In this document: piece after piece, positions 1 to 38,864 of the stretch
Numbering within the stretch: the stretch's first letter is position 1
Layout: each line of letters opens with the position of its first letter
Assembly (NCBI GenBank): GCA_009885955.1
Contig: VFJS01000097.1
Location: 1 to 38,864 of the forward strand
Reading direction: 5' to 3'
Source: Spirochaetia bacterium
Lineage (GTDB): Bacteria; Spirochaetota; UBA4802; UBA5550
Length of the DNA: 38,864 nt
Program-made: the position numbers and the translations under genes
The notes under the pieces: model-generated
What the model saw: the letters and a program-made list of their open reading frames with translations, nothing else
Told to the model about the DNA's origin: nothing
Database searches by the model: none

Positions 1-118
1 ATTTTTTCAATATCTTCTCGTCTCATTTTCATGAGACATAATCTAAAACATGCCTACCCGATTAATATTCTTTTTTTATTTTTTTTAAAAAAAATAGCTG
101 AGTAGTTACGAAAAAATC
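1..118. other. AT-rich left edge, no gene seen
   Basis: This stretch is AT-rich with stops in the frame leading into the transposase. It holds one perfect 7-bp inverted repeat, GTCTCAT at 20-26 and ATGAGAC at 31-37, around a 4-base loop. It has no copy of the AGGGGTCA repeat that marks the right end of the downstream insertion sequence, so the left end of that element is not visible here. Confidence 0.5.
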
Positions 119-1495
119 ATGAAAGAATTTAGGCAGATACGCCAGAAGGAAAGGCATTCAGAAAATTTCGGATGGCTTTTAACGAATGTTGAAATAGTTA
201 ACGATCTTTCGAGCCGGTGTGAAAATTTGGTAAGACTTAATGAAGTACTAAGTGAGAAAGGGTTTCGGGGAAGCTATTCATCGCTCATACGGTTTATGAG
301 CAAGCATAAAAAAATAAGTGAAAGCCCGGTGATAAGGATTGAAACAAAAGCCGGAGAAATAGCTCAGGTGGATTTTGGGTATATAGGTAGAATTTGCGAT
401 GAAGATACCGGGGAGATGGTGAAAGCGTATGTATTCGCTATGGTGCTGGGATTTTCAAGGGATGCATATTACGAGATCGTCAAGGGGCAGGATATAACGA
501 CCTGGATAAGCTGCCACATCCACGCATTCGAATATTTCGGAGGAGTTCCCGCTGTGGTGATCCCGGATAACCTCAAGAGCGCAATCATAAAGGCATCGTA
601 CCTGGAGCCTACGGCAAACAGAAGCTATGCCGATCTGGCGAAACATTACGGGTTTCAAATAGACCCATGCCTGCCTGAGACACCGGAACACAAGGGGAAG
701 GTTGAATCTGGGGTGAAATACGTTAAAAATAATTTTGTCCCGCTTAGAATCTTAATAAATTTTACTGATTCCAACAGTCAACTTGCCGTGTGGAATAAAA
801 ACACCGCACGGGAGAGGATACACGGAACGACGAGAAGAAAACCCTCGGAACTCTTTGAAGCCTACGAGAAGGAGAAGCTCTTGCCTGTATCACCACTCCG
901 CTTTGAAATCCCTATCTGGAAGAATTTGAAGATAGACAGAGACATCCACATACAGTTCAACAGGGCGTATTACAGCACTCCTCATGAACTGCGTGGGGAG
1001 CGAGTATGGGCGAGAAAAACCGAATCACAGGTTGCTATTTTTCACGAAAATGAGCTGATAGCCGTGCATTTCCCGGCACAACCTGGGGAAAGAAGAACAA
1101 AGAAAGAACATTATCCTCCCGATAAAACGAGATACATGGAATGGGATACGTCCTACTGCATGAAAAAAGCCCGGGAGATCGGGGAAGCGACTTTTCATAT
1201 AGTAAATAAGCTTTTAAATGAAGAGCCGATCAGGAATCTGCGATCAGCTCAGAATATTATTCGCCTTGAAAAAAAATACAGCTCCGAAAAACTGGACGAT
1301 GCTGTCAAATGTGCAATCTCATTCAAAAACTTCAATTACCGTGCCGTTAAAAATATCCTCGAGAAAGATCTCGATACAAAAATTTGTGAAACTGAAAACA
1401 GTGAGAGAACGAACCTTGACACGAGTTACGCCCGAGATCTTAAAGAACTATTAAACATGGAGGAACAGAGACATGGAAACTTATGCCCAAATTAA
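119..1495 (+). CDS. istA: IS21-family transposase IstA, probably lacking its N-terminal HTH
   Basis: This is the DDE transposase of an IS21-type element; it would cut and join the element ends together with IstB. The catalytic triad is visible: D85 in AQVDFGY, D150 in IPDNLKSA, and E196 in HKGKVESGVKYVKNNF. The RIHGTTRRKP motif and the C-terminal beta-barrel region follow, as is usual in the family. Most IstA proteins start with a helix-turn-helix of about 60 residues. Here the protein begins directly in the linker (MKEFRQIRQKER), stops lie upstream in frame, and the two other upstream frames do not encode an HTH either. The copy is therefore probably truncated at its 5' end and may be inactive, unless this subgroup is naturally short. 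The 3' end overlaps istB by 23 bases, the normal IS21 arrangement. Confidence 0.9.
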   Translation: MKEFRQIRQKERHSENFGWLLTNVEIVNDLSSRCENLVRLNEVLSEKGFRGSYSSLIRFMSKHKKISESPVIRIETKAGEIAQVDFGYIGRICDEDTGEMVKAYVFAMVLGFSRDAYYEIVKGQDITTWISCHIHAFEYFGGVPAVVIPDNLKSAIIKASYLEPTANRSYADLAKHYGFQIDPCLPETPEHKGKVESGVKYVKNNFVPLRILINFTDSNSQLAVWNKNTARERIHGTTRRKPSELFEAYEKEKLLPVSPLRFEIPIWKNLKIDRDIHIQFNRAYYSTPHELRGERVWARKTESQVAIFHENELIAVHFPAQPGERRTKKEHYPPDKTRYMEWDTSYCMKKAREIGEATFHIVNKLLNEEPIRNLRSAQNIIRLEKKYSSEKLDDAVKCAISFKNFNYRAVKNILEKDLDTKICETENSERTNLDTSYARDLKELLNMEEQRHGNLCPN

Positions 1496-2210
1496 ATCTA
1501 ATTTAAGGGAACTCCGGTTGAAATCGGTGCTTGAAAATATTGAAATCCGGAACACTGAAGCGGTAAAGTCAAAGATGAGTTATATGGATTTTCTTCTGAT
1601 GCTTACACAGGATGAAATAGATAGACGAAGATTTTTAAAAAAAGAATCAGCAATAAAAAAATCAAATATGGGAAGATGTAAAAATATTGTTGAATTTGAA
1701 TTCGATTTTAATCCTAAAATCAACAGGCAACAGATTATGAACCTTGCAACGTGCGAATTCATAAAGCGAAAAGAAAACATAATATTTGCAGGACCTACCG
1801 GAGTCGGTAAAACTTTTCTGGCAAAGGCAATCGGGTTGGAAGCCTGTCACAGGGGATACAAGGTCGTCTTCGTAAGAACAGCAAAAATGTTAGAACATAT
1901 TTACTCAGGCAAAGCTGACGCCACATTCAATAAAAAACTGGATGGGTATATTAAATGTGATCTCCTGATTCTTGATGATTGGGGCATGATTTCGTTTTCC
2001 GATTCCATGCTCAATATCCTGAATGAAGTGATTTCGGAAAGATATGAAAACGGTTCCTGCATCATTACGAGCAACAGGGCAATAAAAAAATGGGACGAGC
2101 TTTTTTCTGAGCCCGTTATCGCTTCAGCTCTTATTGACAGGCTCTTTCATAACTGTCATAAAATCATTATTGATGGGAAAAGTTATAGACAGGGAGGTGC
2201 TAATTTATGA
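1473..2210 (+). CDS. istB: IS21-family helper ATPase IstB
   Basis: AAA+ ATPase related to DnaC that assists IstA in target selection. The Walker A motif GPTGVGKT lies at residues 107-114 and Walker B, LLILDDWG, at about 164-171. A sensor-type motif IITSNR follows near residue 200. At 245 residues it matches the normal family length and looks intact. A ribosome binding site, GGAGG, lies at 1459-1463 inside istA, just ahead of this start, so the two genes are translationally coupled. About 20 bases after its stop the right-end repeats of the insertion sequence begin. Confidence 0.93.
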   Translation: METYAQIKSNLRELRLKSVLENIEIRNTEAVKSKMSYMDFLLMLTQDEIDRRRFLKKESAIKKSNMGRCKNIVEFEFDFNPKINRQQIMNLATCEFIKRKENIIFAGPTGVGKTFLAKAIGLEACHRGYKVVFVRTAKMLEHIYSGKADATFNKKLDGYIKCDLLILDDWGMISFSDSMLNILNEVISERYENGSCIITSNRAIKKWDELFSEPVIASALIDRLFHNCHKIIIDGKSYRQGGANL

Positions 2211-2230
2211 TTAATAATCTGTTCTGACTC

Positions 2231-2286
2231 AGGGGTCAATATACCGATTACAGAGGGGTCAGCAATGCGATTAGTGACAATTGTCA
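2231..2286. repeat. IS21-type right-end repeats
   Basis: Two copies of AGGGGTCA at 2231-2238 and 2254-2261 are each followed by a related CGATTA-containing tail. They lie 23 bases apart, as in the multiple terminal repeats of IS21 elements. They are followed by the palindrome TGACAATTGTCA at 2275-2286, in which the element probably ends. No matching left end is found at 1-118. Confidence 0.6.
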
Positions 2287-2289
2287 GCC

Positions 2290-2547
2290 CTAAATGTTTT
2301 TATATACTTCCTTTCGGTGCCTTATTCTCATAACAATTACAACAACTTCTTTTTCGTGAATTTCATAAATAATCCGGTAATCACCGGCTCGAATACGATA
2401 CGCATCCCTGTTTTTCAATTTTATGTAACCGGAAGGCCGGGGATTTTGTTTTAGAGATTCAATTAATGAATTGATTTTATGAATAATTTTTTTTGGAATT
2501 TTATTGTAATCTTTTACAGCGGAAGGGTGAAATTGTATGGTGTACAT
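2290..2547 (-). CDS. RelE/ParE-type toxin
   Basis: An 85-residue protein of the RelE/ParE superfamily. The N-terminus YTIQFHPSAVKDYNKIPKK and the C-terminal pattern YRIRAGDYRIIYEI...VIVMRIRHRKEVYKN are typical of RelE-like mRNA interferases, with the basic residues usually involved in ribosome-dependent mRNA cleavage in the C-terminal half. It starts two bases after the stop of the upstream small gene on the same strand, the standard antitoxin-then-toxin order. Whether it cleaves mRNA or acts on gyrase like ParE cannot be told from sequence alone; the RHRKEVY ending favours RelE. Confidence 0.88.
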   Translation of the reverse strand: MYTIQFHPSAVKDYNKIPKKIIHKINSLIESLKQNPRPSGYIKLKNRDAYRIRAGDYRIIYEIHEKEVVVIVMRIRHRKEVYKNI

Positions 2548-2549
2548 GC

Positions 2550-2732
2550 TTAGCGTTTGATCTTTTCCCAGTCGATATTTTTCCCCTTTAATTTTTTGGT
2601 TTTATCAAAAGCTGCAATATCTTCCAGGTCTTCGATATACTCAACGAGTCTGTCATAATCCTTTTTTGTAAGAAGAATATTTACGGTTTTCCCCTTCTCA
2701 TCAATTATGTATTTTTCTTTTACTTGGATCAT
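2550..2732 (-). CDS. Antitoxin partner of the RelE-type toxin
   Basis: A 60-residue acidic/basic protein (MIQVKEKYIIDEKGKTVNILL...) directly ahead of the toxin gene. The N-terminal half looks like a short beta-hairpin/DNA-binding antitoxin region. The C-terminal tail (FDKTKKLKGKNIDWEKIKR) is the kind of flexible toxin-binding segment seen in RelB/Phd-like antitoxins. I chose the ATG at 2732 because AGGAG lies about 9 bases upstream; an upstream in-frame TTG at 2753 has no such site. It should neutralise the toxin and repress the shared promoter. The exact antitoxin family is not certain. Confidence 0.8.
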   Translation of the reverse strand: MIQVKEKYIIDEKGKTVNILLTKKDYDRLVEYIEDLEDIAAFDKTKKLKGKNIDWEKIKR

Positions 2733-2752
2733 ATTATAAAGACTCCTGAACA

Positions 2753-2801
2753 ATTATAGGCACATCTAATAATCAAAATTTTAATCAAAATTTTGATTAT
2801 T
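2753..2801 (-). promoter_or_regulatory. Toxin-antitoxin promoter with large inverted repeat (candidate operator)
   Basis: Reading on the minus strand, TATAAT at 2758-2753 lies just ahead of the antitoxin ribosome binding site. Immediately upstream is a perfect 15-base inverted repeat: AATAATCAAAATTTT at 2768-2782 and AAAATTTTGATTATT at 2787-2801, with a 4-base spacer. It sits where a -35 element and an operator would be. Autorepression by the antitoxin is the usual arrangement in such systems and is inferred here. Confidence 0.55.
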
Positions 2802-3145
2802 CCCTTGATTTGTGCCTTCAAGGGAACCACAAACCTTAATTATTCGAAGTTCCTTTATTTGTAAATAATTACTTTAGTTGACATAAAAGTCAAGGGATAA
2901 ATTTTAAAAATAGTATGTCAGTCAGGCTGCATTCATATGAAAAAGTATGATATTCATCAACATTTCATCAATCAGCGGGTTACCGTCAGCCACCCATACT
3001 GCCCTTTCCGGGAACCCGGCCGTCTAAATGTACCATGACAACTGGATTCAGGATAAATGCATAGTGATGTTTCCATTGACTGTTTTTATCAGTTGGTCAC
3101 GGAATTTCCACCTGGAAAACAAAGCTAAATGTCTACAACAGAACT
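2802..3145. other. Intergenic region with a hairpin
   Basis: No convincing gene. A perfect 9-base inverted repeat, TTCCCTTGA at 2800-2808 and TCAAGGGAA at 2818-2826, overlaps the end of the operator repeat and could form a hairpin, but neither strand has a clear T-run after it. A short CCGGG/CCCGG palindrome lies near 3009-3020, downstream of the acyl-CoA ligase on its strand; it also lacks a T-run. Confidence 0.4.
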
Positions 3146-4837
3146 TCAATCCCAACTGCTGCTTTTACGTAATTCTTCTATTCGAATTCCAGCAATTTCC
3201 TTTAAAGCCATTTTATCAACCTTCGCGCTTCTTGTCAGTGGAAATGGTTTATTCCAGGGCCATATCTCAACATGATGTGGTCTTTTATATGCTGCGATTG
3301 TTTTGCAATGTGAATGAATTATTTCCGGTGAAATTGAAATTCCTTCCTTGGGGCGCACAAATACAAAAATTGCCTCATCAAAAACACGATGCGGCATACC
3401 GACAACCTCCGCAATATCCACACCCTGGATACCTGCAATAAATGATTCCACTTCATCCGGAAAAACATTATATCCTTTATGCTTTATCATAAACTTGCGC
3501 CGCCCTGATAGATACATCGCGCGATAGCTTCCCAAATCTTTAAAATATCCGAGGTCGCCTGTATATAAAATACCTTCTTTTGATATTGTTTTTGCTGTTT
3601 CTTCAGGATTATTAAAATAACCTAAAAAAACAATCGGTGGATGATAACAGATTTCTCCAATCTCTCCATCGGGCAGTTCATCCCCGGCGGAACCATCCTC
3701 GTTCATCGGACGCCGGACAGTAACTTCGGCGAGGTCAGGAAAAGAACGCCCAACCTGCCCGGCCATTTCATCAATCGATATTCCTTCAGGAGTAAAAGTT
3801 GCGAAACCGGCATTCTCGGTCATCCCGAGTCCCGTGCCGAATCCTGGCGCCATTGCTGCAAGCTTTTTCAGAAATTCAACATCCACTGAAGAGCCGGCAT
3901 ATGCTACAAATTCAAGGCTTTTCAGATTAAACGTACTGTAATCTTTATGAGCCCAGAGCATTCTGAATTGAGTTGGAATCTGGCCAAGTGCGGAAATCTT
4001 CCATTTTTCAATTGCCTCCAGGGTCATACCTACATCAAACACGCGGAGGAATACAGCAGTCCCTCCGCCAAATAGAGTTGTCATTAAAAGTTCCGTAACA
4101 CAACCCACGTGACTTGGAGGAAGATTTATCAGGACTCTGTCTTGTGATGAAAGACCGCTGCCCCTGGCAAGAAGTTCATTCTGAACAATAATATTTTCAT
4201 GGCAGAGCACAGCGGGTTTTGGGCCTCCGGTTGTCCCTGTTGTATAAATTATCAGGGCCGGTGTCCGTTTATCTATTTCAGAATATGCTTTTTCGAGCCT
4301 GCGTGTAAATATATTCTTTAACTTCAACAAGATCAGGCGTCCCTTGTTCATGAGATCAGATATCGATACCGCGCCATTGACAAGTTCGCCAGGTTTTGGA
4401 TTTGGTGTAAACTGCACCAGATGTTTTATGTAAGGGCATTTATCGCGGACAGCCTCGCCGATTTTCATGAAATCAATAACCGGAGTTTTCCCGAGAAAAA
4501 AGAAAGCTACCGGTTTAATTTTATTCAGGTCCCTGACGATTTCATCTTCCTTGAGACGAAGATCGAGCGGTGATATTATCGCGCCGATTTTAAAACAGGC
4601 GTACATGAATATAACATGCTCCGGTATGAGTACAAGCTGCGTGGCAACGCGGTCACCCTTTTTAATTCCCATGTCAAGAAGTTTAAGTGCAAAGAAGTCG
4701 ATAAGCGAATTAAATTTTTCATAAGTAATTGTTTTCCCATCTTCATGCTGGATCATTGCGGCTTTTTTTGGAGAATTTTTTGCCCAATGCTCTACATAAT
4801 TATTCAGAAGCGGAAGCCTTTCCTTTAATTCCTTCAT
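3146..4837 (-). CDS. AMP-dependent acyl-CoA synthetase (fatty acid-CoA ligase family)
   Basis: Adenylate-forming enzyme that would activate a carboxylic acid with ATP and join it to CoA. The phosphate-binding motif YTTGTTGGPKPAVL is present, as are the middle motif GLGMTENAG, the YTGDLG motif, the hinge region SGRRKFMIKHKGYNVFPDEVE and the C-terminal lysine region LTRSAKVDK. At about 563 residues it is full length. The start is set at the second ATG (4837), which has GGAG 7 bases upstream; the first ATG, at 4849, has no well-spaced site. The gene follows a MaoC-like gene on the same strand with a short gap, so the pair probably handles acyl-CoA substrates together. The substrate is not predictable, though a medium or long fatty acid is most likely. 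Confidence 0.88.
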   Translation of the reverse strand: MKELKERLPLLNNYVEHWAKNSPKKAAMIQHEDGKTITYEKFNSLIDFFALKLLDMGIKKGDRVATQLVLIPEHVIFMYACFKIGAIISPLDLRLKEDEIVRDLNKIKPVAFFFLGKTPVIDFMKIGEAVRDKCPYIKHLVQFTPNPKPGELVNGAVSISDLMNKGRLILLKLKNIFTRRLEKAYSEIDKRTPALIIYTTGTTGGPKPAVLCHENIIVQNELLARGSGLSSQDRVLINLPPSHVGCVTELLMTTLFGGGTAVFLRVFDVGMTLEAIEKWKISALGQIPTQFRMLWAHKDYSTFNLKSLEFVAYAGSSVDVEFLKKLAAMAPGFGTGLGMTENAGFATFTPEGISIDEMAGQVGRSFPDLAEVTVRRPMNEDGSAGDELPDGEIGEICYHPPIVFLGYFNNPEETAKTISKEGILYTGDLGYFKDLGSYRAMYLSGRRKFMIKHKGYNVFPDEVESFIAGIQGVDIAEVVGMPHRVFDEAIFVFVRPKEGISISPEIIHSHCKTIAAYKRPHHVEIWPWNKPFPLTRSAKVDKMALKEIAGIRIEELRKSSSWD

Positions 4838-4871
4838 GTAGGACTCCATTGATTTTTTTTATATATTTCCT

Positions 4872-5756
4872 TCATACAGCAAACAGATGACCACATCCGA
4901 TAACACGTTCACCATTGCTGTTAATTACATCGAAAAACAGATTTTTTCCATTTTCCAGTTTTTTTTCACCGAGCAGCCTGACAGAGATATCAGTTCCGGG
5001 CAGCACCATTCCTGTGAAGCGGCAAGAGATTGATTTGACTTTTATTGGATGGCCGTCGAGTTCCCTGTTTACAAGTTCTGTAACAGCCATAGCGAGAGTC
5101 GCAGTTCCCTGCAGGATAATATCAGGCAATCCAACCTGATGAGCAAATTTTTTAGAAGTGTGAATTGGAAACACAATATCAGTACAGCCGTCATAAACAA
5201 AAGGCATAATGGGATTTATTGATATACTGCTTTCCCATAAATTTTCAGAACTCTCTGCTAATTTAGGAACCACGGGTATACAATCCTCGCCTGCGCTTCC
5301 GACACATTCCACGCCGCGAAGCATGGCTCCAACATGCTCAGTAAATACCGGATCACCGTCTTTTTCCAGCGCATCAAGCCGGATAACAACATGTGTTCCT
5401 GCACGATGAGGAAGTATTGCTGCGATTTTTCCTGTAATTATTAGTTTTTGTCCAGGTGTTACAGGCTTATGTATCTCCAAATGCTCGGTGTAATGCACCT
5501 GAGTTAATAATAATTCCGCAGGGAAATTATCCGAGTCGATGAATTTCTGTATACTTCCTACAATGTTCCAGGTTACAGCAACAGGAAACACCGGATGTGC
5601 GATTATACCTTCCGGACTTTCATCATTGAAATATACCGGATTATTGTCGCCGACTGCAGCTGCATAATTCATAATTTTTCGCCATGAAATTTCAGATTCA
5701 TAATTTTTCAAAGGTGTGCCGGCTAATTGCGAAGCAATATTTGATCTGCAAGTCAT
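4872..5756 (-). CDS. Double-hotdog MaoC-like dehydratase/hydratase
   Basis: A 294-residue protein with two hotdog domains, as in MaoC-type (R)-enoyl-CoA hydratases and fungal/bacterial hydratase 2 proteins. The N-terminal domain has AAAVGDNNPVYF, like the hydratase motif GDxNPxH but with tyrosine in place of the histidine. The C-terminal domain has DIVFPIHTSKKFAHQVGL and ILQGTATLAMAVTEL, like the second MaoC motif, but its Asp-His spacing is one residue longer than usual. Activity is therefore uncertain; it may be an active hydratase with altered geometry or a binding protein. It lies upstream of, and probably in an operon with, the acyl-CoA ligase. No strong ribosome binding site is seen before the ATG. 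Confidence 0.78.
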   Translation of the reverse strand: MTCRSNIASQLAGTPLKNYESEISWRKIMNYAAAVGDNNPVYFNDESPEGIIAHPVFPVAVTWNIVGSIQKFIDSDNFPAELLLTQVHYTEHLEIHKPVTPGQKLIITGKIAAILPHRAGTHVVIRLDALEKDGDPVFTEHVGAMLRGVECVGSAGEDCIPVVPKLAESSENLWESSISINPIMPFVYDGCTDIVFPIHTSKKFAHQVGLPDIILQGTATLAMAVTELVNRELDGHPIKVKSISCRFTGMVLPGTDISVRLLGEKKLENGKNLFFDVINSNGERVIGCGHLFAV

Positions 5757-6120
5757 AATTGATATCCAATACTATATTCTATCCGCTGTTTTATTTAAGC
5801 GGATTTAAAACTATTGTTTTAAAAAAAACTTCACTTCCGGCTTTCGTCAAGAAATAAATGTCATTATCATTCATTTATTTCAGTATTAAAAAATATCAAT
5901 GATGTATATAATAGACATCAACCCGTTTTTCATGGGAGGCGGAACATGAATGTTTAAAAACTAAAAAAGGTATATTGGGAAATATCAATAAATTTTATTT
6001 TATTATACATAGGGAGGATGTATATTAAAAATGTACTTGAAAAAGTTATAAGAATTAAGCCGCATGTATAAGGAAGAAGATACTCTTTGATATCAGACAG
6101 AAAAAATTATTGTAAAAATT
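5757..6120. other. AT-rich intergenic region
   Basis: No gene is supported. A -10-like TATAAT lies at 5907-5912 on the plus strand, without a good -35. Downstream, GGGAGG-type sites at about 5935 and 6012 precede only very short frames (3 to 17 codons). These may be leader remnants of a lost gene. Confidence 0.35.
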
Positions 6121-6933
6121 CTATTTGCTCTTGATCAGCAATCCATATTGAGCCTTGATAAGAATGCTGTTTCCTGATAAGGTTCTAATGCCTTCTGACA
6201 TATCCTGGTCGGAAATTCTACTCAAAGAAGATACTGCATTTACATAATAAATTTCAGCCCCGTCAATTCTCAGCTTTAGAATATTTCCTTTTATTCCGGC
6301 TACAATCCGCTTCTTTTGAACTTTTTCCATTGCGGCATCCACAAGTTTCATTGAAGTATATGGATCTTTTATTACATCAACATTATCAAGGCCAAGCCTC
6401 TTTACGGTAAGTTCAGGTATGACCGCCTTTGTATTAAACTGCAAATTTTTTGCGTTCATATCAATCTGTTTGAGAAACTGTGAGATTTCCGTCTGTATAA
6501 TTTCCCTGTCATCTTTATTCATAATTCCACCTGCAGACCTCACCGTAAGTTCGCGTATGCGCTGAAGAATTTTATTGTCCTGTGCAATTGCGGATTCAGC
6601 AAAAAGAAGATAATTCCTGTAATCCTGCATATTCATTGATTCCTGCCTGATTCCCTTAATTATTGTATCAAGCTTTTGAGACATTGCCATACCAGATGGA
6701 TCATCCGATGCAGAAATTATTCTTTTCCCGGAAGAAAGTTTTTTTATTATATCTGTTATTGATGAATCTGTAATGCGGTTCTGCTTTATAATATACTGTG
6801 CTGTACCTCTTCCATAAATGTAAAAATCCGAGTTGGAAGGAATGAATAGATAATTATCTGATGCTGTCAGAACATTTACGTTAATCATCTGCATAAAAGA
6901 AAATATAAGAAAAAAAATAATCTTTTTTATCAT
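6121..6933 (-). CDS. Flagellin-like protein with a Sec signal peptide
   Basis: A 270-residue protein that joins an N-terminal signal peptide (IKKIIFFLIFSFMQMINVNVLTA) to a compact flagellin. The flagellin N-terminal domain is clear: KKLSSGKRIISASDDPSGMAMSQKL, then QDNKILQRIRELTVRSAGG and ISQFLKQIDMNAKNLQFN. The C-terminal domain follows almost at once: LVDAAMEKVQKKRIVAGIKGN and ISDQDMSEGIRTL, matching the usual end region. There is no variable surface domain. Ordinary flagellins have no signal peptide because they leave through the flagellar type III export channel, so this one should enter the periplasm by Sec instead. The start is the ATG at 6933; a GTG three codons earlier is possible, and neither has a strong ribosome binding site. 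No other flagellar gene is nearby. Confidence 0.82.
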   Translation of the reverse strand: MIKKIIFFLIFSFMQMINVNVLTASDNYLFIPSNSDFYIYGRGTAQYIIKQNRITDSSITDIIKKLSSGKRIISASDDPSGMAMSQKLDTIIKGIRQESMNMQDYRNYLLFAESAIAQDNKILQRIRELTVRSAGGIMNKDDREIIQTEISQFLKQIDMNAKNLQFNTKAVIPELTVKRLGLDNVDVIKDPYTSMKLVDAAMEKVQKKRIVAGIKGNILKLRIDGAEIYYVNAVSSLSRISDQDMSEGIRTLSGNSILIKAQYGLLIKSK

Positions 6934-7066
6934 ATAGTTCACAATGCCAGTTTTTTATTTCTCTGATTTATAAATCTATAAATTTTAAATCAGAGTACAT
7001 AAAACTTTATTTTTGTCAATGATAATTGATTCCGATATAATTCTATATGTCCCATACAGGGGTCTT

Positions 7067-7211
7067 ATGAAGTACTTTCTGATTTTTTTTTCGATTTTAT
7101 GGGTCACATCCCATCATTTATTTGAGCAGATTTCAATATATTGATTACAATATATCAGAAGCAAAAGCAGCAAAAATTCTTGACAATCTGCCTGTTAACA
7201 ATAAGTATTAA
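7067..7211 (+). pseudogene. Possible remnant of a small secreted protein gene
   Basis: An ATG at 7067 preceded by AGGGG opens a 25-codon frame with a signal-peptide-like start (MKYFLIFFSILWVTS) that stops at 7142. A second open stretch in the +1 frame runs from 7143 to a stop at 7209 (DYNISEAKAAKILDNLPVNN). The two join without a gap if one frameshift is allowed. It could equally be chance; there is no recognisable family. Confidence 0.3.
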
Positions 7212-7220
7212 TTAAATTTC

Positions 7221-7967
7221 ATGACAGAAAAAAATACTAACATCCATATACTCTATGAGGATAGCGATCTTATCGCGGTCAATAAACAGGCCGGGATGCT
7301 TGCCCAGAATGATAATACCGGCCGTGAATCTCTCAGTGAAAATATCATCCGCCGCATAGGCAAAAATGAAGACGGTACCGGAGAGATTTATCTCGGCCCT
7401 GTTCACCGGCTTGACCGTCCTGTATCAGGTGTAATGATTTTTGCAAAAACAACAATAGCGGCACGCAGGCTCTCGGATCAATTCAAAGATAGAAAGATGA
7501 AAAAAGTTTATTGCGCGCTTGTGCCTTCAAATCTCAATAGCGGAAATGATATAACCGGATGGAATAACCTGTCACAGTATCTGGCAAGGAGACGGGACAA
7601 AGCATATATCGTTGATGCAGATCATCCCAAAGCTGAAAATGTTACTCTCAGTTACCGTGTAATCCTCAGATCTGCCGGCTATTCACTGCTTCTGATAGAA
7701 CTCGGTACCGGGAAACGGCATCAAATCCGCGTCCAGCTTGCATCACAGGGAATGCCCATAACAGGTGACTGGACCTATGGATCGAAAGAAAAAATTGACG
7801 GCGGAACCATCTGTCTCCATTCAGTATATCTCAGGTTCACTCACCCCGGTCTCAACACTCCCATGGAAATAACTGCTCCTTTTCCTCAGCACATTCTTGA
7901 AAGGCTGGATAAGCCTATCGGGATTGAGGATCTGCTGGACATTATACATCAGCCGGGCACATTTTGA
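7221..7967 (+). CDS. RluA-family pseudouridine synthase
   Basis: Enzyme converting specific uridines of rRNA or tRNA to pseudouridine. The catalytic motif VHRLDRPVSG gives Asp65 as nucleophile. The start HILYEDSDLIAVNKQAGML and the later RHQIRVQLASQGMPITGDWTYGS are standard for the RluA/RluD group. At 248 residues it consists of the catalytic domain only, without the S4 domain of RluD, so a role like RluA or TruC on 23S rRNA or tRNA is plausible. The ATG has no clear ribosome binding site, but the family alignment begins within a few residues of it. It stands alone on the plus strand. Confidence 0.92.
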   Translation: MTEKNTNIHILYEDSDLIAVNKQAGMLAQNDNTGRESLSENIIRRIGKNEDGTGEIYLGPVHRLDRPVSGVMIFAKTTIAARRLSDQFKDRKMKKVYCALVPSNLNSGNDITGWNNLSQYLARRRDKAYIVDADHPKAENVTLSYRVILRSAGYSLLLIELGTGKRHQIRVQLASQGMPITGDWTYGSKEKIDGGTICLHSVYLRFTHPGLNTPMEITAPFPQHILERLDKPIGIEDLLDIIHQPGTF

Positions 7968-8093
7968 CTCTATTTAATTCACAGAATCAATGCAAACTTG
8001 CTTCTATGCAAATTTTAAGGCAGAGGGCATAGTTTTGTTTTTTTTGGAAAATATATATTAGGTATAAATTATTTCTTATTTTTCATTAATATT

Positions 8094-8189
8094 TTCCGGC
8101 CACCCCCGGAGGGGGTTGAAAAATGGTAGTGTTGTATAATAAAAAAACAAGCTCCTAAGTCCCCATCCGGTGGATTTAGGGGGCCGGAA
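8094..8189. repeat. Palindromic repeat unit (REP/MITE-like)
   Basis: A 96-bp unit bounded by TTCCGGCC at 8094-8101 and GGCCGGAA at 8182-8189. Inside are two smaller palindromes: CCCCC/GGGGG at 8103-8107 and 8111-8115, and ATCC/GGAT at 8165-8168 and 8172-8175 flanked by CCTAAG and TTTAGG. Its GC content contrasts sharply with the AT-rich surroundings, as expected for a dispersed repeat. Other copies cannot be looked for here. Confidence 0.5.
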
Positions 8190-8305
8190 TGCAATAGATG
8201 TGGGTAATTATTAATATGACAGTGGATGCTGGAGTATTTCCCAATTTACTTGCCGGAATTTATTTTTCGCCCTAAATTTTATTAAAATAAACCGGCAAAA
8301 AACTA

Positions 8306-8335
8306 TTGACAAATGAACTAATTTCATCTTAAAAT
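8306..8335 (+). promoter_or_regulatory. Sigma-70-type promoter of the DUF3015 gene
   Basis: A perfect TTGACA at 8306-8311 is followed after 18 bases by TAAAAT at 8330-8335. The start codon is 70 bases downstream and has a good ribosome binding site (AGGAGG at 8395-8400). Confidence 0.65.
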
Positions 8336-8404
8336 TTATCAGCATAATTATTGAAAATATCATAATTATACACAGCAAAATGTATTCAAAATTTAGGAGG
8401 CTTT

Positions 8405-8866
8405 ATGAAAAAATATTTTCTGTCTTTTGTCGTTTTTACTATGATTGTAACTGCAGGAGTAGTATTTGCCGGTCAGAGCAATACCGGATGCGGATTGGGG
8501 TCGCTGATTTTTAAAGGTGATGGCCTTATTTCTCAAACCCTTGCAGCAACTTTCAACGGGTCATTCGGATCTCAGACATTCGGGATCACTACCGGAACCT
8601 CGAATTGTTCGCAATTCCGCGGGATAGTGAACAATGAGCAGATAAACAAGTTTGTTGCCGAAAACATGGACAACCTGGCCAAGGACATTGCGAAAGGAAG
8701 CGGGGAATATGTCATGACCCTTGCCATACTGATGGACGTTAAGGATACAGAAAAACCATCCTTCTGTACAAAGCTCCAGTCGAATTTTTCAAGGATATTT
8801 CCATCGGACAAGGTGACCCATATCGATGTTCTTAACAATATCGATTCAGTCATGAAACACATTTAA
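8405..8866 (+). CDS. Secreted DUF3015-family protein
   Basis: A 153-residue protein starting with a clear signal peptide (MKKYFLSFVVFTMIVTAGVVFAG). The body matches the DUF3015 pattern: GCGLGSLIF, a region ending in TTGTSNCSQF, then FVAENMDNLAKDIAKGSGEYV and a C-terminal FSRIFPS segment. Three or four cysteines may form disulfides in the periplasm. Function is unknown. DUF3015 genes are often found next to DUF4105 genes, and that is the case here. The start is supported by AGGAGG seven bases or so upstream and a consensus promoter. A terminator hairpin begins 22 bases after its stop. Confidence 0.88.
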   Translation: MKKYFLSFVVFTMIVTAGVVFAGQSNTGCGLGSLIFKGDGLISQTLAATFNGSFGSQTFGITTGTSNCSQFRGIVNNEQINKFVAENMDNLAKDIAKGSGEYVMTLAILMDVKDTEKPSFCTKLQSNFSRIFPSDKVTHIDVLNNIDSVMKHI

Positions 8867-8879
8867 TTCAATAACTGAA

Positions 8880-10841
8880 TTGCACTCTAAAAAAAGGAGA
8901 TACCGGGAAACTGTTTTCCTGCTGTCTCCTTTTTTATTTTTTCTATTTCTATGCATCCCGTCGCACCTGAAAGCTCAGGATAAAACATATCTTGACCATA
9001 TTATCGCCGAAATTGAAAACCGCAGGCTTTACGAGGAAAGGTACTGGCATATCCTGCTGCACTATAAAAAATCCTTTTTCGGATACCGCAGCCTGATAGA
9101 CGACCCGAAGTTTTTTTTATCACCAAAGGGAAAATCAAACCCCAAAGACGAACTCATCGCCACGGCCCGCTCCTTTTTCGATGACGTGGACCCGGAAAAA
9201 CCGCATCCCGTCTGTAAATTTGTCGGCCGTTTCATGTGGCTCAAGGAAATATTGAAACTCGATTCATCCAGGCTGCCTGTACCGGCTTGTACAAAAGCGG
9301 AGAAAACCATTCAATACATGAAACCGGTTTCTGTCACCATGGTGTTCCCCACTTCCCACATAAACAGCCCGGCCTCGATGTTCGGCCATACGTTCCTGAC
9401 TATCGAGACGGAGACGAAAAGCAAACTGCTGGCATACTCGGTCAATTACGCGGCGATGCCCGACGACAGTCTGCCGTTTCTCTATGCCTTTAAGGGCCTT
9501 TTTGGATTTTACCCGGGATACTTTTCCATTCTTCCCTATTATGCAAAGATCCAGGAATACAGTGATGTTGATCATCGCGATATTTGGGAGTATCCCCTTA
9601 ACCTGGAACCCGATGAAATGAGGAGAATGATCTATCATGTGATGGAGCTGGAAGCTGTTTTTTCCGATTACTATTTTTTAGACGAAAACTGTTCATTCAA
9701 CCTCCTTTTTCTTCTTGAAGCAGCACGTCCGTCGCTCACCCTGACCGATAGTTTTTATAACCGCATTCCCGCCTGGGTCACAATTCCCATGGATACTATC
9801 AAAGAGGTAAAAAAACAGGGCCTGGTAAAATCCCCGATCTACCGGCCTTCAAAATCAACGGTCATCAGGCACATCTCATCATTGTTATCCCGGGAAAACC
9901 AGCAGGTGGTAATCGATATCGCCGACGGTAAGAAAAAACCGGATAGCATCAATGATCTGAATGTCTCCCGGGAAGATAAAATCAGGATCAGCGATCTTGC
10001 CGTTGAATATCTCCAGTATAAATTATCCAAGGATTACATTGAAAAGGAACAATACAATCAGATTTTTATTAACACCCTGAAGATCCGCAGTGCCCTCGGC
10101 AGCCCCGACGAAAAACGCTATGCCATACCGGAGCCGGTTTCACCTGAAAACAGCCATGATTCACACCGGCTGGGGCTGGGGGCGGGTTTGAAAAACCGCA
10201 AGCTTTACCAGGAACTGCAGTGGCGGCCTACCTATCATACCCTCCTGGATAATACCGACGGTTATGTTCCCGGCGCCGGAATCGTATTCGGGGATTTCAA
10301 TATCAGGTTTTACAACGAAGAGAAAAAATTTCAGGTACAAAAAATAGAACTGTGCGGGATTGATTCCATAAATCCCCGGGACCGTTTTTTCAGTTATGTA
10401 AAGACCATGTCCTGGAAATTCTCCACCGGTTTTACCAGGAGGATGATGCCGGATGGAAGCGAACAATTGCAGTACCAGATCAATCTCGGCGGGGGCTTCG
10501 CATACAGCGGAGGTGTGCTGGGGCTCTACTATCTGCTTGCGGAAACGGACACCGATATCAATCCCCGCCTGCATAACAATTATTCCGGTGGCCTCGGCGC
10601 CTCACTGGGCATGATAAACACCCTCTGGGGCAGGTTCACCTATCACCTGATGTGCCGTGACATGTATTACGGAATCGGCGAAGCCTGGAACGAGCTCAGG
10701 TTTTCACTTGGCATAGGTTTAATAATGAGCACCAATACGAGTATCATCTCAACCCTGTCCCGGACGATTGCCTACAATAAAAATTTGTCGAGTCATTCCC
10801 GGCAGGATGATGTAAATCTTTATGTTAATCTGTTTTATTAA
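8880..10841 (+). CDS. DUF4105 (Lnb N-terminal periplasmic domain) outer-membrane protein
   Basis: A protein of about 650 residues. After a signal peptide (VFLLSPFLFFLFLCIPSHLKAQ) it carries the DUF4105 domain; the segment with SPASMFGHTFLTIET and the later FLDENCSFNLLFLLE contain the conserved His and Cys that suggest a papain-like/NlpC-type fold. The last 200 residues are rich in alternating aromatic and small residues and end in NLYVNLFY, as in an outer-membrane barrel. The biochemical role is not known. The start is unclear: the only early in-frame start is TTG at 8880, without a ribosome binding site, 13 bases after the previous stop. A terminator hairpin overlaps the signal-peptide codons, so expression probably depends on read-through from the DUF3015 gene. 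Confidence 0.85.
   Translation: MHSKKRRYRETVFLLSPFLFFLFLCIPSHLKAQDKTYLDHIIAEIENRRLYEERYWHILLHYKKSFFGYRSLIDDPKFFLSPKGKSNPKDELIATARSFFDDVDPEKPHPVCKFVGRFMWLKEILKLDSSRLPVPACTKAEKTIQYMKPVSVTMVFPTSHINSPASMFGHTFLTIETETKSKLLAYSVNYAAMPDDSLPFLYAFKGLFGFYPGYFSILPYYAKIQEYSDVDHRDIWEYPLNLEPDEMRRMIYHVMELEAVFSDYYFLDENCSFNLLFLLEAARPSLTLTDSFYNRIPAWVTIPMDTIKEVKKQGLVKSPIYRPSKSTVIRHISSLLSRENQQVVIDIADGKKKPDSINDLNVSREDKIRISDLAVEYLQYKLSKDYIEKEQYNQIFINTLKIRSALGSPDEKRYAIPEPVSPENSHDSHRLGLGAGLKNRKLYQELQWRPTYHTLLDNTDGYVPGAGIVFGDFNIRFYNEEKKFQVQKIELCGIDSINPRDRFFSYVKTMSWKFSTGFTRRMMPDGSEQLQYQINLGGGFAYSGGVLGLYYLLAETDTDINPRLHNNYSGGLGASLGMINTLWGRFTYHLMCRDMYYGIGEAWNELRFSLGIGLIMSTNTSIISTLSRTIAYNKNLSSHSRQDDVNLYVNLFY
8889..8940 (+). 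terminator. Strong intrinsic terminator inside the 5' end of the DUF4105 frame
   Basis: Eleven bases AAAAAAGGAGA (8890-8900) pair with TCTCCTTTTTT (8925-8935). The inner GGGAAA (8905-8910) pairs with TTTTCC (8914-8919), closing on a 3-base loop. The T-run continues after the stem. It ends the DUF3015 transcript, yet it lies within codons 4-20 of the next reading frame. The A-rich left arm would also let it work on the opposite strand. Confidence 0.8.
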
Positions 10842-10908
10842 TGTTAACTTTTTTTGAAATCTGAAAGGTGGACTATGATAAAAGATTCAGCATAACTTTG
10901 TGTACTGA

Positions 10909-10951
10909 AAATCAGGACAACCCCGTAACCATACCGGGAAGATCCTGATTT
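10909..10951 (+). terminator. Probable terminator after the DUF4105 gene
   Basis: AAATCAGGA at 10909-10917 pairs with TCCTGATTT at 10943-10951, with a further CCCCG/CGGG pairing inside. A loose T-rich tract follows (CATTTT, then TTATTTTTT). Confidence 0.6.
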
Positions 10952-11262
10952 CATTTTAAAATATATTATTTTTTAAGGTATGATATGACCCGTATGTGCA
11001 AAAAATTTTTCCCATCAGCCGAATCCTATCAATCCTCTGAATCGCATCGTGATGATACTCATTTTTAGTAACTGCTCAGCCTGAAAATAGGAAAAAAAAT
11101 TTGCTCACGGATTATCACGGATAAACAGTGATAAAAATAAATATAAGGATGAGATAATAAATAAGGCTTGATATTTTAGCACGATAAAATAATCCTGAAT
11201 ACAGATAGCAGAGTAGCAGAAAAAATTAAAACCACCCGGAATTATTTGTAGACATAAGCGTT
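10952..11262. other. Intergenic region ahead of the hybrid kinase
   Basis: No gene seen. The sequence contains two close copies of a short motif (CACGGATTATCACGGATAAACA around 11105-11130, given in parts as CACGGATTAT and CACGGATAAA), which looks like a common dispersed bacterial repeat. No confident promoter was found. Confidence 0.35.
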
Positions 11263-13917
11263 ATGACAGTATGGCCCTATATCCATTTTTTCTGTGTTAT
11301 TTTCGACCTGTTTATTGGTGCATATATCCTCATTAAAAATCCGAAGGAAAGGCTCAACCAGGTTTTAGCACTGACCATTTTATGCTTTGCCTTCTGGGCA
11401 ATCACCATAATGTTTTTGAGCAACCCGCTTGTGTCAGAAGAAACCATGATTGCCATGTCCAAAATATTTTCACCGGGTTGGATATTTTTCCCCAGTTTTT
11501 CACTCTGGTTCTTTTTAATTTTTCTCGGGTATAAAAGGATATTAACCTCAAGACTGTTTTATGTGATAATTTTTTTTATCCCATCGGCCTTTTTTTACAG
11601 ACGTCTTCAAGGGGGCATGCTTGTCAATTATATCTGGACACCTGACGGCTGGTTGAATTCATGGGACAAGACATACTGGTCCTATGGCTATTTTTTATAT
11701 ATATTTGCATGTATAGTTACCTGTCTTGTACTTCTTATAAAACAATGGGTAAAAACGGATAATCAGCTTTTAAAAAAACAGTGCATGATAATGGCGGTTA
11801 CCGGCTTTACGGGATTCTTCATCGGTTCAATGCTGAATATTGTTATTCCCCTTCTTAAACTTGGATCCAACCTGTATAACGCCAGCCTGACGACACTTTT
11901 TTGGGTTATCGGCATTGCATATGCCATTGTCAGGTACAAACTTATCGTCATATCACCGTCGACTGCTGCGGAAAATATCATATCCACAATGTCCGATTCC
12001 CTTATCCTTCTTGATAAGACGGGTGCAGTAATTATTGCGAATAAAGCCCTGGAAAATCTGACCGGCAGGAGCTTGGCTCAGCTGGTCAATAAGAATCCGG
12101 ATTTCATTTTTGATGATAAACATAAAAAAATTTCATTGCCCGATGAAATCAGTAAGCATGAACCGGTAAAAAACAGAGAACTTTTTTTCAATACCATCAA
12201 CAATGAAAAAATTCCGGTTCTATTATCCTGCACTATTTTACGGGATAACCAGAATCATATATCCGGCATCGTATGCGTGGCCCGGGACATCTCCGACAGG
12301 AAAAGATATGAAAGAGAAATAATAAAGGCCAAGGAGGATGCGGAAAATGCAACAAGGTCAAAAAGTGAATTTCTTGCAAGGATGAGCCATGAAATCCGCA
12401 CACCCATGAACGGAATCATCGGAATGGCGGAACTCATGAAATACACTGAATTGACCGGGGAGCAGGCCGGCTTTACAGAAACCATTCGCTCCAGCGCCGA
12501 GTCGCTTCTTTCAATTATTAATAACATCCTTGATTATTCAAAGGGTGAAGCCGGTAAACTGGAACTGGAAAAAATGCATTTTGTCCCCGGGAGCGCCATA
12601 GAAGATATCGCGGATATCATATCACTGGCAGCGCATAAAAAAGGGCTCGAGCTGGTTTGCATGATAGACCCGGCGCTTCCGGAAGTTGTTACCGGAGACC
12701 CGGGGAAGCTCAGGCAGATTCTCATCAACCTTGCAGGCAACGCAATCAAGTTTACCCCGGGCGGGGAAGTTTTCATCAAAGCCGAGGTCGTGGATGATGA
12801 CGGCAGGTCAATAAAAGTGCGGTTCAGCATAACAGATACCGGGATCGGCATCCCCGAAATCGCACATGATAAAATTTTCCATTCATTCACACAGGAAGAT
12901 TCCTCTATAACAAGAAAATTCGGAGGGACCGGGCTGGGGCTGGCAATTTCAAGGCAGCTGGCGGAACTGATGGGCGGGGAGATCGGCTTTTCAAGTGAAC
13001 CGGGCAGGGGTTCAACATTCTGGTTTACGGTAAATCTGGATACCCTGAACCCCGGGATTAAAAAGAAACAGGATAATCTTCCGGGAATCAACGGCAGGCA
13101 TGTTCTTGTAATATCCGGCAATTGCAACTCCAAAAGAACAATTACATCATACCTTGAGTATTGGGGATGTACCCACAGTGAGGCCTCGCGCATAGAGGAT
13201 GCCGTTACAAGTATTGAAGAGTCCATCGATGACCGTTTATTCGATATCATCATTGCCGATATCCCCTTTCCAGACGGGAAGGGGGAATTTCTGAATACCG
13301 CTGTTAAAAAAATTCCTGAATACAGAGATTGCTCCATGATCCTTCTGACCCCCTTTGGCCAGCGGGTAGATCACGGTAAAATTCAAAAAGCAGGTTACAA
13401 CTGGCACCTGACGAAACCGGTTAAACCATCCCGGCTTTTTAAATGTTTCAGGGAAATATCAAAAAAAAATCAGGAATTGCTGAAAAATCCGGGACAATTG
13501 ATTCCCATGGAAAGCGCCGGCACGGAGAGTGAAAACGGGAAAATAAGAATTCTTCTTGCCGAAGACAATGAAATTAATAAGACCATTGCCGTCAGGTTGA
13601 TTGAAAAATTCGGATATACTATTGATGCGGTATCAAACGGGTTGGAAGCCGTTGAGGCATTAAGGACCATACATTACAATCTTGTCCTCATGGATATCCT
13701 GATGCCTGATCTTGACGGGTTTCAGGCGGTAATGATGATCCGGGACCCCGGGGCCGGGATTCTGAATCCTGCTATTCCGGTAATTGCCATGACCGCCCAT
13801 TCAATGATAGATGATCGTGAGAAATGCATAAATGCGGGAATGGACGATTATATCTCGAAGCCAATCAATTCCTCGGAGCTCCTTGAAAAGATTGAAAAAT
13901 GGACCGGTTGGAGATAG
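11263..13917 (+). CDS. Hybrid sensor histidine kinase with two receiver domains
   Basis: An 884-residue membrane-bound hybrid kinase. Residues 1-235 hold about seven hydrophobic helices, like the 7TM sensor region of many histidine kinases. A PAS domain follows (about 236-350), then HisKA with the phospho-acceptor His376 in FLARMSHEIRTPMNG. The ATPase domain is at about 475-590 (NLAGNAIKFT, DTGIGIP, GGTGLGLAIS). Next come a first receiver of about 605-730 (IIIADIPFPDGKG, a less typical sequence but with the Asp kept) and a second of about 755-880 with AEDNEINK and phospho-acceptor Asp811 in LVLMDILMPDLDG. No output domain is present, so phosphate probably passes on to another protein, such as the receiver two genes on. 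The ATG lacks an obvious ribosome binding site. Confidence 0.93.
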   Translation: MTVWPYIHFFCVIFDLFIGAYILIKNPKERLNQVLALTILCFAFWAITIMFLSNPLVSEETMIAMSKIFSPGWIFFPSFSLWFFLIFLGYKRILTSRLFYVIIFFIPSAFFYRRLQGGMLVNYIWTPDGWLNSWDKTYWSYGYFLYIFACIVTCLVLLIKQWVKTDNQLLKKQCMIMAVTGFTGFFIGSMLNIVIPLLKLGSNLYNASLTTLFWVIGIAYAIVRYKLIVISPSTAAENIISTMSDSLILLDKTGAVIIANKALENLTGRSLAQLVNKNPDFIFDDKHKKISLPDEISKHEPVKNRELFFNTINNEKIPVLLSCTILRDNQNHISGIVCVARDISDRKRYEREIIKAKEDAENATRSKSEFLARMSHEIRTPMNGIIGMAELMKYTELTGEQAGFTETIRSSAESLLSIINNILDYSKGEAGKLELEKMHFVPGSAIEDIADIISLAAHKKGLELVCMIDPALPEVVTGDPGKLRQILINLAGNAIKFTPGGEVFIKAEVVDDDGRSIKVRFSITDTGIGIPEIAHDKIFHSFTQEDSSITRKFGGTGLGLAISRQLAELMGGEIGFSSEPGRGSTFWFTVNLDTLNPGIKKKQDNLPGINGRHVLVISGNCNSKRTITSYLEYWGCTHSEASRIEDAVTSIEESIDDRLFDIIIADIPFPDGKGEFLNTAVKKIPEYRDCSMILLTPFGQRVDHGKIQKAGYNWHLTKPVKPSRLFKCFREISKKNQELLKNPGQLIPMESAGTESENGKIRILLAEDNEINKTIAVRLIEKFGYTIDAVSNGLEAVEALRTIHYNLVLMDILMPDLDGFQAVMMIRDPGAGILNPAIPVIAMTAHSMIDDREKCINAGMDDYISKPINSSELLEKIEKWTGWR

Positions 13918-13987
13918 ATTCAAGTGGGAACAAGTTTTTTTAGAATGCATGGGAAGTCATAATAAAATATCCGGAGTGATTGATTAT

Positions 13988-16771
13988 ATGGTATCACAGA
14001 TTAGACAATGGATGAAGCCGCCTGTTTTTGAAGGGGACGAAGACAAGACAATTCACGCATCAATCATAAATACGTTCATTATCAATATTGGCGCCATACT
14101 GCTGATCTTCTCTTTTGTCTTGATTCCTTTCTTTGCAGTTCATAAAATCGGCTCTGCAATTCTTCTGGCCATAGTGTTCCTATCACTCGTAACCGGGCGT
14201 TATCTGCTTTTCCGGGGGCAGGTCCGGATAAGCAGCATTGTGATGGTTTCGGTTATCTGGTCCTGCTTTATTTTCATGGCCCTGGTTTCCGGAGGCTCAC
14301 ACAGTCCCGCGATGTTTTACCTGGCCTCGGTCACATTGATTGCAGGTTTTGTTCTGGATATCCGGGCAGCGAATATATTCGCGGTTCTTACAATACTGAT
14401 TTCATCGATGGATGTCATTCTTGAGATACAGGGAAACACCCTGCCGGTTATTTTTCCTTTCACTCCATTCACCGGCTGGCTCGCCTTTGTTCTGGGCCTG
14501 GTGTTCATGATCAGCGCGCGGAATATTTTCGTATTTAATCATAACAAAGCCCTCATTCTTGCCCGCCAGGAGGTTGCAGCCCGCAGGCAGGCAGAAATGG
14601 CGCTCCGAGAGAGCGAAGAGCGGTATCGTACCCTGTTCGAACAGGCCAGTGACGGCATATTCTATCTATCCACTGACGGTAAAGTTTTAATGGTAAACGA
14701 ATCATTCGCCAGGATGCATGGGTACAGCGTGGAGGAAATGAAGGACATGCCGCTGCAGGATCTGGATACTCCTGAGGGTACCCTGCTGTCGAAGGAGAGA
14801 ATGCCGCGAGTTCTTTCAGGAGAAATTATTGAATTTGAGGTGGAACATTACCACAGGGATGGTCATGTTTTTCCCCTGTCAGTTTCAACGGGACTGATAT
14901 CCGTTGGCGGTAAGCAGATCATCCAGGCATTCCACCGCGATATAACCGAGCGCAAGAGGGCGGAAGAGATTCTACGGGCAAGTGAAGAAAAATATTACAA
15001 CCTTTTCCGGGATGCGGCAATAGGTATTTTCCATTCCACCTTTGATGGAAGATTTATTGATTTAAATCCCGCCATGGCAAAATTGTTGGGATATGATACC
15101 CCTGAAGAAGTAATCATGGATATCACCAATATTGCCGAACAGGTTTACTCGGTGGCGCCTGAACGCGATGTCATTGCAACTGACGCAAAGAAATCGGGCG
15201 GTCTTATCACCACGGAAAACCATTTTCGGCACAGGGACGGAACATTGTGGTATGGAAGGATGCACATGCGGATCGTGTATGACCATCAGGGCAGACCAGG
15301 CCATTACGAGGGGTTCGTCGAGGATATCACCGGGCACAGGCAGGCTGAGAAATTTTTAAAGGACATCATAATTAAAAATCCAATGTCAATTCAGGTTTTG
15401 GATAAGGATGGGCTCACACTGGAAGTTAACCCTTCGTATAAATTACTTTTTGGATCTGTTCCACCTTCGGATTATTCAATTTTTAATGATTCTCAATTAA
15501 CACAGCAAGGACTCGGAGAGATTTTTGACCGGTTAAGAAACGGTGAGATTGTGTATTTTCCAGATGTTTATTTTAACGCGCGTAATTCGATCTCTGAGTT
15601 GCCGGATGTTTCTGTATGTGTACAGACTATTGGTTTTCCGTTAAATGACAGCAAAGATAAACCGGAAAAATTTGTTTTAATGCATGAAAACATCACCAAG
15701 CGCAGGCAGGCGGAAGATGAAGTTATAAATGCAAAAGTACGGGCAGAAGAAAACGAAACAAAATACAAAACACTTTTTGAGGCAAATATCGACGGTATCT
15801 CAATATTTCGTCTGGAAGAGAACGGATTTCCCAGAACGATACTGGACATGAACGAAAATGCTCATGAATTGCTGGGCTATACGAAAGACGAAATGATTGC
15901 CATGAGCCCAGGTGATCTTGAATCGGGCGCAACAAAAGAAAATATAGAAAAACGAATTGAAGATCTGAAAACAAAGGGGCTTTCAAGTTTTGAAACAACT
16001 CTCAGGCATAAAAAAGGGTATGATTTAAATGTTGAAATTAAAGTAATAGTTATTTTTTATGAAAATCAACCCGCCTTAATGAATATTGTCAGAGACATCA
16101 CCGGGCGCAAGCGCACCGAGGAGCATATCATAAAATCCCTCCGCGAAAAAGAAACTCTTATCCGCGAGGTGTATCATAGAACAAAGAATACGATGCAGGT
16201 TATCCGCGGCATGATTGTGCTCCAGGCCGCTGATTTTCCGGAGAATTCAGAGATGCAGCATCTGGTAAAAATTACTGAAGATAGAATTCAGGCGATGTCA
16301 CTTGTGCATCAGATGCTCTATCAGAGCCAGGATCTGTCACAAATTTCAATTAAGGAATATATATGGGACCTGTCCCAATTAATTTTTGAAAGTTACAGTA
16401 TTTCAAATGATAAAATAGTATTAGACATTAGCATCGACGACCACTACTTTCTGCTTGATACTGCAATCCCCCTGGGATTAATTCTGAATGAGCTTATCAC
16501 GAATTCATTAAAATTCGCCTTTCCCGATAACCGGAAGGGGATTATCAGAATAGTTCTCAACAGGAATGAATCGGGAAATGTGTTGCGATATTCCGATAAC
16601 GGAGCCGGTGCCCCTGATGGATTTGATTTCCGGAATACAAAGACGCTGGGGCTGAAGCTGATTCACAGCATTGGTGAAAAGCAGATGCGTGGCAGGGTAA
16701 TCATGGAGAATCAAAATGGAGTCTGTGTTTCATTTACATTTCCCGATTCTCATTACAATGCAAGGGTTTAA
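13988..16771 (+). CDS. Multi-PAS sensor histidine kinase (HWE/HisKA_2 type)
   Basis: About 927 residues. Roughly residues 25-185 contain six hydrophobic helices forming a membrane sensor. Four PAS domains follow at about 204-330, 328-450, 455-570 and 578-708, each ending in the usual DITERK/DITGR type linker. The kinase part carries His730 in LIREVYHRTKNTMQVI, the HisKA_2/HWE signature, and a compact ATPase domain (LGLILNELITNSLKFAF, YSDNGAGAPDGFD). I chose the ATG at 13988 because GGAG lies 11 bases upstream. An ATG at 13949 is also in frame, and the frame stays open back into the preceding gene, but without a ribosome binding site. The stop is one base before the next gene, a receiver, its likely phosphorylation partner. 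Confidence 0.9.
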   Translation: MVSQIRQWMKPPVFEGDEDKTIHASIINTFIINIGAILLIFSFVLIPFFAVHKIGSAILLAIVFLSLVTGRYLLFRGQVRISSIVMVSVIWSCFIFMALVSGGSHSPAMFYLASVTLIAGFVLDIRAANIFAVLTILISSMDVILEIQGNTLPVIFPFTPFTGWLAFVLGLVFMISARNIFVFNHNKALILARQEVAARRQAEMALRESEERYRTLFEQASDGIFYLSTDGKVLMVNESFARMHGYSVEEMKDMPLQDLDTPEGTLLSKERMPRVLSGEIIEFEVEHYHRDGHVFPLSVSTGLISVGGKQIIQAFHRDITERKRAEEILRASEEKYYNLFRDAAIGIFHSTFDGRFIDLNPAMAKLLGYDTPEEVIMDITNIAEQVYSVAPERDVIATDAKKSGGLITTENHFRHRDGTLWYGRMHMRIVYDHQGRPGHYEGFVEDITGHRQAEKFLKDIIIKNPMSIQVLDKDGLTLEVNPSYKLLFGSVPPSDYSIFNDSQLTQQGLGEIFDRLRNGEIVYFPDVYFNARNSISELPDVSVCVQTIGFPLNDSKDKPEKFVLMHENITKRRQAEDEVINAKVRAEENETKYKTLFEANIDGISIFRLEENGFPRTILDMNENAHELLGYTKDEMIAMSPGDLESGATKENIEKRIEDLKTKGLSSFETTLRHKKGYDLNVEIKVIVIFYENQPALMNIVRDITGRKRTEEHIIKSLREKETLIREVYHRTKNTMQVIRGMIVLQAADFPENSEMQHLVKITEDRIQAMSLVHQMLYQSQDLSQISIKEYIWDLSQLIFESYSISNDKIVLDISIDDHYFLLDTAIPLGLILNELITNSLKFAFPDNRKGIIRIVLNRNESGNVLRYSDNGAGAPDGFDFRNTKTLGLKLIHSIGEKQMRGRVIMENQNGVCVSFTFPDSHYNARV

Positions 16772-16772
16772 C

Positions 16773-17141
16773 ATGAAGAAAGCAATTCGTATCCTTTTAG
16801 TGGAAGATGAAGTGGTAACGGCAATGCTCATGGAAAAGCAATTGGAAGGTGTTGGATACCCAGTCTCAGAACATGTCACAACCGGCGAGGACGCGATAAT
16901 CTGCGTGAAGCAGAATCCTCCTGATTTAATTTTAATGGATATCAGGCTGGCAGGTGAAATGAATGGAATTAAAGCCGCGTCAGTCATTAAGTCTGAATTC
17001 GCTATACCGGTTATATTTATTTCGGGTTATGATGATAAGGCTATCAGGGAAAAAGCTGAAAAAACCGGCCCGCTGGGATACCTGGTAAAGCCACTTAAAA
17101 TTGGTAAATTAAAAATGCTGATTGATACGCATTTCGAATAA
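16773..17141 (+). CDS. Single-domain response regulator
   Basis: A 122-residue receiver domain alone. The acidic pocket is VEDE near residues 10-13, the phospho-acceptor Asp is in LILMDIRLAG, and the conserved Lys is in GYLVKPLKIGKL. The sequence style (GEDAI, GIKAASVIKSEFAIPVIFISGYDD) is typical of receivers paired with HWE/HisKA_2 kinases. The start ATG is one base after the kinase stop and has AAGGG 6 bases upstream, so the two are co-translated. Without an output domain it probably acts by protein contact or as a phosphate shuttle between the two kinases. Confidence 0.92.
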   Translation: MKKAIRILLVEDEVVTAMLMEKQLEGVGYPVSEHVTTGEDAIICVKQNPPDLILMDIRLAGEMNGIKAASVIKSEFAIPVIFISGYDDKAIREKAEKTGPLGYLVKPLKIGKLKMLIDTHFE

Positions 17142-17165
17142 TCAGGGATTTCCATTCACAAAATT

Positions 17166-17897
17166 ATGAAACACCAGAAAAAGTATTATATCATTGCAGC
17201 CGGGCTGTTTCTTGTCACCGGTATGGCCCAGTGCCTGAGATATTCATATTACCATGGTTTTTCGATGAAATTTTTTATATATCTCCTTCCGGCAACTGTT
17301 CCTGTAATTGTAATGTATCTACGGAACAGATACAATTCAAAAATCATAAGAATTGTATCTATACTAACATCTGTTATAATTATAATTTTTTGGATTGTAT
17401 TGTCAATAGTAAGCGAATTTATCCTGATATCGACAAAAGAGAATACATCAATACGGGAGTATCATTCACTGCTGGGCCAATACCGGGTTTCAAACAGCAG
17501 ACTCACAGATCATTTTCCCGGATCTGTTCCCATGGAAGCAAAGGATGTCCATTTTTCACATCTTCCCGCTTTTTTGCAGGGTGGTTCCCATATTCAATTG
17601 CGCTATTCACTCCCTCAGAATATGATACGGGAATTATATAAAGAGTACTCCCGGGTTAAAATAAAATCCTTTTCCGGCGGAAATTTCAATGACCACATAC
17701 ATCAGCCCGGCGGGATGCCGACTACCTTCGATTACTCGGATAAAAAAGGAGACAGGAGATTTAGCGGTGACTTCGAAATCATGGTATTCGATGACAGGAG
17801 CAATAGTAAAAGCAAAACCTGGAACCATGGGCGAAGTCATGGTGTCGCCATTAGTCTGCAGAAAAATATCATCATATACTGGGCTGAGAGCTGGTGA
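17166..17897 (+). CDS. Unknown membrane-anchored protein
   Basis: A 243-residue protein of unrecognised family. The first 85 residues contain three hydrophobic segments (IIAAGLFLVTGMAQCL, FFIYLLPATVPVIVMYL, ILTSVIIIIFWIVLSIV). The rest is soluble, probably periplasmic, and ends in GVAISLQKNIIIYWAESW, which resembles the closing strand of a small alpha/beta domain. It follows the receiver by 24 bases and may be the last gene of that cluster. The antisense frame over its 3' half is open as well, but codon use and protein character favour this strand. Confidence 0.65.
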   Translation: MKHQKKYYIIAAGLFLVTGMAQCLRYSYYHGFSMKFFIYLLPATVPVIVMYLRNRYNSKIIRIVSILTSVIIIIFWIVLSIVSEFILISTKENTSIREYHSLLGQYRVSNSRLTDHFPGSVPMEAKDVHFSHLPAFLQGGSHIQLRYSLPQNMIRELYKEYSRVKIKSFSGGNFNDHIHQPGGMPTTFDYSDKKGDRRFSGDFEIMVFDDRSNSKSKTWNHGRSHGVAISLQKNIIIYWAESW

Positions 17898-18267
17898 TGA
17901 TATAAATTTATCTATCCTGTTTTCAAGGTCTTTCATATCCTGGAGGCTCTTCATGGATACAATAATCCGTCCATACGCGGCGGCATTTGTGCTGTACTCG
18001 TTAAGGTGAACCACTCCCCGATTCCCTTCATAGACCGGGAGCTCAATCCCCAGGGTTCCCCTTCCGCAAGTACTAGAGCCAGGATTGTTCAGCTTTTGCG
18101 GAATGAAATCTTCATTTCGAAAATTAATTTTTTTTTAAATAATTTATGATTTTGGATTATCTGAAAAAAATTATCGGGAGAAAATTTTTCAGCCATGATT
18201 TGGCACGAATTTGTGTGCTCATTCGTTTTATAGATAACACAATTTAAACTATCAAAGGAGAATTTTT
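17898..18267. other. Intergenic region with an unexplained open minus-strand frame
   Basis: No gene is called on the plus strand. On the minus strand a frame is open from 18134 down through 17898 and on into the antisense of the neighbouring gene. Its conceptual product here looks protein-like (NNPGSSTCGRGTLGIELPV, then NEYSTNAAAYGRIIVSMKSL), but it has no ATG with a ribosome binding site and stops upstream in a run of nine A. The segment 18185-18260 before the next gene contains TTGGCACG and a good ribosome binding site AAAGGAG. Confidence 0.4.
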
Positions 18268-18663
18268 ATGAAAAATTTTTTATCAGCAGCAATAGCAATA
18301 CTTTTCAGCGTAACACTGGCGGGTATCGCCCGTGCTCAGGATGTGGATAAAAACATGAACAGGGAAAAGACTTCCTATGGAGAGGAGAAATCATCTGAAG
18401 TGGACAAGGGAAAGCAGGGTGAAAAGAACAGGGTAAGGAACGAAGCCGGCGGCACTGAAAAAAAAGATGGAACCGGTGAGAAGAACAGGGTCAGGAATGA
18501 AGGCAAAGACGATAAGACAAAAGATGGTTCCGGAGAAAAAAACAGGGAGCAGAACCGGGAGAGGAAAGAGCTGAAAGAACAGCAGAAAGACGCAAAAAAG
18601 GAGCAGAAACAACAGAAAAAGCAGCACAAGAGCAGCAGTGATTCGAGAAAAGGAGGCAACTGA
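18268..18663 (+). CDS. Small secreted, highly charged repeat protein
   Basis: A 131-residue protein with a signal peptide ending at about ARAQ (residue 24). The mature part is almost entirely Lys, Glu, Arg, Gln, Asn, Asp and Gly, with no hydrophobic core, so it should be disordered. It contains two and a half copies of a 19-residue unit beginning GEKNRVRNE, then a KEQQKDAKKEQKQQKKQ tail. The ribosome binding site AAAGGAG is 8 bases or so before the ATG. No family is recognised. The nearby FecR-like protein (19645-20709) ends in a similar charged tail, which hints at shared interaction partners or simply a similar composition. Confidence 0.75.
   Translation: MKNFLSAAIAILFSVTLAGIARAQDVDKNMNREKTSYGEEKSSEVDKGKQGEKNRVRNEAGGTEKKDGTGEKNRVRNEGKDDKTKDGSGEKNREQNRERKELKEQQKDAKKEQKQQKKQHKSSSDSRKGGN
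18418..18560 (+). repeat. 57-bp in-frame tandem repeats
   Basis: Units begin at 18418, 18475 and 18532, exactly 57 bases apart, each encoding GEKNR...; the third is partial. They lie within the charged secreted protein. Confidence 0.8.
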
Positions 18664-18684
18664 TCCCCATCCCCATACATCCCG

Positions 18685-18708
18685 TACCCGGTGATAATAC
18701 ACCGGGTA
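18685..18708 (+). terminator. Stem-loop between the charged protein and the barrel gene
   Basis: A perfect 9-base stem TACCCGGTG (18685-18693) and CACCGGGTA (18700-18708) with a 6-base loop. A T-run (18723-18729) follows only after 14 bases, so it is either a weak terminator or an mRNA-processing/stabilising hairpin. Confidence 0.5.
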
Positions 18709-18745
18709 TCATTGTTACTAAATTTTTTTATTTATGGAGCCTTTC

Positions 18746-19651
18746 ATGAAAAATTTGCGATTAATGGTTATTACCCTTGCACTCTCTGCAGTAGTTTTTT
18801 CCGTTTCCCGTGCAGCCGGTACAGAAAGCGATGATAAAAAAAATTTCACCCTCAGCGCCGGAGTCAAAGGATATGCGGAAAAAAGTGATGACTCAAATAT
18901 TACCTATTACAAGCCCTTTGCCAGCGGAGGGCTTTTTTTCTCCCATGCCGATGTCTATGCATCTTTCCATCAATGGCAGGGATATTCCGTGGCCGATGTA
19001 TCGGGAAATCTAAAAAAAACCGATATAAGCCAGCCGGGGCTGGACCTGGCATTATATCCTTCAAATTTTTTTACTCTCACCGCATCCTGTTCCTACCTGA
19101 AAGGCGATGTATCCTACCGGGAGACCAGGTTCAAAGGCGGAATTGAGGTGAAATTTTCAGGGTTAACCCTGGGCGGGGAATATTCCCGGTACAATGCCGA
19201 TTATACATTTAACGGGGATAATAAAAGTATTGATGACACCTTTTACGGAACCATTGAAAAAAAATTAACCAGGGAACTGTCAGTGGAATTGAGCTATGAG
19301 AGGGGAAGGACAAAATTCATTACCTACGGCTTTGAAACAACGGACCAGTCCGTCAGGTTCGGTGTTCTTGGACTCCAGTCTAAATATTTCTCCTGGACAG
19401 CGGGCCTCGGGTTCGGCTATGACAGTGACAACGTAATGTCCCCGGGATTCGACCTCGGCGTGATTGTGAAGATAAGTGATTTTATAAAAATTTCTGTAAA
19501 CTATTTATTCAACGGAGATATCCAGGAATCCACAACATCATCTGCTCAAGTTTCAGGAAGCGGAGGAGGCGGCAGGAAAAGCAGTTCCTCAGTGAAATAC
19601 GACACATCCTATACCCATACCGCTATAGCAGGCATATCCCTCTATTACTGA
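18746..19651 (+). CDS. Outer-membrane beta-barrel protein
   Basis: About 301 residues with a signal peptide (MKNLRLMVITLALSAVVFSVSRA). The mature part is a series of alternating strands (GVKGYAEKSDDSNITYYKPF, FKGGIEVKFSGLTLGGEYSRY and so on) ending in GISLYY, the C-terminal aromatic expected for barrel insertion. A Gly/Ser-rich stretch near the end (SGSGGGGRKSSSS) would be a loop. I prefer the ATG at 18746 because GGAG lies 7 bases upstream, inside the codons after an earlier ATG at 18734. The 3' end overlaps the convergent FecR-like gene by 7 bases. The ligand or function is unknown; the neighbouring sigma/anti-sigma pair may control it. Confidence 0.8.
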   Translation: MKNLRLMVITLALSAVVFSVSRAAGTESDDKKNFTLSAGVKGYAEKSDDSNITYYKPFASGGLFFSHADVYASFHQWQGYSVADVSGNLKKTDISQPGLDLALYPSNFFTLTASCSYLKGDVSYRETRFKGGIEVKFSGLTLGGEYSRYNADYTFNGDNKSIDDTFYGTIEKKLTRELSVELSYERGRTKFITYGFETTDQSVRFGVLGLQSKYFSWTAGLGFGYDSDNVMSPGFDLGVIVKISDFIKISVNYLFNGDIQESTTSSAQVSGSGGGGRKSSSSVKYDTSYTHTAIAGISLYY

Positions 19652-20709
19652 CGTCCCCTTTTCTGGCCGCGCTCCTGGTCAGTGCGGCCCTTTTTTTCCC
19701 TTTCATGATTCTGTTTGTCCTGGCGCATTTCGCGCTTTTCCCTGGCCTCTTCCCTGCTTTCGGATTTTTCAATGATATCTTTTTTCCCCGGTGTCACGGG
19801 TGCATCTTTTTCATGATCCTGTTTTACGGTGCGGCCTTCCTTTTTCACCTGAATCTTTTCAACTTCAGGCATCTGATATAATTTCGCTATGGCATCAAAG
19901 GAGCGCTCTTTAAAAAATTCTGGGAGCGGGGAAGTGCCGGTTCCATCGGATTTCCAGAAATAATTTTTTGCGATGATAAAGTCACTGCCCGTCACCCTGT
20001 TTTTAACCGAAACCGATCCATCCATTACCCCTGCCATAACCACATCATTTTTTATGGATACAAAATACTCCGTACCCAGGGGCTTTATGACGTATCCTGC
20101 TGTTTCAATGGTATGATGGGAAACGGCAGATTCCCGGATAATCACTGAACCGCGTTCCAATACATATGAAGTTTTCTCTCCGGCGATGTCAGAGAGCGCT
20201 TCCAGTCTTGTCTCAGGTCCGATGTTGGTGAAGAGCGTTTTCCCGTCACTGAGCAGTGCCTGTGATTGAAGCCCCGACTCAATCACCGATTTTCCGGGAA
20301 CGGGCACATCTCCCGATACCGGTACCCCGTTCAATCTGATATCGCCCTCCATGTGATTAACAGCAAATTCCGCCGGTTTCACGGGAAGGCGATATGAATA
20401 TATCATGTATGCAGCCGCGGGTATGATAAACGCCAGGGATGCCGCAGCAAGCCGGTAAAATAAAAATCCTTTATTCCTGCTTTCTGCTCCGCTTTTTTCC
20501 GGAATTTCGGCCAGGATTGCTTCACGGACATGCCTTCCCGGCATACCGGCATTTCTGTCGGGGCTCAGGCTTCTGGAAAAGGCCTCATAATCCCTGCGGC
20601 ACGGTTCGCAACGGGAAATATGATTCATCACGGCTGCTTTTCTTTTCTCATCTGAAATTTCACAGAGAGTCTCGATTATATCTGAATCTGTTAGATGTCC
20701 ATTTTTCAT
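19645..20709 (-). CDS. FecR-like anti-sigma factor
   Basis: A 354-residue membrane protein. The N-terminal cytoplasmic part has a zinc-finger anti-sigma motif, His30-x3-Cys34-x2-Cys37 in NHISRCEPCRRDYEAF. One membrane helix follows at about 84-104 (LAAASLAFIIPAAAYMIYSY). Next is a FecR domain of roughly residues 115-245 (EGDIRLNGVPVSGDV, LERGSVIIRES, MDGSVSVKNR). The last 65 residues are very charged (KREMRQDKQNHEREKKGR). It would hold the upstream ECF sigma factor inactive until a periplasmic signal arrives. It starts 11 bases after the sigma stop, with AGGGA as ribosome binding site. No TonB-dependent receptor is near, so the signal is not the usual iron-siderophore one as far as can be seen. 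Confidence 0.87.
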   Translation of the reverse strand: MKNGHLTDSDIIETLCEISDEKRKAAVMNHISRCEPCRRDYEAFSRSLSPDRNAGMPGRHVREAILAEIPEKSGAESRNKGFLFYRLAAASLAFIIPAAAYMIYSYRLPVKPAEFAVNHMEGDIRLNGVPVSGDVPVPGKSVIESGLQSQALLSDGKTLFTNIGPETRLEALSDIAGEKTSYVLERGSVIIRESAVSHHTIETAGYVIKPLGTEYFVSIKNDVVMAGVMDGSVSVKNRVTGSDFIIAKNYFWKSDGTGTSPLPEFFKERSFDAIAKLYQMPEVEKIQVKKEGRTVKQDHEKDAPVTPGKKDIIEKSESREEAREKREMRQDKQNHEREKKGRTDQERGQKRGRQ

Positions 20710-20720
20710 ATCAGTCCCTG

Positions 20721-21266
20721 TTAGTATAACGATTTATCGCCGGATTTCATGTCATTTCCGGAATAAAAAGAGGATGATCTATATTTTTCCCGGATTATTT
20801 CCAGCGCTTTTCCGGCCTTGCGTTTTGCGGTTCTTACGGAAATGTTGAGAGCTGCAGAGATTTCATCAAAGGTGAGGCCGTTTTTTCTCATCAGCATGAT
20901 TGACTGCTCGGGTTCCGGCAGGGTGTCTATGATGGAATTGAAAAATTCGAGCAAAGGGTCTCTCTCCTCACCGGAGGTATGGGGGTCCGGAATAAGAGAT
21001 ATCCGTTCGGGATCCTGAATGTCTCTCCGCGACAGTTTATTTTTTTTCACCGCATCAAGGCAGACGGAACGCCCAATTGAATATAGCAGCGCCCTGGTGT
21101 TTGTGTCAGTAACCGGTTTTTTTTCAACATACCGGATAAATTTTATAAACAGGTCATGGAGGAGATCCTCGGCTGCTTCATGGGAATCGGCAAAACGCCT
21201 GACGTACCGGAACAATTCTTCTGAATAGAGGTCGTACAACCCGGCAATAGTGTCTCTTGAAATCAT
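20721..21266 (-). CDS. ECF-type RNA polymerase sigma factor
   Basis: A 181-residue sigma-70 family protein with region 2 (YSEELFRYVRRFADSHEAAEDLLHDLFIKFIRY) and region 4 (LPEPEQSIMLMRKNGLTFDEISAALNISVRTAKRKAGKALEIIREKY). It directs RNA polymerase to promoters controlled through the FecR-like protein encoded just downstream. The ATG has no strong ribosome binding site, and no closer in-frame start fits region 2. Likely targets are the convergent barrel gene and the charged secreted protein, but no promoter motif shared by them was identified. Confidence 0.92.
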   Translation of the reverse strand: MISRDTIAGLYDLYSEELFRYVRRFADSHEAAEDLLHDLFIKFIRYVEKKPVTDTNTRALLYSIGRSVCLDAVKKNKLSRRDIQDPERISLIPDPHTSGEERDPLLEFFNSIIDTLPEPEQSIMLMRKNGLTFDEISAALNISVRTAKRKAGKALEIIREKYRSSSFYSGNDMKSGDKSLY

Positions 21267-21590
21267 GAAACAGCATTACGGGGAAAACCGGTATAAATGC
21301 AATTACATTTGCCCTTCGGGATAAAAAAAATTGTTCAGTGCCGCACCTTTGGCAAACCATATGCCCCGCATCTCTACTGTCTATAAAGATATATTAATCC
21401 GATAGAATGCATTGGATATGCTGCACATCCCGGAGATCTCCCATCAGTTTTCAATGAGGGTATGATATTCTGCAGCATGAAATAATCCATGACATGAATA
21501 TCCAGAATATAAATCCCCCTTGACGTATTCCCTGTATATCTGAATACATCATCAACTGAATAATCCATTGAGAGAGGAAAGGAGATTGCC
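21267..21590. other. Intergenic region between the divergent sigma and methyltransferase genes
   Basis: No gene seen. Upstream of the methyltransferase there is a -35-like TTGACG at 21520-21525 with only a poor -10 (AATACA or ATACAT near 21543-21549). A short repeated TCTGAATACAT/CTGAATAATC pattern precedes the ribosome binding site. Nothing else stands out. Confidence 0.35.
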
Positions 21591-22163
21591 ATGCCCCATA
21601 AATTTAACCCCGCAGATATCGGGAAACTTGATAACCCCAAACGCCGATCCATGCTGCCCCCTGAAGAGGTGCTTACTCTGAGCGGCCTGAAACCCGGTGA
21701 CCGGATGATTGACATAGGGGCGGGAAGCGGATATTTTTCCCTGCCTGCTTCTGTAATCACCGGCCCAGAAGGGCATGTGACAGCTGTGGATTCCTCACCG
21801 GAGATGGTTGCCCATATGAAAGAGAGGTTCGGTGAAGCGCAGGTTTCCAACATGGAAATTATACTTTCAGGGGAATATGATTTTGCCGTTGGAGATAAAA
21901 AATTTGACTTCGCCTTTATAAGCACCGTACTGCATGAAATTGAGGATAAAGAGCGTTTTCTTAAAATGGTATACGGAGTACTCGCGTCCGGGGGAAGGGT
22001 CGCCGTGGTTGAATGGGTCAAGGAGGTTATGGATTCAGGGCCTCCCGTTCATGACAGGATCGATGAGGGAGAAACTGCTGGAATACTCACCGCCTGCGGC
22101 TTCACATCAGTAAGGCCGGTAAAATATAGCGCCTATCACTATATTGTCACGGCAAGGAAGTAA
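21591..22163 (+). CDS. Class I SAM-dependent methyltransferase
   Basis: A 190-residue Rossmann-fold methyltransferase. Motif I is DRMIDIGAGSGYFSLPAS (about residues 37-54), the acidic end of strand 2 is VTAVDSSPEM, and motif IV is FDFAFISTVLHEIEDKERFL. It resembles UbiE/MenG-like and arsenite-type methyltransferases in the short form, but the substrate is not predictable. The ATG has a strong site, AAAGGAG, 8 bases upstream. It stands alone between the sigma gene and a barrel gene. Confidence 0.88.
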   Translation: MPHKFNPADIGKLDNPKRRSMLPPEEVLTLSGLKPGDRMIDIGAGSGYFSLPASVITGPEGHVTAVDSSPEMVAHMKERFGEAQVSNMEIILSGEYDFAVGDKKFDFAFISTVLHEIEDKERFLKMVYGVLASGGRVAVVEWVKEVMDSGPPVHDRIDEGETAGILTACGFTSVRPVKYSAYHYIVTARK

Positions 22164-22377
22164 TTCTTGAATTATTGTATATTCCTCTATTGGAAAAGTA
22201 GAATGTTCATTATCATTTCATCAATTGTTAATACATGGAATCCGGTGTATAGAAATTTCATTCATGTATATTTTGTTGACAAAGGATAAGTTTGATACAT
22301 TCTCTAGCAATATTTAATTGAAAAGAATTTAATGAAAAGGATATGTATTAAATTTTTGTTATGGTCCATTCTGCCGC

Positions 22378-23412
22378 ATGAACTGCATGTATAATAAATG
22401 TATGATGAACATGTTAAAAAATAAATTTCTTCTCTATCCAATCCTTCTTATCATAATTATTGCTCTTTGCCGCCCTGTCGAAGCGCTCGTGGACCCCGGG
22501 GATCCGGTTTTTACCTTTGGAGTTGATTCTGTATATGGCTGGTATTACCAGGATCTCACTGTGGGGAAAGGGAATATGCGGGCGAAATATATACAGGAGA
22601 TTGCTGATTTCAGGAAAGACATTTTTGACGGCGGGATAGGAGGATTCATTGAATTTTACAAAAACAGGATCAACATTTCTTATGTCGGAACTGACGGGTT
22701 CACCTTCAGGGACATATCCTACCAGGACCTCTCGGTAACCCTGGATGCAAATGTTATTACCCTTTCCCGGGGGAAATTTTCAGGCGAATCCGGTTCGGGA
22801 ATTAACAACGAGATTCATGTACGATACAAACAGAACAGCATCCATGCTGAAAAGAGATTCGGCGATTTTACCGGTTACAAAGATGTAAAACAGAATTATG
22901 ACTCCAACTGGTATAATATGGCACTTGTCTACTATCATACCATGTACTATAAAGTGCCAGGGAACCCGCTACTGGACGGAAAATTCTGGGGGGGCCTATC
23001 AACTGGGGGATTCAAATATGATTCCGGGATTACATGGAATGATACCCTGGGCCAGCCCCATGAAAGCAGCCTCTATCTGAAAACTCAATCGCCCTATCCC
23101 GGAATGAACATCGGCCTTGACGCCACCTTCGGGACGGGTTACCGCGAGGGGATGTTTTTTAATCTCGGCGTCGATTCGGTTTTTGTCTTCAATTCAAAGG
23201 TCAAATCGTCCATAAGCGGCGTAGACAGGGTGATGTTTATAGTACTTGAAATGTACGGTTCGGTAGAATACCGTTTTTCCAGCTCCCTGCGTATTGCCAT
23301 TTCAGGCGTGAGGACATTGAATCAATCCATGGCCACCAGGGCCGATTATAATGGCATAACATTTATCGAACAGAATAAAAATATTCAATTCAAGCTTTCA
23401 CTGGTTTTTTGA
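22378..23412 (+). CDS. Putative outer-membrane barrel protein
   Basis: About 333-344 residues, of unrecognised family. A signal peptide is present (LKNKFLLYPILLIIIIALCRPVEA). The mature part consists of alternating aromatic/polar strands such as YGWYYQDLTVGKG, WYNMALVYYHTMYYKV and GSVEYRFSSSLRIAISGV, and it ends in FKLSLVF, with the terminal Phe typical of outer-membrane barrels. Five ATG codons occur in the first 12 residues and none has a clear ribosome binding site. The ATG at 22411, directly before the signal peptide, is biologically the most likely start. A TTGACA occurs at 22276-22281 without a clear -10. Confidence 0.7.
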   Translation: MNCMYNKCMMNMLKNKFLLYPILLIIIIALCRPVEALVDPGDPVFTFGVDSVYGWYYQDLTVGKGNMRAKYIQEIADFRKDIFDGGIGGFIEFYKNRINISYVGTDGFTFRDISYQDLSVTLDANVITLSRGKFSGESGSGINNEIHVRYKQNSIHAEKRFGDFTGYKDVKQNYDSNWYNMALVYYHTMYYKVPGNPLLDGKFWGGLSTGGFKYDSGITWNDTLGQPHESSLYLKTQSPYPGMNIGLDATFGTGYREGMFFNLGVDSVFVFNSKVKSSISGVDRVMFIVLEMYGSVEYRFSSSLRIAISGVRTLNQSMATRADYNGITFIEQNKNIQFKLSLVF

Positions 23413-23902
23413 ATCCTGAGATAACCGGGACCCGATACATCCTGCATGATACATGGTATTTTCGTTATCAATGAGATTATATAGATGTGGGGGATTGATT
23501 TTAAATTCAATTTTCCAACACAATGATTCTATCATGGGCATCCAGACCAGCAGGATATTGCTCACCGCCAATGAGATGGTTGAGTTGTTCATTAAACTGC
23601 AAATACGGGTTTTTATGGCAATGAATGTTTATCGTAATGATTTATGGGGCATGGATGGATCTTGGAAAGTTTCATACTATCGATGTAATAGTGATTTGCG
23701 GGATTTACGGCTCGGGTAAATCACATTATCCCATCTGATTTTTTAACAAATTCCCGGCCTTTTTTGCCAATGTATTCCCTGAAATATTAAATAAACCTTA
23801 AATGTTACATGGTTGTAATATTTGACAGGATTATATATTTTACAAAAAGTCTTCACGATTAAAAGTTTCAATTTGTAATTATTTTGAATTAAGGAATTCT
23901 GC
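23413..23902. other. Intergenic region ahead of the C1/glutamate operon
   Basis: An 88-codon frame at 23453-23719 lacks a ribosome binding site and has no protein-like features, so I do not call it. The AT-rich stretch 23800-23850 (TTACAT, TTGTAA, TTGACA, TATATT) is the probable promoter zone of the following operon, but no pair has clean spacing. AAGGA precedes the first gene. Confidence 0.4.
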
Positions 23903-24331
23903 ATGAGAATAACTCCTGAAACAAAGCTTACGGTTTTTTACTGCCAAAACTGTTTTAAGGAAGACAGCCGTATACTCGAGGCGCAGATGGGAAGCGAGGT
24001 GGCGCTTTACCCCATTGCGTGCAGCGGGCGGCTGGATCCGCTGTTTATCCTGAGGGCTATGGAACAGGGCTCCGATGCGGTCTGTCTTTTCGTCTGCGAC
24101 GAGGGGATGTGCCGGTATTTTGAAGGGAACCGCCGCGCATCAAAACGGGTCGCCTATACCCGTACTTTGCTTGATGAAATCGGCATAGGCGGTGACCGGG
24201 CCTTTGTGAGATTCCTCACCGAATCTGAAAAGGCAAAGCCGGTAAAAATGATAGCTGAAGCCCTGGCCAATGCCAGAAAATTGGGGCCGTCGCCGTTAAA
24301 AAGCGCATCAGCCAAAAGGAGAAAAAAATAA
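23903..24331 (+). CDS. MvhD/FlpD-type iron-sulfur electron-transfer protein
   Basis: A 142-residue protein of the hydrogenase iron-sulfur subunit family (MvhD). Cysteines lie in FYCQNCFKED (residues about 15 and 18), IACSG (about 39), and VCDEGMCRYFEGN (about 69 and 74), matching the family pattern for a [2Fe-2S] cluster. In known systems MvhD links a hydrogenase or formate dehydrogenase, or MetFV, to HdrA. Here it is the first gene of an operon with MetV and MetF but with no HdrA. The tail is basic (KSASAKRRKK). Its stop codon overlaps the next ATG by one base (TAATG), so translation is coupled. Confidence 0.87.
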   Translation: MRITPETKLTVFYCQNCFKEDSRILEAQMGSEVALYPIACSGRLDPLFILRAMEQGSDAVCLFVCDEGMCRYFEGNRRASKRVAYTRTLLDEIGIGGDRAFVRFLTESEKAKPVKMIAEALANARKLGPSPLKSASAKRRKK

Positions 24332-24999
24332 TGATAACTGCAACCAGAAAATCCCTGGATGAGATTAAGAACATGATCCGCCCCTATACGAGGGTGCTCG
24401 TCGCCGGCTGCGGATCCTGTGTTGCCGAGTGTGCTGCCGGCGGTGAAAAGGAGGTGGCACAGCTGGTTTCGGCGCTCTCCATGGCATTCAAGATTGAAGG
24501 CGGAGGGCCCTCTCTTACCGAGGTAACGGTTGACCGCCAGTGTGTGAATATTTTTCTTGATGAGCTTGAAGACCCTACGCGCAGCCATGACGCTGTCCTG
24601 TCGCTCGCATGCGGGGCAGGGGTGCAGGCGCTTGCAGAACGGCATGCTGACCGTAATATTTTCCCCGCGCTGGACACCCAGTTTCTCGGCCAGACAAAAT
24701 CACCCGGGTTGTGGCTGGAAAACTGCCTCGGCTGCGGCCAGTGCAAGCTGTTCTATTTCGGAGCGATCTGTCCTCTGGGGAGATGCGCAAAACAGCTTTT
24801 CAACGGCCCCTGCGGCGGTTCGCAGAACGGGAAGTGCGAGACCGACAGTGAAAAGCCATGCGCCTGGCAGTTGATCATCGACCGCCTGGACGGCCTCGGC
24901 GCCCTCAATCGCCTTGAAGAAATTTACGAACCGTGCGACTGGTCCCTCAAGCAGGGAAGGGGCCCGCGAAAAATAGAAAGGGAGGACCAGCAGAGTTGA
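24331..24999 (+). CDS. metV: MetV-like zinc/iron-sulfur subunit of methylenetetrahydrofolate reductase
   Basis: A 222-residue cysteine-rich protein of the MTHFR C-terminal family (MetV). The N-terminal half has VAGCGSCVAECAAGGEKEV and LACGAGVQAL. The C-terminal half has CLGCGQCKLFYFGAICPLGRCAKQLFNGPCGGSQNGKCE followed by a later CAW (given here in pieces), the hallmark of the family, with enough Cys for [4Fe-4S] clusters. MetV forms a complex with MetF in acetogens and feeds it electrons. The ribosome binding site AAAGGAG lies within the end of the mvhD gene, and the final bases overlap the metF start (TTGA). Confidence 0.88.
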   Translation: MITATRKSLDEIKNMIRPYTRVLVAGCGSCVAECAAGGEKEVAQLVSALSMAFKIEGGGPSLTEVTVDRQCVNIFLDELEDPTRSHDAVLSLACGAGVQALAERHADRNIFPALDTQFLGQTKSPGLWLENCLGCGQCKLFYFGAICPLGRCAKQLFNGPCGGSQNGKCETDSEKPCAWQLIIDRLDGLGALNRLEEIYEPCDWSLKQGRGPRKIEREDQQS

Positions 25000-25925
25000 A
25001 AAAGGAGAGCAACTTACAGAAGATACTAAAAGAGGGACACTTTGCCGTGACAGCAGAGGCCGGCCCGCCCAGGGGATGCGATCCCGAGATCATGTATAAA
25101 AAAGCAGGAATTCTGAAAGGGTATGTAGATGCAGTGAATGTCACTGATAACCAGACAGCCATCGTACGGATGTCGAGCCTGGCGGCCTGTTCCCTGGTTC
25201 AGCAGTCGGGGGTTGAACCGATTCTGCAGATGGTGGTGCGCGACCGGAACCGGATTGCCCTGCAGTCAGACGTACTGGGAGCGGCAGCCCTGGGCATCAC
25301 GAATATGATGTGCCTGTCCGGTGATCACCAGTGCTTCGGCAACCAGCCCGGGGCCATGGGTGTTTTTGATCTTGATTCAATCCAGCTGATTGCAGCGGTG
25401 AAAAAAATGAGGGATGAATCCAAAATCCTCGGCGGCGATGAACTGACATCGGCGCCGCAGATGTTTATCGGCGCGGCCGCGAATCCCTTTGCCGATCCCC
25501 TGCCGTTCCGCGTGACCCGCCTGGCAAAAAAAGTGAAGGCCGGCGCCGGCTTTATTCAGACACAGTGCATTTATAACCTGGCCCGGTTTAAGGAATTCAT
25601 GAAAATGGTGACCGATCAGGGGCTTGACCGGAAGGTGTACATCCTCGCCGGGATTACGCCGCTCAAATCGGCAGGTATGGCAAAATATATGGCCAGGAAA
25701 GTGGCAGGCATGGATATCCCCGAGGAAATCATCCGCCGCATGGAGGGCGTACCCAAGGCTGACCAGCCGAAGGAAGGGATTTCCATCTGCCTGGAGACCA
25801 TTGCCGCTCTGAAAAAAATCAGCGGGGTGTCCGGTATTCATATCATGGCCATTGAATGGGAAGAGGCAGTTCCCGAGATTGTCAGCGCAGCCGGGCTTAT
25901 GAACCGCGGCGCGGGATCTGTGTAA
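24996..25925 (+). CDS. metF: Methylenetetrahydrofolate reductase
   Basis: A 309-residue TIM-barrel flavoprotein that interconverts methylene-THF and methyl-THF. Conserved segments include FAVTAEAGPPRGCDPE, YVDAVNVTDNQTA, LQMVVRDRNRIALQSDVLGA and MCLSGDHQC. The start is TTG at 24996, overlapping the metV stop as TTGA, with GGGAGGA about 9 bases upstream. An in-frame ATG at 24933 would add 21 residues copied from inside metV and is less likely. MetF of this type, with MetV, takes electrons from iron-sulfur partners rather than directly from NAD(P)H in several anaerobes. Being in one operon with mvhD and glutamate-synthase-like genes is unusual. Confidence 0.92.
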   Translation: MKKESNLQKILKEGHFAVTAEAGPPRGCDPEIMYKKAGILKGYVDAVNVTDNQTAIVRMSSLAACSLVQQSGVEPILQMVVRDRNRIALQSDVLGAAALGITNMMCLSGDHQCFGNQPGAMGVFDLDSIQLIAAVKKMRDESKILGGDELTSAPQMFIGAAANPFADPLPFRVTRLAKKVKAGAGFIQTQCIYNLARFKEFMKMVTDQGLDRKVYILAGITPLKSAGMAKYMARKVAGMDIPEEIIRRMEGVPKADQPKEGISICLETIAALKKISGVSGIHIMAIEWEEAVPEIVSAAGLMNRGAGSV

Positions 25926-25936
25926 GGGAGGCAAAG

Positions 25937-27328
25937 ATGCCGGTAAAATATTCTATCCATCCCCACGAGGCCCTGCCCCGGTTCAAACCGATCATCCGTT
26001 CGGGTATTATCGCCTGGGAGGAAGGGTGCCTCAAATGCGCGGTATGCGTAAAAAAAAGATGCGTATACAAGGTCTATGATCAGCGGCAGCTGGACGGACG
26101 GCAGATGCTCGATTCAATTGACGTTCTCTGCAAGGACTGCTACCGCTGCGTCCAGGGCTGCCCGGCGCGGCTGATCAACAAGGCACTGAGCCCCTCGTAC
26201 AGCCAGATCGGAGATGACCTGTTCACTCCCGAGGTAATCGTGAAGACCTGGGCACAGGCCACCACCGGTAAAATTCCGGTAAGCGGGGCCGGTTATGGCG
26301 GTGTGTTCAGCGGAAACGGGTTCGACTCAATGTGGACCGATATGTCGGAAATTGTCCGGCCAACGAGGGACGGCATTCACGGCCGCGAATATATCAGCAC
26401 CGGCGTGGACCTGGGCCGGAAAGAGCTGTACCTTTCGATTTCCAGGGATGGTTCCTGCAAACTTCCGTCACACCCGACGGTGAAGCTCGAACTGCCGGTA
26501 CTGTTCAAAACTCCCTCTTTCGGAGCGGTAAAAAAACCGTTTTTTGCCGGCATTGCAGCTGCGGCAAAGAAGCTTCTCACTCAGGCGATCATCCCGGCCG
26601 CCATGATCGACAAAACCTTCAATCCCTACCTGGCCCATGTGATACCTTCATTGAATGCGAAAACACGCCTGAATCCGGCCCTGCTGAAGAAGGTATCCCT
26701 GGTGGAACTTTCCGATCACAAGGATGTGATGAAACAGATGGCAGCGGTTAAAAAGGCCGCGCCGAAATCCGCGGTTATCATCCGCGTGGCTTTAAACAGG
26801 AAATCCGCGGCGCGGTGCCTCCAGCTCGCCCGGGCCGGTGCCGGAATTCTTCATCTGGAAGGGCTGGACAGCGGTCGTGAGAAGGAGCCGAAAAACGGCC
26901 GCTATTTAAAAGATGTCATCACCGAGGTGCATTTTGCCCTCGTCACAGCCAGCGTTCGTGATACGGTACGCCTCATTTTCTCCGGCGGCATGGCCATGGC
27001 CGAGCATGTGGCCAAATCGATTATCTGCGGTGCTGATGCCGTGGCAGCAGACCTGGCGCTCCTGGTCGGTGTTGAATGCATGCTCTGCCGCGGCTGCGAA
27101 AAAGGCCTGTCCTGCCCGGTTTCGCTGGAAGACGTTGAATCCGGCTGGACCACCCAGCGCATCATCAACCTCATGTGCGCCTGGCACAACCAGCTGCTGG
27201 AGATATCCGGAGCAATGGGCATCCGGGACATCCGCCGCATCCGCGGAGAACGGGGGCGTGCAATGTTTTTCGAGGATCTCGAGCGGCAGACCTTTGCCGC
27301 CCTGGGGAACAAAATCGCAGGGAAATGA
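25937..27328 (+). CDS. Ferredoxin protein with a degenerate glutamate-synthase FMN-type domain
   Basis: A 463-residue protein. Two cysteine groups near the N-terminus could bind [4Fe-4S] clusters: C31, C34, C37, C42 and C65, C68, C71, C75 (the latter followed by Pro at the last). A domain of the same plan as the GltB FMN domain follows. It keeps the C-terminal cluster motif C381-x2-C384-x2-C387-x5-C393 and the downstream WTTQRIINLMCAWH region, almost as in the next gene. It lacks the CTGEGG, AQGAKPG and GGTGA segments needed for FMN, 2-oxoglutarate and catalysis, so it is probably a non-catalytic, electron-carrying paralogue. I set the start at the ATG at 25937, with GGGAGG 8 bases or so upstream. 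The stop is 28 bases before the next gene. Confidence 0.82.
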   Translation: MPVKYSIHPHEALPRFKPIIRSGIIAWEEGCLKCAVCVKKRCVYKVYDQRQLDGRQMLDSIDVLCKDCYRCVQGCPARLINKALSPSYSQIGDDLFTPEVIVKTWAQATTGKIPVSGAGYGGVFSGNGFDSMWTDMSEIVRPTRDGIHGREYISTGVDLGRKELYLSISRDGSCKLPSHPTVKLELPVLFKTPSFGAVKKPFFAGIAAAAKKLLTQAIIPAAMIDKTFNPYLAHVIPSLNAKTRLNPALLKKVSLVELSDHKDVMKQMAAVKKAAPKSAVIIRVALNRKSAARCLQLARAGAGILHLEGLDSGREKEPKNGRYLKDVITEVHFALVTASVRDTVRLIFSGGMAMAEHVAKSIICGADAVAADLALLVGVECMLCRGCEKGLSCPVSLEDVESGWTTQRIINLMCAWHNQLLEISGAMGIRDIRRIRGERGRAMFFEDLERQTFAALGNKIAGK

Positions 27329-27356
27329 CCATAAACTAACGAAAAGGATTACAATC

Positions 27357-28859
27357 GTGTATTCATCAGATAAACCATTTATACCGCCTCAAGTCAGGGA
27401 GACTCCAACGCGGTTCCGCAATGCCTTTGGTAAATACCGGGTGCACCGGACCGACGCGTGCAATGCCAGCGGCCAGTGTATATCGGCGTGCAAGCTCGGT
27501 GTCAATAAAAAAGCCGGTTCCCGCGTGGTCAGCCCTAATGATTACCGCTGCCTTGGGCCGGAGTGCCCGATGGCATGTTTTGATACATGCCCCCAGAAGG
27601 CAATTGTAATCCGTAAAGACCCGAATTTCGACACCCTCGGAGACTACCGGTGGACCCCGGATCTCCTGCTCAGTACCTATTACATGGCTGAGACGGGAAA
27701 GATTCCCGACTCGGGGCTCGAATACCGCACTGGCGGCACCGGGGGCGGATTTGACAAGCTGCGGATCGTATTTCCGAAAACTTCGAAAAAAATAATTCCC
27801 GGTGAAGTCGACACTTCCATCCGCCTCAACCGTCTGGATGACGGCCGGCCCGAGGTGGAGATACCAATCCCGGTGTACGGAGGCGGCATGTCCTTCGGGT
27901 CAGTGAGCATCAGCGCGATGCTGGGACGGATGCGGGCGGCAGCGGCCTGGGGTACCTTCGCATGTACCGGTGAAGGCGGGTATCCCGATGAAATCAAACC
28001 ATACGATGACCATGTCATCACGCAGATAGCCACGGGCCTTTTCGGCGTGCGCGAGGAAACCATACAGCGGGTGCGGATTGTAGAATTCAAGTACGCCCAG
28101 GGAGCGAAACCGGGGCTGGGCGGACATCTTCTGGGCGACAAGGTCACGCCCGCGGTGGCGCGCATGCGCGAGGCCGTGGTGGGGAGCTCGCTTTTTTCCC
28201 CGTTCCCCTTTCACAGCGTCTATTCCGTGGAGGATCATAAAAAGCATATTGACTGGATAAAGACGACGAACCGGCGCGCGCTGGTTTCGGTGAAGGTGTC
28301 CACCCCCACCGACGTTGACATGGTGGCGGTGGGGAGCTATTATGCAGGGGCGCATATCGTTCATCTCGACGGATCCTACGGCGGAACCGGAGCCGCTCCC
28401 GATATCGCGAAAAAAAATATCGCCATGCCAATTGAATACGCGGTGCCCATCGTGCACAGGTTTCTTGTCGCCGAGGGGATACGCGATAAGGTGACCCTCA
28501 TTGCAAGCGGCGGCGTCCGTACCCCCCATGACCTCATTAAGATCATCGCCCTCGGCGCCGACGGCGTGGTGACCGGGACTGCGGACATGGTGGCCATGGA
28601 ATGCCTGCGATGTCACAACTGTGAAAGCGGCCGAGGCTGCGCCCGGGGGATCGCGACGACCGACACCGAACTTGTGAACCTCATGGAGATCGAATGGGCC
28701 GCGCAGCGGATCATCAATCTCTTTACCGCGTGGCGCACCGAAATACAGCGCATCCTCGCGAAGATGGGACTCTCGAGCGTGCGTGAGCTGGTCGGCAGGA
28801 CAGAGTTCCTTGCGCACGACGACTATCAAACCGCACCTCTTGATGCGGATGTAGAGTAA
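27357..28859 (+). CDS. Archaeal-type glutamate synthase FMN/ferredoxin subunit
   Basis: A 500-residue protein. Cysteines near the N-terminus (C35, C41, C45 and later YRCLGPECPMACFDTCP) form unusual ferredoxin-like clusters. The FMN domain (about 130-480) looks intact: FACTGEGGYPDEIKPYDDH, KYAQGAKPGLGGHLLGDKV, LFSPFPFHSVYSVEDHKKHI, HLDGSYGGTGAAPD and ASGGVRTPHDLIKI. The iron-sulfur motif is C416-x2-C419-x2-C422-x5-C428. Such proteins bind ammonia and 2-oxoglutarate to make glutamate, using reduced FMN. The start is GTG at 27357 with AAGG nine bases upstream; the reading frame is open far upstream, but only as a shadow of the previous gene. It would draw electrons from ferredoxin or from its partner proteins, as no GltD is encoded here. 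Confidence 0.88.
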   Translation: MYSSDKPFIPPQVRETPTRFRNAFGKYRVHRTDACNASGQCISACKLGVNKKAGSRVVSPNDYRCLGPECPMACFDTCPQKAIVIRKDPNFDTLGDYRWTPDLLLSTYYMAETGKIPDSGLEYRTGGTGGGFDKLRIVFPKTSKKIIPGEVDTSIRLNRLDDGRPEVEIPIPVYGGGMSFGSVSISAMLGRMRAAAAWGTFACTGEGGYPDEIKPYDDHVITQIATGLFGVREETIQRVRIVEFKYAQGAKPGLGGHLLGDKVTPAVARMREAVVGSSLFSPFPFHSVYSVEDHKKHIDWIKTTNRRALVSVKVSTPTDVDMVAVGSYYAGAHIVHLDGSYGGTGAAPDIAKKNIAMPIEYAVPIVHRFLVAEGIRDKVTLIASGGVRTPHDLIKIIALGADGVVTGTADMVAMECLRCHNCESGRGCARGIATTDTELVNLMEIEWAAQRIINLFTAWRTEIQRILAKMGLSSVRELVGRTEFLAHDDYQTAPLDADVE

Positions 28860-28869
28860 AGGAGACGCA

Positions 28870-31551
28870 GTGAAGAATCTCAAACCAGGAGTTTCGAACC
28901 ACATGAACAGCCATGAATATATACAGCGGGTACTGGCATCGAGGAATGACCTGTATGCCGGTTTTGATAAAAATTTCAGATTTCCCCAGGAGGCCGAAGG
29001 CGGATGCGGAGTTACCGGATTCTGCTCCAGTATTCCCGTGCGCGGCAAGCATATATATCAGCCGTCCGTACAGATGCATAACCGGGGCAACGGCAAAGGC
29101 GGCGGGATCGCGGCCATGGGCTTTATCCCTGAAACGCTGGGTGTCGGCCGGGATACCCTGGATAATGATTATCTGATCCACATCGCTGATTTGAAGGGTG
29201 ACGGCATCGCCGGGCTGGAGGAAAAGTTTATCAACCCCTACCTGGATGTCCACTATAGTGAAAACATCCCGCACATGGATGATTACCGCGATATCCCCGA
29301 GCTCGAGGTGCGTCCGCCCGATATTTACCGGTATTTTGTACGGGTAAAGCCTAAGGTACTTTCGGCCTTTGCCGTGAAAAAAAAACTCACGCATATGGCG
29401 GACCGGGATCTTGAGGATGAATGTATCTATCAGAATTCCGTATCGATCAACAAAACCTATTATAACCCGCAGGGAGAAATGAAGGCCTTTGTCATGTCGC
29501 ACGGCCGGGACTTTTTTATCCTGAAAATCGTCGGGTATGCCGAGCGGGTTGTGCAGTATTATAAACTGGAGAATTTCAAGGCGCACATCTGGATCGCGCA
29601 CCAGCGGTATCCCACCAAGGGCCGTGTTTGGCACCCGGGGGGAGCTCACCCGTTCATCGGGCTGAACGAGGCGCTGGTGCACAATGGCGACTTTGCCAAC
29701 TATTATTCGGTGGCCGAATATCTGAAGCAGCGGAATATCTTTCCCCTTTTCCATACCGATACAGAGGTATCGGCCCTGTTGTTCGACCTGTACAGCCGCG
29801 TCTACGGTTATCCCCTTGAATATATCATTGAAGCGCTGGCGCCGACCATCGAGATGGATTTCGACAGCCTCCCGGAAGAAAAGCAGCGGATCTACCAGAA
29901 GATTCAGGAAACGCATATCCATGCATCTCCCGACGGCCCGTGGTTTTTTATCATCGCGAGAAACGATACCAGGCAGCGCGAGCTTCAGCTCCTGGGCATC
30001 ACCGATACCTCGATGCTCCGCCCTCAGGTATTCGCTTTACAGGACGGCCCGGTGAAAATCGGTCTTATCTGCTCGGAGAAACAGGCAATCGACGCGACCC
30101 TGGAAAGCCTGGCCGAGGAAGACCCGCGTTTCGGAACCGTCGCCGATGTGTACTGGAATGCCCGCGGCGGAAGCCATACCGACGGCGGATCGTTCATGTT
30201 TAAACTTTCCGGTACCGTCAATGCTGACGGCCAGCGCGAACTCATATGCGCCGACAAGTTCGGCAAGGAGATCTCCATCCCCCGGCACCAGGAGGCCTAT
30301 ATCCCCGGCCGTTCCTATTATGTGCTCGATGGCGGATCTACCGGCTCCATTGACCTGGGCGACACCTTTCGTTCCGGAAGCGCCGAAGGCCTCTTCAACC
30401 TGTTTACTGCCTGCCTGAAAGACTGGCATTTCCCCGAGGTCTTTGAATTTTTAAAAGAGGTTAAACGCCAGGCGGAAAAATCCGATGCTGCGTTCGGCCT
30501 GGCGCTGGAAATCTTTACAATGCTTATCGATCGCCGGTACCCTACGTTTGACAAGAAACGCCGGTCGCTGGTGCAGATGTACGAGTATATCCTGAACGCC
30601 ATGCTGCTCGCTCTGCCGCCGATTTCGGATAGGGCAACGCAATGCAGATACCGGTTGATAGATTTCAATAGCCGCATGGATATCCGCGCTGCCGGTGCCG
30701 GCGAAGAGGTGCTGGCCGTAGACGCGTCACGGTTTGAGCCCGAGGGCGAGTTGTCCGACAGCATTATTCTGCAGTCAGCGTACCGGCTTGGCTGGAAGCG
30801 GTTCATCATATTCCGCTGCAAGGGGCAGCGGTTTTACGGCTGCGGGTTCGGGCCCAATACCCAGGGCGCCAGGATGGATATCTACGGGAGCTCGGGAGAT
30901 TACATAGCATCAGGTGCAGACGGCCTCGAAATCTATATCCACGGCAATGCACAGGACCAGCTCGGGCAGATCATGAAGCTCGGAAAGCTGGTCATTTACG
31001 GCGATGTCGGCCAGACCTTCATGTACGGCGCCAAGGGCGGCGATGTCTATATCCTGGGCAATGCCGCAGGAAGGCCACTCGTCAACGCGGTGGGAAGGCC
31101 GCGGGTGGTAATTAACGGGACCTGCCTCGATTATCTTGCCCAGTCGTTCATGGCCGGAGATCCGTTGAACGGCGGAGGATTTGTTGTCGTTAACGGGCTT
31201 ACCATCGATCACCAGGGATCGGTTTATCCGCAGGCTACTCCCTATCCGGGATCAAACCTCTATTCTCTCGCTTCAGGCGGAGCCATTTATATCCGCGACC
31301 CCCATCATCTCCTGGTGGAGGAACAGCTGAACGGCGGCGTTTTTGCCGATCTCACGGAAGCTGACTGGCGGCTGATCGAGCCGTATCTGCAGGAGAATGA
31401 AGATCTTTTTAATATCTCCATCCAGAAACATCTCCTCACCGTTGACGGGAGGCAGAAAACATACAAAGAAGTTTACCGCAAGGTAACGGCTCATAAACTG
31501 GCGGCACTGGCAAAGGCAGCCGAGCTCGACGGCCTCGAGGAATATGAATGA
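28870..31551 (+). CDS. Glutamine amidotransferase class-II / GltB GXGXG fusion
   Basis: An 893-residue protein. The class-II glutaminase domain holds the nucleophile Cys46 in EAEGGCGVTGFCS. Supporting residues are HQRYPTKGRVWHPGGAHPF, LVHNGDFANYYSVAEYL and FHTDTEVSALLF. A 45-residue leader precedes the cysteine and must be removed by processing to free its amino group, if the usual mechanism holds. The C-terminal 250 residues are the GXGXG beta-helix of GltB (GADGLEIYIHGNAQDQLGQI, GKLVIYGDVGQTFMYGAKGGDVYIL). In bacterial GltB the FMN domain lies between these two; here it is a separate upstream gene. Start: GTG at 28870 with AAAGGAG just upstream. It is the last gene of the operon. Confidence 0.87.
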   Translation: MKNLKPGVSNHMNSHEYIQRVLASRNDLYAGFDKNFRFPQEAEGGCGVTGFCSSIPVRGKHIYQPSVQMHNRGNGKGGGIAAMGFIPETLGVGRDTLDNDYLIHIADLKGDGIAGLEEKFINPYLDVHYSENIPHMDDYRDIPELEVRPPDIYRYFVRVKPKVLSAFAVKKKLTHMADRDLEDECIYQNSVSINKTYYNPQGEMKAFVMSHGRDFFILKIVGYAERVVQYYKLENFKAHIWIAHQRYPTKGRVWHPGGAHPFIGLNEALVHNGDFANYYSVAEYLKQRNIFPLFHTDTEVSALLFDLYSRVYGYPLEYIIEALAPTIEMDFDSLPEEKQRIYQKIQETHIHASPDGPWFFIIARNDTRQRELQLLGITDTSMLRPQVFALQDGPVKIGLICSEKQAIDATLESLAEEDPRFGTVADVYWNARGGSHTDGGSFMFKLSGTVNADGQRELICADKFGKEISIPRHQEAYIPGRSYYVLDGGSTGSIDLGDTFRSGSAEGLFNLFTACLKDWHFPEVFEFLKEVKRQAEKSDAAFGLALEIFTMLIDRRYPTFDKKRRSLVQMYEYILNAMLLALPPISDRATQCRYRLIDFNSRMDIRAAGAGEEVLAVDASRFEPEGELSDSIILQSAYRLGWKRFIIFRCKGQRFYGCGFGPNTQGARMDIYGSSGDYIASGADGLEIYIHGNAQDQLGQIMKLGKLVIYGDVGQTFMYGAKGGDVYILGNAAGRPLVNAVGRPRVVINGTCLDYLAQSFMAGDPLNGGGFVVVNGLTIDHQGSVYPQATPYPGSNLYSLASGGAIYIRDPHHLLVEEQLNGGVFADLTEADWRLIEPYLQENEDLFNISIQKHLLTVDGRQKTYKEVYRKVTAHKLAALAKAAELDGLEEYE

Positions 31552-31594
31552 GAAAAGGTGCTGCCATCCGTGCAGCTTATAAACGCCGGTGATG

Positions 31595-32962
31595 TTAATT
31601 ATTCGAGGCCCCTTTAAATTTAAAACCATCCCTGAATACTTCCATGCATGCCCCGACAACAGTTTTATCGTAACCTTGATTTTTTTGAATTTCATCTAAC
31701 GCTTTATCAATGCCGAGCCCCGGACGGTACGGGCGGTCAGTTGTCATTGCTTCTACCGTATCGGCGACAGCTATGATTTTTGATTCCAGTAATATTGCGG
31801 AATCTACCAGTCTGCAGGGGTACCCGGTACCATCGATCCGTTCATGGTGCTGATGTACGATATCGGCAATGGGCCACGGAAATTCAATATCTTTAAGAAT
31901 ATCATAGCCAGTTGCGGCATGCCCTTTGATTAAATTAAATTCGGCATCAAGAAGTTTGCTAGGCTTTGTCAAAATCTCGGCAGGTATTGTAATTTTCCCA
32001 AGGTCATGAATTTTTGCCGCCCACCGGATGATATCTACTTTTTCTTTAGTTAAATTCATCTTAATCGCAATTGCCCTGGAAAGATCTGCTACCCTCGACT
32101 GATGTCCAGCGGTATATGGGTCGCGTAATCCGGCAGTTATTGAGAGGGCTGTCACTATTCCGTAAAATGCTTTTTCAATCTCTTTTTCTCTTGTTATGCG
32201 TTCTGAAATGTCTATAGCTGTTGCAAAATAGGCCTTTTTCCCTTCATAGACTATGGGTTTAAAATACTGATCCAGCCATTTATTTTTTCCATCGGACAAT
32301 TTCAGCCTGTATTGCATATGAATGGCCTGGTTTTTTGTTTTTGAGAGTTTCCTTTCAGAAAATTTTTCAATAAAAATGGGAATATCATCGGGATGAATTT
32401 TTTCCCGGTATTCATATGGTTTCATGCTGATAATATCTTCAATCGAGGATTCATACATTGATGCGACAACCTGGTTCAGATATTTGAATTTTCCATCCTG
32501 GATAATCGCGACTCCGTAGAGATCCTGTTCCTCCAGGATGCGCAGGGTTTTATCATGTTCGATCTGCGCCTTTTGAGCCTTTACCAGATCTGTGATATCC
32601 TGGATATAATACCTGGTCTCTGAAATTTTATCATTATTGCCTTTCATGATTTCCGGATGGACATCCACCCAGATGACCTCGCCGTTTTTCCTGAGCATTC
32701 TCCCCCTGTAGGTATCCCGGTAACCTTTTTGAATAATAGAATCAAAATATAATCTGGATTTTTCCAGGTCATCGGGATGAATCAGCTGAGATACTTTCAT
32801 TTTTAACAATTCTTCACGGGAATATCCGGTCATGGTAATGATGGCCTGATTTAAATCTAAAAGTAACCCATGATGATCAGTAATAGATATGCCGATAGTT
32901 GCATTTTCAAAAAGTTCGTAGTATTTGTCCCGATCGGAATTCAGTTTTTTATCTGTCGGCAT
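31595..32962 (-). CDS. PAS-PAS-HD-GYP phosphodiesterase
   Basis: A 455-residue cytoplasmic signalling protein. Two PAS domains (about 13-125 and 140-255) come first. The HD-GYP domain (about 270-445) has YTAGHQSRVADLSRAIA, AAKIHDLGKITIP and VHQHHERIDGTGYP, the full set of metal and signature residues. It should hydrolyse cyclic di-GMP (possibly cGAMP) and respond to a small ligand or redox state through PAS. The ATG has AGGA 7 bases upstream. It converges with the GXGXG fusion gene, with only 43 bases between, containing a short GCTGC/GCAGC stem but no clear terminator. Confidence 0.92.
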   Translation of the reverse strand: MPTDKKLNSDRDKYYELFENATIGISITDHHGLLLDLNQAIITMTGYSREELLKMKVSQLIHPDDLEKSRLYFDSIIQKGYRDTYRGRMLRKNGEVIWVDVHPEIMKGNNDKISETRYYIQDITDLVKAQKAQIEHDKTLRILEEQDLYGVAIIQDGKFKYLNQVVASMYESSIEDIISMKPYEYREKIHPDDIPIFIEKFSERKLSKTKNQAIHMQYRLKLSDGKNKWLDQYFKPIVYEGKKAYFATAIDISERITREKEIEKAFYGIVTALSITAGLRDPYTAGHQSRVADLSRAIAIKMNLTKEKVDIIRWAAKIHDLGKITIPAEILTKPSKLLDAEFNLIKGHAATGYDILKDIEFPWPIADIVHQHHERIDGTGYPCRLVDSAILLESKIIAVADTVEAMTTDRPYRPGLGIDKALDEIQKNQGYDKTVVGACMEVFRDGFKFKGASNN

Positions 32963-33207
32963 TATATATCCTATTATATATTTGACGTTCCCTTCATTTT
33001 GATACAGTATCCATAAAAGTTATCTTTTGTCAAGAATAATGATTCCTGATTCGTGCTTTAATATGCAGGAGTGCGAAATTGTTATTGAGTATTAGGAGCC
33101 GTATACGGAAATAATCATCGGGAATATAGTAACTTCTTACGATGGATGCATTTTATTTTTAAAATTGATTCCCGGAATCCTTTGTTTTGTCTCATGAACG
33201 GGTGGGT

Positions 33208-34449
33208 ATGAAATATGTTTTAGTTCTCATTGGCCTTTTCAGCTTTTCTATGAAAATGCCACAGGATATTCCTGGCAGGATAAACGATATTGTTCCAGAA
33301 GCGGAAGAGAGCGATATGTATATCGGCAATGTCTCCCTGAACAAAACCGGGATCACTTCCAGTAAAAAACTGGTTGTTGCTGAGACCAGTGATTATGCAG
33401 TCATAAGAATCAAGCTGGTTTCTGCTGATGGCCGGTCCCTGAGTAACAGAAAGGTACAGGTATTTATCACAGGCGATGTTGAGAAAAAAAGTATCAAATA
33501 TCCGGCTGAAGTTATTACGGATAAAGGGGGTCTGGCAGAATTCAGGGTGACTTCAAAAAAAACCGGATTCGTGGAATTCAATTTTCAGTACAGGGGGATG
33601 GATTTTAAGGATAAAGCAAACCTTCAATTTGTCCCGAATATCTATTTTCGTGACAGAAACATGATGCGGAATATTAAAAACGTCAATATGAAAAATCCGG
33701 TGTATGATATGTATCAGGACATCTCGCCGAAAATATTCTGGCAGTCACAATATCCCGAAGGATGGGATGATCGCATTAAAAAAAATAATGTAACATACAA
33801 AGGGATTGTCATCCATCACACTGAAGGAATACTAAACCACCTGGTGGGGGACATAGAGAGAGAAAGAAGAGTGAGGTATCTTGATTATAAGGAAAAATAT
33901 ACAGCATGTAAAAAAAAATATACAGGCAGACCCCGGCATGAAATTGATGATAATTATTGTAATGATGAATTCAATAAATACGATTTAACATTCTGGGATA
34001 TTCCCTATAATTTTTTTGTAGGACGTTATTCCCGGGATGCCGGCAAAGTTTATGAGTGCAGGGTTCTCTATAAAAAGCCCGCCCATGTCGGCAGGGGTAC
34101 GGGGATCTCTGAGACAGACCAGGAAATGATCGGCATTGTGCTTGCCGGAAATTTTACCCTCGAAAAATTACTCCCGGAACAGAAGAGAAACCTGGAAGCC
34201 CTGATAATCATGCTGGCTTACCTGTATGGGATACAGATTGACAGGGAGTATCCACAGGGGAGTGAATTTTTACATGATAAAAATGTCACTACATTCAGAA
34301 GCGTCTCTGATGGAAAGCCCGTTAAATGGCTGGCTCCACACCGCGCATTTAAGAATAAACCATGCCCCGGCCAGGACGTTGTTGACTGGCTGGAGAGCGT
34401 GAGGCCAAAAATAGAAAAAAATCTCCAGAGATTGAGAGATGAGGATTAG
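33208..34449 (+). CDS. Secreted zinc N-acetylmuramoyl-L-alanine amidase-like protein
   Basis: A 413-residue protein. It starts with a short signal-like segment (MKYVLVLIGLFSF), followed by an Ig-like/Big_1 region (VSADGRSLSNRKVQVFI, DKGGLAEFRVTSKKTG). The C-terminal half is an amidase_2/PGRP domain. Its zinc ligands are visible: His203 or His204 in GIVIHHTEG, His378 in APHRAF and Cys386 in KNKPCPG. It would cleave the amide between N-acetylmuramic acid and L-alanine in peptidoglycan. An insertion of about 60 residues between the first His and the rest of the fold (ERERRVRYLDYKEKYTACKKKY...) is unusual. I chose the ATG at 33208; an in-frame TTG at 33187 lacks support. The signal peptide is short, so its cleavage is uncertain. 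Confidence 0.83.
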   Translation: MKYVLVLIGLFSFSMKMPQDIPGRINDIVPEAEESDMYIGNVSLNKTGITSSKKLVVAETSDYAVIRIKLVSADGRSLSNRKVQVFITGDVEKKSIKYPAEVITDKGGLAEFRVTSKKTGFVEFNFQYRGMDFKDKANLQFVPNIYFRDRNMMRNIKNVNMKNPVYDMYQDISPKIFWQSQYPEGWDDRIKKNNVTYKGIVIHHTEGILNHLVGDIERERRVRYLDYKEKYTACKKKYTGRPRHEIDDNYCNDEFNKYDLTFWDIPYNFFVGRYSRDAGKVYECRVLYKKPAHVGRGTGISETDQEMIGIVLAGNFTLEKLLPEQKRNLEALIIMLAYLYGIQIDREYPQGSEFLHDKNVTTFRSVSDGKPVKWLAPHRAFKNKPCPGQDVVDWLESVRPKIEKNLQRLRDED

Positions 34450-35172
34450 GTGAATCCTCTGCATGCTGTCAGCGGCGTTAAAGCGATAGTTTCTGTTCCC
34501 ACAATATCAGATGGAAAATCGTCTTTGGATTTGCCTGTCCTTGTCTGGTATCATGGGAGCTCCCGTGATGATGGGGCGTACAAAACCCTCGCCGGGGAAT
34601 GGAAGCTGAGGTCAGAAAAAAACGGTTTCATACTGGTTTCCGTCCAGAACTGGTGGCCCCTTTCGGGTGATAAGACCGGCGGCGCCCTGGATTCGGCGGC
34701 CGCTGCCCATGCCATCATCTCCCGGCTCATGGACCTGAAATGGACTGACGGGAACCGGGTATTTGTTACCGGGTTCTCAGCCGGCGGGCTTACCGCCTTT
34801 GCGACATTCCTGAGAAATGTTCCCGATCCCTATATGCCTGCCGATTTCAAGCCCCGATTTCATTATCGCGGTGTTGGGGTCTTCAAGGGAAATTTTTATG
34901 AAGACCCGGTACTTGAGCCTCCCATGGGCTCAATGGATCCGGGGAAATCGTCATCGATAAAAGACCACATGAGTAGCCGGCTTATATGGCTTTGCGTGGG
35001 AGGGGAGAGTGACGCCCCCAGGGTAAAGGCACAGATGCCGGAGCTGAGAAAATATATTGTGAAATATCTTTTTACCGAACCGGTATACAAGGTTTATCCC
35101 AATGAAGGCCATGTCATGACTGAAACCGCCTTCCAGGATTTCTGGATGTCCCTGCAGAAGTCACTTAAATAA
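34450..35172 (+). CDS. Alpha/beta-hydrolase esterase (PHB depolymerase/feruloyl esterase-like)
   Basis: A 240-residue hydrolase with the nucleophile Ser110 in VTGFSAGGLTAFAT, a first strand LDLPVLVWYHGSSRDDG giving the oxyanion region, and His221 in YPNEGHVMT. The family usually includes secreted esterases acting on polyesters or acylated sugars. No signal peptide is present. The GTG start follows the amidase stop directly, in the same reading frame, with GAGG 5 bases upstream. It is therefore either a translationally coupled gene or the C-terminal part of a protein interrupted by one TAG codon. The substrate is unknown. Confidence 0.78.
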   Translation: MNPLHAVSGVKAIVSVPTISDGKSSLDLPVLVWYHGSSRDDGAYKTLAGEWKLRSEKNGFILVSVQNWWPLSGDKTGGALDSAAAAHAIISRLMDLKWTDGNRVFVTGFSAGGLTAFATFLRNVPDPYMPADFKPRFHYRGVGVFKGNFYEDPVLEPPMGSMDPGKSSSIKDHMSSRLIWLCVGGESDAPRVKAQMPELRKYIVKYLFTEPVYKVYPNEGHVMTETAFQDFWMSLQKSLK

Positions 35173-35243
35173 AACTGGGAACATCACATTTTAACTATCA
35201 TAGGATGATAAAACACTGATTACTGTTTATATTTATAGAATAG

Positions 35244-35266
35244 GATGGTCAATATTTGGTCAACGG
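35244..35266 (+). repeat. Left direct repeat (candidate attL)
   Basis: Identical over 23 bases to the right repeat at 37474. It contains the heptamer TGGTCAA twice, 11 bases apart. Confidence 0.65.
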
Positions 35267-35361
35267 GAATATGAATATTATGTACATAAATATAGTAATT
35301 GTATATAAAATAGGATAATTTTCAGCTTCATCAATAGTGAAGTGAGTTATTCAATATTTTG

Positions 35362-35422
35362 CATAATAAGCTAAAAATGGCTTGACATAATAAGCTAATA
35401 ACAATACACCTTTATAAGCTAA
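35362..35422 (+). promoter_or_regulatory. Three 24-bp-spaced repeats upstream of the Fic gene
   Basis: ATAAGCTAA occurs at 35366-35374, 35390-35398 and 35414-35422, exactly 24 bases apart. The first two copies extend to the 13-mer CATAATAAGCTAA. A weak fourth copy with one mismatch starts at 35439. A -35-like TTGACA at 35382-35387 overlaps the second copy. The array is a good candidate operator for the AbiEi-like N-terminus of the Fic protein encoded 40 bases downstream. Confidence 0.65.
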
Positions 35423-35462
35423 TATTTCTAAATGATAAATAATCTAATCAGGAATAAACACC

Positions 35463-36983
35463 ATGGCTACACCGGCAGATAAGCTTGCACAATCGCTGGA
35501 ACTCCTGCATAAGCTTCAGCACAAAAAGGGGATAGCTGTCATAAAGGCTAAGGATTTGTCACGCACTCACAAGGAACGGCTCGTAGCCCGGGGATTCATA
35601 CAGGAAGTAATCAAGGGCTGGTATATCTCCGCCCGACCGGATGCAAAGGAGGGTGAAAGCACATCATGGTATATGGCCTTCTGGTACTTTTGCTCAGTAT
35701 ATCTCAAAGAGCGCTTTGACGAGAATTGGTCCTTTTCCCCTGAACAATCGCTGCTCATTCACAGCGGTAATTATACTGTTCCAAAACAACTCCTCGTGCG
35801 ATCCCCAAAGGCACGGAACAAGGTAACCAACATGCCTCATGGGACGTCGATTTTCGATATAAGGGGATCATTACCCGATGAAGAAGATGTCCAGGTATTA
35901 GAAGGCCTGAGAGTATATTCTCTTTCTTCTGCTCTTATATCATGCTCTCCGAGCTATTTTTCACGAAATCCTTTTGATGTACGTATTGCCCTAACGATGA
36001 TCAGGGATTCTTCAGAAATCCTATCACATCTGCTTGCAGGGGGACACAGCACCATTGCCGGAAGGCTTGCAGGTGCTTTCCGAAATATGGGCCGGCATCG
36101 TATTGCTGATGATATTTTACAGGCCATGAAAAGTGCCGGGTACACCGTGAGGGAGTCCGATCCTTTTCATGATAAAATGTCTTCTCTACTGGAAATACGG
36201 AGCACTTCGCCCTATGTGAACCGTATTACCATGATGTGGAAACATATGAGAGATGCGGTAATCAATACCTTTCCGGAATCACCGGGGATACCCAAAGATA
36301 AGAATGCTTATATTAAAAGAATGGATGAAATTTATACGACTGATGCCTATCATTCCTTATCGATTGAAGGTTATGGTGTAACCAGGGAGCTCATTGATAA
36401 AGTAAAGAGAGGAATGTGGAATCCTGACAGGAACAGGGAGGACAAAAATTATATCAACGTTCTTGCTGCACGGGGTTACTGGCAGGCATTTCAAGCAGTA
36501 AAGATGAGTGTAAAAAGGATCTTGAAGGGAGAGAATCCCGGCCATGTTGCTGATATGGACCATGGCAGCTGGTACCGGGAACTCTTCTCACCCATTGTCA
36601 CTGCGGGAATCCTGAAATCATCGGATCTGGCCGGATACCGGAATGATCAGGTTTACATAAAAGGATCCAAGCATACACCGCTCAATCCAGCAGCCTTAAG
36701 GGATGCTATGCCTGCATTGTTAGATTTATTAAAAGAGGAAAAAGAGCCTTGCGTCCGTGCCGTTCTCGGACATTTCATCTTTGTCTATATCCATCCATAC
36801 ATGGACGGTAATGGTAGAATTGGACGCTTTCTCATGAATGTCATGCTGGCATCGGGCGGGTATCCATGGACGGTGATTCCGGTTGAAAGCAGGAATGAAT
36901 ACATGAATGCACTGGAAAAAGCAAGTGTTGATCTGGATATTACCCCATTATCACGGTTTATTTCGACGCTTGTTAAGGGGTAA
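35463..36983 (+). CDS. Fic-domain protein with an AbiEi-like N-terminal region
   Basis: A 506-residue protein. Residues 1-200 resemble the type IV antitoxin AbiEi: a winged-helix start (ELLHKLQHKKGIAVIKAKDLSRTHKERLVARGFIQEVIKGWYIS, given here in part as GFIQEVIKGWYIS) and LEGLRVYSLSSALISCSP. The Fic domain has the active motif IHPYMDGNGRIGR, with catalytic His444. The inhibitory helix motif Ser298-x3-Glu302-Gly303 (SLSIEG) lies N-terminal to it, as in self-inhibited Fic proteins. It would transfer AMP, or another nucleotide group, to a target protein when uninhibited. The ATG has AGGA upstream. The product may repress its own promoter through the 24-bp-spaced repeats and act as a stand-alone toxin or defence/stress protein. 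Confidence 0.87.
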   Translation: MATPADKLAQSLELLHKLQHKKGIAVIKAKDLSRTHKERLVARGFIQEVIKGWYISARPDAKEGESTSWYMAFWYFCSVYLKERFDENWSFSPEQSLLIHSGNYTVPKQLLVRSPKARNKVTNMPHGTSIFDIRGSLPDEEDVQVLEGLRVYSLSSALISCSPSYFSRNPFDVRIALTMIRDSSEILSHLLAGGHSTIAGRLAGAFRNMGRHRIADDILQAMKSAGYTVRESDPFHDKMSSLLEIRSTSPYVNRITMMWKHMRDAVINTFPESPGIPKDKNAYIKRMDEIYTTDAYHSLSIEGYGVTRELIDKVKRGMWNPDRNREDKNYINVLAARGYWQAFQAVKMSVKRILKGENPGHVADMDHGSWYRELFSPIVTAGILKSSDLAGYRNDQVYIKGSKHTPLNPAALRDAMPALLDLLKEEKEPCVRAVLGHFIFVYIHPYMDGNGRIGRFLMNVMLASGGYPWTVIPVESRNEYMNALEKASVDLDITPLSRFISTLVKG

Positions 36984-37241
36984 GAAGTATAGGTAAGTAC
37001 AACAGATAGTGGATACTATCATGAAAGAAAAGTCTGCTCAATAGAAATATTTGTTTCAATCAGATATGATGCTCGTTATCGGAAACAGCATATCGCCTCA
37101 TTCAACAAAGTACTCGAAACGGTAGCTTTTCCCTCATGTAGATTCATGATTCAATACAAGTTGTTTATTTCCCCTTATTGTAAATCGGCATATCCTGCGA
37201 TTTGGCAGAGATGGGAAGGACAGGGAACTGTCAATTAATGT

Positions 37242-37475
37242 TTGTCGAGGTCAAACGGTTTGAGGCTTCACTTCCACGATCTACGTCATGACTATGCTCA
37301 ATCCTTGAGGGATGCCGGAGTTTCTCTTGATGATATTCAAGCCTTTCTCGGACATGCATCAGTAACAACTACTGAAAGCCGTTATGCTCAACTTGGCGGA
37401 AAAGATGGCAAGGCGAAGGTTGACCGCATACATGCTGTTATTCTGGTCAATTTTGATATTGATGTCCTTAATTGA
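37242..37475 (+). pseudogene. C-terminal fragment of a tyrosine recombinase (integrase)
   Basis: About 77 residues matching the end of phage-type integrases: HFHDLRHDYAQSLRDAGVSLDDIQAFLGHASVTTTESRYAQL, seen here in the parts HDLRH (HxxR box), LGHAS and the nucleophile Tyr in SRYAQL. The N-terminal and central parts are missing. Just upstream, another frame encodes RFGRDGKDRELSI, like the strand after the first catalytic Arg, so at least one frameshift or deletion has occurred. The frame opens with TTG at 37242 after a stop at 37236. The stop codon TGA (37473-37475) lies in the right direct repeat. Confidence 0.8.
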
Positions 37476-37496
37476 TGGTCAATATTTGGTCAACGG
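37474..37496 (+). repeat. Right direct repeat (candidate attR)
   Basis: Identical over 23 bases to the left repeat at 35244 and overlapping the integrase stop codon. Confidence 0.65.
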
Positions 37497-37540
37497 AGAG
37501 GGTGAATAGCGGCGGTAGATTTTGGTGCTTGCTTGTAACT

Positions 37541-37559
37541 CCTGAACCGTTCAGGTTTT
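37541..37559 (+). terminator. Short hairpin with T-run
   Basis: CCTGAA (37541-37546) and TTCAGG (37550-37555) with a 3-base loop, followed by TTTT. It could end transcription from the integrase side, or on the other strand lie downstream of the tRNA. The stem is short. Confidence 0.4.
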
Positions 37560-37566
37560 GCAATCA

Positions 37567-37638
37567 GCCTGCTGCCAGAATCGAACTGGCGCTCTCTTCA
37601 TTACGAGTGAAGTGCTTTACCAACTAAGCCAAGCAGGC
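37567..37638 (-). tRNA. tRNA-Thr (anticodon CGT)
   Basis: On the minus strand a 72-base cloverleaf folds completely: acceptor GCCTGCT/AGCAGGC, D stem GCTT/AAGC, anticodon stem CTTCA/TGAAG with loop CTCGTAA (anticodon CGT, threonine codon ACG), a 5-base variable loop and T stem GCCAG/CTGGC with loop TTCGATT. The CCA end is not encoded. Its 3' end faces the integrase fragment. Confidence 0.95.
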
Positions 37639-37837
37639 AAGGGTGAAAAATCAGTGAAATAATTGACAGTATGCCATTTTCTGTCAAGGGATTTCAGCAA
37701 AAGTTGAATATTTTTGCTTATTTTTCAGTTTTTTTTAATTCTGAATAATTGCCGGGGAAAATATCGCATGATAATCACACAGACTAGCAATTAGCACTTC
37801 ATTTTTTTCACACGACATTCTAATCTACCTTAAATAA

Positions 37838-38095
37838 ATCATCAAGACTGCTGACTTCCTCGATGCTTGCCACAGTGCTGCAGTCGTTGCAGTTCGTCGT
37901 GGAGGTAGTGTAAATGTATTTGATTCAATCAATCACTTCTTTCTTATCAGTCAAATGATTATTCCGGGTTCTAATTACTGGAACATGGGCATTGGGCTTG
38001 ATAAGGTGGATGTGGAGAAGGATCTGGAAGGTATTATGACAATGAAAGTATTGGGTCAAAATATGGCTTGGTTGTTAAAGCAAATTAATAAGTAA
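37838..38095 (+). pseudogene. Remnant of a flavodoxin-like NADPH-dependent FMN reductase
   Basis: An open frame of 85 codons without a start at its beginning (a stop precedes at 37835). Its sequence matches the C-terminal half of iron-sulfur-flavoprotein-type reductases: [39 protein letters not shown] (seen as VAVRRGG, INHFFL and [12 protein letters not shown]), then the closing helix [16 protein letters not shown]. The flavin-binding N-terminal half is missing and I see no trace of it upstream. It is probably a decay product. Confidence 0.65.
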
Positions 38096-38161
38096 TCTTT
38101 TTTGGATATTTTAAACAGAATCTACCAGTGTATTTATACTGAAAAAAATTAAAGGGATTTT

Positions 38162-38284
38162 ATGAAATACAATATATCTATCTTCCAGAATCAATTTCCC
38201 TTAATGGATGTTGATATTGAAGCTACATCAAAAGGAAAGCAAATCAGAAGCACTGAATATGGCTATAAAGTATCCAGCATATGA
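38162..38284 (+). CDS. Small unknown protein
   Basis: A 40-codon frame (MKYNISIFQNQFPLMDVDIE...) with a good ribosome binding site, AAAGGGA, about 6-8 bases before the ATG. No family recognised. It lies in a decayed region and could be the start of a truncated gene. Confidence 0.35.
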   Translation: MKYNISIFQNQFPLMDVDIEATSKGKQIRSTEYGYKVSSI

Positions 38285-38413
38285 TTCATTGAAATCATTG
38301 ATACTTTTTTGCTGACAGAGATTTGATAAACAACTGTAGTTTAGTTTACTATCATTTTGTTGAATAGTTTCTAAATCTCCAAAAATAAAGCTCTAAAAGA
38401 AATTAATATATTT

Positions 38414-38716
38414 ATGACTTTATTTGAGAAAGTTCAAAAATATCTGCTATCTGATGAGTGGAAGATTGTTCCTTAATACAGCAAAGATGGGAGATTGATG
38501 GAAAATTCTTCTAATGTCATGAATAGGTTTGTTAACAATAAAAATGTATCTCTTATTGTTACCATCACAAAAAGGAATATTGTTCATCCCGCTATTTATC
38601 GACTAAAAAAATGGGATATTCATCGTGTTGATTTAGAATCTATCCATATTCGAGATTTCCCTTCCACTGGTATCAGCAATGTCTTCAAGGTGGCTGAGAT
38701 AAGCAGGGTGAAATAG
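38414..38716 (+). pseudogene. Unknown gene interrupted by an in-frame stop
   Basis: An ATG at 38414 opens MTLFEKVQKYLLSDEWKIVP, which stops at TAA 38474-38476. The same frame then continues without another stop to 38716 (YSKDGRLMENSSNV... to AEISRVK). The sequence across the stop reads like one protein of about 100 residues. Translation might restart at the ATG at 38498, but no ribosome binding site supports this. No family recognised. Confidence 0.45.
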
Positions 38717-38765
38717 TTTTTATTACAGTATTTGATCGAGGTAATGATTGCATGTAACCCATAAG

Positions 38766-38828
38766 CGTGTATATGAATTCCGTCACAATAAAATGACACA
38801 GCAGACCAGAGTAAAATTCATATACGCG
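38766..38828. repeat. Near-perfect inverted repeat at the window edge
   Basis: CGTGTATATGAATT (38766-38779) and AATTCATATACGCG (38815-38828) are inverted copies with one mismatch. They surround the start of the last partial frame and could be an operator or an element end. Confidence 0.5.
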
Positions 38829-38864
38829 GAGTTGAACGAAGCCGCTAAGGCCAAACTTATGGGA
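38793..38864 (+). CDS. Start of a protein running off the window
   Basis: ATG at 38793 opens a 24-codon frame to the end of the window (MTQQTRVKFIYAELNEAAKA...). The protein-like, charged composition is plausible, but no ribosome binding site precedes it and no family is recognisable from this length. Confidence 0.3.
   Translation, partial: MTQQTRVKFIYAELNEAAKAKLMG

Follow-up and report, generated by a model that had tools for sequence, protein, structure and literature searches.

The operon at positions 23,903 to 31,551 of the window (the whole stretch of DNA analysed, 38,864 nucleotides of contig VFJS01000097.1 from a Spirochaetia bacterium) raises the question of how an electron adaptor and a methylene-tetrahydrofolate (THF) reductase are connected with the glutamate synthase genes that follow them. 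The answer we favour, and regard as probable with some reserve, is a glutamate synthase that has a plug-in electron source in place of GltD; in this operon the source would be MvhD-MetVF, with methyl-THF being oxidised.

Gene content and organization of the operon

Domain searches identified six plus-strand genes, with the domains that had been predicted from the DNA:

mvhD, 23903-24331, + strand: FlpD/MvhD-type [2Fe-2S] electron adaptor, 142 aa (PF02662, E 6e-23)
metV, 24331-24999, + strand: Fe-S subunit of MetVF methylene-THF reductase, 222 aa (PF12225, E 1e-32)
metF, 24996-25925, + strand: methylene-THF reductase subunit, 309 aa (PF02219, E 9e-38)
P4, 25937-27328, + strand: dicluster ferredoxin domain and degenerate glutamate-synthase FMN barrel, 463 aa
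P5, 27357-28859, + strand: dicluster ferredoxin domain and intact FMN/glutamate-synthase barrel, 500 aa (Glu_synthase, E 1e-90)
P6, 28870-31551, + strand: class II glutamine amidotransferase fused to GXGXG, 893 aa (GATase_6 and GXGXG)

Spacing is tight: metV overlaps mvhD by 1 base and metF overlaps metV by 4 bases, with the TTG start of metF inside the metV stop, and gaps of 11, 28 and 10 bases separate metF from P4, P4 from P5 and P5 from P6. P5 and P6 start with GTG, and for metF, P4 and P5 longer listed open reading frames extend 5′ of the likely starts. Gene coordinates and domain matches thus confirm the six-gene operon proposed in the sequence-only reading, as well as its remark that HdrA and GltD are absent: the domain search of the six genes found no hdrA, no other hdr gene and no gltD, and both HdrA and GltD are encoded elsewhere in the genome. 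Chance grouping is excluded, since the arrangement is conserved across several phyla.

A probable split glutamate synthase with a duplicated FMN subunit

P6 has the Cys, Arg, Asn-Gly and Asp expected of a class II amidotransferase (C46, R246, N272, G273, D297, all kept in relatives), together with a GXGXG domain (PF01493, E 1e-11). GlmS and PurF were considered as identities for P6 and rejected, as these matches span only the GATase part and lie far under the family cut-offs. P5 aligns with the Azospirillum glutamate synthase structures 1ea0/2vdc (E 5e-58) and carries the substrate-loop Gln and Lys, the GGTGA motif and the cluster cysteines of the FMN barrel, at positions invariant in 71 relatives. 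It has four cysteines, not three, and some residues beside the motifs differ; these P5-specific substitutions are invariant and adjoin substrate motifs that are otherwise near universal. In an outgroup-rooted P5 tree, forms lacking MetVF fall near the base, a placement that relies on an outgroup branch too long to trust.

P4 lacks, by alignment, the KxAQGAKPGxGG loop, which is the catalytic loop of the glutamate-synthase barrel, and has 12 cysteines that are invariant across 53 sequences. Its AlphaFold model (pLDDT 84.7) has 1ofd as the best PDB match, and P4 and P5 are fused in eight genomes. We propose P4 as the electron-entry subunit of what is predicted to be a split glutamate synthase, P4-P5-P6, forming glutamate from glutamine and 2-oxoglutarate.

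The amidotransferase, the FMN barrel with its cluster cysteines and GXGXG are shared with the NADPH glutamate synthase GltBD of Azospirillum, but here the synthase is split into P5 and P6, a degenerate P4 and ferredoxin domains are added, and GltD, a component of the NADPH-type GOGAT only, is missing. A separate FMN subunit with an N-terminal ferredoxin domain is also found in split archaeal-type glutamate synthases (G023, G058). That type has separate amidotransferase, FMN and GXGXG genes, whereas P6 fuses GATase and GXGXG, the FMN subunit is duplicated, a GltD-like part is absent and MvhD-MetVF is added. N-methylglutamate synthase (MgsABC), also considered as a related enzyme, acts on methylamine and glutamate and has separate MgsA, MgsB and MgsC genes. 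In the proposed F420-type glutamate synthases of ANME archaea, synthase subunits are likewise clustered with an electron-input protein other than GltD, which is FrhB in their FrhB10 clusters (PMC9012536) and MvhD-MetVF in our operon.

The MvhD-MetVF module

The four cysteines of MvhD are invariant in 68/68 sequences, 13 cysteines of MetV are conserved among relatives, and the MetF positions checked (E21, D110, Q190) are intact. MetFs of these operons form dedicated lineages, with 3 label changes on the MetF tree as against 21 when shuffled; the window metF belongs to an operon-specific clade, and one operon lineage stands apart from the main set. As in the type IV MetVF of Moorella (MetVF-HdrCBA-MvhD; PMC8760232, PMC5736913), MetV, MetF and MvhD are encoded together as a redox unit. 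The HdrCBA subunits of that system are not encoded in the window operon, which has the P4-P5-P6 subunits instead.

Conservation and exchange of the electron-input module

Rare adjacency of MetVF and these FMN proteins in relatives had been set beforehand as an outcome that would speak against a connection, and the comparison did not bear it out. Among near relatives with enough upstream sequence, mvhD lies 5′ of P4 in 57/57 and metV plus metF directly 5′ of P4 in 51/57, while two further near relatives have the metVF pair at the opposite end of the same operon. P5 and P6 are present in all 59 near relatives with enough downstream sequence. Of 297 genomes sampled evenly across the phylum to which a Desulfobacterium genome belongs, 77 carry P4. 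Here P4-P5-P6 and mvhD make up a near-constant core; MetVF is common, not universal, and its alternatives are MetV alone, MvhD alone, Hdr or a GlcD-type dehydrogenase. An FAD_binding_4 dehydrogenase takes the donor position in L128-L131 and L133, and in L126 it is fused to the whole synthase in one protein of 2528 aa. Upstream glnA was seen in 12 of 35 cases. Six operons read glnA-mvhD-metV-P4 without metF, others lack both metV and metF, and in some relatives metF is degenerate. Folate chemistry is therefore not essential to the family, given these losses and an altered catalytic Asp in three of the four MetFs without a MetV neighbour.

That MetV or MetF can be lost, and that the window genome holds further glutamate synthase and MetVF genes, would fit co-regulation only, with MetVF and glutamate synthase being separate enzymes co-transcribed since the need for one-carbon assimilation coincides with that for nitrogen assimilation. 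We consider this improbable. MvhD is constant, and an electron adaptor is useless outside a redox complex; the operon has no GltD; MetF lineages are dedicated, including one that stands outside the main group; metVF is retained at either end of the operon; and in L126 the donor dehydrogenase is fused to the synthase.

In some members hdr genes co-occur with P4-P5-P6, and hdrB/hdrA adjoin the operon in some, including G003. This weakens the earlier suggestion that the synthase parts replace HdrA, as does the fact that the missing standard partner is GltD. The same neighbours, with MvhD, could point to flavin-based bifurcation in an extended type IV MetVF complex, where electrons are split or joined among methyl-/methylene-THF, glutamate formation and ferredoxin or a disulfide, with Hdr subunits supplied from elsewhere. 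Such a scheme appears very unlikely, as the window operon and most relatives lack hdr, the hdrCBA sets of the same genome are already paired with metVF of their own (on C70 and C10), and domain searches found no HdrA-type or NAD(P)-binding FAD domain in P4 or P5.

Other glutamate synthases and MetVF pairs in the same genomes

The window genome encodes a normal gltBD on C94, with gltD after its own gltB, and three further metVF pairs, each with another redox partner. The Hdr and GltD encoded elsewhere already stand beside partners of their own. With the adjacency in relatives and the dedicated MetFs, this gives good support to the view that MvhD-MetVF is functionally connected with glutamate formation. 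The first reading of the locus is supported in part: the link stands, MetVF is not a universal module, and the synthase parts do not look like a substitute for HdrA.

Canonical gltBD also coexists with the operon in G033 and G003. Together with the invariant substitutions of P5, this could mean a different product, P5 no longer using 2-oxoglutarate and aminating or reducing another substrate, perhaps a one-carbon compound. We give this little credence: a second glutamate synthase is present in only 6/40 carriers as against 24/40 non-carriers (p = 6e-5), glnA is linked, the GATase, FMN, GXGXG and cluster motifs are all present, and the one-carbon module is interchangeable. Tested as well, a strict association with the Wood-Ljungdahl pathway proved only weak (33/40 carriers, 25/40 non-carriers, p = 0.08).

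Proposed source and direction of electron flow

The sequences establish the gene order, the intact catalytic residues, co-inheritance, the exchange of input modules, the association with glnA and the rarity of a second glutamate synthase in carriers; from these we infer that the products form one physical complex, that MetVF is the donor and which way the electrons flow. In the favoured mechanism, P6 would hydrolyse glutamine and pass ammonia to P5, whose FMN would reduce 2-iminoglutarate to glutamate. P4, a duplicated FMN subunit that has lost its active site and kept its cluster cysteines, would bring electrons in, and MvhD would connect it with a dedicated MetVF that oxidises 5-methyl-THF to methylene-THF, paying for glutamate formation. 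The net reaction would be CH3-THF + 2-oxoglutarate + glutamine → CH2-THF + 2 glutamate. Counting against this mechanism are the operons that lack metF, or both metV and metF, the altered catalytic Asp of MetFs without a MetV neighbour, the normal gltBD in the window genome and the P5 changes beside substrate motifs.

In favour of the mechanism, PMC8760232 places the methylene/methyl-THF couple at -200 mV and reports that reverse MetVF activity reduced FAD and rubredoxin and not ferredoxin; it treats the physiological electron carrier of MetVF as an open question. Since isolated MetVF enzymes accept reduced ferredoxin according to the same paper, both assimilatory reductions might run on one low-potential donor: reduced ferredoxin would enter the ferredoxin domains of P4 and P5, where one share of the electrons would serve glutamate formation and another would leave via MvhD for MetVF to reduce methylene-THF. 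Dicluster ferredoxin domains in both subunits suit this arrangement, and MetVF-less operons still require a donor. We hold it to be a lesser possibility because the FAD_binding_4 dehydrogenase, not another reductase, fills the place of MetVF, which points to an electron source, and because other MetVF pairs in these genomes are there for methylene-THF reduction.

Returning to MetVF as donor, we put at about even odds a fuller proposal, in which a single complex, a methyl-tetrahydrofolate:glutamate synthase, couples methyl-THF oxidation directly to the making of glutamate. It would be the principal glutamate synthase in many anaerobic bacteria of Desulfobacterota type, and its P4-P5-P6 core would be a socket into which several electron-donating dehydrogenases fit.

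Implications

To our knowledge, the electron donors of glutamate synthases are NADPH, NADH or ferredoxin, and F420 has been proposed as a further one. The passages of open-access papers covered here contain no description of an mvhD-metVF-glutamate synthase cluster. A glutamate synthase fed by methyl-folate would be a direct link of one-carbon and nitrogen assimilation, would give MetVF enzymes one more partner, and would explain how glutamate is formed in many sulfate reducers and syntrophs that seemingly lack any other enzyme for it of this kind. Since anaerobic bacteria have kept the unit widely, and often encode no glutamate synthase besides it, its genomic record points to an undescribed route by which nitrogen assimilation may be powered from one-carbon metabolism.

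Operon layout and subunit residues

The six-gene operon proposed at 23903-31551 in the sequence-only reading is real, with gene starts refined here from the sequence and the ORF list:

23903-24331, plus strand: mvhD, encoding the [2Fe-2S] electron adaptor; Pfam FlpD
24331-24999, plus strand: metV, methylene-THF reductase subunit; Pfam MetV C-terminal domain; 1-base overlap with mvhD
24996-25925, plus strand: metF, methylene-THF reductase subunit; TTG start; Pfam MTHFR; 4-base overlap with metV
25937-27328, plus strand: P4; Pfam partial Glu_synthase (E 6e-13); gap of 11 after metF
27357-28859, plus strand: P5; GTG start; Pfam full-length Glu_synthase (E 1e-90); gap of 28 after P4
28870-31551, plus strand: P6; GTG start; Pfam GATase_6 and GXGXG; gap of 10 after P5

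P4 and P5 are paralogues that share one architecture, a dicluster ferredoxin domain at the N-terminus followed by a C-terminal barrel. P5 retains the FMN and substrate-site motifs and aligns to solved glutamate synthases (E 5e-58); across 71 relatives it shows no variation at the substrate-loop Gln and Lys, at GGTGA or at the four cluster cysteines. Near the substrate site P5 also carries invariant substitutions, and its acceptor may, with low probability, differ from the usual one. P4 lacks the KxAQGAKPGxGG loop and has 12 cysteines invariant in 53 sequences; the top structural match of its AlphaFold model (mean pLDDT 84.7) is glutamate synthase 1ofd. P6 retains the class II amidotransferase residues, and all three catalytic positions checked in the window MetF are intact, the catalytic positions in both proteins being those expected by analogy with E. 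coli MetF and class II amidotransferases. Four cysteines of MvhD are kept in 68/68 sequences, and MetV keeps thirteen across relatives.

Elsewhere in the window, an IS21-type transposase pair (rve integrase and IstB; 119-2210) lies at the contig start, and a 273-residue protein (6121-6942, minus strand) matches the flagellin N-terminal domain with no match to the C-terminal one.

Conservation across genomes

A scan of named species genomes gave 323 P4 relatives, the best 80 mostly from records named Deltaproteobacteria or Desulfobacterota groups; the remainder include Nitrospirota, Chloroflexota and Spirochaetota. Among the loci of these 80 with enough sequence, mvhD (57/57), metV (51/57) and metF (52/57) lie upstream of P4, and P5 and P6 lie downstream in 59/59. 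Two loci (L079, L095) place metVF after P6 instead of upstream of P4, and another (L086) has a partial metV after P6 at the contig end. The operon occurs in two tandem copies at L089 (approximately 7700-21356), the second being mvhD-metF-P4-P5-P6, without metV.

Because the best 80 are only the nearest relatives, we also drew genomes evenly across the phylum to which a Desulfobacterium genome belongs and found P4 in 77 of 297. Forty of these loci were inspected; in the 35 whose upstream sequence reaches 3 kb or more, mvhD was found upstream of P4 in 29, metV in 20 and metF in 16, with glnA within 6 kb upstream in 12 and glnA-mvhD-metV without metF in six. At L153-L155 and L158-L160, the operon has metV, lacks metF and comes immediately after glnA. 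P4-P5 forms a single open frame of ~975-1099 residues in eight genomes of the draw; the one such protein checked has two Glu_synthase stretches.

The window operon is closest to one in a record titled Deltaproteobacteria (L046; identity 70% for P4, 76% for P5), while P4 identity to a genome of its own order (G033) is just 51%. This pattern argues that the operon was probably acquired as a unit.

Interchangeable putative electron input

MetVF is not essential to the P4-P5-P6 family. In five loci (L128-L131, L133), a ~620-residue FAD_binding_4 dehydrogenase with Fe-S domains sits immediately upstream of P4, replacing mvhD and metVF. At L126 (minus strand, 2969-10552), a single 2528-residue frame, with glnA immediately upstream, joins the FAD_binding_4 dehydrogenase, Fe-S domains, two Glu_synthase stretches, GATase and GXGXG. 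In some other members hdrA or hdrB-hdrA adjoins the operon. The G003 operon is followed (L037, 1-2727) by two genes, one HdrB-like and one HdrA-like, the HdrA-like one carrying a GltD-like insert. Of the four MetFs without a MetV neighbour, L162 retains the catalytic Asp and three (L124, L142, G003) have it altered, suggesting that the folate reaction was probably abandoned in those three.

The window genome holds four metVF pairs. In addition to the operon pair, there is one next to hdrCBA in the CODH/ACS region, a second accompanied by mvhD and NuoEF/hydrogenase-like genes, and a third beside c-type cytochrome genes (L038, L039 and L041, on contigs C70, C10 and C89; NuoEF and cytochrome names read by eye). 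Relatives show a similar variety of redox partners. On a tree of 84 operon and 23 other MetFs, the operon label changes 3 times against a shuffled mean of 21 (0/500 shuffles as low). Six operon MetFs form a set separate from the main one, which suggests that MetF joined the synthase more than once.

Probable assimilatory role and proposed mechanism

By PF00310, another glutamate synthase is present in 6/40 genomes with P4 (carriers) versus 24/40 non-carriers of the same sample (Fisher p = 6e-5, only a guide since sampled genomes are related); the count is not confounded by P6, which PF00310 scarcely picks up. Many loci have glnA, amtB or gdh near the operon. Together, these observations indicate that P4-P5-P6 very likely serves as an assimilatory glutamate synthase. 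Unlike most carriers, the window genome has a second one, gltBD. CODH/ACS is present in 40/48 carriers and is weakly commoner in them (33/40 versus 25/40 non-carriers, p = 0.08); in Spirochaetota, it occurs in 3/3 carriers versus 16/56 others.

The operon synthase lacks GltD, the usual NADPH subunit, and the donor position is occupied by MvhD, by Hdr, by a GlcD-type dehydrogenase or by MetVF; the simplest reading is that each of these is an electron source. As such a source, MetVF would oxidise methyl-THF, and since glutamate formation, at about -120 mV, is the acceptor of higher potential, the combined reaction is expected to proceed in this direction. One study places the methylene/methyl-THF couple at -200 mV and reports that a purified MetVF-type enzyme, in the reverse direction, reduced FAD and rubredoxin and not ferredoxin (PMC8760232). 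Beyond the gene content and residues, which are observed, we infer a physical complex, this direction of flow, and a path from the MetF flavin through the MetV clusters, MvhD and the P4 clusters to the P5 clusters and FMN.

Type I-IV MTHFR complexes have been described (PMC8760232) and an F420-type glutamate synthase proposed (PMC9012536); in the open-access papers searched, we found no description of MvhD-MetVF with P4-P5-P6. The link between MvhD-MetVF and a split glutamate synthase, as drawn in the sequence-only reading, is well supported, its details only partly so. We read the operon as a glutamate synthase with modular electron input, here probably MvhD-MetVF.
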